Assembly: GCA_024239075.1 (NCBI GenBank)
Contig: JANBVI010000011.1
Span: 34,696 to 98,695, forward strand
Direction: 5' to 3'
Length of the DNA stretch: 64,000 nucleotides
Origin: Fischerella sp. CENA71
GTDB lineage: Bacteria > Cyanobacteriota > Cyanobacteriia > Cyanobacteriales > Nostocaceae
The position numbers were made by a program, and so were the translations under genes. The notes beneath the pieces are model-generated. The model ran no database searches and was not told where the DNA came from. It worked only from the letters and a program-made list of their open reading frames with translations. The stretch's first letter is position 1, and each line of letters opens with the position of its first letter. Below, piece after piece: positions 1 through 64,000 of this stretch.

Positions 1-492
1 CTTGAGTTCGCACATACGATCAACAACTTCATCTGCTTCATCACTTGCATTTTCATCAAGCTCTAAGCTCAAGTCTTGCCATCCAGCGTGAGCAATGCGA
101 CCAATTAACCAGCAGGCATCACCATCTGAGCAACCTTCCAAAGCGGCTCCCCATGTCTGAACCATGTCTTTGATGAGTTCCGTTGAGTTAACCCGGTCAA
201 TCCCCCAGAAACCCAGGGGTTTGTCGCGGTCAAACAAAGCTCGCATCATTGGAAGCATTAAAGGAAAAGGCATCTCATCAATAAATTCCACTCTCTCGCC
301 TGTTTCCTGTGTTTCCTCTGTGGGACATGTCCAGTTGTCAGATTGCAAATGTGCCTCAGCTGCGAGCCTTGCAATTAGCCAATATTTATCAAGTGGTCGC
401 AGTCGCTCCAAACATTCTCCCCACTCTGAAGCAATATCTTTAATTAGTGGGTTATCGGGCGACAGTCCCCAATAGCCTAAAGGTTTATTCAT
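1..492 (-). CDS. Hypothetical protein with internal duplication (partial, runs off left edge)
   Basis: An open reading frame starts at ATG 490-492 on the minus strand and stays open for all 164 codons to the window edge, so the C-terminus is not seen. The protein contains two related blocks. The first begins PLGYWGLSPDNPLIKDIA near residue 4 and the second PLGFWGIDRVNSTELIKDM near residue 92. Each is followed by a Trp-rich segment ending in a WLIxR(L/I)A motif. This indicates an internal tandem duplication of about 88 residues. The protein is acidic and rich in Trp and Leu, with no signal peptide or membrane segment. I do not recognise the family. It lies at the edge of the plasmid-like region. 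Confidence 0.6.
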   Translation of the reverse strand, partial: MNKPLGYWGLSPDNPLIKDIASEWGECLERLRPLDKYWLIARLAAEAHLQSDNWTCPTEETQETGERVEFIDEMPFPLMLPMMRALFDRDKPLGFWGIDRVNSTELIKDMVQTWGAALEGCSDGDACWLIGRIAHAGWQDLSLELDENASDEADEVVDRMCELK

Positions 493-591
493 TGTTAAGA
501 TCCTTGTTGAATGTATACGTTTGCTGGGCGATCGCTGATTAATCAATTGCTGATTTATAGTCGCGATCGCTCATCCTTTGAATCCTCCCTT

Positions 592-783
592 AAAAATTGG
601 GCAGGCTTCTGTCGCATATTGGCGTGTGTTAAAGAACCGGGCTTCTGGGTGATGTCGATATGCTGATAGTGCTTAGGATCTGGTCTATTAAGCCCGGTTC
701 TTTTTCTGACCTTCGCCTCGCAGGTATTGTCGCGAAGAAGAATTGGGCTAATCGAGGGAGCTTTAAAAGCCTGCCCAATTTTT
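592..783. repeat. Nested fold-back (MITE-like) element
   Basis: The outer arms AAAAATTGGGCAGGCTT (592-608) and its exact reverse complement (767-783) enclose a second perfect 14-bp inverted pair, AAAGAACCGGGCTT (631-644) and 690-703. The element could fold into two stacked hairpins. The outer arms recur at 12817-12890, so this is a dispersed repeat, not a private terminator. It fills the gap between the partial gene on the left and the small gene at 802. No gene was seen inside. Confidence 0.75.
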
Positions 784-801
784 TTAGGAAACGTCTCATC
801 C

Positions 802-1071
802 TTAAAACAAACTTTGCTGTATCGCTGTATCTGTCATCGTGCAGAAGTGCTGGTTGTACAAGCTCGGCACTTCGTAAACTTTACGTAACACCTTGTCTCG
901 GTTGAGTTGTAAATCAGCTTTTCTTCTCTGTGCAGGCAACGGACGGAATAAATATTGAGTGTGCTTGATGCTGCCACTGCTGTATAGATAACGGTACAGA
1001 ACACCGTCAATACTATAGGTTTTGCTCTGAGTAAGTAGCGTTACGCAATGAACAAGCTGTAAATCACTCAT
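802..1071 (-). CDS. Small conserved-looking hypothetical protein (89 aa)
   Basis: The start codon is preceded by GGAGG with 7 nt spacing, and the start overlaps the 3' end of the upstream RHH gene by 8 bp, so it is probably translationally coupled to it. The protein is basic, with a Tyr-rich centre (YSIDGVLYRYLYSSG) that looks like a small beta-sheet domain. There are no recognisable catalytic motifs and I do not recognise the family. Position as third gene of the actin-like/RHH operon suggests an accessory plasmid role, but that is inference from context only. Confidence 0.55.
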   Translation of the reverse strand: MSDLQLVHCVTLLTQSKTYSIDGVLYRYLYSSGSIKHTQYLFRPLPAQRRKADLQLNRDKVLRKVYEVPSLYNQHFCTMTDTAIQQSLF

Positions 1072-1258
1072 TGAACGCCTCCAATTCGCTTAGATTAATC
1101 CCTCTCGTGCAAGAAAGTTTTCTTTTGCGGATGTTGACGGCTTCTTCTAATGCCTTGCGTAGCCAGTAATTAGGGGTTACGCCGTCTTGTTCAGCGAGTA
1201 GGCGAATCTGAGGTGTCAAATCGGCTGGAACATTGAAATTAAGCCGCTTGTTGAGCAT
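1064..1258 (-). CDS. RHH (CopG/Arc-like) small protein, candidate ParR-type adaptor
   Basis: This 64-aa protein has the layout of an RHH DNA-binding domain: an N-terminal strand (LNFNVPADLTPQIRLL), then helices containing GVTPNYWLRKALEEAV, and a basic tail. It overlaps the end of the upstream actin-like gene by 20 bp and has a GGAG ribosome site 9 nt upstream of ATG, inside that gene. In type II plasmid partition systems (ParMRC of R1), the gene after the actin-like ATPase encodes an RHH adaptor that binds the centromere. Function here is inferred from fold and position. An RHH antitoxin or a simple autoregulator is the alternative. Confidence 0.65.
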   Translation of the reverse strand: MLNKRLNFNVPADLTPQIRLLAEQDGVTPNYWLRKALEEAVNIRKRKLSCTRGINLSELEAFNE

Positions 1259-2417
1259 CGTTATTTTCTCCTACATAAAGTTTCTTCATTTCAGACAGTG
1301 CAACGGTTCCAGGATTATCTGGAATGAGCAAATGATTCTCTGGAATACCCGCTTTCAGTAGCCGTTGCTTGACTATCTGCTGCACTGGGGGAATTGCAAA
1401 ACCACCGCCACAGAGGGCTATTTTGTTACGTCTGCCTTTAATGCCAAGGTCACTTATCGCATAAGCTAGCGGTGAGTCCTTCATCCATAAGTGAATAGCG
1501 GCTTCTAATTGCTTGCCGATGTCTTTTCCGTCTGGTGCGAGTGCGCTCACTTTTCCGTCGTCGCTAATAGTTGCGGTTTCTAGGATTTCTCGCAGTTTTG
1601 AAGGGCGAATACGTTTAGATGAATCCGCCTGACTGACAGTTAAGGAAAAATCTTCAATGAGTGCCGATACTCCGCCGCCGCCATTGAGAGTAGCTGCTAT
1701 GCGCTTCGGAAGATTGCCGAGATTGTCGTAATCGCTATCTGTTGCTGTTCCAAATCCGATATCAAAAACCGAAAAGTATTTATCTTCTGTGGTCAGTTGG
1801 CTCTTAGCCCAAAGACTCGCTCCATAACCCTCCGGGAAGCCCAGGAAGCCGGAGCGCTGGAAGGATAAGCGATACTTCACCCCATCTACTGTTATCCACT
1901 TGCATTGCTCAATGGCTTTTTTAAGTTCCATTGGTTCAGCCAGTGACAAGGTAGAGAGATTGATATGCAGGCTTCTACGCTTGGGACTTGTGCCAGTAGA
2001 TAGCTCGTAGAGGTTCGGCAGGGATGCTAGAGCGCCTAAACAAAGGATTGGGAAGTAGGTAATTTTGTGATTCTCCCCATCGGTCATTGCAATGTATTCC
2101 TTTCCTTGCAATCTTGCAGATTTCCCAACCACCCAATGCTCTACAACCTCTTTGCCATCTTCGCCCTTGGAGCGAGACATACTGAAAGCACCTGACTCAC
2201 CGAAGGGTGTAGATGATACAGAGCAAACCAAGGATTCAACCTTCATTACTGGTGTGACAGTTTCGCTATCTGTAAAAGCTTGGTATTTGATGGATGAGCG
2301 ACCAGCATCTATGATTAACTGAATAACTTTTTTAACTTCACGCTTTTTTTGTGGTGTAAGGGTTTCAGCCTGTCCTACTTGGGGTTCTAAAATATCCTCT
2401 TGCTTTTTTTGAGTCAT
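1239..2417 (-). CDS. ParM/StbA-like actin-type plasmid segregation ATPase
   Basis: The 392-aa protein shows the three nucleotide-binding blocks of the actin/Hsp70 superfamily: phosphate-1 (LIIDAGRSSIKY), phosphate-2 (FDIGFGTATDSD) and the adenosine block (ALCGGGFAIPPVQQ), in the right order and spacing. I chose ATG 2415-2417 because GGAG lies 9 nt upstream; a start at 2456 would add 13 residues with no such site. ParM-like proteins polymerise with ATP and push plasmid copies apart through an adaptor bound to a centromere. Upstream is a dense TGTTCC/GGAACA array and downstream an RHH gene, matching a centromere-motor-adaptor order. Chromosomal actin-like roles cannot be excluded, but the plasmid-like context favours segregation. 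Confidence 0.85.
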   Translation of the reverse strand: MTQKKQEDILEPQVGQAETLTPQKKREVKKVIQLIIDAGRSSIKYQAFTDSETVTPVMKVESLVCSVSSTPFGESGAFSMSRSKGEDGKEVVEHWVVGKSARLQGKEYIAMTDGENHKITYFPILCLGALASLPNLYELSTGTSPKRRSLHINLSTLSLAEPMELKKAIEQCKWITVDGVKYRLSFQRSGFLGFPEGYGASLWAKSQLTTEDKYFSVFDIGFGTATDSDYDNLGNLPKRIAATLNGGGGVSALIEDFSLTVSQADSSKRIRPSKLREILETATISDDGKVSALAPDGKDIGKQLEAAIHLWMKDSPLAYAISDLGIKGRRNKIALCGGGFAIPPVQQIVKQRLLKAGIPENHLLIPDNPGTVALSEMKKLYVGENNDAQQAA

Positions 2418-2507
2418 TTTGATTTTCTCCGTTCTTATTTTTATCGCAACTGTCACAAGGGCTAATCTCAGTACAGAAGTTGTATTTTTGGCTTAACTGT
2501 ACTTAGC

Positions 2508-2647
2508 TGTTCCAGATTGTTCCGTGTTCCCTGTTCCAGGTAAAATTGCTTGTTCCAGACTGTTCCAGATAGCTGGAACATTTATGGAACCGTTGGAACA
2601 TTGGAACAGGAAACAATCTGGAACAGTTTGGAACAACTTTTGGAACA
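2508..2647. promoter_or_regulatory. Inverted array of TGTTCC/GGAACA motifs; candidate centromere/operator
   Basis: Within 140 bp there are six TGTTCC copies (2508, 2518, 2525, 2532, 2551, 2561), then six GGAACA copies (2575, 2595, 2603, 2620, 2630, 2642) and one GGAACC (2586). All forward copies lie left of about 2570 and all reverse copies right of it, so the array is a large dyad. Spacing of 7-20 bp is partly helical. It sits in the leader of the actin-like gene, where type II par systems keep their centromere and operator. A replication iteron array is an alternative. Confidence 0.75.
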
Positions 2648-2661
2648 GACAAAATCCATAA

Positions 2662-2862
2662 CTAGGCATCTTTCCCCTCTACAGTTTGGATGTGTGCCAG
2701 TTGCGATAATTCGCCTCTCAGCCTTTGTGAAAGTTCATTTCCGAAATTTTTAATCAAAAGACAAACTAACTGGCTGTAAGTCGTGATTCCTGTGGCAGCC
2801 ATAACGCTTTCAGCCACAGGTACTAAGTCGGGGCTAATCACTGCACGTACTTGTCTAGCCAT
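2662..2862 (-). CDS. Small RHH-like protein (66 aa)
   Basis: The N-terminal half (MARQVRAVISPDLVPVAE, then a helix, turn and helix through SQLVCLLIKNFG) has the strand-helix-helix layout of RHH regulators. The C-terminal 20 residues look flexible. It is transcribed toward the TGTTCC/GGAACA array and stops 15 bp before it, in the same direction as the actin-like gene. It is therefore an alternative candidate for the protein that binds the array. The start has only a weak GGAT site. Exact family not recognised. Confidence 0.55.
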   Translation of the reverse strand: MARQVRAVISPDLVPVAESVMAATGITTYSQLVCLLIKNFGNELSQRLRGELSQLAHIQTVEGKDA

Positions 2863-3146
2863 TTCTTGAAATCCTCACTCGATTAATAGCAGCCGAATTA
2901 AGGCTGTTGAAAACCGAGGGGCTTTCTGCTTGGTTGCAAATATGCCAAGCCTATTTAGTTATCAAGGATCTGACAGCACCCTACCCACCAACCCACTAGC
3001 GAGGCAGTGTAGGAATGCTTTTGCAAAAAGCGAATGCTTTGATGTAGATATTTTTTGGAAGCTGGACAACCTCTAGACTGAGGAAAACTTAAAGCTTTAC
3101 GTCTGTTTACTTGCCGTCGTGCGTCTATGTTTGATAATATAACAGC

Positions 3147-3255
3147 AATTAATTAAATGCGTCAAGCAAGCGATTGTGTGCTTTAGCGGAAAAAGTAATT
3201 GGACTAAAAACACGCATTGAGCATACAATCGCTGTGTCAATGCTTTTAATTAATT
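3147..3255. promoter_or_regulatory. Large imperfect palindrome upstream of RHH gene
   Basis: The left arm (3147-3182) contains AATTAATT, then ATGCGTCAA and GCGATTGTGTGCT. The right arm (3220-3255) contains AGCATACAATCGC, then GTCAATGC and TTAATTAATT, giving an inverted match in the same order with a few mismatches. It ends 3 bp before the ATG of the RHH gene at 3259 and may be its autoregulatory operator or a leader hairpin. The rest of 2863-3146 holds nothing I recognise. Confidence 0.55.
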
Positions 3256-3258
3256 CTT

Positions 3259-3438
3259 ATGGCGACGACTAAAAAAATTACTATTGTTGTTCCAGGGTCT
3301 GTCCACGACGATTTAAGTATGTGGGCAGAAGAAGAAGGGCGACCACTTGCAAATCTTGCATCGTATTTAATCGAACAAGCTCTTAGAGCTAAATTCCCTA
3401 AGAAATATCCACCTGCTATAAAAATTGTTGATAAATGA
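3259..3438 (+). CDS. CopG/RHH-family protein (59 aa)
   Basis: A 59-codon frame reads MATTKKITIVVPGSVHDDL, then SMWAEEEGRPLANLASYLIEQALRA and a basic C-terminus. This is a classic RHH pattern: a beta strand of alternating residues, helix A, a G-R-P-L turn and helix B ending in ExAL. Such proteins are abundant on cyanobacterial plasmids as repressors or antitoxins. It directly follows the large palindrome and precedes a coiled-coil gene by 27 bp, perhaps as one operon. It was found by reading the frame; it is below common ORF length cut-offs. Confidence 0.7.
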   Translation: MATTKKITIVVPGSVHDDLSMWAEEEGRPLANLASYLIEQALRAKFPKKYPPAIKIVDK

Positions 3439-3465
3439 CAAGCAAATATCCACACGAGGTTAAGA

Positions 3466-3720
3466 ATGACTGATGACACCAGATTTGACGACATTTACAC
3501 GAGGTTAAATGACTTAACCGAGGATGTGACAAATCTTAAAATTCAAGCTGGGACAGTTGGTACAACACAGGTAGCTACAGCCAGAACGCTAACCTTAGCT
3601 ACTGGGCTAGCCTCGGACATGCGAGAAGTTAAGGCAGATATCAGACAGATTAAGGCTGATATCAGAAACTTGAATGCATCTGTAGAAGAAATCCTACGAT
3701 TACTACGTGAAAACCGTTGA
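3466..3720 (+). CDS. Small coiled-coil protein (84 aa)
   Basis: The protein is almost entirely heptad-like: DIYTRLNDLTEDVTNL near the N-terminus and VKADIRQIKADIRNLNAS near the C-terminus, ending in EILRLLREN. A Thr/Ala-rich middle interrupts the heptads. There is no enzymatic motif, signal peptide or membrane segment. Proteins of this kind are common in cyanobacteria and on plasmids, and no function is established that I can name. It is 27 bp downstream of the RHH gene in the same direction, and may oligomerise with or tether its neighbours (inference). Confidence 0.65.
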   Translation: MTDDTRFDDIYTRLNDLTEDVTNLKIQAGTVGTTQVATARTLTLATGLASDMREVKADIRQIKADIRNLNASVEEILRLLRENR

Positions 3721-4221
3721 GTGATCGCCGTACGCCTGGACTTGTGTTTTTGAGGACTACCCAGAATGACCAACACCCAAGCATCAGAAATACCAGAAAG
3801 CCGATTAGACCGCCCAATCGCGAATTTTGGCAATCACCGCATCTCAACAACAGGCTAATACCCAAGCGATTAGGCTTAGATTTTAAGGGCTGGAGAAAAC
3901 AAATGCGGCATCGGGAGCAAACCTTAGCTTTAGTAATAAATGCTCAGTTTTTCCAGATAAACCGTAAAAAATGCAACAGTTTTCTTTGTTGCTGGTAGAT
4001 TTTTAGATAAGCATAAAAAAAGGAGCCACCCAACAGAATCAGCAGTGAATGGCAATCCCTCAAAACTTATAGATATTAAAATACTACTTCTAAATATATC
4101 TTCATTTTCAAAGATATATAAAAGTAAAGTAGTAAACCAGGGTAGCAGAGCGAATTATTGATTGAGGAATTGCCAAAAAACACTCTACGGTGGCTCCGAC
4201 AAACAAAGAGGAGCGCAATTT
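3721..4221. other. Intergenic leader of primase-helicase gene
   Basis: No convincing gene. A 30-codon frame at 3766-3858 (MTNTQASEIPESRLDRPI start, with GAGG upstream) could be a truncated N-terminus or leader peptide. The rest is AT-rich, with A-tracts at 4010-4020 and 4070-4135 that probably hold the promoter of the gene at 4222. Confidence 0.4.
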
Positions 4222-6915
4222 ATGGCAACGGCAATTCAAACAGGCGGCACATATAATACTAACAACTTGACATATGACCGCAATTCTACTCAAGCATCGG
4301 TAGATAAACCAACAGAAGTTAGCAAAGCTTCACCCTGCCCCCACTGCGGGAAACCTGATTGGTGCTACAGAATTGGTAAACTCACGGTCTGTAACCGCGA
4401 TGCATCCCCAGCCCAAGGGTGGGAACAAACTTCAAAAACAGATCGCAACGGCAAACCCTACTACGCGACCACAACACCTAAAAAACAACCACGCCCCAAA
4501 GCGAAGACCGAGTACATTTACCACGACCGCTCAGGACAACCACTAGTTAAAGTAACTCGTATTGATGACGGTAACGGTAAAAAGCGGATTTTTCAGTCCC
4601 ACTGGGACGGCAAAAACTGGGTTAAGGGACTAACTGAAGAAGTTCGAGCCAAAATCCCCATTTACCGCTATGCCGAGGTTATGCAGGCCAAGGCAGAAGG
4701 CAAGCCCATATTTACAGTCGAAGGTGAGGACATCGTTGATTGGTTGTGGAAAATGGGACTAGCAGCCACAACAACCCTTGGCGGCGCTGGCAAATATCGA
4801 TTATACGGTAATTACAAAGCTGATTTAGAAGGTGGTAGCCTAGTGCTTTGTCCCGACCGTGACGAACCTGGATTAAAGCACATGGAAGATATTTTTGGGG
4901 ATTTCCCAGACGCTAAATGGTTGTATGCCCCACCCAGCGATTTTTACTGGACACATTTACCTAAAAATGGGGGACTCGACTTAAAAGATTGGATTGACAG
5001 TGGTGCAACAGTTGACGATATTTTGCAAGCAATTGAAGATCGGCGCGTGGTAGTTGATGCCCTCAACCAGGCATTACAGCTTGATGCTGACCGCTCTAGA
5101 CCAGCACAAAGTAAGTATAAACAAAAGTTCAATATGATACGCGCACTTTGGAGCGATCGCCTGCGGTGGAATACACTCAAAAAACACGTAGAACTTGATG
5201 GGCAACGGTTGCCACTCGACGGCATCAAAACCAAAATTGCTATTGAATTTGATATCGATATAAGCAGAGAAGATGCCAAGGAAATAGTTTTAGATATTGC
5301 CCGTGAACACCCTTACAATCCAGTTGTTGAATATTTAGAAACAGTAGCCCTTGCATATCCAAATGTGGATGTTGGGATTTTGGACGCTCTAGCCGCTCGT
5401 TACTTTGGTACATCTGACCCTTTACACGCTGCACTCATGAAACGAACTCTGATTGCAGCTGTAGCCAGGGCGTTTCAACCAGGGTGCAAACACGATGAAA
5501 TTACTATTTTGCAAGGCAAGCAAAAAGCACTTAAGTCAACATTCTTAGAAACGCTAGCAGGTGAAGACTTTTTCACCGACGACATCAACGGCACAGAAAA
5601 AGATGAAATTCTTAAACTTAGCCAATACTGGTTTATTGAGTATGCCGAGTTTGAAAATGCCTATAAGAAAAAGGATGTCTCGCAGCTTAAAGCCTTCCTT
5701 GCCCGACGTAAAGATTCTATGCGCCGCCCCTATGGCACAGATATTGAAGACTTTCCGCGCCCAAGCATTTTAGTTGGAAGCACCAACCAAACCGAATTTT
5801 TGTATGACCCCACTGGCGAACGTCGTTTTTGGGTAATAAAGGTGCTGGTTGACCGCATCAACATCAAGCAATTAAAGTCAGAGCGTGATCTAATTTGGGC
5901 GGCGGCGGTTGCTGCATACCGCAGTGGTGAGCAATGGTGGTTGACACCCTTAGAAGATAATTGGCTAGAAGCTGCTAACAAACAGTTCCAAAATTCTGAT
6001 CCCTGGGAAGGTTTGGTACTGAACTATGTCAGCCAAAGAAGCGAAGTTTCTACCCAAGAGATTCTGACCAAAGCTTTGAACATTGAGATAAACAAACTAG
6101 ACAAAGCATCTCAGATGCGAGTTACGGACATTCTCAAAGCTAACGGATGGGTAAAAGGCGGCAAGAAGCGAATTAATGGTGTACCAATCAACGTTTGGAC
6201 ACAGGTTGGATCATTAGGTGGGAACAGTCCTCAAACCATTACACAGCAAAACATTGAGACACAACTACATCAAGAAATAAGAAATGAGGTTGGAACTGGG
6301 TTGGATCACCTTCAAAGCCTTACACAGATTGAATTACAGTCAGAGTGTTCCAACCGTTCCAACCTTTTAGACAAAACTTTCCAAAATTCTAAAGGCAGTG
6401 ATTTACACACACAACACTCATCAGATTTAAAAAGTTTTGAAAATGGGGGTGGGGGTTGGATCAGTGAAGAAGTAGAAAAGTCTGAAACTGTTGCACACCA
6501 AGAGTTACAAGAGTGTTCTACAAGAGTGTTCCAACCCTGTGTTCCATCACCCAGCGATCCCGAAATGGTGCAAGGTAACGCCGAACTACTTCGAGAAGCC
6601 ATCACAGTAAAAGACTGGGAAACAATTAAAGCTTTAACCGAACAATGGACACCAGAATTTAAGCAACTAGTTTGGGAGCAATTAACAGATTTTGAGAAAG
6701 AAGTAATCCACAAACTACGCCCTCAATCACCAGCATTAAAAGTAGGAACACGCATACTCGTCGTAGACGAAACCGAAACACGTCACGGTATGAAGGGCGT
6801 AATTAAAAAAATTGTCGGTAACGAGGCGATTTGCGATTTTGGTACTCAGCTTGGTTGGACTATAAAACGACTACGCAAGCCCATACTTTTATCGGCATTG
6901 CAGCGATTGGAGTAA
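4222..6915 (+). CDS. Plasmid/phage-type primase-helicase (zinc finger, Toprim-like, VirE/DUF5906-like ATPase)
   Basis: The 897-aa protein has a Cys4-type zinc finger near residue 40 (CPHCGKPDWC, then VCNRD). A Toprim-like block around residues 160-235 follows (FTVEGEDIVDWLW and the acidic LVLCPDRDEPG). A VirE/VapE-type P-loop ATPase lies at about 420-560 (ILQGKQKALKST, EYAEFENAY, LVGSTNQTEFL, GERRFWVI). A low-complexity linker separates this from a KOW-like C-terminal end. ATG 4222 is chosen because AGAGGAG lies 9 nt upstream; the frame is open to 4162. Such proteins prime and unwind DNA for plasmid, phage or island replication, and this is probably the replication protein of the element. Confidence 0.8.
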   Translation: MATAIQTGGTYNTNNLTYDRNSTQASVDKPTEVSKASPCPHCGKPDWCYRIGKLTVCNRDASPAQGWEQTSKTDRNGKPYYATTTPKKQPRPKAKTEYIYHDRSGQPLVKVTRIDDGNGKKRIFQSHWDGKNWVKGLTEEVRAKIPIYRYAEVMQAKAEGKPIFTVEGEDIVDWLWKMGLAATTTLGGAGKYRLYGNYKADLEGGSLVLCPDRDEPGLKHMEDIFGDFPDAKWLYAPPSDFYWTHLPKNGGLDLKDWIDSGATVDDILQAIEDRRVVVDALNQALQLDADRSRPAQSKYKQKFNMIRALWSDRLRWNTLKKHVELDGQRLPLDGIKTKIAIEFDIDISREDAKEIVLDIAREHPYNPVVEYLETVALAYPNVDVGILDALAARYFGTSDPLHAALMKRTLIAAVARAFQPGCKHDEITILQGKQKALKSTFLETLAGEDFFTDDINGTEKDEILKLSQYWFIEYAEFENAYKKKDVSQLKAFLARRKDSMRRPYGTDIEDFPRPSILVGSTNQTEFLYDPTGERRFWVIKVLVDRINIKQLKSERDLIWAAAVAAYRSGEQWWLTPLEDNWLEAANKQFQNSDPWEGLVLNYVSQRSEVSTQEILTKALNIEINKLDKASQMRVTDILKANGWVKGGKKRINGVPINVWTQVGSLGGNSPQTITQQNIETQLHQEIRNEVGTGLDHLQSLTQIELQSECSNRSNLLDKTFQNSKGSDLHTQHSSDLKSFENGGGGWISEEVEKSETVAHQELQECSTRVFQPCVPSPSDPEMVQGNAELLREAITVKDWETIKALTEQWTPEFKQLVWEQLTDFEKEVIHKLRPQSPALKVGTRILVVDETETRHGMKGVIKKIVGNEAICDFGTQLGWTIKRLRKPILLSALQRLE

Positions 6916-6969
6916 CAGTTTCGGCGCGCAGAATGCCGTTATGCCTTCAGGTATTGCCACCAAGAGCAT

Positions 6970-7620
6970 CTACTCTGCTGTTGTTTGATAAATTGAGCGC
7001 AACTCCTCTACCGTATTAGCTGTTTCTATCGCCGACAAGATTGCTTCTAATACACGAAAATCCTCAATTTGTTCAATTTCAGGTAATAATTCCTGACCCG
7101 ATGAGCCAAACTTAAGTCTCAAACATACGGGGATGCTTTTCAATAATTCTTCCCTTCGGGCAATTCGCTCAAAGCTTGTAACGTATTGCATTTCTCTCTC
7201 AGCCTCCAATTGTTCAACTTCACGCTTAAATTCTGTTTCTAAATCCAATGGTAGCGTTAGCATCCAATCGATAAAAGCCAACAAGTTGAGAACATCCTCA
7301 CGCTCAAACCCCTGTGAATACAACCTTCTCACTAAAACCAGTTTTTGCTGCTTGCGTTGTAATCTATCGTCGCGGGTTTGTACAGCTGCTAAGTGCGCCA
7401 TTACCACCGTAGCAAAAGGATTGCGACTGGCTTCAAGTTCAGACTGGCGTTGATTGTAGTCTAGCAGCTTGATCACGGGGAACTGAAAATTAATCCGACA
7501 GCCAAACAACTCATAACCAAATTGTGATGGTCGCCAGTTAGCATGTTCATCACCTAATACCGCCAGCGATGCAACCGACCGCTTGTATCTATCGTAGATG
7601 CGGTAGTTGTACGTGTACAT
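6970..7620 (-). pseudogene. Rpn/PD-(D/E)XK-family protein lacking its N-terminal nuclease part
   Basis: The 216 aa match the C-terminal two thirds of a cyanobacterial Rpn-like family (often annotated cytosolic protein or putative transposase). Recognisable pieces are YNYRIYDRYKRSVASLAVL, FGYELFGCRINFQFPVIKLLDY, NPFATVVMAHL, and a helical C-terminus. Full-length members carry about 100 further N-terminal residues with the nuclease core acids, absent here. An in-frame TAG lies directly upstream of the ATG, yet a GGAGG sits 10 nt before it, so the remnant may still be translated. It is convergent with the primase-helicase, whose stop is 54 bp away. Probably decayed. Confidence 0.6.
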
Positions 7621-7967
7621 CTAAAATCGCCTCCTAAAAGTGCAACATTCAAGGGGATGAAACAACTTCTCACTAAGTTTGATGCGCTCATGAGTTTTGG
7701 TGATGCCAAACGTTTGTTAGTCAGCATTGCCCTGACTAAATTCCGACGGTGTGTCCATATTGCACCTCGATCCAAGAAAGCTTAGGGATATTTTGTTTAC
7801 CCCTATTATTTCCCTATAGTAGAGACTTTTTCACTCAAAGATAAAAGAGCGAGCGCCAAAAATTTATTCCAAAGACTAATTTAGATATACAGTAAAACCC
7901 TTGGAGTAATTTTTTACCCAAAGGGTTGAATCAGTTGACGAATAATTATTTTGCACACTTGCAGAAC
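7621..7967. other. Intergenic; possible 42-aa ORF on plus strand
   Basis: Between the Rpn remnant and the recombinase 3' end I see one small plus-strand frame, 7657-7785, encoding a basic 42-residue peptide (start MKQLLTKFDALMSF). Its GGGG tract abuts the ATG, which is poor ribosome-site spacing, so it may not be expressed. The remainder is AT-rich with no recognisable signal. Confidence 0.3.
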
Positions 7968-10046
7968 TTATTCAGATTTCACTGGTACACGGCGGATTTT
8001 GTGACGTAAAGTTTCTAAAACTTCGGGTGTAACTACATACCACCACGGGCTTCTATCTGTTTCTTGGAATGCCTCAATAATTCCTTTGTCTCGCCAATAG
8101 TAAATGGTATGAATTCCAACACCTAATTTTTCAGCCAGGGCACTAGTGGAATAGTAACCTTCAAGGCTTATTCCTGATTTCGCAATAACGGGGTCACTTA
8201 AAGGTTTGTCAAGACCATATTTCCAGCGAAGCCAAGCCACACCTTTTTTGGTAAAAGGTTGCCCATTAGTATTCAATAAACCCCGACGATTTAGTTCAAG
8301 AGCAATTTCAGTATCAGTTCGACCAGGGGCTAATTGTTCAATCAGTTGAATAACTTCTTTGGGTGTTCGGTATTTGTCTGCATTCGTTGGGCGTGTCGCT
8401 ATTAATTCACTGATAGCTTCAGTATGCCAGAGGATTTGGATACGAGTAGAGCGTTCTGGAGTATCTATTGGCGTGATAGCAACTTGTTTGATTAACAACC
8501 CTAGTATCTCTTTACGGTCTTGGCTCGTGGTACTATTTGCGTTCCAAATTGTGGGAATATCATTGGCGAGTTGTAAAATTTGCTGCCTCTGCACTTGTGT
8601 TAATTCCAACCTTTGTGCTTGGTGGGCTTTCTGGTATTCTTCTTCTAACTCTGCTAACTGTTGTAGTTTCTCGTTCCAGCGCCTTTCCAGTGTGCGGGCG
8701 ACTAAACGATTCTCCGGCTCGGTGGCATCATATTGTCGAAAAGCTCTGTCAGCTTCGTAACGTGCCCTTTCCAGTCGCAGTTGCCATGTTTTATCTGCCT
8801 CATGTGCTTGATTTTCCAATTCCGACAGCACAGCCAGAGAAATGTCAAGTTCCTCATCCGTAAGAGCTTCAAGCACATGAGTCTCAACTGCTGTATCAAT
8901 GGCTGCACCCGAAACGCTCCAGCAAACACCCATGCGACCATCTTGTTTACGAGCTTGGTTACACTCGTAAGCCACTCTGTAACCACCAGTGCCGTAATAG
9001 CGAGGACTCATACGTCGTCCGCATTTACCACAGATTACTAGTCCTTGAAGAAGTGCAAAACCTTCTCTAGGTGTGCCTGGACATCCATCAGACAAAGAGA
9101 TTGCCCGATTGCGTCTAAGTTGTTCACAATTAGATTCATACTCTGACCAACTAATATAAGCCTCGTGAGCGTTGTGAATTATCACCTTCCACTCCTGTTG
9201 GGGTAATAGTTGAGTTTTTACCTTGGTCACTTGCCCATTCTCAATTACGTTCAGGCTACGTCTTCTACCATAAACATAGGTTCCCGTATAAGTGGGATTA
9301 CGTAGAATAGCTGTTATACGGCTCAGATTGGCTGGTCCCCAACGAAGTGTACCAATGTGCCCTGGTCCCCAACGTCTTCTGGGAAAAGGAATTTGATGGG
9401 AGCAAAAGTAGCGCATTACCTTAAACGCTGTTCCCAGAGCACGAAATTGTTGGAAAACCAACTGTATAGCAGCAACTACCCCTTCGTCTGGGTCTAATAC
9501 TAATTTTCCTTCAGGGTCGTATACGTAACCAGTAGGTGGGGCACAACGTAATTCTCCTTTTTTGGCTTTATTGAGTTTGGCTCCTTGTAAGCGCAGACGC
9601 ATCCCGTGTAGTTCCGTGTGGCTCCAGGTTCCTTTAAATCCCAGTATTACTCGGTCATTAAAATCATTTGGGTCGTAAATCCCATCATGGTCAATTACCA
9701 AGGTGTCTGTCAGGGCACAGATATCTAAAAGTTTATGCCAATCTGCTTGAGAGCGAGAAAATCTTGAGGCTTCCAATGCCAAAACAGCCCCTACTTCTCC
9801 TAAACCAACAGCAGCCATTAGTCGGTGGAAATCCTCGCGTCCTGTTGTCGTTTGACCACTCTTACCAAGGTCACTATCAAAAACGGATATAAGACTTTTG
9901 TCCCACCCTAAGTTGAAAGCGCGGTCGGCTAACGCATATTGTCTCTCTGTACTTTCACGGTGTAACTCGGTCTGTACTGGTGTAGATTGTCTTAAGTAAA
10001 CAACTGCACGGCGTTCCAGATGAGTCGTTCTAATTTTACTATTCAT
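7968..10046 (-). CDS. Large serine recombinase (resolvase/invertase type)
   Basis: The 692-aa protein begins with a serine recombinase catalytic domain (residues about 10-150). It has AVVYLRQST with the nucleophilic Ser and ALEASRFSRS with the conserved Arg residues. The recombinase domain follows, with CAPPTGYVYD and RNPTYTGTYVYG, then a zinc-ribbon (ICGKCGRRMSPR, with YECNQ downstream). A long coiled-coil at about 420-500 follows, and finally a MerR-like helix-turn-helix (TSALAEKLGVGIHTIYYWRDKG). Length and layout fit transposon or integrative-element recombinases related to rhizobial Y4bA-type proteins. It overlaps the small gene upstream by a few bases and probably mobilises this unit. 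No stop or frameshift is seen, so it may be active. Confidence 0.85.
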   Translation of the reverse strand: MNSKIRTTHLERRAVVYLRQSTPVQTELHRESTERQYALADRAFNLGWDKSLISVFDSDLGKSGQTTTGREDFHRLMAAVGLGEVGAVLALEASRFSRSQADWHKLLDICALTDTLVIDHDGIYDPNDFNDRVILGFKGTWSHTELHGMRLRLQGAKLNKAKKGELRCAPPTGYVYDPEGKLVLDPDEGVVAAIQLVFQQFRALGTAFKVMRYFCSHQIPFPRRRWGPGHIGTLRWGPANLSRITAILRNPTYTGTYVYGRRRSLNVIENGQVTKVKTQLLPQQEWKVIIHNAHEAYISWSEYESNCEQLRRNRAISLSDGCPGTPREGFALLQGLVICGKCGRRMSPRYYGTGGYRVAYECNQARKQDGRMGVCWSVSGAAIDTAVETHVLEALTDEELDISLAVLSELENQAHEADKTWQLRLERARYEADRAFRQYDATEPENRLVARTLERRWNEKLQQLAELEEEYQKAHQAQRLELTQVQRQQILQLANDIPTIWNANSTTSQDRKEILGLLIKQVAITPIDTPERSTRIQILWHTEAISELIATRPTNADKYRTPKEVIQLIEQLAPGRTDTEIALELNRRGLLNTNGQPFTKKGVAWLRWKYGLDKPLSDPVIAKSGISLEGYYSTSALAEKLGVGIHTIYYWRDKGIIEAFQETDRSPWWYVVTPEVLETLRHKIRRVPVKSE

Positions 10047-10185
10047 CTGGTTTACTCCTGACGAGCACCTCGCCTGAACCTTGTGTTGTGAGTATCTTGT
10101 CTACTAACCGTGCTGTTAGCTTTATTAGACGATTTAGCTTTTCTGAGTTTTCTGGTTCGGCGGTTGGTAGATGCTTGTGTCTCAT
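10039..10185 (-). CDS. Small protein of the serine-recombinase unit
   Basis: A short frame (start MRHKHLPTAEPENSEKLNRL) encodes a basic amphipathic-helix protein of 48 aa and overlaps the recombinase start by 8 bp. I chose ATG 10183-10185; the frame is open to 10227. It also overlaps the 3' end of the DUF5372-like gene in another frame. A short gene in this position is compatible with three-gene recombinase units. It may help the recombinase bind or be an overlapping remnant. Function unknown. Confidence 0.45.
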   Translation of the reverse strand: MRHKHLPTAEPENSEKLNRLIKLTARLVDKILTTQGSGEVLVRSKPDE

Positions 10186-10615
10186 AACTGTCTTCCCTGT
10201 GTTCGATTTCTTTATTGTCAGGAACACAAGAAATGGATGATGTTACAAATTGCGAGCGATAAGCTACCCATTCACTTAAGCGCAGTAGTTTCTGTGGTAA
10301 AAACTTTCCAACAGTTTTGGTCTTACTTGCTTGTTGTGTCCACAGGTCAGTTTCCGTTGCTGGTAGAGACAAACATCCTCCTAGTGGGCTTTCTACAGTC
10401 ACTTTAATTTCCTGCCCAACTTTACGGATTAGACGTATTACAACTGACTGACCATACAGTGGGTGTATGGGATTAGTAATGATGACATAACTTCCCAAAA
10501 GAGACTTGAAGTTATGTGCAGTCTTATTATATTGTCCCCACCATCGCCGATAGAGCATGGCAATGCCTTGCAAAATACGCCCTAGAGCCAGCACATGAAG
10601 CAACCTTCCATGCAC
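10052..10615 (-). CDS. DUF5372-like partner of the serine recombinase
   Basis: The 187-aa protein carries a core SYVIITNPIHPLYGQSVV followed by a LSLPATETDLWTQ block. These resemble DUF5372 proteins (HPxHPLxG, LPxxxTD) that accompany large serine recombinases in transposon-like units. The C-terminal 50 residues are very basic and hydrophilic and overlap the small gene in another frame, so the true end may be earlier if a frameshift occurred. The N-terminus (MHGRLLHVLALG) shows no signal peptide. The order DUF5372-like, small protein, recombinase suggests one operon. Its role is unknown, perhaps a DNA-binding or directionality factor (inference). Confidence 0.6.
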   Translation of the reverse strand: MHGRLLHVLALGRILQGIAMLYRRWWGQYNKTAHNFKSLLGSYVIITNPIHPLYGQSVVIRLIRKVGQEIKVTVESPLGGCLSLPATETDLWTQQASKTKTVGKFLPQKLLRLSEWVAYRSQFVTSSISCVPDNKEIEHREDSYETQASTNRRTRKLRKAKSSNKANSTVSRQDTHNTRFRRGARQE

Positions 10616-10635
10616 GGAGTTAGGGGAGACCGCAA

Positions 10636-10712
10636 AAAAAAGATACCAGCCGTGTTTTGAGTTTATTCGTTGTGCGGCGAGGGATCTGGATGTGACGGCT
10701 GGTATCTTTTTT
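10636..10712. repeat. Perfect 18-bp inverted repeat at element boundary
   Basis: AAAAAAGATACCAGCCGT (10636-10653) pairs exactly with 10695-10712 across a 41-bp loop. It ends in a T run, so it could act as a terminator on either strand. It lies exactly between the recombinase unit and the reverse-transcriptase remnant and may mark an element end. Confidence 0.65.
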
Positions 10713-10726
10713 CAGGGCAAGTGCCT

Positions 10727-10979
10727 TATGGCTTTAGAACAGGACGCTCGGCACATGATGCCCAGAAGATTCTGTTCCTAAATTTAAGCTCCACAGCAAA
10801 TGGAATAAACAAACGAATTATCGAACTCGATATCGAACGGTGCTTCGAGCGTATAAACCACAACATCATCATGGATAACCTCATTGCTCCAACTGGATTA
10901 AAAATCGGTATATTCCGATGCCTAAAGGCAGGAGTTAATCCAGAATTTCCTGAGCAAGGAACACCCCAAGGTGGCGTGG
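10727..10979 (+). pseudogene. Group II intron reverse-transcriptase fragment (RT blocks 2-4), interrupted
   Basis: The translation contains PYGFRTGRSAHDA (RT2), ELDIERCFERINH (RT3, catalytic-Asp region) and EQGTPQGGV (RT4). This is the middle of a group II intron-encoded protein. The N-terminal part, the YADD block, the maturase and the endonuclease parts are all absent. The frame stops matching right after GTPQGG, where the sequence changes to GTGCG, the 5' start consensus of another group II intron. It is therefore a retroelement remnant invaded by a second one. Confidence 0.75.
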
Positions 10980-11936
10980 GTGCGCTGCGAGGCGCATGGT
11001 GGTATTGCTTAGGTCAATTGTAAAAGGAGGTGATTAATTAGACTAAGAAAAGCTGGTTGCTCACCCCAGAGCGCCAAGGCTGAATCGGCAGGCGGGGGAC
11101 AATGAGTAAGAACCCGTTTGAAGCCCGATGAACAAGGGGCAACATGCTGGCACTCCGTTACAGCACAAGGCTCCGAGCCTGAATTTGACTATGGCTACGC
11201 AAGAAACCTTTGTTTGAAGCGCCCACACCTTGGACGTACTGCTAAACAACGGGGATGGTACGAGGTATCAGGTAAATCAACTTTTTATGCGGTTGATGAA
11301 AAGGTCTTTCTACTCGGACTGAACCGCTCTAATTATAGGGGTATAAATTATCGGCTGATATCGGGGACACTGGGTCTGTGTCTTACGGGCGTAAAGAAGG
11401 AGCCTAAAGTCAAATGTCATACATACCACTATGTGAACGTAGGAAGCATGATGGTTGGTCTCACAAGAGACTGGGCTAACTGCGGCTGATGTAACCATCA
11501 TGTGGCAGAGCCGTTGTAGTAGTCCGAGCCGGAAAATAGTTCGGCACATGGCGAAGGACGGCAGTCATTGCAAGAGGAACGTCAAGGGAAATAGAGAGGA
11601 CTAAGATGTATGTCCGATATTATCAAAACCCAACGTAGCCTAGCCACGAAGGCTGTTTATAATCCTCAACATCAGTTCGACCATTTGTATCGGTTAATCT
11701 GCCGAGAAGATTGGATACGCGCTGCCTTAAAGTCTGTCCTTTCAAATAAAGGGGCAAAAACTGCGGGAATCGATGGCGTAACTAAAAAGGAACTCAATTC
11801 ACAAACGGCAAAAGCTGAGTTTGTAAGCGAGTTACAGTCCGAACTGCGCTCTAGGCAGTTTAAACCAAAACCAGTACGTCGTGTTTATATTCCCAAGGCT
11901 AACGGTAAGTGTCGTCCATTGGGTATTGCGAATGTG
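10980..11936 (+). mobile_element. 5' part of a group II intron inserted in another intron's RT gene
   Basis: The sequence starts GTGCGCTGCG, fitting the GUGYG 5' boundary. It runs about 630 bases of structured, non-coding DNA (paired GC-rich tracts such as GAGCCGTTGTAG near 11505) before its own RT start at 11610. I find no domain V or VI downstream, so the 3' half is missing. The ribozyme part is assigned from the boundary sequence, the position ahead of an RT gene and the insertion site; secondary structure was not computed. Confidence 0.65.
11610..11936 (+). pseudogene. Truncated group II intron-encoded RT (RT0-RT1 only)
   Basis: The first 105 or so residues match the start of an intron-encoded protein: WIRAALKSVLSNKGAKTAGIDGVTKKEL (RT0) and KPVRRVYIPKANGKCRPLGI (RT1). 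After RPLGI the frame continues to 12092 but no longer resembles an RT. The homologous part therefore ends near 11930, where it meets a second intron in opposite orientation. The catalytic YADD block is absent, so the protein cannot be active. The start codon lies downstream of the 5' ribozyme segment, as expected for an ORF in domain IV. Confidence 0.75.
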
Positions 11937-12610
11937 GTCACAAGATGGTTGTCCAGTACAAAGGTGCAACTCGCTATATTTGTAACTACTTGCGGCAGCA
12001 GTATCGTGTGCCTGTTGATGTGCACTGATTCTGCGATGCCGTGGGCAGTTTCGTTCCCACATCCTACCCGTATCTTTCTGTTAAACGGTTAATCATGCCG
12101 CTCCACTAGCTCTCTTGGGAACCCTCCCATCTCAGTTAGCTTTTAGGTAGCTGGGTAGGCTAGAAGTTTAGATACGTTTTTCCTCGTTCCGATTGGTAGA
12201 TTTTTTCTACCGATTTAGGTTTCTCCAATTCGCCCACTAGCATCTGGGGACTGTATCTCTCTCCAAAAAAAGGATGCGAGAATATTGCTAGTGTACAGGG
12301 CAGGCTGTAGCTCATGCTAACATCGGTTTTCTCTGCTAGGGACTAGGACGCTTTTTTAGGAGATTTGCGTAAGCTAACCTCATAGAGGCTCCCTGTTAGC
12401 GCCAGTGTGACCTCAACCGAGGAAGTCTCTGATTGCGCCCTGCTACCAGCTTCGCTTTGGTGATTAACCTCCGCGTGGTCAGGTAAGGAGTCACGTTGTC
12501 CTTAACGGGTGGGATTTTCACCCACATCCATCAATCACTTATGGGATTTTCAAGGTTCAAACTTGACGTTCCCACCTAGAGCGATGAATTTACTCTAGAA
12601 CGAGTCGCAC
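11937..12610 (-). mobile_element. 5' part of a second group II intron, opposite orientation
   Basis: On the minus strand the sequence beginning at 12610 reads GTGCGACTCG, the canonical group II 5' end. It is followed by about 550 bases of structured non-coding DNA, then a short degenerate frame with stops (11940-12060). It meets the plus-strand intron head-on near 11936. Neither has a 3' half, suggesting a deletion between two oppositely oriented introns. Assignment rests on the 5' consensus and general character, not on a folded model. Confidence 0.5.
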
Positions 12611-12650
12611 CTTGTAGATCCCCAATCAACTGTGACGAAAAAGTGAGATT

Positions 12651-12668
12651 AACCAAAACGTTTTGGTT
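12651..12668. promoter_or_regulatory. Perfect 18-bp palindrome
   Basis: AACCAAAACGTTTTGGTT is a perfect palindrome 40 bp outside the minus-strand intron 5' end. The symmetry and size suit a dimeric repressor operator, but no intact gene starts nearby, so it may be left from lost flanking sequence. Confidence 0.45.
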
Positions 12669-12717
12669 ATACTAATTGAAAAATCATTGAAGTTTCATTA
12701 GGTCTTTCCAAAAAATC

Positions 12718-12920
12718 AAATGAGAGCGCCCTCGCGTTCCCACGAATGTGGGAACGCTTACCAGTCCTTGGACTCTTGCAAAATATATTTGATAGAGTTA
12801 GGGTCTTCCACGTACCAAAATTGGGCAGGCTTCACTGAGAGATAACTCATCGGCCAATTAAATAAGCCTGATAAAAGCCTGCCCAATTTTGTCGGGGACA
12901 GTGCAACGGCGCTCTCATTT
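12718..12920. repeat. 203-bp MITE-like element with 13-bp terminal inverted repeats
   Basis: The ends AAATGAGAGCGCC (12718-12730) and 12908-12920 are exact reverse complements. Inside are a tight hairpin (GCGTTCCCAC and its complement around 12733-12757) and a 74-bp fold-back (12817-12890) whose 16-bp arms match those at 592-783. The element carries no coding frame. A clear target duplication was not seen. Confidence 0.65.
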
Positions 12921-13294
12921 TATTTCTTGGAGATCCCTTATAGATAAACAAATCTGAAGAACCGCTTGGGTATCTGCATCCTTAAAAAACCCAGCCTTAT
13001 TTATTCGTACGAGCGTTCAAGATTCAGCATTGAGGTGGCTTTCTGGCTGAGATTTTTTTAACGGCTCCTCCCTTGAAAGATTGCCTAAACAAATGGGCAG
13101 ACTTTCTAGTTGGTTCAATCTGAATGACAGAAAATCTTCAATGAGAGGTGATAGCCCTGATTCATCAACTGCATCTCATCTTGTAACTCCCAGTTTGCTA
13201 CTACATTTAGGCGGTTAGAAAAAAGCCAGAACGGAAGAATAGGGGTATTAAAAATCTAAAATCCATTTAGGGTATTTGATCACACCTTCTCAGT
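12921..13294. other. Intergenic, no gene recognised
   Basis: This 374-bp stretch lies between the fold-back element and the 3' end of the second par cassette. I see no frame with a start and ribosome site, and no strong repeat. It may include the cassette's transcription end. Confidence 0.4.
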
Positions 13295-13549
13295 TCATGC
13301 AAACATATCAAGGTCAACATCTATAGTTGTTTCGTCCTCTGGTGTTGATGTCTCCTCAACTGTTGGTACAGATGGATTATGAGTCAACTGGCCATGTGGT
13401 AATAAACCTCTTTTGTAATCCCAATAAAAATTAATCATATGGTAGAGCGCATCAATAAATTTTTCGCCTCTGTGTGATGCTACTGCCCGAACGATTTCAG
13501 CTTCTCTGGTTCTAATTCGTGCTTTTTCCCACTTTGGTTCATTACTCAT
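13295..13549 (-). CDS. Small DNA-binding-type protein, candidate ParR adaptor of second actin cassette
   Basis: The 84-aa protein has a basic N-terminal half (PKWEKARIRTREAEIVRA and KFIDALYHMINFYWDY) that looks like an RHH or short helical DNA-binding module. Its acidic C-terminal tail ends in TTIDVDLDMFA. This layout, DNA-binding N-terminus plus acidic tail, is what ParR adaptors use to contact ParM filaments. The gene starts 3 bp after the actin-like gene stops and has GGAG 8 nt upstream of ATG, so the pair is an operon. The functional call is inference from size, layout and position. Confidence 0.6.
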   Translation of the reverse strand: MSNEPKWEKARIRTREAEIVRAVASHRGEKFIDALYHMINFYWDYKRGLLPHGQLTHNPSVPTVEETSTPEDETTIDVDLDMFA

Positions 13550-13552
13550 TAC

Positions 13553-14506
13553 CTATACTCCTTTTTTCGCCGCTTGCTGCATCGCCAGTTTGAACATTCC
13601 TCGCACTGAAGCCATCTCTGGGCGCTCGCTCACCACTTCTAATCCCTTAGATGTCAGCACTTTTGCAAAACCTGGTAAGCTTACACCACCTCCAATACAA
13701 ATTACCCTATAACCAGACTTTGTTAGTCTCACTACCTCATAACTGTGTTCTTTGAGATTTTCATTCCACCACTGCACTAGGCATTGCTGATATATTTCTT
13801 TGATATTGCACCCCTCTACATAAAAAGAACCTAGTTCTATTTGTTCGCGGATTTTTCGCACATCACCTGTGTAACCGTAATTCTTACCTTTCATCGCTGA
13901 AGTGATCATTAGGTACAGTTGATTCACTCCGATGTTGGATACTAATGTCTCTTGCGGACGCTTGCGAATATAAGGAGTCAGTAGAGTTGTTCCCGCCCCA
14001 AAATCGAGGGTCGCTATTCTTTCTTCGCTATAGTCTACGATCGCACCAAATCCTTCTGGCACTACTAAAAGTACTTCTGTCGATAATTCCACATCTTTAC
14101 CTGCCAGACATACCTGATGGCAAACCTCTAACTTCCCTTTGATTTCTTCCTTATGAGACTGCCAAGCATGAGAGGACACTACTATATAATTTTTCATCAC
14201 ACTCGGAAGTTGGGGATAGTGCGCCAAAGCACCTAAATACAGTTTCTGAATCTCTTTGATCTTGGCGCTTTTATCCATGACTGTTGCTCGTCCAGTTGGA
14301 GATTTTGCTGCTCCATACCCTACACAGAATACTTCTGTATTGTTAAGAGCACTATCTTTAATCACGACATTGCCTAAGCTATCTGATGGACTGCACTGAG
14401 TATCGATGTAACTCTCTATGCGGTCTTCATAATCTTCAGTTGCTACTTTTATGCTGGAGTTGGCTAAATCTAAAGCTATCTTAAAATTCTGTTTCGGACG
14501 TGCCAT
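13553..14506 (-). CDS. ParM-like actin ATPase (second copy)
   Basis: The 317-aa protein shows actin-fold motifs: KIALDLANSSIKVA (phosphate-1), ATLDFGAGTTLLTPY (phosphate-2) and RVICIGGGVSLPGFAK (adenosine block). Its length matches ParM/Alp7-type proteins. I start it at ATG 14504-14506 (MARPKQNF), which has AGGA 10 nt upstream; the frame is open to 14620 but the extra residues look unrelated. It is only distantly similar to the actin-like protein at 1239-2417, so the two were acquired separately and are not recent duplicates. CATATG-type repeats lie upstream. Its predicted role is DNA segregation. Confidence 0.8.
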   Translation of the reverse strand: MARPKQNFKIALDLANSSIKVATEDYEDRIESYIDTQCSPSDSLGNVVIKDSALNNTEVFCVGYGAAKSPTGRATVMDKSAKIKEIQKLYLGALAHYPQLPSVMKNYIVVSSHAWQSHKEEIKGKLEVCHQVCLAGKDVELSTEVLLVVPEGFGAIVDYSEERIATLDFGAGTTLLTPYIRKRPQETLVSNIGVNQLYLMITSAMKGKNYGYTGDVRKIREQIELGSFYVEGCNIKEIYQQCLVQWWNENLKEHSYEVVRLTKSGYRVICIGGGVSLPGFAKVLTSKGLEVVSERPEMASVRGMFKLAMQQAAKKGV

Positions 14507-14563
14507 ATTTTCCATATCCTGAAGTGTGAGAGTAAAAAGGATTACAGAATCAGTGTATACCAT

Positions 14564-14857
14564 AAGTATGTCATATGTACGGCATATGTATCCCATTGAA
14601 ATCTTTGAAAAATCAATCAAACTGTTAATTGGGTTGTAAATCTCTAGCAGCTTACCCTTAATGTTTAAGAACTAAAAAATGGCTAAAAATCTTATTTGGC
14701 AAGACTTACAGCAATTGATTGCTATTGTTGCCCATCAATCAACAAATAAGGTTCTTGGATTATTTTTTCGGGTGCAAGTGTGTAATAACTTGATCAATTT
14801 GGTTTGACCCCACTTTTTTGATGTCCAAAACGACTGCCATATGTACCACATATGGCA
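14564..14857. promoter_or_regulatory. CATATGTA repeats and palindrome upstream of second actin-like gene
   Basis: CATATGTA occurs twice as a direct repeat near 14572 and 14583, just upstream of the actin-like gene. A perfect palindrome TGCCATATGT/ACATATGGCA with a 3-bp spacer lies at 14835-14857. Shared sequence in the leader suggests binding sites for the cassette's own DNA-binding protein, as operator, centromere or both. Confidence 0.5.
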
Positions 14858-14859
14858 TA

Positions 14860-15525
14860 CACAAGATAAATTTTTGGAAAATTGTTAAGGTAAATTTTAA
14901 ATTTTTTATTAGTATTTAGATAAGATTATTTTCTTGATAAGTCTCTAGTTATTTTCCAGCATATTTTGATAATTTATCAATTTAATATAATACTTCTTCA
15001 GGGTAAAATAATATCAATTAATTATTTATTAAATAAAAAATATAAAATTTTTTGCAGTAAATTAAGTTTTTGTTTAATATAATTTTTATTTTTTATCAGA
15101 CATCAATTTGTAAGTAATCAAAAGCTAAAATTTAAATATATGCGTTTTATACCTGTTTTTATAGGGTTTTTCAGCTTATAACTAACCGAAATTACTAGAT
15201 ATTTTTATATCTCATGCATAATTTACTTAATAAAAAAAAATAAAATTTGCATTAATAAATAATTATTTTATAAAAAAACACAGAAATTTTAACAAATAGC
15301 TTTATTTTACAAAATATAAAATAAGTAAATTTTATATTTTAGATTTTTACATTAATTACAATCTAATTTTATAATCTATGATTTGCTTTTATCTGTAATT
15401 ATAAACAGGTTAATTAATATTAAAAATTAAGTAGACTAGAGTATTTATACTTAATCAACACTCTTTATAACTTTGATTGCTACCACTACCTCTAATGTTT
15501 TGACATTTCTGTAGTATAAAAGTAG
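14860..15525. other. Very AT-rich gene desert
   Basis: This stretch is visibly dominated by A and T runs, with no credible frame and no recognised repeat unit. Its character is unlike the surrounding DNA. It could be a curved or easily melted region such as an origin or the edge of the integrated segment. I saw no clear DnaA boxes. Confidence 0.5.
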
Positions 15526-15765
15526 TTATATTGAAATATTAAAGGGGGTTATGTAAGTGTGACTCATTCTAGAGTGAATGTCAGATAAGGGAATGTCAAT
15601 TACATCTAATTCTTGCGTCACTGCACAAGCATATTGAACCGTATCTTCAAAAAATCGGAAATAAAGAGCGATCGCTTGTTCAATAATACTCCTATCAACT
15701 ATGTCAATATTTGTGTAATTCCATATTGAGCAGCAACTGTATATCTTAAATAATACAGTCAGCAC
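15526..15765 (-). pseudogene. PIN-domain toxin (VapC-like) C-terminal remnant
   Basis: The minus-strand translation contains IIEQAIALYF, then FEDTVQYACAVTQELDVI. This resembles the late acidic motif of PIN-domain nucleases (FEDAxQxAxA followed by an I-T-R-N block). The expected end after DVI is replaced by unrelated residues, and the N-terminal catalytic Asp region is missing. No antitoxin gene is adjacent. It is best read as a decayed fragment. Confidence 0.45.
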
Positions 15766-15785
15766 TATTGAAGGATATATTTGTG

Positions 15786-18700
15786 ATGGGTGCTTGGTCT
15801 GCCAATGCTGACATTACAGAACTAAGAGAAGCACAGCATTCTTTGCTGCGTGCCGAACAAGAACGGATCGCAGAACTCGAAGCGCAAAACCAATTGCTAG
15901 AGAACCGCGATCGCATTTTAGAAGCGACAGCAACGGCTGCCAATGCTTTACTGACTATAGAAAACTTTAATGAAGCGGTGAATACTGCCCTGAAACTGAT
16001 TGGGGAAAGTTTGGATTGCGATCGCGTTTCAGTCATTGAGAATTTTAATCATCCATCTGAACCGTTACACTGCTGGAAGATGTTGTACGAATGGAATTCA
16101 CCTCACACAGTGTCTCAAATCACCCATCCCGATGAGGCACAAGGTATCTATGAAGAGGGAGGGATTGCACAGTGGTATGAGCGTATTAGTCAAGGAAACA
16201 GCCTTAGCTATCTTTTAGAGGAAATGCCAGAACCATTCCGTAGTGGACAAGCCGCACTCGGTGTGAAAGTACTGCACGTTGTGCCAATTTTTGTCGAGGG
16301 TCAGTGCTGGGGAGTCTTTGGTTTTGATGACTGCCGCGAAGGCAAACGGCGGGGATCGGCTGAGTTGGCGTTACTTAAAACCGTAGCCGCTTGTATTGGA
16401 AGTGCAATTCAGCGTCAACGCATTCAGCAAGCCGAACAAAAACGCACGGCAGAACTGGCAAAAGTCAATGCAGAATTGCAACAGCGCGATCGCCTACTTT
16501 CTGTCGTTGCCCAAGTTACTAAAAACCTGTTGGAAACGGAGGATATTGATGTTGCAATTCCAACAGCGCTACAAGCGATCGGGGAAGTAGCAAACATGAG
16601 TCGCGTTCAACTTATCCTCGAACGTCAAGCTCCAACCACGCAGAAATTACAGCACTGCGTTACTTATGAGTGGGTAGCTGCGGGAATTACTCCTCAGATC
16701 AACCATCCCACAATGGCAGTCATTGACAATGATGATGCCGAAGTCATGCTGAGAGAACTATATGCAGGTCGTTCTATTTGGCGTATAGTTGATTGCTTGC
16801 CCGATGCGATTAGAGTGCAGTTTGAATCTATTGGCATTAAATCCTCTGGGGGAGTGCCATTATTCATTGAAGGGCGTTACATCGGCTGTGTTGCCTTCGA
16901 TGATTGTGTTACCCCTCGGCATTGGAGTCAGCAAGAGATTGATGTACTCACCACTGCTGCTGAGGGTATTGGAGCCGCACTTCACCGTAAACAGTTAGTT
17001 GAGCGCCTGATTGCAGAACGTGCCAGAACTGCTGAAGAACGAGTTGCGGAACTTTCTAAAGCAAACACAGCACTCAAAAATAGTCTTGATCGCCTCGCCG
17101 CCGACTCTGAACTTGATACTTTTCTCGGTCACGTCATTTTAGAAATTAAACATCAACTAGGTGCCCAGCGATCGCATCTCTTCCTCTACGATCCTCCATC
17201 CCATACGCTGCACTTGCATTTGGGTTCTGAAACACATGAGGTACTGCCCAAGGATAAACTACAAGATATTGAACCTTTCCGAGATCCCATTCCAGCAGAT
17301 ATTACCAAGGCTTGGGAAATCATGGTACAAACAAAACAGCCACTAGAATTTGCGATTTGGGAGAACCCTCACCCAGAACACTGGCCTGTCGCCTTGGAAT
17401 GGCATCGCCAACGAGGACATCAGACAGCTATGTGTATTCCTTTGATGCTGGGTGATATCGCTTTGGGTTTCTTAGGGCTAGCATTCACGCAAAAAGCTAC
17501 CTTGAACCCGGAAGAATTTGAACTAGCGCAAGCCTTGGCACATCAAGCAACACTGGCAATTCAACTAACTCGGTTAGCAGAAGAAGCAAAACAAGCCGCT
17601 ATCCTCAAAGAGCAAAAAAAAGCCGCAAAAAAACAGATTGCCGAATTAGTAAGAGCCAACGAATCACTGCGAGGTTGTGTAAATCGACTGGCAGATGAAC
17701 CAGACTTAGAGACATTTTGGGAACATATTCTCCTAGAAGCCTCCGCCCAAGCCAAATCCTATGCAGCCGCCCTGTTTCTCTATAACGAAACCTCTGATAC
17801 AAAAGTCATGAAACGATATGTTCGAGAGAGACAGGTGGTTCCCATCAAGACGGCTCCTGAACTAGAACCATTTAGAGTACCGATTACAGGAACTATTCTC
17901 TCCTTTTGGAAAGAAGCGCTGTTTAGAGGCGAGGCGATTTTCTTTAATTTAGATAACTGGGATGAAGAGGTTTACTCTGGAATTAAGTGGCATCGTAGCC
18001 AAGGACACCGTTCTATTGTCCGCGTACCCTTGATTCTGGGTTCTCGCCCTCTGGGATTTATTGGTTTGTGCTTTCGCGAACCCAGAACTAGTTTGCCCGA
18101 AAACATCGAACTAATTATGGCGTTGGCACAGCAAGCGACATTGGCGATTCATTTGACCCATTTAGCCGAGCAGAGCCGCCAAGCCGCGGTACTAGAAGAA
18201 CGCAACCGCATGGCACGAGAAATCCATGATACGCTAGCTCAAGCCTTCACAGGTGTAATTGTACAGTTGGGTGCTGCCTCCAGGATAGTTCCTGGTGAAT
18301 TGCCAGAGGTACAAGCGCACATCACTCAGGCGCGAGATTTGGCGCGTGAAGGGCTGGCTGAAGCACGGCGCTCGGTCAATGCTCTACGTCCCCAAATCTT
18401 AGAAACTAGCAATTTGTGTAAAGCTTTTAACCGCCTCGCTGCCCAAATGTCTGCTTCTATTGATATGCAGATCAGCTGTAATATTATCGGCGAGGTATAT
18501 CCCTTATCGGTAGAGGTAGAAAATAACTTGCTGCGTATTGGGCAAGAAGCATTGACAAATTCTATCAAACATGCATTTGCTACTGAAATCAAGATTGAAC
18601 TAGTGTATGAACCTACGCAATTTATCTTGCGAGTCAAAGATAATGGAAGAGGATTTGAGACAGATAGTTTGTCTGTTGTTAAGGGTTTTGGATTGATGGG

Positions 18701-18797
18701 TATTAAAGAACGTAGCGATCGCATTTCAGCACAATTGACAATCCAAAGTATTCCCGGACAGGGAACGGAAATCACAATATTAATTCACCGAAAATAA
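15786..18797 (+). CDS. Multi-GAF sensor histidine kinase (NarL-type, HisKA_3)
   Basis: The protein (1003 aa from ATG 15786, AAGGA about 11 nt upstream; a TTG at 15768 is in frame) has four GAF-like sensor modules separated by coiled-coil linkers, roughly 40-200, 225-395, 440-590 and 620-785. A HisKA_3 dimerisation domain follows with phospho-acceptor His near residue 814 (NRMAREIHDTLAQAF), then an HATPase_c domain (NNLLRIGQEALTNSIKHA, VKDNGRGF, GFGLMGIKER). It phosphorylates a NarL-type partner, encoded 3 bp downstream. The first residues (MGAWSANADITELREAQ) are the usual end of a PAS/PAC domain, so an N-terminal PAS has apparently been cut off at the edge of the AT-rich region. The signal is unknown. 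Confidence 0.85.
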   Translation: MGAWSANADITELREAQHSLLRAEQERIAELEAQNQLLENRDRILEATATAANALLTIENFNEAVNTALKLIGESLDCDRVSVIENFNHPSEPLHCWKMLYEWNSPHTVSQITHPDEAQGIYEEGGIAQWYERISQGNSLSYLLEEMPEPFRSGQAALGVKVLHVVPIFVEGQCWGVFGFDDCREGKRRGSAELALLKTVAACIGSAIQRQRIQQAEQKRTAELAKVNAELQQRDRLLSVVAQVTKNLLETEDIDVAIPTALQAIGEVANMSRVQLILERQAPTTQKLQHCVTYEWVAAGITPQINHPTMAVIDNDDAEVMLRELYAGRSIWRIVDCLPDAIRVQFESIGIKSSGGVPLFIEGRYIGCVAFDDCVTPRHWSQQEIDVLTTAAEGIGAALHRKQLVERLIAERARTAEERVAELSKANTALKNSLDRLAADSELDTFLGHVILEIKHQLGAQRSHLFLYDPPSHTLHLHLGSETHEVLPKDKLQDIEPFRDPIPADITKAWEIMVQTKQPLEFAIWENPHPEHWPVALEWHRQRGHQTAMCIPLMLGDIALGFLGLAFTQKATLNPEEFELAQALAHQATLAIQLTRLAEEAKQAAILKEQKKAAKKQIAELVRANESLRGCVNRLADEPDLETFWEHILLEASAQAKSYAAALFLYNETSDTKVMKRYVRERQVVPIKTAPELEPFRVPITGTILSFWKEALFRGEAIFFNLDNWDEEVYSGIKWHRSQGHRSIVRVPLILGSRPLGFIGLCFREPRTSLPENIELIMALAQQATLAIHLTHLAEQSRQAAVLEERNRMAREIHDTLAQAFTGVIVQLGAASRIVPGELPEVQAHITQARDLAREGLAEARRSVNALRPQILETSNLCKAFNRLAAQMSASIDMQISCNIIGEVYPLSVEVENNLLRIGQEALTNSIKHAFATEIKIELVYEPTQFILRVKDNGRGFETDSLSVVKGFGLMGIKERSDRISAQLTIQSIPGQGTEITILIHRK

Positions 18798-18800
18798 GCC

Positions 18801-19433
18801 ATGACCCAGCAACAACCGATCCGCATCTTGATTGTTGACGATCATCCTGTTGTTCGCCAGGGTTTAGCCGCAATGATTGATCGAGAGCCAGATATGGCAG
18901 TTGTGGAACAGGTTTCTAATGGAAATGAGGCAGTTGCAGCATTTCGTCAACATCAACCTGATGTCACACTCATGGATTTACGAATGCCAGAAATGGATGG
19001 TGTTGCAGCCATTACTGCCATCTGTAACGAATTTGAAAACTCTCGAATTATTGTGTTGACTACCTACGACGGAGATGAAGACATCTATCGCGGACTCAAA
19101 GCAGGGGCAAAGGGGTATTTATTAAAAGATGCTGAACCTGATGAATTGCTTGCAGCCATTCGCGTTGTTAACACTGGACAGAAGTATATTCCTCCTTCAG
19201 TAGGTGCTAAACTAGCAGAGCGCGTGGGTATATTGCAACTGAGCGGACGAGAACTAGAAGTAATCCGCCTCATGGCTACTGGCAAAACTAATCAGGAAAT
19301 TGGTGCTGTTTTGCAGATATCAGAGGGTACTGTTAAATACCATGTGAATAATATTTTGAGCAAATTGGGAGTTAGCGATCGCATCCAAGCTGTAATTACA
19401 GCCCTCAAACGAGGAATTGTCAGTCTTGAATAA
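18801..19433 (+). CDS. NarL/FixJ-family response regulator
   Basis: The 210-aa protein has an N-terminal receiver (ILIVDDHPVVRQGL; phospho-acceptor Asp59 in TLMDLRMPEMDG; Lys in YLLKDAEPDE). A C-terminal LuxR-type helix-turn-helix follows (LSGRELEVIRLMATGKTNQEIG, then GTVKYHVNNILSKLGVSDR). It is the cognate partner of the GAF histidine kinase, starting 3 bp after its stop, and would bind promoter DNA when phosphorylated. Likely targets are the genes downstream on the same strand, but no binding site was identified. A short CCTAAC/GTTAGG dyad follows the stop codon. Confidence 0.9.
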   Translation: MTQQQPIRILIVDDHPVVRQGLAAMIDREPDMAVVEQVSNGNEAVAAFRQHQPDVTLMDLRMPEMDGVAAITAICNEFENSRIIVLTTYDGDEDIYRGLKAGAKGYLLKDAEPDELLAAIRVVNTGQKYIPPSVGAKLAERVGILQLSGRELEVIRLMATGKTNQEIGAVLQISEGTVKYHVNNILSKLGVSDRIQAVITALKRGIVSLE

Positions 19434-19676
19434 AAATCCATACCTAACCAGAAGTTAGGGTAATTCCCTAATCTAAAAGTTAACTAGATGCTGACCTTTC
19501 TGTATGTTCAAAACTTGAACTTTTGCATAGGGACAAAGTTTGGCTAATTTTATTACAGTAAACCCATCTGGCAAGTGCAAGCTCAAAGCTTTAGATCAAA
19601 TACATCCATAGGAGGATTTGTTGCAAGACTTTCAAAGCCTTTAGAGTGTTCTCATTTTCCTCCATAGAGGTTTTCC

Positions 19677-20237
19677 ATGAGTCAGACAAATGATAATAAC
19701 AGATTGATCGCACCGATTTCACAACGCGATCATACTCAAGGAGCGATAAATGCACCTATAGTGCTGGTTGAATATGGCAATTATCAATGCCCTCATAGTG
19801 GTGAAGCCCATAGAATTATTCAACAAATTCAACAACAAATTGGCGATCAAATCTACTTTGCATTTCGCCATTTTCCCCAACCTCAAATCTATCCTCAATC
19901 TCAAAAAGCCGCTGAAGCTGCCGAAATAGCTGCTGCTCAGGGTAAGTTCTGGCAGATGCACGATACTCTATTCAATTGTCAAAAATTACTGAATAACGGT
20001 TATCTAGTAGAGTATGCCCATCAATTGGAACTCAATGTCCCCCAATTCCTGCGGGACATGACAAATCACATCTATGCAGATCGGGTTGCTGAAGATGTTC
20101 AGAGTGGTATGCATAGTGGTGTCAATAGTACACCTGCATTTTTCATCAACAGTTTCCGCTATGAGAATCAATGTGATGCTGAGAGCCTTTTAAAAGCACT
20201 TCTCAAAGCAGGCAACCTCTGCAAACATAAACTGTAA
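19677..20237 (+). CDS. DsbA-like thioredoxin-fold protein with CPHS active site
   Basis: The 186-aa protein matches the Thioredoxin_4/DsbA-like family: N-terminal VLVEYGNYQCPHSG, a helical insert (FRHFPQPQIYPQSQKAAEAA), and the cis-Pro block GVNSTPAFFINS. The usual CPxC motif is CPHS here (Cys38, Ser41), so only one active-site cysteine is present. That excludes normal dithiol oxidase action and fits a monothiol reductase or glutathione-dependent role. No signal peptide is seen, so it is probably cytosolic. It follows the two-component pair by 243 bp with GAGG upstream of ATG, and may be a stress or redox gene. Confidence 0.8.
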   Translation: MSQTNDNNRLIAPISQRDHTQGAINAPIVLVEYGNYQCPHSGEAHRIIQQIQQQIGDQIYFAFRHFPQPQIYPQSQKAAEAAEIAAAQGKFWQMHDTLFNCQKLLNNGYLVEYAHQLELNVPQFLRDMTNHIYADRVAEDVQSGMHSGVNSTPAFFINSFRYENQCDAESLLKALLKAGNLCKHKL

Positions 20238-20286
20238 TTCACTTTGAGCATTGGCAATCAGACCATGATTCAGAAGGAGAGAAGAC

Positions 20287-21126
20287 ATGACAGGCAAGAC
20301 AAAAGTTTGGTTAATCACAGGCTGCTCAACTGGATTTGGCCGATCGCTTGCCAATGCAGTTCTTCAACATGGCGATCGCCTGATTGCCACTGCCCGCAAA
20401 CCTGAACAACTGCAAGACCTAGCTTCACAATATCCAGAAAATGTCAAGACTATACGCTTGGATGTTACTAATCTCAATGAAGTACAGGCAGCAGTAAATG
20501 CAGCCATTGAGGCTTTTGAACGAGTTGATGTCCTCGTCAATAACGCTGGCTATGGTTTGATAGGGGCGCTGGAAGAATTTAGTGAAGCACAAATTCGTCG
20601 CAACTTTGAAACTAATTTTTTTGGGGCGATTAACACGATTCGTGCCATCTTACCAGTCATGCGTCAACAGCAATCAGGACATATTGTGAATATGTCTGCA
20701 ATCGCTGGATTTTCTAACGAGTTAGGCTTTTCCATTTATGGTGGTGCAAAGTTTGCCTTAGAAGGTGTATCAGAAGCCTTGCGGGGTGAAGTTGCACCTT
20801 TGGGAATTAAAGTCACCATTGTCGAACCAGGCCCGTTTCGGACTGATTTCATTGGGCGATCGCTGGAGCGGGTTGAGCAATCCATCGACGCTTATAATGC
20901 CACAGTGGGTCACTTCTTAGAATTTCTCAACAAAATTTCAGGTAGCCAACCCGGAGATCCAGATAAAGCTGCTAATGTGCTGATTCAGGTTGTGGAATCA
21001 CCTAATCCCCCATTGAGGTTAGTACTGGGTAAATATGCTTATAGCAAATTCCGCCAAAAAATTGAGTCACTGACAGCTGAATTAGATTCCTGGGAAGAAA
21101 TTGCAGTGAATACAGATTTTGAGTAA
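20287..21126 (+). CDS. Short-chain dehydrogenase/reductase (classical SDR)
   Basis: The 279-aa protein carries the NAD(P) motif TGCSTGFG near residue 12, the VNNAGYG block, the catalytic Ser in NMSAIAG, and YGGAK (YxxxK). An Arg in TARKP after the second strand suggests NADP(H) preference. Length and the C-terminal extension resemble SDRs annotated as oxidoreductase/retinol-dehydrogenase-like in bacteria. It has a GGAGAG ribosome site 8 nt before ATG. The next gene, a reductase-like protein, begins 15 bp after its stop, so the two are probably co-transcribed. The substrate cannot be told from sequence. Confidence 0.85.
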   Translation: MTGKTKVWLITGCSTGFGRSLANAVLQHGDRLIATARKPEQLQDLASQYPENVKTIRLDVTNLNEVQAAVNAAIEAFERVDVLVNNAGYGLIGALEEFSEAQIRRNFETNFFGAINTIRAILPVMRQQQSGHIVNMSAIAGFSNELGFSIYGGAKFALEGVSEALRGEVAPLGIKVTIVEPGPFRTDFIGRSLERVEQSIDAYNATVGHFLEFLNKISGSQPGDPDKAANVLIQVVESPNPPLRLVLGKYAYSKFRQKIESLTAELDSWEEIAVNTDFE

Positions 21127-21141
21127 TTTCCGCGAGGTTTT

Positions 21142-21789
21142 ATGAAAATTGGCGTAGTTGGTTCAGGAAATATGGGTGGGGGCTTAGGTAAGATTTGGGC
21201 TAAAGCCGGACACCAAGTTATTTTCTCCTACTCCAGAGATGAGAAAAAGCTACGTCAACTAGCTGCATCGGTAGGTGACAACGCCAAAGCCGGAACACCT
21301 GAAGAAGCAGTGTACCAAAGCGATGTAGTGATGCTGGCTGTCTGGGTGCCTTCTTTAGAAGAAGTCATTCGGGCCACAGGTTCTCTTGATGGCAAGATTA
21401 TTATTACTTGCGTGAGCGGTTTGCAACCTGATTTCACTGGACAAAAAATTGGTATAGCAACCGACCTCAAAACCTCTGTCGCTGAAATCATTCAGCAGTT
21501 TGCACCAAAGGCAAAAGTTGTTGAGGCATTTAACATTACCTTTGCAGAAGTGATTGGTTCCAACTCTCGACAGTTTGGTAGCGATCGCCCCAGTATTTTT
21601 TATTGTGGTGATGACGCAGAGGCAAAAAAGGTCGTTGCTGGGTTAATTGAGGAATGTGGGTATGAAGCCGTAGACGCTGGAGAATTAGTGGTAGCCCGTT
21701 CCTTGGAGACTTTAGCAACCGCTTGGGTGCAGTTTGCAGTGGCAAGTAAGTTATTTCCGAATCTGGGACTTAAGGCATTGCGGCGGTAA
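21142..21789 (+). CDS. NADPH-dependent F420-reductase-like NAD(P)-binding protein
   Basis: The 215-aa protein begins with the Rossmann motif IGVVGSGNMGGGLGKIWAKAGH and continues with DVVMLAVWVPSLEEVI and a KVVEAFNIT block. This is the layout of the F420_oxidored/NADP oxidoreductase coenzyme-F420-dependent family. Cyanobacteria make F420-like or deazaflavin cofactors in some lineages, but many family members use only NADP(H), so the name should be read as family membership. The SDR stop is 15 bp upstream. No unusual features. Confidence 0.75.
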   Translation: MKIGVVGSGNMGGGLGKIWAKAGHQVIFSYSRDEKKLRQLAASVGDNAKAGTPEEAVYQSDVVMLAVWVPSLEEVIRATGSLDGKIIITCVSGLQPDFTGQKIGIATDLKTSVAEIIQQFAPKAKVVEAFNITFAEVIGSNSRQFGSDRPSIFYCGDDAEAKKVVAGLIEECGYEAVDAGELVVARSLETLATAWVQFAVASKLFPNLGLKALRR

Positions 21790-21829
21790 CAAGCATTTAA
21801 CTTGAAATCAGAGGCTCAAGGTGAATACC

Positions 21830-22276
21830 ATGTCGAAAGAAAAACTCGGTCGGATTTTGCTCTCTGTAGTAATTATAAATACAGCGGTGGTTTCTGTGGC
21901 TGTTGATTGGAACGCCAGCCATATCTTCAACCCAACTTGGGTACCTCATGCTCGGTTTCATGATGTGGTGATGTTGTGGCTACTCAGTAGTTTATCAGCG
22001 ATCGCCCTCTGGTTGCTTTGGCGGCGATCGGCAGAACCACAAGTCAGCATTACTGTTGCAACTTTGGTTCCGATGCTTTTCTGGCTACCATTTTTCTTTA
22101 CAACTTTATTAGTTCCTGGCACTAGTTTAAATGCATTACCCGATGAACCTCTACCCGTGATTGCTGGGATAACAATATATCCCAACGTTGTAATTGCTAC
22201 TATCAACGAAATTTTAGCGGGAATTGGTTATTGGCTCTACCACAGTCACAAACTGATCTCTACAAGAAATGTTTAG
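21830..22276 (+). CDS. Four-helix membrane protein, DUF6640-like
   Basis: The protein of about 148 aa (ATG 21830; GTG at 21821 is also possible) has about four hydrophobic segments: residues 8-28, 45-65, 75-98 and 120-140. A motif NPTWVPHARFHD lies between the first two, reminiscent of small DUF6640-type membrane proteins. No transport or catalytic function is established that I can name. It lies between the F420-type reductase and the NicO transporter, whose start is only 9 bp downstream, which suggests co-expression. Confidence 0.55.
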   Translation: MSKEKLGRILLSVVIINTAVVSVAVDWNASHIFNPTWVPHARFHDVVMLWLLSSLSAIALWLLWRRSAEPQVSITVATLVPMLFWLPFFFTTLLVPGTSLNALPDEPLPVIAGITIYPNVVIATINEILAGIGYWLYHSHKLISTRNV

Positions 22277-22285
22277 CTGATTTAT

Positions 22286-23089
22286 ATGCTTCCATCCCAT
22301 CGTCAATGGATGTCTTACCTTTGGGCAATACTATCAGGAATGTTTGTTTTATTGACAGCAAAACCTGCACTTGCTCATATTGGACATGGTGAATTTTTAA
22401 CCAAAACGCTAATTCATCAACAGCTAACTCCAACTTTGGTAATTACCGGATTTGGCATTGCCTTTCTCTTCGGAGCTGGACACGCCCTCTCACCTGGACA
22501 TGGTAAAACAATGGTAGCTGCTTATCTTGTGGGATCACAGGGAACGCCACAACAGGCAGTATTATTGGGACTAGTTACAACTGTTACCCATACGCTGGGA
22601 GTTTTTATTCTGGGACTTGTAGTATTAGTTACCTCACAATACATTCTCCCAGAAACTCTTTATCCGATTCTCAGTTTACTTAGTGGTCTAACTGTATGTG
22701 GAGTAGGCTTTTGGTTGCTCGAACAACGTCTTTATGCTCATGAACACCATCACAGCCATCATCACCATCATGCACCAACCAAATCCGTCACAGTTCGATC
22801 GCTAATTACATTGGGTATTGCGGGGGGTATTGTACCTTGTCCATCGGCCCTGGTTTTATTATTGAGTGCGATCGCCTTGCATCAAGCTGCTTATGGTGTG
22901 GCGTTGATTAGTGCATTTAGCTTGGGATTAGCATCGGTGCTGGTTGCGATCGGGTTAGTTGTTGTGTATGCCCATCAATGGATAGATCGCTTGCCTAATA
23001 CCACCCGATTTCTGCAAAAGTTATCAATCCTCGCTGCGGTTGCTGTGATTGTAACAGGCACAGCATTGACAGCGATCGCTGTGATTTAG
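22286..23089 (+). CDS. NicO/RcnA-type nickel/cobalt transporter
   Basis: The 267-aa membrane protein has an N-terminal hydrophobic segment, then the family signature FLFGAGHALSPGHGKTMVAAYLVG and a second signature GGIVPCPSALVLLLSAI. These are typical of the NicO (high-affinity nickel transport/RcnA) family. A His-rich cytoplasmic loop (HEHHHSHHHHHAP) around residue 155 would bind metal ions. About six to seven membrane helices are apparent. Members import or export Ni2+ or Co2+; direction cannot be decided here. An upstream signal-peptide-like stretch ends at AHIGHGE. Confidence 0.85.
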   Translation: MLPSHRQWMSYLWAILSGMFVLLTAKPALAHIGHGEFLTKTLIHQQLTPTLVITGFGIAFLFGAGHALSPGHGKTMVAAYLVGSQGTPQQAVLLGLVTTVTHTLGVFILGLVVLVTSQYILPETLYPILSLLSGLTVCGVGFWLLEQRLYAHEHHHSHHHHHAPTKSVTVRSLITLGIAGGIVPCPSALVLLLSAIALHQAAYGVALISAFSLGLASVLVAIGLVVVYAHQWIDRLPNTTRFLQKLSILAAVAVIVTGTALTAIAVI

Positions 23090-23113
23090 AGCGATTAATT
23101 CACAGAATATCAA

Positions 23114-23266
23114 GGTAATCCAAACTTAGTTTCTTTTGGCACACTGTTCCTTGCCAATCCTGATTTACCAGAACGCGTGCTGTTAAATCCGCCACTTAAT
23201 CAAGCTGATCGCACTACCTTAGTTCGACTGCGAACGAAGCATTTTTTGAAAGTGAATCGCTATTAA
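23114..23266 (+). pseudogene. Old Yellow Enzyme (alkene reductase) C-terminal remnant
   Basis: The frame reads [22 protein letters not shown], then [14 protein letters not shown], before decaying into unrelated residues and a TAA. This matches the C-terminus of Old Yellow Enzyme-type NADH:flavin oxidoreductases ([15 protein letters not shown], LNxPLNxxDRxT). There is no start or upstream FMN domain, so it is a fragment. It shows that an OYE gene once stood between NicO and the DMT transporter. Confidence 0.75.
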
Positions 23267-23286
23267 CCTGACTTGGATATCTCAGA

Positions 23287-23742
23287 ATGAACGGACGGAC
23301 GATCTATCTTTTAGCAGCATTGGCAGGCGGAGCGGTTCTCCCGATTCAAGTAGCTTTAAACACCCTGTTGCGCCGCTATGTGGGTGAACCCATGCAGGTT
23401 ACATTTATTTCGTATCTTGCAGGGACTTTGGCATCGCTTGTGATTTGCATCTTTGCCCAATATCAACTTCCTGCTACGACTACTCTTACCCAAACCTCTT
23501 GGTGGATGTGGATTGGCGGATGTTTGGGAACGTTGTATGTCTGGTCAACGATTTTCGCAACGCCTAAGATTGGAGCCGCTCTTGCTCTTTCACTCACGAT
23601 TGCAGGTCAAATGATCGCAGCCCTTTTTCTAGATCATTATGGAGCGTTGGGACTAACTAAATATACCGCAAGCCCAACCCGAATCGCAGGCGTTGTACTA
23701 GTAGTTCTGGGTGTTTCTTTAGTTGCCTATGTCAAACGCTAA
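23287..23742 (+). CDS. YdcZ/DUF606-type DMT superfamily transporter
   Basis: The 151-aa protein has about five hydrophobic helices, with the family start LAALAGGAVLPIQVALNTLLRR and ends such as IAGVVLVVLGVSLVAYV. These match the short (DUF606) branch of the drug/metabolite transporter superfamily. Short members act as half-transporters and often occur in pairs; only one copy is seen here. Its stop overlaps the start region of the following MFS gene, depending on the start used. Substrate unknown. Confidence 0.8.
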   Translation: MNGRTIYLLAALAGGAVLPIQVALNTLLRRYVGEPMQVTFISYLAGTLASLVICIFAQYQLPATTTLTQTSWWMWIGGCLGTLYVWSTIFATPKIGAALALSLTIAGQMIAALFLDHYGALGLTKYTASPTRIAGVVLVVLGVSLVAYVKR

Positions 23743-23755
23743 TTGCCCAATTGAT

Positions 23756-24937
23756 ATGAAACAACAAGATCCAAACTCCTTACTAGTTAAAGCTACATTG
23801 CTCCTTGCCAGTACCCTGACTATTATGGCAGGTGCAACGATCGCCCCATCACTTCCTGCCATCCGAGATTACTTTAAAGATGTCAGCAATGTAGATTACT
23901 GGACTAGGCTGATTTTGACGGTTCCTGCTCTGTTTATCGCCATCGGTGCGCCATTTGTCGGAACTTTTATTGACCGTTTTGGGCGGAAATTCCTACTGGC
24001 TTTTGCTGTGCTACTTTATGGTCTAGCAGGAAGTTCTGGGTTTATTCTCAACTCAATTGGTTTAATTTTATTTGGGCGAGTGCTGCTAGGTTTAAGCGTC
24101 GCTGGGATTATGACAACTGCCACAACGCTAATTGCCGACTACTACACTGGAGCAGCCCGCGCCCAATTTTTAGGGTTGCAAGCAGCTTTCATGGGGTTGG
24201 GTGGTGTTCTGTTTCTCTCCTTTGGTGGTGTGTTGGCAGACCTTAACTGGCGACTACCATTTTTGATTTATCTAGTAGCTTGGCTGATTTTACCGTTAGT
24301 TGTTTTCGTTTTACCAGAACCACAGCGTGATTATAATGCTGCTGCATCAACCCAAAGTACGATGCCATCCAATTCAGAACAGTTGCCTTGGGCATTATTG
24401 CTCACCATTTATGCGATCGCCCTCATTACTCAGATTGTCTTCTATTTGATTCCTACACAGTTGCCCTTTTATCTGCAACAACTCATCAACGCCAAGGCGG
24501 CTCAAAGTGGTTTAGCAATTGCCCTCACGACACTCGCCACCTCTATTAGCGCCCTTGGCTATCCTCATCTCAAGAAGAAGTTTTCGTTTAATGCCATTTA
24601 TGCGATCGCCTTTGGTTTGATGGGAATTGGCTACAGCATCATCAGCTTAGTCGGGAGCTATGAACTAATTCTCATAGGATTGGCAATTGGTGGGCTGGGT
24701 ATCGGATTACTGATGCCAAATATGAATGTCTGTTTGACTACGATTGTACCTGCAACTGCACGCGGTCGGGTGTTAGGTGGCTTAACAACTTCATTGTTTC
24801 TCGGACAGTTTATCTCGCCTGTTCTCAGTCAGCCTTTAAGTCAACAAGTAGGCATAGGGACAACCTATGGTTGGGCAGCTGGATTAATGCTGATCATGAG
24901 TGCGATCGCGGTCATTGTGGTGTGGCGCGGGGACTGA
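23756..24937 (+). CDS. MFS transporter (drug/solute efflux type)
   Basis: The protein of about 393 aa has roughly 12 hydrophobic helices and the MFS loop 2-3 motif (GTFIDRFGRKFLLAFA) near residue 70. The central loop around 185-205 is hydrophilic. I start it at ATG 23756 (MKQQDPNSLL), just after the DMT gene; an earlier ATG at 23729 would overlap that gene by 14 bp. The pattern resembles Bcr/CflA-like or YfcJ-type efflux pumps. The partner DMT gene suggests a small export operon; substrate not inferable. Confidence 0.8.
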   Translation: MKQQDPNSLLVKATLLLASTLTIMAGATIAPSLPAIRDYFKDVSNVDYWTRLILTVPALFIAIGAPFVGTFIDRFGRKFLLAFAVLLYGLAGSSGFILNSIGLILFGRVLLGLSVAGIMTTATTLIADYYTGAARAQFLGLQAAFMGLGGVLFLSFGGVLADLNWRLPFLIYLVAWLILPLVVFVLPEPQRDYNAAASTQSTMPSNSEQLPWALLLTIYAIALITQIVFYLIPTQLPFYLQQLINAKAAQSGLAIALTTLATSISALGYPHLKKKFSFNAIYAIAFGLMGIGYSIISLVGSYELILIGLAIGGLGIGLLMPNMNVCLTTIVPATARGRVLGGLTTSLFLGQFISPVLSQPLSQQVGIGTTYGWAAGLMLIMSAIAVIVVWRGD

Positions 24938-24939
24938 GA

Positions 24940-25180
24940 GTTTTAGATTTTAGATTTTGGATTTTGGATTCAAACCAAAACCAAAATTCAAAATTTAATT
25001 GCCTAATCCTGTTTACCGAATACATAATCCCAATTTGAAAAATCATTGCAACAGATGTATCGATACAACCTAGATTTAGAAAGCGGTTCCCAATCCAAAA
25101 TCTAAAATCGTTCGACTGAGCGTCTCCGCACTGAGCTTGTCGAAGTGTCACGACGAAGTCCAAAATCCAAAATTGTATAA
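24940..25180. repeat. Heptad-type short repeats (STRR-like)
   Basis: Repeated A/T-rich heptads of the type GATTTTGGATT and CCAAAATCTAAAATC occur at 24945-24990, 25085-25110 and 25155-25175, facing each other as an inverted arrangement. A dyad TTCGACTGAGC with GAGCTTGTCGAAG lies at 25110-25145. These are typical dispersed repeats of Nostocales. The same heptads recur before the GMC gene at 30710-30745. Confidence 0.6.
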
Positions 25181-25190
25181 GGAGTAAGAA

Positions 25191-25928
25191 ATGCAGATAG
25201 AAAACGCAGTCGCATTGGTTACAGGAGCAAATGGCGGTATTGGTAAACATTACGTAGAGGCACTACGAGCAGCTGGGGCATCTCGAATCTATGCAGGAGC
25301 CAGAAACCCAAATTCTCTGTCGGAGATAGTAGCGGTTGACCCACGACGCATCATTCCGATTTCACTGGATATTACTGATGAGGAATCAGTAAGTACTGCG
25401 GCTACTGAGTACCAAGATGTGAATCTGCTGATTAATAATGCCGGAATTGGTCTGCTCAAAGGATTTATCTCTACCCCTGACCTTGTAGCTGCTAAAGCAG
25501 AAATAGAAGTGAATTATTTTGGCACTTTGAGGATGTGTCGCGCTTTTGCTCCGGTCTTAAAAGCCAATGGTGGGGGTGCGATTGTCAATATGCTCACTAT
25601 TCTGGCAAAAGTTAATTTACCGCTCAATGCCTCTTACTGCGCTTCCAAAGCTGCGGCTTTGTTGATGACCCAAGGAATTCGGGCTGAGTTGGCAGCACAG
25701 GGTACATTAGTGGTTGGTGTCATGCCTGGAACAGTAGACACAGGCATGAGCCAAAATTTTCCTCCTCCGAAAGTGGCTCCAGAAGTTGTTGCTCAAGAAG
25801 CCTTGCAGGCTGTCATTGATGAGGTTGAAGATGTTTATCCGGGTGAGCAAGCTAAAGAAATGGCAGCACAGCTACTTAAAGATCCTAAAGCCGTTGAAAA
25901 GGCTTTGGCAGTGATGTTGCCGAATTAA
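25191..25928 (+). CDS. SDR oxidoreductase (245 aa)
   Basis: The sequence has TGANGGIG near residue 12, LINNAGIG, a Ser in the NMLTILAK region and YCASKAA (YxxxK), all in the classical SDR order. GARNP after strand two suggests NADP(H). It has AAGGAG upstream of ATG and is flanked by repeats rather than by genes of an operon. It differs clearly from the SDRs at 20287 and 26104, so these are separate paralogues. Substrate unknown; the locus has three SDRs within 7 kb. Confidence 0.85.
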   Translation: MQIENAVALVTGANGGIGKHYVEALRAAGASRIYAGARNPNSLSEIVAVDPRRIIPISLDITDEESVSTAATEYQDVNLLINNAGIGLLKGFISTPDLVAAKAEIEVNYFGTLRMCRAFAPVLKANGGGAIVNMLTILAKVNLPLNASYCASKAAALLMTQGIRAELAAQGTLVVGVMPGTVDTGMSQNFPPPKVAPEVVAQEALQAVIDEVEDVYPGEQAKEMAAQLLKDPKAVEKALAVMLPN

Positions 25929-26103
25929 ACTTAACAGTTTTACTTAGTACAGCTTTGCATTAATTTGTAGCGATCTTAAACGCAGAGGGACGCAAAGTCA
26001 GCGCGGAGTAACGCGGAGTTTTTCTGAAGTTAATTCGTTACGAACTTGTGAAATTCTGTACTTAGTTCTAATCGGGTTCGAGTCAACGTTAACGTAGAGA
26101 AGT

Positions 26104-26886
26104 ATGAAATTAGAAGGAAAGGTGGCGCTGGTTACGGGTAGTAGCCAAGGGATAGGACAGGCGATCGCAATTCGTCTAGCACAGGAAGGAGCAAGTATTG
26201 TCATTAACTACCGCTCTCATCCTGAAGGTGCGGAAGAAACTTTGTCGAAAGTAAAAGCGGCTGGTGGACAGTGCCATATAGTAGAAGGGTTCACAATTCA
26301 GGCAGATACAGGCACTGTTGCTGATGTGCAGCGCATGGTTGCAGATAGTATTTCCCACTTTGGCAAGCTGGATATTTTAGTTAATAATGCAGGTATTGAA
26401 AAAAATGCCAACTTTTGGGATGTGACTGAAGCAGATTACGATGCTGTGATGAATATAAACCTCAAAGGAATATTCTTTGCTACACAGGCATTTGTGCAAC
26501 ACCGACTGGAAATAAAGCAACCTGGCAAGATTATTAATATTAGTTCTGTACACGAAGAATTACCCTTTCCGCATTTTGCTGCCTACTGTGCGAGTAAAGG
26601 TGGCTTGAAAATGCTCACCCGTAATTTAGCTGTGGAACTGGCTCCTTATGGCATCACTATTAATAATGTTGCACCGGGGGCAATTGAAACTCCAATCAAT
26701 ACTAAACTCTTAAACGATCCAGAGAAATTAGGGGCGCTCCTGAAAAACATTCCCTTAGGACGATTGGGACAACCAGGAGATGTTGCGTCTATAGTGGCAT
26801 TTCTCGCATCTTCTGAGTCAGATTATGTAACAGGTACGACATTTTTTGTTGATGGTGGATTGCTCTGGAATTATCAGGAGCAATAA
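26104..26886 (+). CDS. SDR, glucose 1-dehydrogenase-like
   Basis: The 260-aa protein has TGSSQGIGQ near residue 11, VNNAGIE, the catalytic Ser in NISSVHEE, and YCASKGG. Its C-terminus (YVTGTTFFVDGGLLWNYQEQ) is typical of FabG/glucose 1-dehydrogenase-type SDRs. INYRSHPE after the second strand points to NADP(H). Glucose 1-dehydrogenase-type members oxidise glucose to gluconolactone, but substrate assignment within this family is unreliable. Its start has a weak ribosome site; a tandem repeat region follows its stop. Confidence 0.8.
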   Translation: MKLEGKVALVTGSSQGIGQAIAIRLAQEGASIVINYRSHPEGAEETLSKVKAAGGQCHIVEGFTIQADTGTVADVQRMVADSISHFGKLDILVNNAGIEKNANFWDVTEADYDAVMNINLKGIFFATQAFVQHRLEIKQPGKIINISSVHEELPFPHFAAYCASKGGLKMLTRNLAVELAPYGITINNVAPGAIETPINTKLLNDPEKLGALLKNIPLGRLGQPGDVASIVAFLASSESDYVTGTTFFVDGGLLWNYQEQ

Positions 26887-26938
26887 TAAAAATAGGGAAT
26901 AGGGAATAGGGAACAGGGAACAGGGGGACAGGAAAATG

Positions 26939-27128
26939 GAGTTAAAAGGCTCATAAAGGGAGTTCCGAAACTTGTCAGCGAGTATTAATCACTCATTAAT
27001 GGAGTTCTAAGACTCATCAGCGAATATCAAAGACTGATGAACCAAGTTTCGAGACTCGTCGGCGAGTATTAATCACTCATTAACCGAGTTCTAAGACTCG
27101 TCAGCCGAGTTCCGATACTTGCTCCCCA
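26939..27128. repeat. 21-bp minisatellite, about nine units
   Basis: Nine tandem units of 19-22 bp begin at 26939, 26960, 26980, 27002 and so on, of the type GAGTTCTAAGACTCGTCAGC alternating with GAGTATTAATCACTCATTAA. The alternation creates 42-bp and 84-bp higher-order periods. A run of GGGAATA/GGGAACA heptads lies just before (26893-26930). It occupies the gap ahead of the glucosidase gene. Confidence 0.75.
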
Positions 27129-27171
27129 TTCTCCGTTCTCCATTTTTAAGTTTTATAAACCCAAAATTGCT

Positions 27172-29847
27172 ATGACTCCAGAAGAAATAAGATTGCAACA
27201 GGATCAAGAACGTGTCGCCTACTGGAAACGCTGGGGGCCTTATCTCAGCGATCGCCAATGGGGTACGGTGCGGGAGGATTATAGTCACGATGGTTCTGCC
27301 TGGGATTATTTTCCTCACGATCATGCCCGATCGCGTGTTTACCGTTGGGGCGAAGACGGGATTGCGGGTATTTCCGATAGTCGGCAGCGTTTGTGTTTTG
27401 CGATCGCGCTGTGGAATGGCAACGATCCGATTCTCAAGGAACGACTGTTTGGGCTAACTGGCACAGAAGGTAATCACGGTGAGGATGTTAAAGAATATTA
27501 CTTTTATCTTGACAACACGCCCACCCATTCCTACATGAAATGTTTGTACAAGTATCCCCAACAAGCATTTCCCTACACGCAACTGGTACAAGAAAATCAG
27601 CGCCGCAGCAAATTTGAGCCGGAGTTTGAGCTACTTGATACGGGCATCTTTGCCGAGAACCGTTATTTTGATGTGTTTGTCGAGTATGCCAAAGCAGCAC
27701 CGGAAGATATTTTAATTCAGATTGTGATCGCCAATCGTAGTTCGCAAGCTAGCACACTTCATTTACTGCCAACACTCTGGTTTCGCAATATCTGGGCTTG
27801 GAATCCCCAAATTGAGAAGCCTTTTATGAAAGTGGTGCGCTCAGACACAAACTTCAGTTTAATTGAAGCCGAGCATTCAAGTTTGGGAACTCGCTGGCTG
27901 TACTGCCAAGGAGATACAGAACTCCTGTTTACCGATAACGAAACGAACTATGAACGATTATATGGCTTCAACAATAGCTCACCTTACGTCAAAGATGGTA
28001 TCAATGATTATGTAGTAAACGGACAAACAGCAGCCATCAATGCCAACCGCATTGGGACAAAGTTTGCGGCGCATTACACATTGCAGCTTGCTCCTGGTGA
28101 AACTAAAATTGTGCGCTTACGGTTGAGTGATGTGCAAGCACTTACAGATCCGTTTGGTGCTGATTTTGACACAATTTTCCAGACACGCATTGCCGAAGCG
28201 GATGAATTTTACCAGCGCATCACTCCCTTCCCCATGTCAGAAGATGAGCGCAACATTCAGCGACAGGCATTTGCCGGGTTACTATGGAGTAAGCAGTACT
28301 ATCACTACGTTGTACACGATTGGTTAAATGGCGACCCTGGACAACCGCCACCACCCCACACACGGAAAGCAGGACGTAACCATGAGTGGATTTCTTTGTT
28401 TAGTGAAGACATTCTCTCGATGCCCGATAAATGGGAATACCCTTGGTTTGCTGCTTGGGATTTAGCGTTTCATCTGATTTCTTTGGCCGTCATCGATCCG
28501 GGTTTTACCAAACTGCAATTAGATCGTCTGACCCGTGAATGGTATATGCAGCCTAACGGTCAAATGCCTGCTTATGAGTGGGCTTTTGGTGATGTTAACC
28601 CGCCTGTGCAGGCATGGGCTGCCTTGCGTGTTTATGAGATTGAGCAGAAATTTTACGGAAAAAGCGATCGCGCTTTTTTGCAACGGGTTTTTCACAAGCT
28701 GTTGCTGAATTTTACTTGGTGGGTAAATCGCAAAGATGTTGAAGGTAAGAACGTCTTTCAGGGTGGGTTTTTGGGACTGGACAACATCGGCGTATTTGAC
28801 CGCAGCAAGGAACTACCCACAGGCGGGCATCTCAATCAAGCAGATGGTACAAGCTGGATGGGAATGTACTGTTTAAATATGTTGGCGATCGCACTGGAAC
28901 TTGCCAAAGAAGATTCTAGCTACGAAGACATTGCCAGCAAGTTCTTTGAGCATTTTCTCTACATTGCTGATGCCATTGACGGCATTGGTAATGCAGATAT
29001 TGCATTATGGAATGAAGAAGACGGCTTTTACTACGATGCCCTGCATTTACCTGATGGGCGGCAATTTCCCCTTAAAGTGCGCTCAATGGTAGGGTTAATT
29101 CCCCTTTATGCTGTTACAGTCCTGGAATTAGAAACTTTACAGCGTTTTCCAGGTTTTAAACGGCGCATGATGTGGTTTATCCGCAACCGTCCTGACTTGA
29201 AGGATAACGTCGCCTGCATGGAAACACCGGGGGTTGGAGCAAGAAGGCTATTGGCGATCGCTTATCGTACTAAACTGCAACGTATTTTGCAAAGGATGTT
29301 AGACGAGAATGAATTTTTTAGCCCCTACGGAATTCGCGCAGTCTCAAAGTATCACCAAGAACACCCATATATTTTACATGAAGGGGATAATGATTACTGC
29401 GTCCACTACGAACCCGCTGAATCTACCACAGGTCTGTTTGGTGGTAACTCTAACTGGCGCGGTCCAATTTGGTTTCCGGTAAACTACTTAATTATTGAAG
29501 CCCTCTGGAGATTTTATAGCTACTTCGGAGATAGCTTGAAAGTAGAATGTCCTACGGGTTCCGGGCAAGAAATGACACTAAGAGAAGTGGCGATCGCACT
29601 TTCTCATCGCCTAGTTGCTATCTTTGAGCAGGATAATATGGGCCGTCGTCCGGTATATGGCAATCTGGAAATATTTCAATCCGATCCCCATTGGCGCAAC
29701 TATATTTTATTTCACGAATACTTTCATGGCGATAACGGGGCGGGTATTGGAGCTAGTCATCAAACAGGCTGGACAGGGCTGGTTGCTGCAATGATTCTCC
29801 AAAATGCTGAACACCGGGCGCAGGAACAGCAGCATGGAAACATTTAG
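27172..29847 (+). CDS. GH63-family glucosidase-like protein (MGH1-type)
   Basis: The 891-aa protein matches the GH63/MGH1 (alpha/alpha barrel) family of large glucosidases found in bacteria and plants. Recognisable segments are [19 protein letters not shown] near the start, [15 protein letters not shown], and [18 protein letters not shown] in the catalytic barrel. [21 protein letters not shown] and [19 protein letters not shown] mark the C-terminus. Members hydrolyse alpha-glucosidic or mannosylglycerate-type bonds. No signal peptide is seen, so it should act in the cytosol, for example on a compatible solute or stored glucan (inference). It overlaps the aquaporin start by 14 bp. Confidence 0.85.
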
Positions 29848-30664
29848 AAAGCATTTACCAGAATACTTAATGGAAGCAGCAGAACTAGCATTATTTATGA
29901 CTGCTGCGGGAATATTTACCTGTGTGTTTGAGTATCCTGGTTCTCCCATTCATCAAGCAATTCCTAATGCCGATTTGCGTCGGTTTTTGATTGGTATAGT
30001 CATGGGGATGACGGCAATAACCCTAATCTATTCTCCTTGGGGCAAGCAATCCGGCGCACATATGAATCCTGCTGTGACGCTCACATTTTATCGTCTAGGA
30101 AAAGTTAAACGTCAGGATGCTATTTTTTACATTCTATTTCAGTGTTTTGGCGGTTTGTTTGGGGTTTATTTGGCAGCACTATTATTGGGTCAGGTGTTCA
30201 CTAAAGCGCCTGTAAACTATATCGTCACCGTGCCAGGAACATCAGGTTGGGTTGTGGCTTTATTGGGTGAACTAGTCATTGCATTTGTGATGATGATGAC
30301 AGTTTTGCTAAGTAGTAACAACCAAAAACTCAATCGCTTTACAGGGCTGTTTGCCGGATTTTTGGTAATGCTTTATGTCTTTTTGGAAGCTCCTTTATCT
30401 GGCTTTAGCATGAATCCTGCCCGCAGCTTGGCCTCTGCCTTCCCGGCTCAGATTTGGACAGCATTTTGGCTGTATGTAATTGTGCCACCTGTGGGAATGT
30501 TGCTGGCATCAGGATTATATCAATATCTATTTGGCAAGCGCGCCGTCAAATGTGCCAAATTGCATCACGACAATCACAAACGCTGTATTTTTCGCTGTAA
30601 CTACAATCGTAACGGCAAAATCGATTTGAGTGACAGCTTGCCGATTCCCAAAGAACAATCTTGA
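29834..30664 (+). CDS. Aquaporin/glycerol facilitator (MIP family)
   Basis: The 276-aa protein has six hydrophobic helices and the two half-helix motifs MNPAVT (about residue 78) and MNPARS (about 195), the hallmark of water and glycerol channels. I start it at METFRKHLP (29834), inside the end of the glucosidase gene. A basic, Cys- and His-rich C-terminal tail ([16 protein letters not shown]) is unusual for the family and could bind metal or be redox-regulated. Coupling to a glucosidase suggests a role in osmotic stress or solute release (inference). Confidence 0.9.
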
Positions 30665-30751
30665 CCAATTATTCCTTGATATTACAGAGCAAGCGAATTT
30701 ATTCGTGGTTCAATCCAAAAACTAAAATCTAAAATCTAAAATTGTCTGACA

Positions 30752-32311
30752 ATGAATACTCATTATGATGTGATCGTCATCGGCACTGGCGCGGGTGGTG
30801 GCACTTTGGCCTACCATCTTGCCCCTAGTGACAAGAAAATTTTAATTTTGGAGCGGGGTAAATTTCTACCGAGAGAAAAGCAAAACTGGAGTGCGTTGGA
30901 AGTTTACCAGCAAGAACGGTATCACACTCAAGAGCAGTGGTACGACGTCAACCATAAACCCTTCCGTCCAGCAACAAACTACTGGGTTGGCGGTAATACC
31001 AAAGTTTACGGTGCAGCTTTGTTACGATTACGGGAACGCGACTTTGAGCGAGTGGAACACAAGGACGGTATTTCACCAGAATGGCCCTTAAAATATCGCG
31101 ACTTTGAACCGTACTACACTCAAGCAGAGCAGCTTTACGATGTTCACGGTCAAGGTGGTGTTGATCCCACCGAGTCAGCTAGGAGTTTACCTTACCCTCA
31201 TCCTCCCGTAGACCATGAACCCCGTATGCAGGAACTGGTTAACAGTCTGAGGCAAGCTGGTTTGCATCCCTTTAACCTGCCATTGGGGTTAAAACTTAAT
31301 GAGGTGGATAAGAGTTTGGGGAACTGTATTCGTTGCAATACCTGCGATGGCTTTCCTTGTTTGACTCAAGGCAAAGCCGATGCAGAAGTTAACTGTATTC
31401 AACCCATTCGCCATCACTCAAACATCACTTTACTGACTGAAGCCAAAGTGACACGTTTACATACAAGTTCTTCTGGTCGAGAAGTCACCCGCGTAGAAGC
31501 CGAGATTAATGGTGAAACTCAATTCTTTACAGGCGATATTGTAGTGGTTGCTTGCGGTGCGATTAACTCGGCAGCATTGTTGTTGCGATCGCACAATGAC
31601 CAACATCCCAACGGATTGGCAAATAGTTCTGATCGTGTGGGGCGCAACCTGATGAAGCATATTTGCATGGCAATGGTGCAACTAAATACAAAACTTAATC
31701 TTTCTGTTTATCAAAAGACGATCGCCGTTAGTGATTTTTATTGGGGCGAATCCGATTTTCCTTACCCGATGGGCTTGGTACAGAATACTGGCAACGTACT
31801 GGCAGATATGCTACCTGCCGAAGTTCCCACACTGCTGGCTCCACTATTAAGACTGCGACCGGGGGCAGAACTAAGAACAGTTGCCGATCATACAGTTGGC
31901 TGGTGGTTGCAAACAGAAGATTTACCCGATCCTGAGAATCGCGTGCGGATAGAGAAAGATCGCCTTTACTTAGACTATAAACCCAACAACTTAGAAGCAA
32001 GCGATCGCCTAGCTAAACGCTGGGTAGCTGTTCTCAAGCAGGTTGATCGGGCAGAACACTGTATTCCCTTTAGTCTTTATCCCCGCAATATGATGCCGCT
32101 GCAATCAGTTGGTCATCAATGCGGCACTTGTGTTTTTGGAGAAGACCCAAAAACCTCCGTACTGGATCTTAATTGCCGTACCCATGATGTGGATAATCTC
32201 TATGTTGTCGATGGTAGCTTCTTTCCATCCAGTTCTGCCGTCAATCCCACGCTGACCATTATCGCCAATTCCTTGCGAGTGGGCGATCGTTTACTCGAGC
32301 GCTTGAAGTGA
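30752..32311 (+). CDS. GMC-family FAD-dependent oxidoreductase
   Basis: The 519-aa protein begins with an FAD-binding motif (VIVIGTGAGGGTLAYHLA), followed by the NYWVGGNTKVYGAALLR block, and ends with VDGSFFPSSSAVNPTLTIIANSLR, the GMC C-terminal signature with the conserved catalytic Asn. A Cys-rich insert (NCIRCNTCDGFPC) around residues 190-205 is characteristic of GMC proteins of the gluconate/choline-type branch. It should oxidise an alcohol substrate, perhaps a sugar or polyol, using FAD. No cytochrome partner is adjacent. A heptad repeat precedes its start. Confidence 0.85.
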   Translation: MNTHYDVIVIGTGAGGGTLAYHLAPSDKKILILERGKFLPREKQNWSALEVYQQERYHTQEQWYDVNHKPFRPATNYWVGGNTKVYGAALLRLRERDFERVEHKDGISPEWPLKYRDFEPYYTQAEQLYDVHGQGGVDPTESARSLPYPHPPVDHEPRMQELVNSLRQAGLHPFNLPLGLKLNEVDKSLGNCIRCNTCDGFPCLTQGKADAEVNCIQPIRHHSNITLLTEAKVTRLHTSSSGREVTRVEAEINGETQFFTGDIVVVACGAINSAALLLRSHNDQHPNGLANSSDRVGRNLMKHICMAMVQLNTKLNLSVYQKTIAVSDFYWGESDFPYPMGLVQNTGNVLADMLPAEVPTLLAPLLRLRPGAELRTVADHTVGWWLQTEDLPDPENRVRIEKDRLYLDYKPNNLEASDRLAKRWVAVLKQVDRAEHCIPFSLYPRNMMPLQSVGHQCGTCVFGEDPKTSVLDLNCRTHDVDNLYVVDGSFFPSSSAVNPTLTIIANSLRVGDRLLERLK

Positions 32312-32695
32312 TAGAGCTAATTTCAAAGGTTGTCGAACCTAGAGCCTAAATGACTTTATGGTCGAATACCTGTTTTGTAATCGCGCGATCGCAAACCTCA
32401 AAAACTGCAAAAGTATAGCAATAGCACTAGTTAAAGGCTTAGGCCACCTATGGGATGAGAACGAGTAGATAAACAGGAGCCACTAGTTGAGAGCGATCGC
32501 TTCAGATAAGGGATATGCAAAAATGTTTGCCGACCATTGGTCGGCAAATTCCAATGCCGACCAACTGTAGTCGGCTGCTCTGGGCCTAAGAGGCACAGAA
32601 GATTGATTTAAAGTCTGCTTAATTCTTACAAGAAGTAACTTCAAATTTTGAGGATAACATACCATACTCTTTTGATGTGCATTCATCCAATTCAT
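32312..32695. terminator. Convergent intergenic with hairpins (possible bidirectional terminator)
   Basis: Two dyads lie here. TTTGCCGACC and its complement (32526-32548, 3-bp loop) are followed at once by GCCGAC/GTCGGC. They sit between the convergent GMC gene and the minus-strand cyclase-family gene, so a bidirectional terminator is likely. No strong T tract is present. No gene is supported in this stretch. Confidence 0.45.
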
Positions 32696-33544
32696 TCAAA
32701 ATAATTCATACTCAATCGGCGCGCAATCAGCTTTGATAAATTTGTAGAGCAAAGGACGACATGGGGCTGCATCTGTAACAAAAGCTGGTATTTGAAGATT
32801 TAACAAATAACGTCCATCCTCTATTTCATCCGATACATATACCATTTCCGAGATAGTTTTCAAAGAGCATTGCTTCGGTTCTATATTATGTTCTCCTGGT
32901 AAAACATTCCAGAATTTCCGATGCACGCTCAAGTAACCCTGATCATAAGTTCGGTCTACAGAGGGTATATCCACTAGAAGATGTTTTACTCCTAGACTGA
33001 GGATATAGTCCATACTATCTAAGGATAAAAAGGGTGGGGGTTGTTTCTGGTAATCTCGTGACTTTTTAGACTCATCATTGGGTAATGTTCTTATAATTAG
33101 CCCCATTAGAAAATCGGGGTTTGACCCTTTGAGTTTTTCAATTAATCTCTGTTGAGAAATCATCCAATCTTCTGGTTGTTTAGATGGCATATATTCATCT
33201 TCTATTTCCAACGCCAGTTGTGGTTTTACAGTGACCAAAGTAGACGGAATAAAAGCGTCTTTCAATATGTTATGTATGGAAATTCTTTGATTAGAAATAT
33301 GCCCGATGCATTCTGTATGCGTACCATGACAATGGGGAATGAAGCGATATTCTTCCACATTAGTACTACCGCCTCTACGGGTATCACCAATAAATTCTCC
33401 CACTATATAAGTGTTGGCACTAGCCTGTGGAGCGTCCCAGAAAACTGGATGTGCAGCACTAAATTGCAATGGGATGGAAATATCTATAGGGGTTTGTGTT
33501 TCTACAGAATAAGTTCCAGAGTTTAATATAATCTTCAATTCCAT
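32696..33544 (-). CDS. Cyclase-family hydrolase (kynurenine formamidase-like)
   Basis: The 282-aa protein has the metal-binding segment IPHCHGTHTECIGH near residues 70-82, matching the HxGTHxD motif of the cyclase/KynB family. The last acid is Glu78 instead of Asp. Other segments such as DISIPLQFSAAHPVFWDAP fit the fold. KynB-type members hydrolyse N-formylkynurenine, the product of tryptophan dioxygenation, and an indoleamine dioxygenase is encoded 1.7 kb away. The gene runs on the minus strand, divergent from the dioxygenase cluster, so joint regulation is not certain. A generic metal-dependent hydrolase is the alternative. Confidence 0.75.
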   Translation of the reverse strand: MELKIILNSGTYSVETQTPIDISIPLQFSAAHPVFWDAPQASANTYIVGEFIGDTRRGGSTNVEEYRFIPHCHGTHTECIGHISNQRISIHNILKDAFIPSTLVTVKPQLALEIEDEYMPSKQPEDWMISQQRLIEKLKGSNPDFLMGLIIRTLPNDESKKSRDYQKQPPPFLSLDSMDYILSLGVKHLLVDIPSVDRTYDQGYLSVHRKFWNVLPGEHNIEPKQCSLKTISEMVYVSDEIEDGRYLLNLQIPAFVTDAAPCRPLLYKFIKADCAPIEYELF

Positions 33545-34164
33545 TGAGTACCTAATTAGAAAAAATCAGAAATATTTCAGCTTTAAGAACTTAATCTTAT
33601 TTCATTAATAAGCAAATAGTAATAAGCATGTCAAGCCAGCTATTAGTTACGTAATTATTGAGCTAGGTCTGACAAGAATAAATTTATTATTTTTATTTCT
33701 ATAGCAATTATAAATGAGTAAAAAACATCTGTGAGACGCCGAGTTACCACTTTTCTTTTTTGTTCACATATCCAATACAAATGTTACATATTGTTTTTTT
33801 TCTTTACATATTAAACATAAAGTTTATATATATACATCTTATTTAATTACTTTGTTGATGGAGTATTTTTTGAACAAAGCTCAAAAATTAATTACGTATA
33901 AATACAGTAGATTATTCTTTAACAAAGATTTAATAATTAGATGTTGCCTAGATAGATGAGCGCAAAAAGTTTCCAAGCTTATTCAATAGACATCTTCAGA
34001 CATGGGGTATCGAGCCTGATTAGATAAGGCTTTTATATTCTTTGTTAGAGAGGTTTGATAAATATCAAAAGTAAGTGGAAGATATATAGAACTGCGACGA
34101 GCAATTAGCATACTCAAAATATCTAAGCTGAATACCTAATAGTAATCAAACTCAACTAAAAATA
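33545..34164. other. Divergent AT-rich intergenic
   Basis: This 620-bp stretch separates the divergent hydrolase and metalloenzyme genes. I see no frame or repeat of note. It should hold both promoters. Confidence 0.4.
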
Positions 34165-34878
34165 ATGCAAGCAATACTTGCGCGGATTGACGCGAAGAAG
34201 AAAGATTTGACCAAGGCAAAATTCTTTCAGTTTCTGCAAGATAAAAATATCCATCCTCGGCAACGAATGGCTTGGGTTCCTTGCTACGCTCCCCTAGCAA
34301 TGTCATTTGCAGACTTGAATAAATACTTTCTGCGAAAAGAGCCTACAAATAGCGAGATTCAAGAAATTATCAACAAACAGACCTATGAAGAAGCAACACA
34401 TTATGTTTGGTTTTTGCATGACCTTCAGGCATTAGAATTTGACCAACCACAGCTGTTGAGCGATACCTTGAAGTTCCTCTGGGGAGAAGAAACTCAAAAA
34501 ATTCGTCTTACCTGTACCCAGATTGCAACAATTACTGCCAGCGCAGACCCAGCAATCGTTCTCGTTGCGATTGAAGCAATTGAGGCAACCGCACACATAA
34601 TCTTCACTCACACCAGGCAAGTCGCACGCGAACTGCAACAAATTACTAATCAGAAATGTTACTTCTTTGGCGATTCGCACTCTAATGTTGAAACGGGTCA
34701 TGCGATCGGAACCGCAGATATGGAAGATTTTCTGAGAGGCATACAACTTTCGCAAAAGCAATCAATACATGCAATTGATATTGTCGAAACGATTTTCACA
34801 ATGGTCGAAGAGTTCTTGGATGAATTAGTGAAGTACGCGGAAAATCATCCAATTGCACTTAAGTTAAATGTTACATAA
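34165..34878 (+). CDS. Heme-oxygenase-fold metalloenzyme-like protein (HDO/TenA-like)
   Basis: The 237-aa all-helical protein has clustered Glu and His residues on several helices: Glu76 and His79 in EEATHYVWFLHDL, Glu140 and His144 in IEATAHIIFTH, and His172, Glu176 and His179 in DSHSNVETGH. This layout resembles heme-oxygenase-like diiron or iron-binding oxidases, which perform decarboxylations, oxidations or amine chemistry in natural-product pathways. It is followed in the same direction by an indoleamine dioxygenase, suggesting it works on a tryptophan-derived substrate (inference). TenA-type or PqqC-type proteins share the fold. Exact activity unknown. Confidence 0.6.
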   Translation: MQAILARIDAKKKDLTKAKFFQFLQDKNIHPRQRMAWVPCYAPLAMSFADLNKYFLRKEPTNSEIQEIINKQTYEEATHYVWFLHDLQALEFDQPQLLSDTLKFLWGEETQKIRLTCTQIATITASADPAIVLVAIEAIEATAHIIFTHTRQVARELQQITNQKCYFFGDSHSNVETGHAIGTADMEDFLRGIQLSQKQSIHAIDIVETIFTMVEEFLDELVKYAENHPIALKLNVT

Positions 34879-34997
34879 TTGTATTTAAATTAGATGATAG
34901 CAGTTTGCTTAGTGGATAAATTAGTTAAGATTTATCAAACTTGTGGTTGGCGGTAAAACCCAAGAGATTTTGAACAGTTATGGCATCTACAAATAAT

Positions 34998-35093
34998 AAA
35001 ATGCCCAGCCGTATCAATAATATTTTTGGCACAACCTAGATATTTAGGCGCTTTTGCCTCAAGGCAAGTTGCGCTTCGAGGGCTGGGTATTTT
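34998..35093. repeat. Long hairpin between two enzyme genes
   Basis: AAAATGCCCAGCC (34998-35010) pairs with GGCTGGGTATTTT (35081-35093), one G-U pair excepted. Inside is a smaller dyad TTGCCTCAAGGCAA. It may be a MITE relic, a processed-RNA hairpin or an attenuator between the metalloenzyme and the dioxygenase. No gene was seen in the rest of 34879-35198. Confidence 0.5.
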
Positions 35094-35198
35094 ATTTTCT
35101 GGAAATGGCTATAACAGATAACTAATAACTGTTCAAAACTTAAGTGTTACAAAAGACTGCATTCGCAATTTTCCAATACACTTCAGCCAGATTAGACG

Positions 35199-36347
35199 AT
35201 GTATTCACAATTAAAACAACCAGTGATCTCTAATTTAGATGCCTATCAAGTCCACTCAGAACGAGGTTTTTTACCGAAAGAAGATCCACTTGAAAGATTA
35301 CCAAGTAAATTTGAAGTCATAGAAAATATCGCTGCAAACTTGTCTGCGCTTTTAATTACAGGTAAATACAGACATGTGATTAATAAAGTACACTTACCTG
35401 ATATTTCGCAATTAGAAACTGAACAGCAAATCAAGCGTGCATTTCTTCTCCTGTCAATCTTTGGTAATGCATATGTATGGGGTGGAGAAATCCCTGCAAC
35501 AGTAATTCCACATTCGCTTGCTATACCGTTGTGTAAGCTCGCAAACATACTTGATCGCCCGCCGATAGTTGCGCTCAGTTCGATGGTGTTGGACAACTGG
35601 AGAAGAATCGATAAAACTCAACCAATTGAATTAGATAATATTGCCCCACTCCAGCTTTTCCTTGGCGGAATTGATGAATATTGGTTTTACGCAACAGCAA
35701 TCGCCATTGAAGCCAAAGGAGCGCCTGCTCTGATATCGCTTGTAGAAGCACAAAAATTTGTCAGCCTCGATAATACGACACTAGTGACTATGCATTTGCA
35801 AAAAATTGTTGCGGTTATTGCGAGAATGCAGGCGATATTTAAAGAAATTACTCACAAATGTGACCCATACATTTTTTATCATCGTGTGCGTCCATTTGTT
35901 GCTAGCTGGCACGAACCGGGTGTAATTTATGAAGGAGTCAGCGATACTCCACAAATGTTTGTAGGAGGAAGTGCAGCACAAAGTTCGCTTCTCCAATCGT
36001 TGGATGCAGGGTTAGGAATCAAACACGACCGAGAAAAACACGAATCATATTTGCGGCAAATACGTATGTATATGCCCCTAGCACATCGCCGGTTTATTGA
36101 AGCGTTGGAGATGGGACCATCGATTCGAGAATTTGTACTCAACAATCAAGAAAATTATCCAATGTTACGCGAACATTACAACGAATGCGTGCAGGGAATC
36201 GAATATTTTAGAAAGCAGCATATAAAAATTGCTGTCAACTACATAACCAAGCAAGCACCGCAGAATAAACAAGGTACAGGTAGTACAAACTTTGCCCATT
36301 TCTTAAGAGAAGTTAAACAACAGACTACAGCACATTTAATTTCTTGA
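35199..36347 (+). CDS. Indoleamine 2,3-dioxygenase (IDO)-family heme enzyme
   Basis: The 382-aa protein aligns by eye with human IDO1 in its conserved heme region: FYHRVRPFVASW (with Phe226 and Arg231 in the same places as in the human enzyme), VIYEGVSDTPQMFVGGSAAQSS, and RMYMPLAHRRFIEAL, whose His296 should be the proximal heme ligand. IREFVLNN and a late helical tail also fit. IDO cleaves the indole ring of tryptophan to give N-formylkynurenine. IDO-type rather than TDO-type enzymes are rare in bacteria. Its place among a formamidase-like hydrolase, a halogenase and a methyltransferase suggests a dedicated secondary-metabolite role. Confidence 0.85.
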   Translation: MYSQLKQPVISNLDAYQVHSERGFLPKEDPLERLPSKFEVIENIAANLSALLITGKYRHVINKVHLPDISQLETEQQIKRAFLLLSIFGNAYVWGGEIPATVIPHSLAIPLCKLANILDRPPIVALSSMVLDNWRRIDKTQPIELDNIAPLQLFLGGIDEYWFYATAIAIEAKGAPALISLVEAQKFVSLDNTTLVTMHLQKIVAVIARMQAIFKEITHKCDPYIFYHRVRPFVASWHEPGVIYEGVSDTPQMFVGGSAAQSSLLQSLDAGLGIKHDREKHESYLRQIRMYMPLAHRRFIEALEMGPSIREFVLNNQENYPMLREHYNECVQGIEYFRKQHIKIAVNYITKQAPQNKQGTGSTNFAHFLREVKQQTTAHLIS

Positions 36348-36456
36348 TTGGTGTACCGTCATTTTTCTAGCTAATTATTATTTGGAAGTGCCTGGTACGA
36401 TAACCAACGCATTCAACACATTTATTTTTTATTTTCTTCAGTGTAAAAGATTGATC

Positions 36457-37215
36457 ATGACAATGTTTGCAGGAAAAGTTGCGATCATCACAGGCGGTAG
36501 TTCGGGTATCGGGCGGGCAAGTGCGATCGCATTTGCAAAAGAAGGAGCTAAAGTTGTTGTCGCCAGCCGACGCATTCAGGAGAGTGAAGAAACTGTCGAA
36601 CTAATTCGGAATGCTGGAGGTGAAGGGTTTTTCGTGAAAACTGATGTATCTCAAGAAGCTGATGTAAAAACAATGGTTGAAAAAACCATTGAAATCTATG
36701 GTCGGCTTGATTATGGATTCAATAATGCAGGTATCGATCAAATTCCCACGCCACTACCCGAACAAACCGAAGAAACATTTGATCAACTAATCAATATTAA
36801 TCTCAAAGGCGTGTGGCTGGCAATGAAATACGAAATTCCCCAGATGTTGAAAACAGGTGGGGGCGCAATTGTCAACACTGCATCAATTGGTGGTTTGATC
36901 GGATTTCCGGGAATCCCGATTTATATAGCGAGTAAACATGCAGTTTTAGGGTTAACAAAAGCAGCTGCGATCGAATATGCCAAGTCGGGGATTCGCATTA
37001 ATGCAATTAGCCCTGGAACAGTTATCACCGATTTGTTTGAGCGTTCTCTTGGGAAAGATCCACAAATGAAAGAACAGATCATGGCTATGCATCCTATCGG
37101 GCGTGCAGGAACACCCGAAGAAATTGCAAGTGCAGTCCTGTGGCTTTGCTCAGAAGGTGCAGGATTTACCATCGGACAGTCATTGACAGTTGATGGTGGA
37201 TTCACGGTGCAGTGA
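36457..37215 (+). CDS. SDR oxidoreductase of the tryptophan-type cluster
   Basis: The protein (252 aa from ATG 36457, MTMFAGKVAI) has TGGSSGIGR, VASRR in the cofactor-specificity loop (favouring NADPH), NNAGID, a catalytic Ser in NTASIGG and YIASKHA. The C-terminus GFTIGQSLTVDGGF is of the FabG/glucose 1-dehydrogenase type. The frame is open to 36382, but the added N-terminus is not SDR-like. It lies 110 bp after the dioxygenase in the same direction, so it may reduce or oxidise a cluster intermediate. The substrate is unknown. Confidence 0.8.
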   Translation: MTMFAGKVAIITGGSSGIGRASAIAFAKEGAKVVVASRRIQESEETVELIRNAGGEGFFVKTDVSQEADVKTMVEKTIEIYGRLDYGFNNAGIDQIPTPLPEQTEETFDQLININLKGVWLAMKYEIPQMLKTGGGAIVNTASIGGLIGFPGIPIYIASKHAVLGLTKAAAIEYAKSGIRINAISPGTVITDLFERSLGKDPQMKEQIMAMHPIGRAGTPEEIASAVLWLCSEGAGFTIGQSLTVDGGFTVQ

Positions 37216-37391
37216 CCAAATAATTCGTAATTAAAGCCAAAAATTTCAACTAATAATTGGAGCAAAGCTACTTGACAACTTCTAAGGAATTAATATTAGA
37301 ACCTAAAGGTTCACTGAGGATTTGCATTCTTTAGTTTTGTGTGAAAACCCACTTGGTTTAACTTTACAAGTTCACTAATACAAATTGAAAA

Positions 37392-37817
37392 ATGGTAGAT
37401 GATACTATGTCGAATCAAAACATCATGGCAAGTTTATCAGAAGTAACTCAAAAAACTATAGAAAATCATTACGCAGCAATTCATGCCCTTGATTTAGATG
37501 CATGGGTAGCGACGTTTGCTCAAGATGGTCAGAGCTACGATCCTGTTGGTACTCCATCGATTCAAGGACATGCTGCATTAGCTCAATTTTTTCAAAAAAT
37601 GTTTGGTCAATTTCAAAATGTCGAAGTCATTAAAGAAAGTATGTTTGTGGTAGGGAATCAAGCAGCAGTTAAATGGTCTGGTGCTGGTGTTACCAAGAGT
37701 GGTCGTCAGTTTCAATGTGAAGGAATTGACGTTTTCCACATTAATGATTCAGGAAAAATCCAAACTTTATTAGCATATTGGAATCCAGAAACATTAAAAA
37801 AACAATTGCAAAGTTAA
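37392..37817 (+). CDS. SnoaL/NTF2-like protein
   Basis: The 141-aa protein fits the cone-shaped NTF2-like fold: an N-terminal helix (TIENHYAAIHALDLDAWVATF), DPVGTPSIQGHAALAQFFQ and a strand pattern ending in DVFHINDSGKIQTLLAYW. Members serve as small cyclases, isomerases or ligand-binding proteins in antibiotic pathways, or as stress proteins. A second ATG occurs 18 bp in. It is co-directional with the dioxygenase and SDR genes, so a cluster role is plausible but not shown. Confidence 0.75.
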   Translation: MVDDTMSNQNIMASLSEVTQKTIENHYAAIHALDLDAWVATFAQDGQSYDPVGTPSIQGHAALAQFFQKMFGQFQNVEVIKESMFVVGNQAAVKWSGAGVTKSGRQFQCEGIDVFHINDSGKIQTLLAYWNPETLKKQLQS

Positions 37818-37839
37818 TTCTTTATCAGCCCTTCGGGTA

Positions 37840-38030
37840 AGGTAGAAGGCAGGAGACAGAAGGTAAGAAAAGTTTTAAGGTATGCCTTTTTACCTTGCCC
37901 ACTTGGGTTCAAGACCCCCAGCAAATCGAAAATTTGGTGGTCTACAATTACTGGGGGTCTGTAGACGCGAAGTGATCCCCCCCCTGTAATTGATTCCTTC
38001 TGCCCTCTGCCTCCTGCCTTTTTTCAATGG
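37840..38030. repeat. Inverted repeat block of TTCTGCC/GGCAGAAG-type heptads
   Basis: A G-rich arm with AAGGCAGGAGACAGAAGG (about 37846-37863) faces a C-rich arm ending TCTGCCTCCTGCCTT (about 38000-38020). Inside is a smaller pair around CCCCCAGCAAATC and ACTGGGGGTCTG. It is a typical Nostocales dispersed element, inserted between two cluster genes. Confidence 0.6.
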
Positions 38031-38066
38031 CGTTAAGTTCTTAATCATGAATTAGGAATTAAATTA

Positions 38067-38384
38067 ATGGCTTGGTTTTTTTTATTTCTGGCAATTGCTT
38101 GTGAAATTTTTGGAACAACTTCTCTAAAGCTGGCAAATGTCTTTTCACAACCCATTTACTTAATGGGTGCAGTTGTCGGCTATCCTCTAGCATTTAGCTT
38201 CTTTGGATTTTCTCTGAAAAAGATTGAAGTTAGTGTTGGGTATGCTATCTGGTCTGGAATAGGAATAATTGGAACATCCTTATTGGGTTCAATTATCTTT
38301 CAAGAAAATTTCAGACCGACTAAAGCTTTATTTATTGGCTTAATTTTTGTGGGAGTAATTGGATTAAATCTAATTGAATCTTAG
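38067..38384 (+). CDS. SMR/EmrE-type small multidrug transporter
   Basis: The 105-aa protein has four hydrophobic helices and the SMR signature LAIACEIFGTTSLKLA, with the essential membrane-embedded Glu (about residue 13), plus VGYAIWSGIGIIGTS. SMR proteins export cationic, aromatic compounds or guanidinium by proton antiport, as homodimers or heterodimers. Only one gene is present, consistent with a homodimer. It lies between the NTF2-like and methyltransferase genes and may export the cluster's methylated, cationic product (inference). Confidence 0.85.
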   Translation: MAWFFLFLAIACEIFGTTSLKLANVFSQPIYLMGAVVGYPLAFSFFGFSLKKIEVSVGYAIWSGIGIIGTSLLGSIIFQENFRPTKALFIGLIFVGVIGLNLIES

Positions 38385-38442
38385 GAAATGAACGCTAAGG
38401 ATCTTTGGACACCACCTCATAATTTATAGAAGTATTAGGAAA

Positions 38443-39282
38443 ATGGTTGCGACTTACCCTACAGAACTCGAAATCAAGATGTATGAAATCTATGATGCAG
38501 GCTACCAAGTTTTCCTTGAAAACTGGCAGGTCAATCGTCAGGTAGCCCTCGATTTCATGCAACAATACCTAAAACCGCAGCCCCCACAAGTAGCGGTGTT
38601 AAGTGTAGGGGCTGGACCAGGTGATTTTGATATACAAGTAATACGTACTCTCAAGCAGCAACTACCAAAAGAATTAACACTTCGTTACGTGGCTGTTGAG
38701 CCAAATCATCTACATCGGCAGCGCTATGAGCAAAAAATCAATGTACCAGAATTTGCTGATGTTGACTTGAAGGTTTACCCGAAAAAAATTGACGAGTTTC
38801 AGACAGATGAAAAATTCGATATCGTTCACTATACCCACTCGATGTATCACATGCCTGGTCAAGAGAAGCGGCTTGTGCAAGAGGCAATGGAGATGCTTAA
38901 AAATGATGGCTTTTTGATCATCACTCTTGATACTATCGACGCGGTGATATTTGACACCATCTTCAAGCATACTGCTCTCACAGGACAAGGCTTTACAGAA
39001 ATGCTGCAAATGCAAGAAATGCAGGCGATAGTTGAAGGGCTTGGGTTGTCGTATAAATTAGAAAGTTATGCAGAATATATCGATGTTCAGCTTTGTTTTG
39101 AAGAAAATTCCTCTGCGGGGAAAGTACTGATGGATTTCTTCTGTCAAGCTGACTCAAGTCAACTTTCACCTGAACAACGCGAAGAAATTTTACAGATATT
39201 AGCATCCGAAGTAATTGAACAGGACGGACGTAAACTAGTACCTATGCCTGCGGCGACGATGGTTATTCCTAAACAAGGATAA
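38443..39282 (+). CDS. Histamine N-methyltransferase-like SAM enzyme
   Basis: The 279-aa protein has a class I SAM-binding motif (VAVLSVGAGPGDFDIQVI) near residue 50, an acidic motif (RYVAVEPNHLH) and FDIVHYTHSMYHM. This resembles the layout of histamine N-methyltransferase, whose SIGGGAGEIDLQI and FIHMIQMLYYV segments sit at equal positions. HNMT-like enzymes methylate small amines such as imidazole or indole side chains. It follows the SMR gene by 58 bp and probably shares its transcript. The substrate is unknown; an O- or C-methyltransferase cannot be excluded. Confidence 0.75.
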   Translation: MVATYPTELEIKMYEIYDAGYQVFLENWQVNRQVALDFMQQYLKPQPPQVAVLSVGAGPGDFDIQVIRTLKQQLPKELTLRYVAVEPNHLHRQRYEQKINVPEFADVDLKVYPKKIDEFQTDEKFDIVHYTHSMYHMPGQEKRLVQEAMEMLKNDGFLIITLDTIDAVIFDTIFKHTALTGQGFTEMLQMQEMQAIVEGLGLSYKLESYAEYIDVQLCFEENSSAGKVLMDFFCQADSSQLSPEQREEILQILASEVIEQDGRKLVPMPAATMVIPKQG

Positions 39283-40228
39283 AAGTAGCGCTGCGATGTA
39301 GAAGTTGAAGGTTAGAGGATTAAATAAATCCTCATAAAGTGAGTGGAGAACTGACTCTTTTGCGTGGAGTCTGTCTCACCGTCCCCACGTAAAAGAGTCC
39401 CAGACTCCGGTTATGTTGGCAGTCAGTAATGAACCCAACAGATGCAGACCAGACTCCATGAAACAATCCCAACCTGATAGTCGAAATCGAGGTATGACTA
39501 GGGGTTCAAGCTTGATTAGGCATGTCGCAGAGTAATTCATGCCCAGCTCTATTTCTGACTTTCACCTCGCAGGTATAGTCGATTAGTCTTGTTAACTTGT
39601 CGCGTTTTTTATTAAGCCTGCTTCATCCTAGTACATGGAAGACCTCGTCACTATTGACGAATTGAATAAACCAGAGAAGGTGCTTTCTCGTTTTTTGTGT
39701 CACATCAGGTGGCACCAAAACTCTCCGTCCAAGGATTGGACCTTGCTGAATCAGGGTATGAATTATCATTCTGTAGATGCTTCTGCGGCTACTCTACGAG
39801 AAGGGCTGCGTCCTACGGTGCAGGGTGCGTAACGTAGACGCGAAGCCGCTTCCCGTAATCCTTCGGAGAACCCGCAGGGTAGGGTGGTGAAGCGTTCGCG
39901 AAGCGTGCCGGAGGCTTTAGAATCCTGGTAGATGCTCAATACTGCTCGGATAAGACAAATCGATTGACATTTAAACCCACCAGAGACGCGCCATAGCGCG
40001 TCTCTACATGGCCCAAATTATGACGAAAAATCCTTAACCGAGAAATATTGGGTAGATGCTACCCTACCCTTACGGGAAGACACTTCGTGTCTACATTTCG
40101 CTTCGCTGCATACCCTGCACCGAAGGCTTACGCCTACAGCATTACAAAACCAGATTCATACTTAAAATCAGCAACGCCAAGGATTGAGCTAACACATCAT
40201 CAATATTTTTTGAGGTAAAAATTAGATC
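39283..40228. repeat. Repeat-rich intergenic ahead of halogenase
   Basis: This 946-bp gap holds several dispersed repeats. A block at 39552-39581 nearly matches 703-732. GC-rich sequence lies at 39780-39920, of the kind that recurs in Nostoc genomes. A perfect 10-bp stem, AGAGACGCGC with a CATA loop (39982-40005), follows. A roughly 60-codon frame up to about 39535 shows no recognisable family. The halogenase promoter is probably near 40150-40210. Confidence 0.5.
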
Positions 40229-41857
40229 ATGTTGAGACAAAACACAACAAATGTCGTAATCGTTGGTGGCGGTACTGCTGGTTGGATGACTGCGTCATAT
40301 TTAAGCAAAGCCCTAAAGAGAAATGTTTCTATTACTCTAATTGAGTCATCTAATATTACAAAAATTGGAGTTGGTGAGGCTACTTTTAGTAGTATCAAAT
40401 CGTTTTTCGATTTTCTTGGTTTACAAGAATATGAATGGATGCCAAAGTGTAATGCCACATATAAGATGGCAATAAAGTTTGTGAATTGGAATACAAAAAA
40501 AAGGCATTTCTTCCATCCTTTTGAAAAATTAGACATTGTAGATGGATTCAGTATCTCTGAATGGTGGATGAAACTAAAGAAACATAGTGAGCCATTTGAT
40601 TACTCTTGCTTTGCTGCACCAACACTGTGCGATTCGCAGAGATCCCCTCGATATCTTAATGGTGAAGTTTTTGATAGTAGGGTAAAACAATTATTCTCTG
40701 ATGAGCATTTTGCTGAGAAAAGATTGATCACACTTGCTGATGCAGAAGGACAGTACCCTTACGCATATCATTTTGACGCAAATTTGATTGCTAAGTTTTT
40801 AAAAGATTATGCGATGCAAAGAGGCGTAAAGCAGATTGTTGATGACGTTATAGACGTTAAATTAACAGAAGAAGGCAGTATAGACTGTGTTCATACAAAA
40901 GGAAACCGTAGCATCAGTGGAGACTTATTCGTAGACTGTACAGGTTTTCGTGGTCTACTCATCAATAAAGCCCTCGGTGAGCCATTTATTTCTTTTTCCA
41001 AGTCGCTGTTATGCGACAGCGCCATCGCTATGCAAGTACCAACTAATATTAAAAAAGATGGGATTAACCCTTACACCAAAGCAACAGCACTTTCGTCTGG
41101 TTGGGTATGGGAAATACCTTTATATGGTAGAAATGGTGCAGGCTATGTTTATTCCAGTGCTTTTATCTCTAAAGAAGATGCTGAACAGGAATTTAGGCAA
41201 CATCTAGGACCAGTTTGTGAGCATCAGCAAGCATCACATATCAAAATGAGGATTGGACGCAACAGAAACTCATGGGTGAAGAACTGTGTAGCGATTGGTC
41301 TTTCCAGTGGATTTGTCGAACCCTTGGAGTCTACTGGTATTTTCTTTATTCAACATGGAATTGAAGAATTAGTCAGTCATTTTCCAAGCAATTCATTTAA
41401 TCAGGAGTTAATCGAGAGCTACAATCAGGCGATCGCTAATTGCATAGATGGTGTTCGAGACTTTTTGATTCTCCACTACCATGCTAGCGATAGAGTCGAT
41501 ACACCCTTCTGGAAAGCAACCAAGTACGATATTCAGATTCCGGACGAACTATCTCAAAGATTTAAGTTGTGGAAAAAGAGATTACCTAATAAAAAGAATA
41601 TCAATCCCTATTTTCATGGCTTTGAGACTTACTCATATTCCGTAATGATGCTTGGTCTTAACCATATACCTGAAAACAGTTTACCTATTATGGAATATAT
41701 GGACGATGACAAGGCTATGGCTCAATTTCGTGCAATTAAGGAGAAAATCAATTTTTTAAATACTACATTGCCATCTCAGTATGACTATTTAACCTATGTT
41801 ATGAAATCTCAAGAGCAATCAGAGTATCTTAACGAAAACCTTCTAGACACTGTTTAG
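40229..41857 (+). CDS. Flavin-dependent tryptophan halogenase
   Basis: The 542-aa protein has the FAD motif VIVGGGTAGWMTASYL near residue 10. It also has the catalytic lysine at position 79 (ATYKMAIKF), as in PrnA/RebH, the class signature GWVWEIP (about residue 290), and the EPLESTG motif with the conserved Glu. These define tryptophan-type flavin-dependent halogenases, which use FADH2, O2 and chloride or bromide to halogenate an indole ring. GAGG lies upstream of ATG. No flavin reductase is encoded beside it, so FADH2 must come from elsewhere. Nearby IDO, hydrolase and methyltransferase genes suggest a halogenated tryptophan or kynurenine product; ring position cannot be told. Confidence 0.9.
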   Translation: MLRQNTTNVVIVGGGTAGWMTASYLSKALKRNVSITLIESSNITKIGVGEATFSSIKSFFDFLGLQEYEWMPKCNATYKMAIKFVNWNTKKRHFFHPFEKLDIVDGFSISEWWMKLKKHSEPFDYSCFAAPTLCDSQRSPRYLNGEVFDSRVKQLFSDEHFAEKRLITLADAEGQYPYAYHFDANLIAKFLKDYAMQRGVKQIVDDVIDVKLTEEGSIDCVHTKGNRSISGDLFVDCTGFRGLLINKALGEPFISFSKSLLCDSAIAMQVPTNIKKDGINPYTKATALSSGWVWEIPLYGRNGAGYVYSSAFISKEDAEQEFRQHLGPVCEHQQASHIKMRIGRNRNSWVKNCVAIGLSSGFVEPLESTGIFFIQHGIEELVSHFPSNSFNQELIESYNQAIANCIDGVRDFLILHYHASDRVDTPFWKATKYDIQIPDELSQRFKLWKKRLPNKKNINPYFHGFETYSYSVMMLGLNHIPENSLPIMEYMDDDKAMAQFRAIKEKINFLNTTLPSQYDYLTYVMKSQEQSEYLNENLLDTV

Positions 41858-42286
41858 TTTTAATCATTACGTTTGGGGTGATTTAATTTCATCCCTTTTC
41901 TTACGCGTAGAAATTTCTCAACTTATGATGTTGTTGTTGCTGTTAAAAAAGGTAAAATAGCCAAGTTTGAACCTAATGAAGTGAAGTAATAGTTTAGTAA
42001 CTACCTTGATACTAAGAACAGTTCACTAAAGCTATACATCTATGCAGCAAGCATCTTATCCTACAGTCATCCTGGGTGGTGGCTTTGCTGGACTATTTAC
42101 AGCTTTGCACTTAAGCCAGCAGAATTACTTTGATTCAATTAAAATAATTGAACTGGATCTGCATTGCCTACGATGCTTACGAACAGAAAATGAGCCGTCG
42201 TTGTAGTCAAGCAATGGCTAATTATGCTGTTACTGCTTCTGGTGAAGATATGTAGAATTAAGTTAAAGTATTACGTAAGCTAAAAG
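41858..42286 (+). pseudogene. Gene graveyard, including NDH-2-like N-terminal fragment (42042-42206)
   Basis: Three broken pieces lie here. A C-terminal-looking stretch ends near 41988 (residues STYDVVVAVKKGKIAKF). A 54-codon frame at 42042-42206 starts MQQASYPTVILGGGFAGLF, the dinucleotide-binding N-terminus of NDH-2-type NADH dehydrogenases, and then decays. A third piece ends at 42255 (AYEQKMSRRCSQAMANYAV) and I do not recognise it. None is intact. Confidence 0.6.
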
Positions 42287-44548
42287 TTACAATCTGCCAT
42301 TGCGGCTTTCCATTTGTAGTATTTTGTAATTTTGTGTGTCATGGTTTCGCCAACAGTATCCGGATCTCGGTGGCCACCCTTCTTTAGTCTGAGAAAAATA
42401 ACTGCTAGACTCATTTTTCTCCACAATCCCATTAACTACTAGACCTAAAACATTTTGACCGGATCGCTCTAATATCTCTTGAGCAGAATCGGCACTTTTT
42501 GAATCAATTACTCCAGGTCTAGCCACAAATAAAATCCCATCTGTCATTTTGCTGACAGTCAGAGCTTCAGCAGCGAGAAAGATTGGAGGAGCATCGATAA
42601 TAACAAAGTCATACTGAGATGAAAAATCCTCAACTAATGAAGCCATTCGCTTGGAATCAAGCAAAGCCAGTGGATTGGGAGGTCTAACTCCAGCAGGTAA
42701 GACATCAAGATTATCCATTACCTGACAAACAGTATTGTTGAATTGAGCCTGACCGACAAGTACCTCGCTTAAACCGGCTACATTGGTTAGCTGCCAGAGA
42801 TGATGCTGAGAAGAGGATCGCATATCTGCATCAATTAGTAAAACTTTACGCCCTAGTTGAGCGATCGCAGCCGCTAAATTTGCTGAAACTGTGGATTTGC
42901 CTTCTTTGGGAACTGCGCTAGTTACCAAAATAGTTTTTAGTACTTTATCTGAACTCAAAAATTTCAGATTAGCTTGAATCATCCGGTACATTTCGCTAGT
43001 TAAAGAGTGGGGCTGATCTCTAACAGCAATTTCTGGAGTAATTGATTCCAAATCACGATGACGGGAGCGAACTTTACTAGCAGACAACGGCACAACCCCT
43101 AGCAAAGTATATCCAAATACCTCCCTAACTTCCTTAAGTGTTTTTAGAGACCTATCTCTCAATTCTAAGAAAAGAACGCTACTAGTTGATAAAAAGGCAC
43201 CGAACATCACACCTAACACCAAAATGATAGGTTTTGCACCCACTACTGGCTTTTCAGGAAGTAAAGCATTAGCAATGATCCTGGCATTGGCCGTATTTTT
43301 ATTCTTGGCTACCTGTAATTCTTGAACCTTTTTCAGTAGAGTTTGATAGGTGGATTGGGCAACTTCAAGTCTCTGTTCTAGCTCGCGCTGATTTTGTACT
43401 AACTGGGGTATAATTTTTGTCCGACGTTCGTAGGCAGAGCGAGAATTATACAGAGAAGCCAGTTTTTGGGCTAAGGCAACGCGTTGTATTTCTGATTGCA
43501 GAAAATCTTTAATTAAGCTTTGTTTGAGTTCTCCAATCTGCAATAGCCCCGATGGAACTGTTGTTTGACTACCAACTGTTTGTGCAATTTGCTTTTGCAG
43601 GAGAGACTCTAAGTTAGCTTTCTTAGCTTCTAGATCGACAATCGTCGGGTTACTATCCACAAAACGGCTGCGCTGAAAGGCTAACTGTCGTTCTGTATCT
43701 TGCAGTTGTGTAAGAACTCCCTGGACAGCAGGCGACTGACTTAAGGCACTCACAGTGCTTGCTTGTTCGGAATTTAGGTCTACTTTCTGACGAAGCTCAT
43801 TGGTTTGGGCAGTTACCTGGTTCAATTCAGCCTTTAGATTATCAATTTGGCTGTCCAAATTTCCCATATTGGCAACGGCTGTCTTAGCTTCTTCTGATAG
43901 ATCAATAACATTATTCTTCTGTTTAAATATGCGTAGATCCACTTCTGCTTGGTGAACAGCAGCTTGAGTTTTAGGAAGCTGCATGGCCATAAATTGACGA
44001 GTTGATTCTGCCTCAGAGCGACTTGTGAGAATATCATTTTCTAAATAAAGATTCATTATTTTATTAACTACTGCCGCTGCTTCTTTGGGGTTACGGCTTT
44101 TATAAGTAATTTGTAAAACATCCGTGCCACCCACAATTTTTAGAGTCAGAGCTTTTTCAAACTCTTCAACTTTTAGGCGTTCACCTTTTTTGTTTTTGAG
44201 GTGTAGTTCGTTAATTGTCCTCTGCAACAAAGTAGGAGAAGATATAACTTCTATCTGACTGCTGATAGGATTTTGAGTTGATACTAGTGATCTCAAATCT
44301 CCTGTTTCTGCTCCTTCAGAATTACTTGGCAAGAGATTAGAACCAACTACGTTAAAAGAAGGACTTTTGAATAATAATTTTCCTTTTGCTTCATAAGAGG
44401 GTTTGATTAAGGTTGTGGATAAAGCGCTGAGGGTAACTGTAGCTACAAAAATACTAATAGCGGGTAACCACCGTCGCTTCAATGTTAAAAAATAATGACC
44501 AAGGTCTAAATCTATTGATTCTCTAGATTGCATAAACTTTTCCGACAT
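42287..44548 (-). CDS. Wzc-type BY-kinase/polysaccharide co-polymerase
   Basis: The 753-aa protein begins with a Wzz-type chain-length domain (first membrane helix about residues 30-52, long periplasmic coiled-coil, second helix about 433-455). It continues into a cytoplasmic BY-kinase with Walker A (SAVPKEGKSTVSANLAA), Walker A' (VLLIDADMR) and Walker B (FVIIDAPP). The C-terminal tail has only a few Tyr residues (SSYFSQ, SGYCW, NYKI), fewer than E. coli Wzc. It controls chain length and export of polysaccharide. It is the last gene of the minus-strand exopolysaccharide locus, 156 bp after the GH10 gene. Confidence 0.9.
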   Translation of the reverse strand: MSEKFMQSRESIDLDLGHYFLTLKRRWLPAISIFVATVTLSALSTTLIKPSYEAKGKLLFKSPSFNVVGSNLLPSNSEGAETGDLRSLVSTQNPISSQIEVISSPTLLQRTINELHLKNKKGERLKVEEFEKALTLKIVGGTDVLQITYKSRNPKEAAAVVNKIMNLYLENDILTSRSEAESTRQFMAMQLPKTQAAVHQAEVDLRIFKQKNNVIDLSEEAKTAVANMGNLDSQIDNLKAELNQVTAQTNELRQKVDLNSEQASTVSALSQSPAVQGVLTQLQDTERQLAFQRSRFVDSNPTIVDLEAKKANLESLLQKQIAQTVGSQTTVPSGLLQIGELKQSLIKDFLQSEIQRVALAQKLASLYNSRSAYERRTKIIPQLVQNQRELEQRLEVAQSTYQTLLKKVQELQVAKNKNTANARIIANALLPEKPVVGAKPIILVLGVMFGAFLSTSSVLFLELRDRSLKTLKEVREVFGYTLLGVVPLSASKVRSRHRDLESITPEIAVRDQPHSLTSEMYRMIQANLKFLSSDKVLKTILVTSAVPKEGKSTVSANLAAAIAQLGRKVLLIDADMRSSSQHHLWQLTNVAGLSEVLVGQAQFNNTVCQVMDNLDVLPAGVRPPNPLALLDSKRMASLVEDFSSQYDFVIIDAPPIFLAAEALTVSKMTDGILFVARPGVIDSKSADSAQEILERSGQNVLGLVVNGIVEKNESSSYFSQTKEGWPPRSGYCWRNHDTQNYKILQMESRNGRL

Positions 44549-44704
44549 AAATTTTTACAACAGCCGAATTTGAGCAAGAAAATAAATGTTTATTTACTGA
44601 GAGCAGATATAAAATACTATTATTTACATGACTGATAGATTTGACAATAATACTAGATTATTTAGATTGTCTAATTAGAGTTTCATTACCAGGCAGACAA
44701 AATT

Positions 44705-45886
44705 CTAGTCGCGTTTGGGAGCATGATCGAAGGCACGAGCGATCGCATTCCAAGCTAGTTTATGCTGCATTTGAGCATCAAGGGGTAAAGGACGAACTGG
44801 CGAACGATCAGACCTGGGTTGAGATTGGCTGACGTAAGAATAGCGATCGCTCAGTCCCCAAGTAATTACAGCAATGACTGCTTGTTCATCAAGCACGGTT
44901 GAGAGATAATCTTCATAGACGCTAGCGATGATGCGATCGCGCACTTTTATGTCTCTAGGCAGCTTTTTATCAGCTACATCCATTTCTGTAATCATAATTT
45001 TTAATCCCATACTGGCTACATCCCGCAGAAATTTTCGTAGCTTGCTGGGGCTAAATTTATTCTCACCAGGTGACAAGTGAGCTTGAATACCAAGGGCATG
45101 AATCGGTGTACCCTTAGTCCGTAAACGCTCTAGTAATTTTAGTACCGCCGTTCTTTTTGCTTCCTGTTCAGGAGTGTCATAATCTAAACCAAAATCATTA
45201 TAGACTAATAATGCTTGAGGGTCAGCCGCAGCAGTAAGACGAAACGCTAAATCAATATAATCTTTTCCCAACATTTTTAACCAGGGAGTAATTCTCAAAC
45301 TGTCATCTCTGCCATCTTCTGGTTTAATCGCTTCGTTTACTACATCCCAAGAATGAATTTTTCCGGCATAGCGTTTCACGACTGTTTGAATGTGGTTCTC
45401 TAATAGCTGTGCTGCATTGTAGTTATTCACTGTTTTTCTAAACCATGTAGGTAAAGAGTCATGCCAAACTAAAGTGTGACCACGCAACAACTGGTTGTGA
45501 GTTGCAGCAAAGTTAGCCATCCAGTCTGCTGCGCTAAAATCAAAACGGTCTGGACTTGGACGAAGTTTTGCATTGCCGGCAGTCCACTTAAATTCCCATT
45601 CTGGCACGAGCATACTACAATTTTGGACTATGGCAGCAGCATATGAATCATCTGATGAGAGATCGATTTGCCGAGTTGCTGCCCCATAAATTAGTCCTTT
45701 CTTAGCGGCACGTTCTTTTAAAGAAAATTCCTTAGTAACTATAAAATTCCTGCTGGGATTATCAAGCGCTTGTATCTGCTGATTTTGATAAGCAGCTTTA
45801 CTTGTTACTACAGCACTCATAGTTGCTAAACTACCTAAGCCGAATAAAAAACTACGTCTGCCAATTAATCTACGCTTTTGATTCAT
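44705..45886 (-). CDS. GH10 endo-1,4-beta-xylanase-type hydrolase, Tat-exported
   Basis: The 393-aa protein opens with a twin-arginine signal (GRRSFLFGLG, then a hydrophobic stretch ending near AYQNQ), so it is probably exported folded. GH10 motifs follow: RGHTLVWHDSLPTWF, the catalytic acid region WDVVNEAIKPED and the nucleophile region IMITEMDVAD. It overlaps the upstream GT4 gene by 17 bp, tying it to polysaccharide synthesis. GH10 enzymes usually cut xylan or related beta-1,4 glycans; here it may trim or release the cell's own polysaccharide (inference). Confidence 0.9.
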   Translation of the reverse strand: MNQKRRLIGRRSFLFGLGSLATMSAVVTSKAAYQNQQIQALDNPSRNFIVTKEFSLKERAAKKGLIYGAATRQIDLSSDDSYAAAIVQNCSMLVPEWEFKWTAGNAKLRPSPDRFDFSAADWMANFAATHNQLLRGHTLVWHDSLPTWFRKTVNNYNAAQLLENHIQTVVKRYAGKIHSWDVVNEAIKPEDGRDDSLRITPWLKMLGKDYIDLAFRLTAAADPQALLVYNDFGLDYDTPEQEAKRTAVLKLLERLRTKGTPIHALGIQAHLSPGENKFSPSKLRKFLRDVASMGLKIMITEMDVADKKLPRDIKVRDRIIASVYEDYLSTVLDEQAVIAVITWGLSDRYSYVSQSQPRSDRSPVRPLPLDAQMQHKLAWNAIARAFDHAPKRD

Positions 45887-46973
45887 GAAAACTGTGTTTT
45901 TTTGTGGGTTTTAATACTGAGTTATAGACATTAAGTAAAGAATTGAGATAATTTTTAATATCGTATGGCATTACACGTTCTCTTGCAGTTCTTCCCAGTA
46001 TCAACCTTAATTCCTCATTAGTAATTAAAGATTCTATTGCTGCTGATAACTGTTGAATATCGCCAGGTTTAACTAGCAAACCATTCTCATTAGTAACTAC
46101 TAGCTCAGGAATTCCTCCAACTGGTGTAGTAATTACAGGTAATCCCCAACTCATCGCTTCAAGTATTGCCATCGGCAAACCTTCATTGTAAGAAGGCAAT
46201 AGGAATACATCCGCTTTAGCTAACAGTTTATCTCGTTGTTCTGAGTTTACCCAACCCGCAAAAGTAATATATTTTGTCAGATTTAGATTTTCAACTAACT
46301 TACGCCCTTGTTCTATATCTCCATCTCCGGCGATAATTAACTTGGCACGGTTTTTTGGCTCAGTAGGTAGGTTAGCAAACGCCTCAATTAAATCAAATGT
46401 TCCTTTGCGTTGACCAACACGTCCGCAAAAGAGTAGAGTTACCTGATTGGCATTCATCCGTTGAGGAATTTCTACAGGCAATTCGGCAGGATTAGGTAAC
46501 ACAAAAACTTGTTGTGGGTTTAAACCTAGATTCAAAACATAGTAATCTTTCCAAGTTTTTGATAAAACAATCAAACCACTGCAACGACGAAATATGCCGC
46601 TCAACAATTGCTTTGCCCAATCAGGAAGTCGAGAGAAAGTGAGATGAAATTCAGCGCCATGAGCGTGCAACAATACTGGCTTGCTAAATAGAAAAGCAAT
46701 CAGGGCAAAAATAGATTTTCTTAAAAGGTTACCACCCTCTGAAATCTGAAGATATATTATATCTGTTTGTTCAAATATTAGTTTCCATAAAAACTTTCCT
46801 AAAGCTTGAAAAAATATTATCAATCTATGTGCGATAGAACCTTCATCATGGCTGGTAAGATGCTGAATATCTATATCATTAGGAGCGTGTTTTATTATGA
46901 GTTTTTCAAAGGTTGCAATTCCACCATTCTGTTCTAAACTTGAACCTACCATGAAAACTTTAAGTTTTGTCAT
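45870..46973 (-). CDS. GT4-family glycosyltransferase
   Basis: The 367-aa protein has a GT-B fold. The N-terminal motif VGSSLEQNGGIATFEKLI is typical of sugar-transferring GT4 enzymes, and the donor-binding C-terminal part has GRVGQRKGTFDLIEAF and SYNEGLPMAILEAMSWG, the E-x7-E motif intact. It is the first gene of its transcript, with a conserved 65-bp element 180 bp upstream. It should add a sugar from a nucleotide donor to the growing repeat unit on the membrane's inner face; donor and acceptor are unknown. Confidence 0.85.
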   Translation of the reverse strand: MTKLKVFMVGSSLEQNGGIATFEKLIIKHAPNDIDIQHLTSHDEGSIAHRLIIFFQALGKFLWKLIFEQTDIIYLQISEGGNLLRKSIFALIAFLFSKPVLLHAHGAEFHLTFSRLPDWAKQLLSGIFRRCSGLIVLSKTWKDYYVLNLGLNPQQVFVLPNPAELPVEIPQRMNANQVTLLFCGRVGQRKGTFDLIEAFANLPTEPKNRAKLIIAGDGDIEQGRKLVENLNLTKYITFAGWVNSEQRDKLLAKADVFLLPSYNEGLPMAILEAMSWGLPVITTPVGGIPELVVTNENGLLVKPGDIQQLSAAIESLITNEELRLILGRTARERVMPYDIKNYLNSLLNVYNSVLKPTKKHSFHESKA

Positions 46974-47153
46974 TTACTAATTTCCTTTAAGTGATGTTCT
47001 TATAGTTGTATTAAGTAAATAAATTCAGTTAGCCGTAACTTAGATTGCCAAACTAAAAATTTTAGCTTAATTACCTAAATATTTTGCTACATAGTTATAG
47101 TTTCCTTCTCAAAGCCCAAAATAAAACCTATCTAATGGCTAATTAAAGCCTTA

Positions 47154-47218
47154 GATATACAGTATCCCTAAGGAAGTAATAAAAATATCCACCTAGCTAT
47201 CCACTTGACAGTAGCGCG
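47154..47218 (-). promoter_or_regulatory. Conserved EPS-locus element, copy 1
   Basis: The plus strand carries GATATACAGTATCC, an A/T spacer, then TAGCTATCCACTTG, ending in TAGCGCG. Two further copies occur at 54244-54307 and 60357-60423. Read toward the downstream gene it presents CAAGTGGATAGCTA then GGATACTGTATATC. The element lies about 180 bp before the GT4 start at 46973. The rest of 46974-47361 holds no gene. Confidence 0.75.
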
Positions 47219-47361
47219 CAGATAGCTTAGGTGTTAAAGAAAATTTAAATTTATTTAAGTTAGAAAACTGCCAAATTTTTAAGTATTAAAGCTTATTTCG
47301 GCTTGCTTTATAAGGAAAATTAAGTGTAAGTCTCAGTTAATAATATTTAGAAACAAGAATG

Positions 47362-48618
47362 TCAGTAATTTCTAAATTTTGTATTTTTATCGGTAATTAT
47401 TAATGTATAAACTATAGCTACATAAATCACCCAAAAAAGATCATTTTGAACCATTAATGAACTTTCTCCCAAACTAGCTAGAACCAGATAAGTTAGATAT
47501 AGCAATGGCCATAACCAAGTATTTTTTTCCGCATATGGCATATACAATAAAGCTCTAATTGCAGTAGCAAAGAAAGTAATTGCCAATAAAAATAATCCAA
47601 AGATACCTAATTGCAGCCAGACATCTAAAAAACCATTATGTGCGTTTGGAGGAGTCCATCCCGATGCATACCAGAGTTCACTAGACTCTCCTTCCAATCC
47701 ATTCCAAAATCCCCCAAATCCATAGCCAAACCACGGTCTTGTCCAAATCTGATGTAAAACCAGTGGCCACAAATCTGCGCGACCGGTGAGTGTAGTATCT
47801 TTACCAAGCGAACCGAGGAAAGCTTCGGCGTTACTTGTTAACCAAAAATATAAGCTGCTACCTATAGCTACTATGCCAAGCAAGCCAGGAATCTTAAAAT
47901 CCAAATTCCATTTTAAAATTCCGAAGGCAGGGAATGCAGCTAGTACGATTATACAATTAATCAGAGATGTCTTGGCAGTTGAAAGTAATAATAATAAGAT
48001 CGATAAGCTACAACCAAGCCATAGTAACCAGCGATTTTTTCTGAGACTAGTTGCTAAAATACAGAAAATAATCGTACTGAGAGCCATATATTTGCCAAGA
48101 ACATTTTTGTGGTTGTAGATTCCTCTCCACTTTCCTGCATGAATTCCACCCATAATTCCAAATTTTGGTAGGGCTACAGCAAACAAGAAACTGGATACTA
48201 TGGTTATGCCAAATGTCCAAGCTAGCAACTTTAGCTGTTCTTTCATGGTGTAGCGTGTAGCTAAGTAAAGCCCAAACATCGTTGTGCCTGTAAAGGCAAT
48301 AATGCGAGATAAACTTTTTGATGGGTTAGCAGTCCAAAAAATTGATAATATAACAAATCCTGCTAATACCCACATATATCTATCTTTACTCAATACATAA
48401 ACAACTTTTTTCCAGCGGAGAACAAGTAATAAAAAAGTTACAATATAATTTACAAAGAAAAGGGCTAGAACCAATGAGTTGTCTATTGAAGCAACTCCTC
48501 TGTCTATGTCACCTTCATTGGCACCGCCTGAGAGAATTAAAGTTAATGGTGCTCCTGAATAATGAAGTAAATACAGAACTGCAAAACCATATTCTGCCAA
48601 TTTGAGTAGTCTTTTCAT
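47362..48618 (-). CDS. O-antigen ligase/Wzy-type polymerase
   Basis: The 418-aa protein has about ten hydrophobic helices and a large periplasmic loop between helices near residues 270-330 (WPLVLHQIWTRPWFGYGFGGFWNG, then PPNAHNGFLDVWLQLG). That loop is the signature of the Wzy_C/O-antigen ligase superfamily, with the Arg and His residues used in catalysis. It should polymerise flipped repeat units or ligate the polymer. It lies between two GT4 genes on the same strand, 5 bp after the upstream one, supporting co-transcription. Confidence 0.85.
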   Translation of the reverse strand: MKRLLKLAEYGFAVLYLLHYSGAPLTLILSGGANEGDIDRGVASIDNSLVLALFFVNYIVTFLLLVLRWKKVVYVLSKDRYMWVLAGFVILSIFWTANPSKSLSRIIAFTGTTMFGLYLATRYTMKEQLKLLAWTFGITIVSSFLFAVALPKFGIMGGIHAGKWRGIYNHKNVLGKYMALSTIIFCILATSLRKNRWLLWLGCSLSILLLLLSTAKTSLINCIIVLAAFPAFGILKWNLDFKIPGLLGIVAIGSSLYFWLTSNAEAFLGSLGKDTTLTGRADLWPLVLHQIWTRPWFGYGFGGFWNGLEGESSELWYASGWTPPNAHNGFLDVWLQLGIFGLFLLAITFFATAIRALLYMPYAEKNTWLWPLLYLTYLVLASLGESSLMVQNDLFWVIYVAIVYTLIITDKNTKFRNY

Positions 48619-48623
48619 CGGCT

Positions 48624-49727
48624 TTAAGATTTACTCTTTAGATGGGTAGCTTTTTGGTAAATTTCAACAGTTTGAGCAGCAATATTCGACCAATTTAAAT
48701 CTTGCTGACAGCGTGCTAATGCCGCAGTTTGTATTTGCTGTTGTAAGTTGCGATCGCTCAATAAATGAATAATAGCATCAGCTAAGGCGCGAACATTACG
48801 CGGTGGAACTAGCAATCCGTCTTTTTCATGTTTAATCATTTCGGATAAACCGCCGATATCAGAAGCAATTACTGGTGTTCCCATCCCATAGGCGATCGCC
48901 GCTACACCACTTTGCGATGCTTCAATATAAGGTAAAATGACTGCTGTACTGCGTTGAAACAAATCAGCTATTTCTGTATCTTGGATATAGCGATTCAAAA
49001 TTTCGTAGCGTTTCTCATCATATCCATTAGGGAAATATTGCTGTAAATTTTCTCCTCTTCCGGCAATAATTAGCTTTACCTCTGGAATATGTTCTGCAAC
49101 TAATGGTATCGCTTCAAGCAGATATTTCAAGCCTTTATAGGGCCAAATCCGCCCTAAAAATAGCAATGTATAAGGTTCACGTACTACATCTTTACTAGCT
49201 GCCAATTTCTGATATAAACTTCCCAGTTCTCCGTGAGGAAGAACCCTGACTCTTTGTTCTGATACAGCTAATTCTTGGAGCAACGCATTCTTAAGTAAGT
49301 CAGCATGAACTATTAACTGCTGAGAACGATGAAAAGTAATTTTGCGAGTATATTCTGAACCAAACACGTTTTGTCGATCCCCTGGATGACGAACAACATC
49401 ATGTATTGTTGTTACTAAAGGAGGCATTTTATTAAACAAAAGCGTCAAGTCAAACCAGGGATCGTTTGTTTCCTGGATATGTAAAACATCAGGTGAACTG
49501 GCTCGAATAACATGCATCATTTCATGCATAGCATTTATGTTACGTAAATCGCGGATACGTGGTTTTTCAAAACTGCGTATATGTATACGGGAATCGAGAA
49601 CATCTTTACATTGGGCGGACACATGTTTGGGATGAATTAGGGTTAACTCAACATAGTTAGCTAAAGCATTTGCTAATTGAACTGTGTATTCATAAAAACA
49701 AAAATGTAACAAAGATATCTTCATCAT
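48624..49727 (-). CDS. GT4-family glycosyltransferase (variant E-x7-E)
   Basis: The 367-aa GT-B protein has the N-terminal motif LLHFCFYEYTVQLANAL, a donor-binding segment LLFLGRIWPYKGLKYLLEAIP and the C-terminal IEASQSGVAAIAYGMGTPVIASD. The second Glu of the usual E-x7-E donor motif is replaced, a change seen in some GT4 subgroups. The donor could differ from that of the gene at 45870. It lies between the flippase and Wzy genes in one strand and direction. Confidence 0.85.
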   Translation of the reverse strand: MMKISLLHFCFYEYTVQLANALANYVELTLIHPKHVSAQCKDVLDSRIHIRSFEKPRIRDLRNINAMHEMMHVIRASSPDVLHIQETNDPWFDLTLLFNKMPPLVTTIHDVVRHPGDRQNVFGSEYTRKITFHRSQQLIVHADLLKNALLQELAVSEQRVRVLPHGELGSLYQKLAASKDVVREPYTLLFLGRIWPYKGLKYLLEAIPLVAEHIPEVKLIIAGRGENLQQYFPNGYDEKRYEILNRYIQDTEIADLFQRSTAVILPYIEASQSGVAAIAYGMGTPVIASDIGGLSEMIKHEKDGLLVPPRNVRALADAIIHLLSDRNLQQQIQTAALARCQQDLNWSNIAAQTVEIYQKATHLKSKS

Positions 49728-49781
49728 AATTTTGATATTTTGTGTGAAAATAAATTTACTTTTTTAGTATTTTTTATTATT

Positions 49782-51236
49782 TTATCGCTGTTTAATTGAA
49801 TGCAATTTATGCGATAATTTCTCCCAAACAACGCTAAAACCCCCAATGGCATAAATCCCTAAAATACTAGTGATTACGATGTAAGCTAAGGTAGCAATCA
49901 ATATATTAACTAAAATATTTTGACTAAAATTTTGCAGTCCTAGAAATACAGTTAGCATTAAAAAGCTAACTAAAATGGGACGACGTGTAGTATGCCATAA
50001 TTTTAGATAAAAAAGCCGCTTATATACATTATAAATATATATGCCACAAGTCACTATTTGTGTAATAAGGACTGAAGTCGCAGCACCATTTAATTGATAT
50101 TTAGGTACTAATAAAATACTTAGTAAAGCCACTAATACAGTTGTTGTCAATACTTCTATGAGGTTAATTCGCTCAAATCCATTTGCCACTAATACATAGC
50201 TTAATGGACGGCTAAAGGCTGAGGTCAGCAGACCAATTGCAATTATATTAAGTGCTAAAGTTGCTTGAGCAAAGTTACCATTTTTATATAGCAGTATAAG
50301 TAAATCTTGTCCTATAAAAAATATACTGATAATGAATGGTAAGACAACAATCAATAGAATTTCAACTGCTCTTTCTGCTAATTTTTGCTGCTGTACACGC
50401 CCTAAATTAACAGCCTTTGACATACTAGGAAATAAACCTATGATCAGACTATAAGAAATAATTTGAAAAGGTTGCATCAATTGTCCGACCGCACCATAAA
50501 GTCCCACCACTATCTCACCTCCTAATAAAGATAGGATGAGAACCTGCATTCTATCCTTCAATACAGATATGCCCTCAATTACTACAAATGTACCTACATC
50601 CTTTGTGGACTTCCACATAAAGTTCCAGTCAAATTGAAATTTATATTTAACAAATCGTGATACTAAACCCCATTCAATTAATAAAATTAGGGTTTCTGAA
50701 ATGACTAGGAGCGCACATACAAAGTTAATATCATATTTTAGATTCATCCCCCAGATGATTAACAGCACACGCAGGATATAAACTGGCACTGTACTAATGG
50801 CTATTAGGTGCATCTTCTCTTGTGCCTGAAAAATAGCCTCGGTAATATTAGAAAGTGAGAAAGGAATAATTGTTAAACCCATGAGATAGCATACAGTCGA
50901 GGTATCGGGACTGTAGGGTAAAACAAACACTACAATTGCTAAGACTGCATAGCCAATGATGCTGAAAAACAACTGCAATAAACTTCCACTGACTAAATAA
51001 AGTGGTGTTTCGTTAGGATTACGTGCTAGCTCTCTGGTAAACAGTGTCTTAAAACCCTGTGAAGCTATAGACATGAAGACAAAATAATAGCTGAAGGCAA
51101 GCATATACTGCCCCAGCTCATATGGTCCTAAAATCCGAGCGATAGATGCAACTAAAACAAAAGTCGTAATACTTTGTGTTAGTCGATTGACTAATAATGC
51201 AAAAGAATTTCCTACTAGTTTGCTTCGCTTTGACAT
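49782..51236 (-). CDS. Wzx-type polysaccharide flippase
   Basis: The protein (484 aa from ATG 51234-51236, MSKRSKLVGNSFALLV) has about 12-14 hydrophobic helices and family features such as RILGPYELGQYMLAFSYY and a conserved GEIVVGLYGAVGQLMQPF. It belongs to the MOP/MVF flippase group that moves lipid-linked repeat units across the inner membrane. The longer frame from 51347 would add a non-membrane stretch with an odd composition, so the internal ATG is preferred. It lies between the A-PCP-TE gene and a GT4 gene on the same strand. Confidence 0.85.
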   Translation of the reverse strand: MSKRSKLVGNSFALLVNRLTQSITTFVLVASIARILGPYELGQYMLAFSYYFVFMSIASQGFKTLFTRELARNPNETPLYLVSGSLLQLFFSIIGYAVLAIVVFVLPYSPDTSTVCYLMGLTIIPFSLSNITEAIFQAQEKMHLIAISTVPVYILRVLLIIWGMNLKYDINFVCALLVISETLILLIEWGLVSRFVKYKFQFDWNFMWKSTKDVGTFVVIEGISVLKDRMQVLILSLLGGEIVVGLYGAVGQLMQPFQIISYSLIIGLFPSMSKAVNLGRVQQQKLAERAVEILLIVVLPFIISIFFIGQDLLILLYKNGNFAQATLALNIIAIGLLTSAFSRPLSYVLVANGFERINLIEVLTTTVLVALLSILLVPKYQLNGAATSVLITQIVTCGIYIYNVYKRLFYLKLWHTTRRPILVSFLMLTVFLGLQNFSQNILVNILIATLAYIVITSILGIYAIGGFSVVWEKLSHKLHSIKQR

Positions 51237-51419
51237 TAGCAATAGACCTTTTTCTTTATGACATATCTTTAAGAAAGTCTGAAATAAACTCAGATGAACA
51301 AACTCTGAAAATAATGAAACCCAAGCTCTACAAAATTTTCTTGACAAAGAAGGAGTAGGAAATTCTTACCGTCTCAATTCCCGTTTTTAACAGGAAGAAG
51401 GATGGTTAAACTAATTAAT

Positions 51420-54140
51420 TCATAGCTGCTCTAAGCAAAACTTCAATTTTTCAGCCAACTCTCGAACATGAGGTTCTCTCAACATACTATAGTGATCACC
51501 AGCAAGACTATAAATTTCTAAGCCTCCACCTACTAAATCATCCCAGCCTAAGTCAAGGTGCTTGGCAAACTTCACAGGCTGCAACTTGGAACGAAAAAGA
51601 GTAGCTGTTCCTGGATACACTTGAGGTTGATAATTTTTCCTAGCTTGCGAATTAGTTTCTAAAACCCTAAAGTCGTAGCCTGGTTCTGACAACTCACTCA
51701 TCAATACATTCTTGTAATTTCCATCCTTAAGACGCCACTGTACCCAGTTTTTGACATACTTTAGCCTCTGTTGAGGTTTAAGTTGCTTAAGGTTACTTAA
51801 ATGAACCCTGAGAAATTTAGTAATTGATGAGCGAGTTGGTTGCAAAGTTGGAGAACTAACATCAAATAAGCCTAGCAAAGCTACCTTCTGACCTTGGATA
51901 TGAAGTTGTTGAGCCATCTCAAATGCGACAACTCCACCAAAAGAATAACCTGCTAGAAAGTAAGGACCATTGGGTTGAATTGTGCGAATCTCTTGAATGT
52001 AATGGTTCGCCATGTCTTCAATAGACGTTAATGGCTCTTGTTTACCAGTTAGCCCTTGTGCTTGCAGCCCATAAACTGGTTGCTCCCGACCCAAATAATT
52101 TGCTAAGTGATAATAATCTAAAACATTACCACCAACTGGATGGATGCAAAATAAAGGTGGTTTTGAGCCGTTTAGTTGAATTGGCACAAGTGAGGAAGTC
52201 CAATTTTCTGGTTGTTTTTCTTGGCGTAGAACATTAGCCAATCCCTCAATCGTTGGCGTCTCAAACAGGATAGCCAAAGGAAGCTTTCTATTCCAAATTC
52301 TTTCAATATCAGCAATTAAGCGCACAGCTATCAGCGAATTACCTCCTACTTCAAAGAAGTTGTCTTTGACGCCAATAGGTTGAACACTTAAAACTTTTTG
52401 CCAAATTTTTGTTAGCTTAAGTTCTAACTCATTTCGGGGAGCTACAAAAGTTTCTTCCAAATCTTGTTTAACATCGTTGAGTGCTGGTAAAGCGCGACGA
52501 TCTATTTTGCCAGTCGGTGTGAGGGGAAATGCTGCAAGCATTATGAAGGCAGAAGGAACCATGTATTCAGGTAACTTCTGTTTTAGGTAATTTCGGAGTT
52601 CTCTAGTAAAAGCCGTTTGGTTAATTTCATTTGAGAATGTTTGCGGAACGATATAAGCAACCAGCCGCGTATTACCTGATGTATCATCTTTACCCATGAC
52701 TATATTTTGCTTAATGCCAGGATAAAGAGCAATATTTGATTCTATTTCACCTAACTCAACACGTTTGCCTCTAATCTTTACTTGATAATCAACACGACCC
52801 ACATATGCTATGTTGCCATCAGGTAGATAGCGAGCTAAGTCTCCTGTTTTGTAGAGGTAGGAACCTGGGCGATCGCTAAACGGATTAGGAATGAATATTT
52901 TCTCGGTCAAATCTGGACGCTTAAGATAGCTACAAGTCAGACAAGTACCACTTATGTACATTTCTCCAATCTCGCCTACTGGTGCAGGACGCAAATCCTC
53001 ATCTAATATGTAAATTTGTGTGTTGGCGATCGCACCTCCAATAGGGACAATTGTTACCTGATCTTCATTTGAGTCTGGAATCGGATACACAGCAACAATG
53101 CCAGTAGTCTCGGTCTGACCATACATATTTATAAATCTTACATCCTGCTTAAACTCAAACCGCCACTTTTTCGGAATGTCAGACAGTAATGGTTCACTAG
53201 CAGATAAAATTAACCGGAGTTGATTATCTAAAATATTTTTTCTTTGGTCAGATTCTAAATTAGCCAGTACATCGGTACAACTGCGCCAGTAAGAGGGAAC
53301 AAGGTCGATGATGGTAATATGATGTTGCTTAATAAATTCAAATAGTGCTAATGGTTTTTGTAGCTGCTCAACAGTTGCTATAACAACAGTAGCTCCTTGA
53401 GAAAACGGCACCATTAATTGCCTAACTGATGATGAAAATGAGAAGGATGCTGTGTGAAGATAGACATCTTTGGTCTGAAGTTGCAATGCCTTACTCATTG
53501 CTTGAACATAGTAATTAATGTTCACATGAGGAATTTCAACACCTTTTGGTTTGCCAGTAGAACCAGAAGTATAAATTACATAGGCAAGATTTTCTGGTGT
53601 TACTTCACTGACTGGGTTTGCTTTACTTTCTCTTGCAATAGTCTTCCATTCAGTATCCAAACAAACCAGCCGTGAATTCAACTGGGGAAGCTCCTTGACC
53701 AGATGCTTTTGAGTTAGCAGTATTGATACTTGAGTTTCTTCTACTATAAAAGCAATGCGCTCTTTTGGATAGGCTGGATCTAAAGGTACATAAGCTCCCC
53801 CAGCTTTGAGAACAGCTAACAACCCCACTACTATTTCTAAAGAGCGATCCATACAGATACCTACAAGGCTTTCTGGTTCCACGCCCATTGCTTGCAGATA
53901 ATGTGCCAGTTGATTGGCGCGGCTGTTCAATTGTTGGTATGTTAACTGTTGATCTCCAAAAATCACTGCAACAGCATTCGGTCTTTGCTCCACCTGGGTT
54001 TCAAACCACTTATGAAAACAAGCAGCTTTCTTGGTATCAAGAGTTTGCCTTAAATTTGGGTGTGTTACTTCACCAATATATGCTTCGGTGTTATATGTGT
54101 TACGTGTAGGTATTGCTCTTGGTATATCTTGTTTGTTCAT
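51420..54140 (-). CDS. NRPS-like A-PCP-TE enzyme with non-amino-acid-type A domain
   Basis: The 906-aa protein has an adenylation domain (about 30-530; LAYVIYTSGSTGKPKGVE and NMYGQTETTG), a carrier domain (about 560-630; DNFFEVGGNSLIAVRL with the phosphopantetheine Ser) and a type I thioesterase (about 650-905; LAGYSFGGVVAFEM with nucleophile Ser, His in GDHYSM). No condensation domain is present. Aligned with GrsA, Asp235, which holds the alpha-amino group of amino acids, is Ser here (SFSSSVRQ), suggesting a substrate with no alpha-amine, such as an aryl, hydroxy or keto acid. It lies in the exopolysaccharide locus and shares its upstream element. The product is unknown; an A-PCP-TE such as RalA or fungal quinone synthetases is a precedent. 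Confidence 0.85.
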   Translation of the reverse strand: MNKQDIPRAIPTRNTYNTEAYIGEVTHPNLRQTLDTKKAACFHKWFETQVEQRPNAVAVIFGDQQLTYQQLNSRANQLAHYLQAMGVEPESLVGICMDRSLEIVVGLLAVLKAGGAYVPLDPAYPKERIAFIVEETQVSILLTQKHLVKELPQLNSRLVCLDTEWKTIARESKANPVSEVTPENLAYVIYTSGSTGKPKGVEIPHVNINYYVQAMSKALQLQTKDVYLHTASFSFSSSVRQLMVPFSQGATVVIATVEQLQKPLALFEFIKQHHITIIDLVPSYWRSCTDVLANLESDQRKNILDNQLRLILSASEPLLSDIPKKWRFEFKQDVRFINMYGQTETTGIVAVYPIPDSNEDQVTIVPIGGAIANTQIYILDEDLRPAPVGEIGEMYISGTCLTCSYLKRPDLTEKIFIPNPFSDRPGSYLYKTGDLARYLPDGNIAYVGRVDYQVKIRGKRVELGEIESNIALYPGIKQNIVMGKDDTSGNTRLVAYIVPQTFSNEINQTAFTRELRNYLKQKLPEYMVPSAFIMLAAFPLTPTGKIDRRALPALNDVKQDLEETFVAPRNELELKLTKIWQKVLSVQPIGVKDNFFEVGGNSLIAVRLIADIERIWNRKLPLAILFETPTIEGLANVLRQEKQPENWTSSLVPIQLNGSKPPLFCIHPVGGNVLDYYHLANYLGREQPVYGLQAQGLTGKQEPLTSIEDMANHYIQEIRTIQPNGPYFLAGYSFGGVVAFEMAQQLHIQGQKVALLGLFDVSSPTLQPTRSSITKFLRVHLSNLKQLKPQQRLKYVKNWVQWRLKDGNYKNVLMSELSEPGYDFRVLETNSQARKNYQPQVYPGTATLFRSKLQPVKFAKHLDLGWDDLVGGGLEIYSLAGDHYSMLREPHVRELAEKLKFCLEQL

Positions 54141-54243
54141 ACGTCGGTTAATTCCCAGGCTTGAGACTTGTAAATCAAGTCTGAGTACAGTATCGTTCTC
54201 AAATAGTGATGATCAATACTATCTGGCGGTTAATTAAAATCCT

Positions 54244-54307
54244 ATACATACAGCATCCTTAGAGAAGATAATATTGTCCACATGACTATCCACTGGGGTG
54301 TAGCGTG
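54244..54307 (-). promoter_or_regulatory. Conserved EPS-locus element, copy 2
   Basis: It carries TACATACAGCATCC, an A/T spacer with ATTGTCCA, then GACTATCCACTGG and TAGCGTG. It lies about 100 bp upstream of the A-PCP-TE gene, in the same orientation relative to it as copies 1 and 3 to their genes. The divergent cupin gene starts about 170 bp on the other side. Confidence 0.75.
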
Positions 54308-54474
54308 TTGAAGCTCTAGAAACTAAATATTAGATTTATAAGCATTGTTAATGAGCCTTTGCGTTTTAGCAATCAAAATCAGCTTGATTAATTTAAGTTG
54401 CTAGTATTTACTGTGCGATCGCACTCATGCTGATCTGTCAATCACCTATTACATTCAAGGCACCTAAGTATTTT

Positions 54475-54915
54475 ATGTCTGCAAATAACTTAACTACGGC
54501 TCAACATCAACAAACAAAACAAAGTAATGCCCTGTCCCTACTTTCAGTTGCCAATTACGGAGGTATGACAGCAACTGAATCACGTCCTTGGGGTTCTTTC
54601 ACGATTTTGGAAGAAGGACATGGATATAAAATCAAGCGCATAGAAGTTAAGCCAGGACACCGTCTGAGCTTGCAAATGCATCATCACCGCAGCGAACACT
54701 GGATTGTTGTCTCTGGTACAGCTAAGGTAAATTGTGGCGATCAAGAAGTGCTACTGAGGAACAACCAGTCTACCTACGTACCTCAGTGTACAGCTCACCG
54801 TTTGGAAAACCCTGGCGTCATTCCCTTAGTATTGATTGAAGTGCAAAATGGTGAATATTTAGGAGAAGATGATATCATCCGCTTTCAGGATGACTATGCT
54901 CGTACCCAAAATTAA
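54475..54915 (+). CDS. Cupin-type mannose-6-phosphate isomerase (type II)
   Basis: The 146-aa protein has a single cupin domain with the start RPWGSFTILEEG and metal-binding residues in PGHRLSLQMHHHRSEHW, then VPQCTAHRLENPG. This is the isomerase part of type II phosphomannose isomerases, in which it is often fused to GDP-mannose pyrophosphorylase; here the partner is absent. It should provide mannose-6-phosphate for GDP-mannose and mannose-type sugars of the polysaccharide. I chose ATG 54475. It is divergent from the A-PCP-TE gene. Confidence 0.85.
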   Translation: MSANNLTTAQHQQTKQSNALSLLSVANYGGMTATESRPWGSFTILEEGHGYKIKRIEVKPGHRLSLQMHHHRSEHWIVVSGTAKVNCGDQEVLLRNNQSTYVPQCTAHRLENPGVIPLVLIEVQNGEYLGEDDIIRFQDDYARTQN

Positions 54916-55091
54916 ACGCCAGAGTTTTAGAACTATGAAAAAATGTGCTTTTTTTTTCGTCTGTTGCAAAGGAGGTTTCATACTTTTGAATGCGTGATTT
55001 TTGATTTCCCCCTCATGGGTCACTCACCATTATCTTTTCGAGTGGAGACTAAACAACATGTGTCTGCAAGCTATAACTAGTAAGTGAGTTA

Positions 55092-56327
55092 ATGAAAGAT
55101 TTACTAGCTAAAAATGAAATAGCCAGACTTGAGGTTCTTCGGCAATATCGGATTCTGGATACTGTCTGCGAAGTAGCCTTCGATGACCTCACCCTTTTAG
55201 CAGCACAAATTTGTAATACTCCCATAGCTTTAATCAGCTTGGTTGATGAGTGTCGTCAGTGGTTCAAATCGAAAGTTGGATTAGATGCTGAGTCAACACC
55301 ACGGGATTTGGCGTTCTGTGCCCATGCAATTTTGCAGCCTAATGACATTTTAATTGTTCCGGATACATTACTCGACCAGCGATTTGCCAACAATCCACTA
55401 GTAACTTCCGATCCTTATATTCGGTTTTATGCTGGTGCTCCATTGATCACATCCAATGGATATGCGCTGGGAACACTTTGTGTAATTGATCGTATCCCAC
55501 GAAACCTGAGTCCGGAACAACAAAATTCATTGCGGATTTTAAGTCGTCAAGTTATGTCGCAATTGGAATTAAGACGTAATTTAGAGAAGTTGGAACTTAT
55601 AACCACTACAGAACGCCAACGGACTGAAGATTTAATTTCTGCCCTTTCTCACGATATGCGTACTCCCTTGCTAGCAACTCGTGGGATTCTGCACGCTATG
55701 CTAGGTGGGGCTTTTGGCACCGTGAGTGATAGTTGCAAAGAAGGACTTGAGGATTGTCGTCAGGCTAATGAAGAAGTCCTGAAGCTTGTCGAAGCTTTAT
55801 TAGATATTTCTCGCCATCAAACTCGAGTTTTGAAGAATCTGAACTATGAGATCCTAAACTGGAAAAATATCTTTACCGAAGCTATTATCAATTGCGACGC
55901 CAATTGGCAACAAAAGCAAATAGTTAATTATCAAATCTCTCCCTCACTGCCAACTGTCTACGGTAATGAGTTGGAAATTCAACGAGTAGTGAAGAATCTA
56001 CTTGAGAATGCTTTACGAGTTACCAAGCCAGACCAATCAGTTAGTTTAGCGGTGGTAGCGCTGGGAGATGCTCAAGTGAAGGTATCAGTACGCGATCATG
56101 GTCCGGGGTTTACTCCTCAACAGAAGCAAAGGCTTTTCTATCGTTTTAGTCAAGAGCGAGGTCGAAGTGATCTATCTGGACTCAGTCTCTACTTATGCCG
56201 CTTGATTGTAGAGGCTCATGGAGGCACTATCAACCTTGAAAGTACTCTTGGTAAGGGTAGCACCTTCTGGTTTACCTTACCTGTTGTCCCTGCTTGCGCT
56301 AATTTCGAGGAGCAGCCACATGTATAG
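55092..56327 (+). CDS. GAF-domain sensor histidine kinase
   Basis: The 411-aa protein has an N-terminal GAF domain (about 20-170), a HisKA domain with acceptor His187 (SALSHDMRTPLLATRG) and an HATPase_c domain (ENALRVTKP, RDHGPGFTP, GLSLYLCRLIVEAHGG). The HisKA/HATPase part is clearly paralogous to that of the kinase at 57617 (RQANE, LKLVE, NWKNIF/NWENIF in common). It has no membrane segment, and no response regulator is adjacent. It probably feeds the NarL regulator at 59115 or a distant partner. Signal unknown. Confidence 0.85.
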   Translation: MKDLLAKNEIARLEVLRQYRILDTVCEVAFDDLTLLAAQICNTPIALISLVDECRQWFKSKVGLDAESTPRDLAFCAHAILQPNDILIVPDTLLDQRFANNPLVTSDPYIRFYAGAPLITSNGYALGTLCVIDRIPRNLSPEQQNSLRILSRQVMSQLELRRNLEKLELITTTERQRTEDLISALSHDMRTPLLATRGILHAMLGGAFGTVSDSCKEGLEDCRQANEEVLKLVEALLDISRHQTRVLKNLNYEILNWKNIFTEAIINCDANWQQKQIVNYQISPSLPTVYGNELEIQRVVKNLLENALRVTKPDQSVSLAVVALGDAQVKVSVRDHGPGFTPQQKQRLFYRFSQERGRSDLSGLSLYLCRLIVEAHGGTINLESTLGKGSTFWFTLPVVPACANFEEQPHV

Positions 56328-57616
56328 AAAGTTATGTGTTGTGGTGTCGTGTCCTTCGTGATCTACCTCATAAGGCTACCTTATTTTTATTGATTTTTAT
56401 CGCTAAATTAAGGTTTTTGGGTTTTATACTGAGTGATTAAATAACATCAGTTTTATTGGTGCAAGATGTGAATATGGGGATTCCAATGGAAATTTTAATT
56501 TTCAACAAATTTTCTATCTATGGATAGATGTGCTATTATATTTTTCTATGTAGTAGTTTGAAATACTTTTATGGTAAAACTTTTAAAGTCTCATGAGCAT
56601 CGCGATCGCTGTCAGCGTTGATCTTTATGGTGTGTCTTGAAAAGATGAGTATAAAAATATGCTCAAGCACTATAAATAGACAGCAATACTGTGTAGAACA
56701 AAACTAACATAGCTACTATCTCAGCTAATAAGTAAGCTTTCTCAAAGATTTTTATGAATTTCCATAGATATGGAATAAAGCAAAATATGGCTAAAGATAA
56801 TAGCATGAAGACCTAATTGTATCAAGACTATTAGGTAGTAAAAACTATCTAGGTATGCTAATAAAATTAGGAAAAAGCAAAAGCAATGAATTTTCTTGAC
56901 GTTAAAAAAAATTACTTTGTTTTGTGTATGATATAAATATCAAAATTGTAGATTTACATAAAAATTTTTACAGGCAGTGATGATAATGGATTCAAAAGCA
57001 GTAGTATCAACTTCTTATGTAGAGATGGGAAAAAATTGAATCATAAATTCTTTAAATTCCACATAAATACACATCTTAAGTAAGTGATTTTGTTATATTA
57101 ATTACATTAAACCATTAAGTATAGAAGTATGTTACTTAAACATGTACTAGTCTAGTAATTGTGCGTATAACTATCGATTTTAAAATATTGGTAAATGTTC
57201 TTATTGAACTAAATATCAATCAAAAATATATAGTATTGTTATGTAAGGTTACTAATAGACTTTAGCTTAAATTTGAATACAAACTTGAATACAAACTTGA
57301 ATACTATGAATTTCTGTTTATCAAAAATTTTTAGCAATTATATCTACTAGTAAGATGACATGTTTGATATATTAATTTGTCTCAAAACTTGTTTTATTCG
57401 TATGCCTCCGTACGAACAATGAAATTATTACTAGTACAGTTACTGAGACAAAAGAGCGATAAATATGTATTTTTTTGACCTAGCATATCACATCGCCACT
57501 GCTAAAAACCACGGCGTTTGCTAAAGCTTTAGAAAACTGCAAATTTGTATTAATAAAAACTAATGTCAGGCAACTGTTTGGCATTGATAGTAGGTGTTTA
57601 GAAACCCATTAGTGTA
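56328..57616. other. AT-rich gene desert between paralogous kinases
   Basis: This 1.3-kb gap lies between two related histidine kinase genes. I find no convincing frame. A 19-codon peptide at 56980-57039 (MIMDSKAVVSTSYVEMGKN) has no good ribosome site. No repeat family was recognised. The length and composition stand out, but no structure does. Confidence 0.45.
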
Positions 57617-59122
57617 GTGTTGGCTATTAATTTGTTGCGTTTTCTTGCCACATCAACTTTCCTGAGAACTCGTTTATTTGCACCGCTATACGCTAGCTTT
57701 TTCGTGCTGGTATTATTGATAGTGGGGCAACAGGCGTTGAACATATGGATAGTATATCTTAATCAGCAAGCAGTTAACAGCGTAAATCATACTTTACTAG
57801 TAGAGGGTGAAGGAGAACGTCTACTTAATGCTGTGATCGATGAAGAAAGAGCCGCCCTACAGGGTCACATTCAAGGGCGCAGCGCCTTTCGCAGCAGTTT
57901 CAACCGCCTATATAATCTGGTAGAAGATAACCCTACCCAACTCAAGCAGCTCGATCTGATCAATCATCTCCATACTCAGTGGCAAAGTCAATTAGGTGAG
58001 AAGAAACTCTTCGGCTCTACCAATAGAGATATCCCAACGGAAAAGAATTTATTCAATTCCTTACGTACTCAAATTCGGGTCTTGCTTCTGCGCGAAGAGA
58101 TACTTTTGGACGAACGCAAACATCGGTTACAGCAACTTTACAATTTCAATACTGCTGTGAATATCTTCAGCACAGTACTAATCTTGCTGGGAATCGCCTG
58201 CAATCTCCGACTCTTGTATAGACGAGTCGAGTTTCCCTTGCGTAATTTAATCAAAATAGGTGATCTTTGGCAGGCGGGTCAGCTAGAAGCCCAGCTTGGC
58301 TACTCATCTGGTGACGAAATTGGTCGGCTGACTGAAGTTCTCAATCTGATGGTAAGCAAAGCTAGCCAACGGCAGAAAAACCTTAAAATACGCAATCAAC
58401 AACTTGAAGACTTGATATCTGCTATCTCGCATGACATACGTACTCCTTTGCTTGCTACCCGAACCACCCTAGACAGCATGATGAAAGGAGCTTTTGGTTC
58501 AGTAAACGATACTTGGAGAGAGGTGTTTGAAGAATACCGCCAAGCTAATGAAGATCTCCTCAAGCTTGTGGAAGTGCTGTTAAATGTCTCTCGCTATGAA
58601 GCAGGTTACAGCGCTCAACTGAACTGCGAACCCCTGAACTGGGAAAATATTTTTGTCAAAACAATTGCTCGGATAAAGGCCTGTTCACAGCATAATTTTA
58701 TTTTCACTTACGAAATTTCTCAATCACTACCGACTGTCTATGGTGATGAGATTGAAATTCAACGAGTTTTGCAAAATCTGCTTGATAATGCTGTGCGAGT
58801 AAGTGAGCCAAACACAAATATTTTCCTTGAGGTAGCGACTCTTGGAGAAACCCAAGTGCGGGTTTCCGTGCGCGATTATGGCCCAGGGATAGCGCCCCAG
58901 GATAAAGAAAAGCTTTTCTACCGCTTCGTTCAGGGACGAGGACGACGAGGAAAATCTGGGCTTGGTTTGTACTTGTGCCGTCAAATCATTGAGGCTCACG
59001 GAGGCACTATCGGCGTTGAAAGTTCTTTTGGAGAGGGTAGTACCTTTTGGTTTGCTCTCCCAGTTCCCTTAGATAAAGCAGAGTTCAGCATTAACAGATG
59101 TATGAGGAGAAATCATGCCTGA
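57617..59122 (+). CDS. Membrane sensor histidine kinase with HAMP-type linker
   Basis: The 501-aa protein has a first membrane helix at about residues 27-48, an extracytoplasmic sensor of about 130 residues, a second helix at about 182-203, a HAMP linker, HisKA with acceptor His272 (SAISHDIRTPLLATR) and HATPase_c (DNAVRVSEPN, RDYGPGIAP, GLGLYLCRQIIEAHGG). It is transcribed with the response regulator, overlapping by 8 bp, so they should form a pair. GTG 57617 is used as start; no ATG lies close. The sensor domain resembles CHASE3-like modules but is not firmly recognised. It sits within the exopolysaccharide locus. Confidence 0.85.
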   Translation: MLAINLLRFLATSTFLRTRLFAPLYASFFVLVLLIVGQQALNIWIVYLNQQAVNSVNHTLLVEGEGERLLNAVIDEERAALQGHIQGRSAFRSSFNRLYNLVEDNPTQLKQLDLINHLHTQWQSQLGEKKLFGSTNRDIPTEKNLFNSLRTQIRVLLLREEILLDERKHRLQQLYNFNTAVNIFSTVLILLGIACNLRLLYRRVEFPLRNLIKIGDLWQAGQLEAQLGYSSGDEIGRLTEVLNLMVSKASQRQKNLKIRNQQLEDLISAISHDIRTPLLATRTTLDSMMKGAFGSVNDTWREVFEEYRQANEDLLKLVEVLLNVSRYEAGYSAQLNCEPLNWENIFVKTIARIKACSQHNFIFTYEISQSLPTVYGDEIEIQRVLQNLLDNAVRVSEPNTNIFLEVATLGETQVRVSVRDYGPGIAPQDKEKLFYRFVQGRGRRGKSGLGLYLCRQIIEAHGGTIGVESSFGEGSTFWFALPVPLDKAEFSINRCMRRNHA

Positions 59123-59792
59123 AAATGGTGAACAGAAAAACGTACATATTCTACTAGTCGATGACCATGCTTTGATACGCCGAGGCATGAAAGGTCAATT
59201 TGCTCTTGAATCTAGTTTTACTGTGGTTGGAGAAGCAAGTGACGGTGCTCAGGCTGTTGAAATGGCTATTCAACTTCAGCCAGATGTGGTTTTGATGGAT
59301 ATTGATATGCCAGTGATGGATGGAATCACTGCTACACAGCGAATAAAAAGCGATCGCCCTGCTACTCGTATCCTTGCCTTGAGTGCATTTGACAGCGATA
59401 CTCAGGTAATGGGAATGCTAGCAGCTGGTGCAGATGGTTACTGTCTTAAGACTATTGAATGGGAACAACTCATTGCTGTCATTCAATTGATCCTCCAAGG
59501 TGGTGCTTATCTAGATCCTCAAATCGCTCAAAAAGTCTCCCGGATGTTCAAACCCAGCACTGTACCCCAAGCCGTTCCCGCACCTAAGGTACTGCAACAA
59601 CAACTTCTTAGTCCTCGTGAGCTAGAAATTCTCAAACTTATTGCCAAAGGATACTCAAACCAAGAGATTGCCAATCAGCTATACCTCTCGCTAGGAACCA
59701 TTAAGTCCTATGTGCGTATGCTACTAAACAAACTCAGCGTTGATGATCGTGTCCAAGCAGCAGCTCTGGCTATTCGTGAAGGGTTAATTTAA
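59115..59792 (+). CDS. NarL/FixJ-family response regulator (EPS locus)
   Basis: The 225-aa protein has a receiver domain with acceptor Asp62 (VVLMDIDMPVMDG) and conserved ILLVDDHALIRRG, then a Pro-rich linker and a LuxR-type helix-turn-helix (LSPRELEILKLIAKGYSNQEIA, TIKSYVRMLLNKLSVDDR). It overlaps the upstream kinase by 8 bp, making them a two-component pair. Likely targets are the polysaccharide genes around it, perhaps through the 65-bp element found in three leaders, but that link is inference. The next gene, on the other strand, overlaps its 3' end by 4 bp. Confidence 0.9.
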   Translation: MPENGEQKNVHILLVDDHALIRRGMKGQFALESSFTVVGEASDGAQAVEMAIQLQPDVVLMDIDMPVMDGITATQRIKSDRPATRILALSAFDSDTQVMGMLAAGADGYCLKTIEWEQLIAVIQLILQGGAYLDPQIAQKVSRMFKPSTVPQAVPAPKVLQQQLLSPRELEILKLIAKGYSNQEIANQLYLSLGTIKSYVRMLLNKLSVDDRVQAAALAIREGLI

Positions 59793-60088
59793 GCTTCTAG
59801 AACTTTGTGCAAATGGACATACAATTCTGTAGAGGTAGAAACTGATAGTAATTTCTCCTCTAGGGGTTGTTCTGACCAAAAAATATAAGGCTGAAGTATC
59901 TGAGACAGGAAGTCATCAGGTATCGGTAAACATAGCACCAAAGCATGGGGAGCGAACAGAGTAATCTCCTCAACTAGGGGAATACCATAGTAGGGAAACA
60001 CTTCAAAATTATGTTTCAGACAGTAGCTGCTAACACGTTGTACAGTAGTAATGTTACTACCTATGACCATAATTCGAGGTGTTTCCAT
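59789..60088 (-). CDS. Hypothetical receiver-like protein (about 99 aa)
   Basis: This 99-aa protein (ATG 60086-60088, METPRIMVIG) has a Rossmann-like pattern (MVIGSNITTVQRV, then FAPHALVLCLPIP) resembling an atypical receiver domain without the normal Asp acceptor. It overlaps the response regulator by 4 bp at the stop codons. It could be an atypical regulator, but I do not recognise the family. A longer frame opens at 60130. Confidence 0.5.
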   Translation of the reverse strand: METPRIMVIGSNITTVQRVSSYCLKHNFEVFPYYGIPLVEEITLFAPHALVLCLPIPDDFLSQILQPYIFWSEQPLEEKLLSVSTSTELYVHLHKVLEA

Positions 60089-60356
60089 CGCAACTATATT
60101 AATTTTAGTTAATGACAAGGTTTTACACATATAGACTTAAATAAGTGACATACTGCTCATAAACAACTAGACAGCCTGGGTCTTTCTTTTGTTATTAAAT
60201 CCAAAACAACAATTCCGAGTCATAGCCTAGAAGCTGCATTGCTAAAAAAATAATTACTCAGTCCTGCAACTTTCATCAGAGCCAAGGCTTTACCCTAAAA
60301 ATTAGTAGTTTGAACTCTATTTGTTCCATAAATCTAGTATGGGGTTTAATGCTTTT

Positions 60357-60423
60357 GTACGATACGGCCAAGTGGATAGCTAGATGGACAATTTTATTAT
60401 CATACTAGGATGCTGTAGATATC
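60357..60423 (+). promoter_or_regulatory. Conserved EPS-locus element, copy 3
   Basis: On the plus strand it reads CCAAGTGGATAGCTA, then TGGACA, an A/T spacer and TAGGATGCTGTAGATATC. This is the reverse complement of copies 1 and 2 and is therefore in the same orientation relative to its gene, 130 bp upstream of the WecG/TagA gene. The rest of 60131-60552 holds no gene. Confidence 0.75.
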
Positions 60424-60552
60424 AAACTCTAAATAGCCATCAGAAATAGTCATCAGATAGTATTTGCGATCGCTATCTGAGGAGGAAACTACAGGAAGAC
60501 TTAAAGATGAAGTCTCAAGCGAATTAGTTTCCTCAATACAGAGTTTGAAAAG

Positions 60553-61398
60553 ATGTTCAGTTCCAAAGCATTCAGGTTGTTACCAACTCAGTTTTTGCAA
60601 CAACAAGATAATTATTTAACTCAAGACTTAACCGAAAAAGTAAATCTTTTAAATATTGAAATTGATAATTTGTTGAAAACAGACTTTTTAGAAAATCTTC
60701 AATCTGGTGTCGTATTTACACCTAATGTAGATCATTTGATGAAGTTGCAAAATGATCCAGAATTTTTACAGGCATATAGTAGTGCTGATTACAAACTATG
60801 TGATAGTCAAATTTTGATTTATGCTTCTAAATTTTTGGGTAATCCTATCAAAGAAAAAATTTCAGGCTCTGATTTATTTCCTGCTTTTTATAATTTCCAC
60901 AAAAAAAGCGAAAACATTAAAATATTTTTATTAGGCGCTGCTAAAGGTGTGGCGGCTCAAGCTCAACAAAAAATAAATTGTCAAGTTGGTAGAAATATTA
61001 TTGTAGGTTCGCATTCACCTTCTTTTGGATTTGAAAAAAACGAACAAGAGTGTAGAAATATTGTTGACTTAATTAATGATTCAGGAGCTACGGTATTGGC
61101 GGTTGGATTAGGTGCTCCAAAACAAGAAAAGTGGATATATAAGTACAAAAACGAACTGCCAAATATCAAAATATTTTTGGCGATAGGTGCCACTCTTGAT
61201 TTTGAAGCTGGGAATATCAGTAGAGCGCCAAAATTTATGAGTGAGATGGGACTTGAATGGTTATATAGAATGATCGCTGAACCTAAAAGATTGTGGAAGA
61301 GATACTTAATAGAAGATTTACCTTTCTTCTGGCTGATTTTGCGACAAAAACTTAATTTATATGCAATGCAAACTATTGAAAATAAAAGCGGTAATTAA
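60553..61398 (+). CDS. WecG/TagA/CpsF-family glycosyltransferase
   Basis: The 281-aa protein has the GT26 signatures VVFTPNVDHLMKLQNDPEF, YKLCDSQILIYASKFLG, FLLGAAKGVAAQAQQ and VGLGAPKQEKWIYKYK. GT26 enzymes transfer a UDP-sugar, often N-acetylmannosamine(-uronate) type, to lipid-linked intermediates early in polysaccharide or teichoic acid assembly. It is preceded by the third copy of the conserved element and followed by a STAS gene. The donor sugar is not determined by sequence. Confidence 0.85.
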   Translation: MFSSKAFRLLPTQFLQQQDNYLTQDLTEKVNLLNIEIDNLLKTDFLENLQSGVVFTPNVDHLMKLQNDPEFLQAYSSADYKLCDSQILIYASKFLGNPIKEKISGSDLFPAFYNFHKKSENIKIFLLGAAKGVAAQAQQKINCQVGRNIIVGSHSPSFGFEKNEQECRNIVDLINDSGATVLAVGLGAPKQEKWIYKYKNELPNIKIFLAIGATLDFEAGNISRAPKFMSEMGLEWLYRMIAEPKRLWKRYLIEDLPFFWLILRQKLNLYAMQTIENKSGN

Positions 61399-61513
61399 AA
61401 AGAGAAACCTCACGAAAAATCAAAGTCAAAGTAAGGGTAAATCTTTTGCAATTATTAAACGCTTTATTATCTCTTCTGAGAAACATTAAAAACTGGAATC
61501 AATAGGGAGATTT

Positions 61514-61846
61514 ATGGCTCTTACACGAGAATGTCAATTGATTTTGCTTCAACCACAGGGACGCTTAGATTTGCAACATAGTAAAGCATTAAAAGAGCAA
61601 CTAGCTGGTTTATTACCTCAACCTAACCATCTTTGGGTAATCGATCTAGCTCAAGTTGATTTCATGGATAGTTCAGGGTTAAGCACTCTAATAACTGGTC
61701 TTTCTGCTGCACGTTCTAGTGGCTGTCGTTTGGTAATTTGCAATCTCCAAGCACCTATCCGAATGATCTTTGAACTGACTCAGCTGGATTCAGTATTTGA
61801 AATTTTTGAGAGTTACAACGCTGTCCTAACTACGGTTAACTCTTAA
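61514..61846 (+). CDS. STAS-domain anti-sigma factor antagonist
   Basis: The 110-aa protein has a STAS fold, with the phosphorylation-site motif VDFMDSSGLSTLITGL and LVICNLQAPIRMIFELTQLD, typical of SpoIIAA-like antagonists. Such proteins release a sigma factor from its anti-sigma partner when dephosphorylated. Its place between two polysaccharide genes suggests it regulates them, possibly with a partner-switch sigma factor recognising the 65-bp element (inference). No anti-sigma kinase is adjacent. Confidence 0.85.
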   Translation: MALTRECQLILLQPQGRLDLQHSKALKEQLAGLLPQPNHLWVIDLAQVDFMDSSGLSTLITGLSAARSSGCRLVICNLQAPIRMIFELTQLDSVFEIFESYNAVLTTVNS

Positions 61847-61937
61847 CAGTCAAAAATTGACCAAGCGCTACTATTCTAGCCATTTATTTGCTTAACCTAC
61901 TGACTTTTGAAACTGACTCACATAAACTGTAATTGCC

Positions 61938-62630
61938 ATGTCTGAACTCTTTACTTCCCGCGTAAATTCCATACAGGTTATAGATGATCACTACACTGCT
62001 TATTTTGCTAAGTTCTCAGTTCATCCTTCTGTTAGCAGCAAAACAAAGCGCATAATTGACATTTTAGGTGCAGTTGTAGGGCTAGGAATAACAGCATTAA
62101 TTACGATTCCACTTGCTATAGCTATTCAATTAGATAACCCTGGTCCTATTTTCTACAGTCAAATTCGCTGTGGTCTGAACGGGCGCTCTTTTCGGATTTG
62201 GAAATTTCGCTCTATGGTGGTAGGAGCTGAACGACTCAAGCATCTGGTTAATAACCAAGCCAAAGGAAATCATATTTTCAAAAATGAGAATGACCCTCGG
62301 ATTACCTGTGTAGGTAGGTTTCTCCGCCGCACCAGTTTAGATGAACTCCCTCAGTTCTGGAACGTACTGCAAGGGGACATGAGTCTCGTAGGGACTCGTC
62401 CTCCCACTACTGATGAAGTGATGCACTATTCAAACCACCACTGGCAACGATTGAACGTTAAACCTGGTATGACTGGTGAATGGCAGGCTAATGGTCGCTC
62501 TAGCATTAAGGACTTTGAAGATATTGTTTCTATGGATATTAGCTACCAACATAAGTGGTCTATTGCTTACGACATAAAATTGATCCTTAAAACTCTAAAG
62601 GTTGTTTTAAATAAGAGCGGTGCTTTTTAG
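61938..62630 (+). CDS. Priming sugar-phosphate transferase (bacterial sugar transferase family)
   Basis: The 230-aa protein has one membrane segment (about 40-62) and the family core IKFRS-like block (FRIWKFRSMVVGAERL), then RRTSLDELPQFWNVLQGDMSLVGTRP, with the Asp-Glu catalytic pair. This is a short, PglC-type member of the WbaP/PglC-like phosphoglycosyl transferases that load the first sugar phosphate on undecaprenyl phosphate. It starts repeat-unit synthesis, matching the Wzx/Wzy/Wzc genes nearby. It lacks the large N-terminal region of WbaP. Confidence 0.9.
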   Translation: MSELFTSRVNSIQVIDDHYTAYFAKFSVHPSVSSKTKRIIDILGAVVGLGITALITIPLAIAIQLDNPGPIFYSQIRCGLNGRSFRIWKFRSMVVGAERLKHLVNNQAKGNHIFKNENDPRITCVGRFLRRTSLDELPQFWNVLQGDMSLVGTRPPTTDEVMHYSNHHWQRLNVKPGMTGEWQANGRSSIKDFEDIVSMDISYQHKWSIAYDIKLILKTLKVVLNKSGAF

Positions 62631-62797
62631 ATAATTAATATTAACCTCTGCGTAAGGCTCATGTAGTAAGGGTTATACCGTTTCTTTGTGAAGCTGCGCC
62701 AAATTCTTCTCTTCGTGTTCTTTGCGTCCTTTGTGGTTCGTTTTTATTTCTTGCGCGTCAGCGCATCTTCATACAGAATTGGTATTAGAAGTTTACC

Positions 62798-62959
62798 ATG
62801 ACCAAATTTTCCCAAATTTGGATCGTAGATAGTTCTACTTTAGAAGCATTATTTTGTAAACTCAAAAGCCTGGAAGATATCCCCAAGAGACAATTAACCG
62901 TAAAAATGGGATTGCGATCGCTCTATGATGAATACGTTTTTAAGTGGATTTTTGTTTAA
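62798..62959 (+). CDS. Small ORF, possibly a decayed fragment (53 aa)
   Basis: A 53-codon frame (MTKFSQIWIVDSSTLEALF start) contains KMGLRSLYDEYVFKWIF and stops at TAA 62957-62959. No ribosome site is evident and it matches no family I recognise. It may be a truncated remnant. The rest of 62631-63177 has repeats of the CTTTGCGTCC type and no gene. Confidence 0.3.
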   Translation: MTKFSQIWIVDSSTLEALFCKLKSLEDIPKRQLTVKMGLRSLYDEYVFKWIFV

Positions 62960-63177
62960 ATTGATAATTTTAAATATCGGTGTTGAATAATTTAGTTGAC
63001 CTCGTAGCATAAGTAAAGCATAACCCCTAAGCAGTTCAAGTCATACGGAGTTTCTTAACTTTTTGTTGAACCCGAACCTTTGGAAATTGACTTTTACTAG
63101 AGAACCTTGAAAAATAGGGATTAAGTTCTTGTTGGTTTTGAATCTTGTGTGTGGAATATAACCGAGGGTGCAGCGCG

Positions 63178-64000
63178 ATGATTAGTTTACCTAACGTTGA
63201 GGTTCACTCCCCAATCTACTCAAGCGCCAACTCAGTTGTGTACCGAGGGATAACAAAACCGGATCACACACCAATCATCGTCAAAGTCCTCAAACAAGAT
63301 TATCCCACCCCCAATGAACTGGTTCGCTACAAACAAGAATATGAAATCACCCGCTCCTTAAATCTCCAAGGAGTGATAAAAGTTTACAGCATCCAAGAAT
63401 ATCAAAGAACGTGTGTGATGCTGTTGGAGGATTTCGGCGGGGAGTCTTTAGAGAAATTGCGCTACCAGTCGCCTCTAGCTTTTTACCCAATGCCTCTAAG
63501 TGAATTTCTCCACCTAGCAATAAAAATCACAGAGATTTTAGGTGGGATTCACAGCAGCAATGTCATCCACAAGGACATAAACCCTAGTAATATAGTCCTT
63601 AACCCAGCCACTGGGACGGTGAAAATCATAGATTTCGGCATCGCAACTCGATTTGCCCGCACCAATCCAAGTTTTAAGAATCCCTATGTTCTAGAAGGCA
63701 CATTAGCCTATATCTCGCCTGAGCAAACGGGGAGGATGAACCGTTTGTTGGATTACCGCACAGATTTTTACTCGCTAGGTGTCACCTTCTACGAACTGCT
63801 AGTAGGGCAATTGCCATTTTTAGCAAAAGATGCACTGGAATTAGTACATTGCCATATTGCCAAACAGCCATCTCTACCCCACCAAATGAACGCAGAGATT
63901 CCACAAGCCCTTTCCAGCATCATCATGAAGTTGATGGCGAAAAATGCCTCTGAACGATATCAAAGTGCTTGGGGAGTGAAAGCAGATTTAGAAAAATGTT
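63178..64000 (+). CDS. Hank-type Ser/Thr protein kinase (partial, runs off right edge)
   Basis: The frame opens at ATG 63178 and stays open to the edge (274 codons). It has a kinase N-lobe (IIVKVLKQD with the Lys, then a Glu in EYEITRSL), the catalytic loop VIHKDINPSNIVL (HRD-type His-Lys-Asp), DFGIATRF, and the EGTLAYISPEQTGRMNR activation segment. The late block LMAKNASERYQSAWGVKADL is typical of the kinase part of very large cyanobacterial proteins that carry AAA-ATPase, GAF and histidine kinase domains after it. The remainder is not in this window. Confidence 0.8.
   Translation, partial: MISLPNVEVHSPIYSSANSVVYRGITKPDHTPIIVKVLKQDYPTPNELVRYKQEYEITRSLNLQGVIKVYSIQEYQRTCVMLLEDFGGESLEKLRYQSPLAFYPMPLSEFLHLAIKITEILGGIHSSNVIHKDINPSNIVLNPATGTVKIIDFGIATRFARTNPSFKNPYVLEGTLAYISPEQTGRMNRLLDYRTDFYSLGVTFYELLVGQLPFLAKDALELVHCHIAKQPSLPHQMNAEIPQALSSIIMKLMAKNASERYQSAWGVKADLEKC

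Follow-up and report, generated by a model that had tools for sequence, protein, structure and literature searches.

What is made by a gene cluster in which a tryptophan halogenase stands together with an indoleamine 2,3-dioxygenase (IDO)? The original prediction for the window (the whole stretch of 64,000 nucleotides that was analysed) named seven genes, and all of them are present at the coordinates given, with intact open reading frames. The gene list was incomplete, as an eighth gene coding for a SnoaL-like protein had been missed. The features are as follows:

32696..33544, minus strand: PF04199 'cyclase' family hydrolase (E 2.8e-11), candidate N-formylkynurenine amidohydrolase
33545..34164, no strand: divergent intergenic region, candidate control region for both arms (by position only)
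34165..34878, plus strand: AetD/SktA-family heme-oxygenase-like diiron oxidase (HDO), by sequence and predicted fold; ligand positions E76, H79, E140, H172, E176, H179
35199..36347, plus strand: IDO (PF01231), heme-ligand His and substrate Arg conserved
36382..37215, plus strand: SDR oxidoreductase (PF13561, E 1.6e-66)
37392..37817, plus strand: SnoaL-like/ketosteroid-isomerase-like protein
38067..38384, plus strand: SMR family small multidrug exporter (PF00893, E 4.7e-25)
38443..39282, plus strand: SAM methyltransferase, histamine-N-methyltransferase (HNMT)-like by its PDB relatives
39327..40195, no strand: 869-bp insertion in the gap between methyltransferase and halogenase
40229..41857, plus strand: FADH2-dependent tryptophan halogenase (PF04820, E 9.5e-150)

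The genes were found to be co-conserved: the whole block occurs in two genomes, and the combination of IDO and HDO occurs in four. The second complete block is in Fischerella sp. PCC 9431, given as H. welwitschii UTEX B1830 in PMC4558948. Because the same eight genes have identical order and orientation there, the block is not a chance arrangement. The identity between the two blocks is 88–95% (91% for the hydrolase), and that of the flanking GH63 and GMC genes is only 69%, their matches in PCC 9431 probably being paralogues. A recent horizontal transfer of the block was rejected because a stretch of rpoB is 93.7% identical, meaning that the block shows ordinary within-genus divergence. A comparison of ribF (pieces of 67–82%) was set aside, as the copy compared could be part of a different cluster. 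The GMC oxidoreductase and GH63 genes were rejected as cluster members, as both lie outside the conserved block. PCC 9431 does not have the 869-bp insertion, in which lies a repeat of about 115 bp that is dispersed through the genome of the window (46 matches, including the insert itself). Promoter-like matches in 32500–42400 were not above chance (23 found, 28.1 expected).

The assignment of the IDO holds (PF01231, E 9.7e-104). The proximal heme His, the substrate Arg and the C-terminal GTGxT are all present in the alignment. The Arg matches human R231, the residue with which human IDO1 holds the carboxylate of its substrate, and the His is the heme ligand. Given these two residues, the enzyme would fit an amino-acid substrate. 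The Arg was kept in every aligned row, including the catabolic type, and hence does not single out the clade of the cluster IDOs. Distal residues differ within this clade (L, F, H and H at position 126; A, A, N and H at position 167). The plasmid matches to the IDO comprised 10 records, all with <60% identity.

The IDO could also belong to ordinary tryptophan catabolism, with the halogenase nearby by accident. IDOs of other family members do adjoin HPPD-like and homogentisate-dioxygenase-like genes at four of five loci (L045–L048, with the Pfam check covering L047 only). However, such genes are absent from the eight-gene block, and a 97/98 branch separates the cluster IDO from the IDOs of these neighbourhoods. 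This explanation, already disfavoured, is very improbable.

The cluster-type IDOs form one clade (95/95). At all four of their loci (the window, PCC 9431 [G004], G035 and G487), an HDO adjoins the IDO or is one gene away; the G035 locus stops at the contig end. At the other IDO loci of the family (L044–L049), an HDO match was found in none of six within the stretch examined. The constant partner of the IDO is the AetD/SktA-family HDO and not the halogenase.

This HDO had been predicted as a heme-oxygenase-fold oxidase, and it matches AetD by both sequence and predicted fold (no match in Pfam). Its chemistry as an AetD/SktA-family diiron oxidase had gone unrecognised. The predicted model is moderate (pLDDT 71, with residues 168–184 below 50). 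The six iron-ligand positions (three His and three carboxylates) are kept in the IDO-linked HDOs, with D76 replaced by E. The ligands of AetD are described in PMC11611611, and the last motif is given there as 170-HX3EX2H-179. The spacing of this motif, counted back from H179, gives H172.

The pocket of the window HDO has L44, F167 and V214. All four IDO-linked HDOs show F44 changed to L/I, Y167 changed to F and V at position 214, a combination found in 0 of 45 other HDOs (taken singly, F167 is present in 2 of these and L/I44 in 10). As the four HDOs form one clade (100/97), the pocket change is one event and not four. Judged from these residues, the changes would fit a substrate that has already lost its indole. 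The AetD family binds non-indole aromatic amino acids, since AetD was crystallised with L-Tyr and L-Phe (structure titles).

If the HDO acted first, 5-halo-tryptophan would become a halo-indole-3-carbonitrile or halo-skatole, before the IDO opened the indole and the hydrolase removed the formyl group. The direct homology of the HDO to AetD argues for this order, as do its 42–48% identity to the HDOs of named SktA-like cassettes and T142, which it has in common with SktA, although the G487 HDO has A142 like AetD. On the other hand, AetD and 13 of 13 HDOs from halogenase-FMO cassettes retain F44 and Y167, both of which are altered in all four IDO-linked HDOs. Moreover, the IDO retains the Arg for carboxylate binding, which would be needless for a skatole or nitrile. 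We consider an HDO-first order rather unlikely. A 2-aminoacetophenone-type end product would be identical in both orders.

A tentative reading, held at less than even odds, is that the HDO, along with its IDO partner, was re-tuned so that its substrate changed from tryptophan to (halo)kynurenine. A new oxidative C–C cleavage of the kynurenine side chain by the HDO, giving an aminoacetophenone and cyanide or an acyl nitrile, would then stand in place of kynureninase. This undescribed pathway family would span three cyanobacterial genera, with halogenation in Fischerella but perhaps not elsewhere.

The halogenase is of the tryptophan type, as predicted, with K79 and GWVWEIP (residue 291). With GGGTAG at residue 13, all three markers of these enzymes (GxGxxG, GWxWxIP and a catalytic Lys) are present. 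Among PDB entries, Trp-6 and Trp-5 halogenases come closest, and the single best relative is a Trp-6 enzyme. The match to 6nsd ('Tryptophan halogenase', presumably Tar14 of taromycin) has an E value of 2.1e-176. Because 5 of 14 control genomes also passed the PF04820 cut-off, as G035 and G487 did weakly, only close tryptophan halogenases were counted. The halogenase does share a cluster with the IDO as predicted, but a close one was found in only two of the four IDO/HDO genomes and none in the other two.

The latter count would suit a division into two modules: IDO, HDO and SDR making one compound, and halogenase, SMR protein and methyltransferase serving another pathway or self-protection. 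The SMR-methyltransferase pair occurs without halogenase or IDO nearby in four genomes (L127–L130), and L041 has a halogenase, methyltransferase and SMR (fragment) together without IDO or HDO. However, the eight genes of both complete examples form one tight block, with seven on one strand, and G487 also has a methyltransferase, albeit a different one, between HDO and IDO. Two separate modules are unlikely.

The remaining proteins are less uniform in their evidence. The predicted formamidase-like hydrolase is a PF04199 'Cyclase' member, but the formamidase label is weak because 19.8 bits is far below the arylformamidase equivalog cut-off of 223. Its best PDB match, a kynurenine formamidase, is not significant (E 0.63). 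The hydrolase has H71-C-H73-GTH76-T-E78-x3-H82, that is, GTHTExxxH (Asp to Glu) and not the KynB motif GTHxDxxxH, and is a candidate for a distantly KynB-like enzyme. Including the genome of the window, 3 of 120 relatives carry it, but the IDO loci of G035 and G487 showed no relative of this gene. The predicted structure is unusable (pLDDT 39). The predicted SDR and SMR exporter stood; the SDR start is probably near 36457, where homology begins, and at L043 an SDR with 78% identity follows the IDO. The HNMT-like label also stood: the PDB relatives of the methyltransferase that rise above noise are all histamine N-methyltransferases (best E 2e-7).

From the observed genes, order, co-conservation, clades and residue changes, we infer the reactions, their order and the product. 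The halogenase would act on free tryptophan, most likely at C5. Cleavage of the indole by the IDO would yield N-formyl-(halo)kynurenine, from which the PF04199 hydrolase may take off the formyl group. Next, the HDO would attack the ring-opened (halo)kynurenine at its alanyl side chain; possible products are a 2-aminoacetophenone-type ketone, if it acts like SktA, or an acyl nitrile, if it acts like AetD. Tailoring by the SDR and SnoaL-like protein, nitrogen methylation by the HNMT-like enzyme and export by the SMR protein could follow. Our main reading, at a probability of roughly 0.45, is that the cluster uses L-tryptophan to make an aromatic amine or ketone that is small, halogenated, probably N-methylated and exported.

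A plain halo-kynurenine as end product is made less likely by the AetD/SktA-family HDO that accompanies the IDO throughout. For a halo-kynurenine kept intact as a taromycin-like amino acid, the HDO would need another job, e.g. N-oxidation. Taromycin biosynthesis does convert chlorinated tryptophan to 4-chlorokynurenine (PMC12615548), and other HDOs are N-oxygenases (PMC13108848). However, the block has no NRPS gene, and AetD and SktA, to which this HDO is most closely related, both take carbons off the side chain; we find this route quite unlikely.

HDOs are a growing family whose function is hard to infer from sequence: AetD and SktA have nearly the same substrate and different outcomes (PMC13108848). 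A third branch, tied to IDO and with defined pocket changes, would allow a direct test of the switch in substrate or outcome. PCC 9431 bears the whole cluster and is a concrete target; no compound was assigned to its cluster among the literature matches listed (nostocarboline, Fischerella). The unusual heart of the cluster is the pairing of an IDO with a nitrile/skatole-type diiron enzyme in four cyanobacteria.

The cluster resembles the taromycin route to 4-chlorokynurenine in having a tryptophan halogenase followed by ring opening. The ring-opening partner of Tar14 is a TDO, whereas the present enzyme is of the IDO family, an HDO is added and the eight genes lack an NRPS. The pairing of an AetD-family HDO with an IDO was found in none of the full-text literature matches listed. 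The set of halogenase, dioxygenase, amidohydrolase and methyltransferase alone is not new because it was proposed, together with a kynureninase, for mycemycin in Streptomyces, from tryptophan via 5-Cl-kynurenine (PMC5867642). There, the dioxygenase is a TDO and the excerpt names no HDO; here, kynureninase is missing. In the terreazepine cluster of Aspergillus terreus, too, an IDO has been repurposed and serves only a secondary metabolite, but this cluster is fungal, and the excerpt of PMC7448278 mentions neither halogenase nor HDO.

AetD is the nitrile synthase of the aetokthonotoxin pathway in Aetokthonos hydrillicola, with the pocket F44, M139, A142, Y167 and S214 (PMC13108848, PMC11611611). 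The window HDO aligns with it without gaps over 228 residues and shares the HDO fold and all six Fe-ligand positions, one of them with E for D, but has L44, I139, T142, F167 and V214, and its partner is an IDO. In aetokthonotoxin-type clusters, AetD stands with the halogenase AetF, the P450 AetB and the tryptophanase AetE (PMC10654658). By Pfam, the eight proteins include no P450, PLP lyase, tryptophanase, AetF-type enzyme or kynureninase, and the sole flavin enzyme is the PF04820 halogenase. The cassette FMO and a G035 FAD enzyme were tried as AetF-like halogenases and rejected, no entry being named AetF (PDB matches with E up to 1e-10). SktA converts 5-bromo-Trp to 5-bromoskatole and has T139, T142 and F214 (10.1021/jacs.4c14573, via PMC13108848). 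The window HDO shares the family and T142 but differs in I139 and V214, and its halogenase has sisters, 70–78% identical, in cassettes with SktA-type HDOs that are inferred to be skt-like. These cassettes have an FMO, whereas the present cluster has the IDO, SDR, SnoaL-like protein, SMR exporter and methyltransferase instead.

All open reading frames that the original prediction had placed at 32696–41857 were present, and the families named for them agreed with the Pfam profile search, with the exception of the heme-oxygenase-like protein, a heme-oxygenase-like diiron oxidase (HDO) of the AetD/SktA family. Pfam added one block gene missing from the first list:

37392–37817: SnoaL/ketosteroid-isomerase-like protein

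A sequence check found both halogenase motifs (K79 and GWVWEIP), and in the PDB search the closest solved structures to the halogenase were Trp 6- and 5-halogenases. For the methyltransferase (MT), histamine N-methyltransferases were the sole PDB relatives exceeding noise. The 'formamidase-like hydrolase' belongs to PF04199 as proposed, but it scored 19.8 bits for arylformamidase, where the cut-off is 223, and in the alignment it carries Glu at the position occupied by Asp in a solved kynurenine formamidase chain. As the score is far under the cut-off and Asp is replaced, the formamidase label is a guess. The first interpretation is partly supported and refined: the cluster is genuine, and its point of interest is the pair of HDO and indoleamine 2,3-dioxygenase (IDO).

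The entire block recurs in Fischerella sp. PCC 9431, with all eight genes in identical order and orientation and 90–96% amino-acid identity. At the nucleotide level the match consists of pieces with 88–95% identity; it begins at 32681 and extends to the stop codon of the halogenase at 41857. Because an rpoB stretch of the two genomes is 93.7% identical, a divergence of this size is normal within the genus, and the comparison of block and rpoB identity gave no sign of a recent transfer of the block. The flanking GH63 glycosidase and GMC oxidoreductase genes (27172–32311) share 69% nucleotide identity with those of PCC 9431, where GH63 lies on the opposite side of the block. The 946-bp gap preceding the halogenase is mainly an 869-bp insertion after the MT (39327–40195), missing from PCC 9431; its bases 601–732 match a dispersed repeat of ~115 bp that recurs dozens of times across the own genome. 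Three other genomes of the genus had no match to the IDO (E 1e-20) or the halogenase (E 1e-60).

Counting the own genome each time, IDO relatives were found in 12 of the 218 family genomes (E up to 1e-60), 10 of 120 relatives and 4 of 386 genomes sampled phylum-wide (both E up to 1e-20). Four IDOs are at least 56% identical to that of the window: the window's own, PCC 9431 (91%), G035 (63%) and G487 (56%). All four have an HDO gene nearby. In PCC 9431 and the window the two genes are neighbours; the order is HDO-FAD enzyme-IDO-SDR up to the contig end in G035 and HDO-methyltransferase-IDO in G487. An HDO match (E 1e-8) was found at none of six other family IDO loci (L044–L049, with L046 starting at the IDO and covering one side only), a count that takes in six of the eight other IDO genomes and leaves out L143 and L144 as well as the weaker IDO matches L031, L092 and L093. 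HPPD-like and homogentisate-dioxygenase-like genes occurred at four of the five IDO loci L045–L049 (Pfam check for L047 only). The four IDO-linked HDOs form one clade (100/97; tree of 49 rows), as do the four HDO-linked IDOs (95/95; 12 rows, truncated L031 left out). HDO matches occur in 34 of the 386 phylum-wide genomes; the tree and alignment set takes in only part of these, identical copies and matches with <180 aligned residues being excluded. Among the four genomes, the two of Fischerella (window and PCC 9431) carry a close Trp halogenase. The best PF04820 matches of G035 and G487, at 4.1e-19 and 5.1e-14, are weak. They pass the cut-off, and 5 of 14 control genomes likewise have matches that pass it.

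Several other loci were observed. A further HDO of the own genome (L094, 8191–8883, 44% identical to the block HDO) has no halogenase or IDO match within its 19-kb stretch. The IDO of L044 (9476–10612) belongs to neither IDO group; its neighbours are amidohydrolase, ABC exporter, sulfotransferase and PhyH-type genes, plus 765-aa and 369-aa proteins without a Pfam match at 1e-8. Plasmid records with distant HDO relatives (<60% identity) number 328, of which 257 are predicted to be conjugative; Escherichia accounts for 262 of the 328, Piscirickettsia for 36 and Salmonella for 22.

The IDO-linked HDOs differ in the pocket. All four have L/I at residue 44, F at 167 and V at 214, a combination found in none of the 45 other HDOs (singly: L/I44 in 10, F167 in 2, V214 in none). 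F44 and Y167 are kept in all 13 HDOs of halogenase cassettes. In AetD, the nitrile synthase of the aetokthonotoxin pathway, stacking on the indole is the presumed role of F44, Y167 is able to hydrogen-bond the carboxylate and S214 contacts the 7-bromine (PMC11611611); PDB titles list AetD structures with L-Tyr and L-Phe. The window IDO retains the heme His, the substrate Arg and the C-terminal GTGxT in the alignment. This Arg is the counterpart of the residue with which human IDO1 binds the carboxylate of its substrate. All 13 aligned rows have it, and it is therefore no marker of the cluster clade. At the distal positions, cluster IDOs have GSA or ASA versus ETG or STG in the L045–L049 group. 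Taken together, the HDO pocket changes and the IDO residues point to an IDO acting on an amino acid and an HDO acting on a non-indole, i.e. (halo)kynurenine. Resting on one clade, this is a lead, not proof.

HDO, halogenase and FMO lie in a row at 9 of the 12 halogenase loci of a first set (L051, L053, L054, L056–L061), the others being PCC 9431 and two loci without an HDO match (L052, L055). In a second set (L033–L042), partly overlapping in genomes with the first, the HDO adjoins the halogenase in 5 of 10 loci. The SktA signature (T139, T142, F214) is present in 10 of 13 distinct cassette HDOs and T139 in 0 of 36 HDOs from outside halogenase cassettes, so the cassettes can be read as skt-like. 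The window halogenase is 70–78% identical to those of the nine cassettes, and C5 as its position of attack would be a guess based on this similarity.

Sister halogenases also occur in another cassette type (L034, L035 and L055, an Aphanothece MAG) with a class I aminotransferase, an FAD monooxygenase, an O-methyltransferase and a protein with weak, sub-cut-off cupin and heme-oxygenase-like matches. A second Trp halogenase of the own genome (L033, 8875–10488; 71% identical to the block halogenase) lies with a PF01212 lyase (a family that includes tryptophanase), an anthranilate synthase fusion, an FAD monooxygenase, an O-methyltransferase, an FAD synthetase and exporter genes (ABC, HlyD, MacB-like). 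This locus possibly joins Trp supply, FAD supply and halogenation.

The SMR exporter and HNMT-like MT also occur as a pair, 71–82% identical to those of the cluster, in four stretches without a halogenase or IDO match (L127–L130; G002, G062, G001 and G003), perhaps as a stand-alone methylate-and-export protection module. Halogenase, MT and an SMR fragment lie together at L041. Among 120 relatives, the own genome included, the search for the hydrolase gave 3 genomes, one of the copies carrying an internal stop codon. These distributions suggest that the Fischerella block was put together from three modules, namely HDO-IDO-SDR as the core, the SMR-MT pair and a skt-like halogenase.

The HDO-IDO pairing was not found in the published literature among the matches listed, and the main text of a genome-mining survey including PCC 9431 does not contain 'tryptophan halogenase', 'indoleamine' or 'kynuren' (PMC4558948). 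Single elements have precedents: chlorinated Trp is converted to chlorokynurenine in taromycin (PMC12615548), a halogenase-TDO-kynureninase route was proposed for mycemycin (PMC5867642), Aspergillus has an IDO dedicated to a cluster (PMC7448278), and the AetD-family HDOs AetD and SktA are known to act on brominated Trp.
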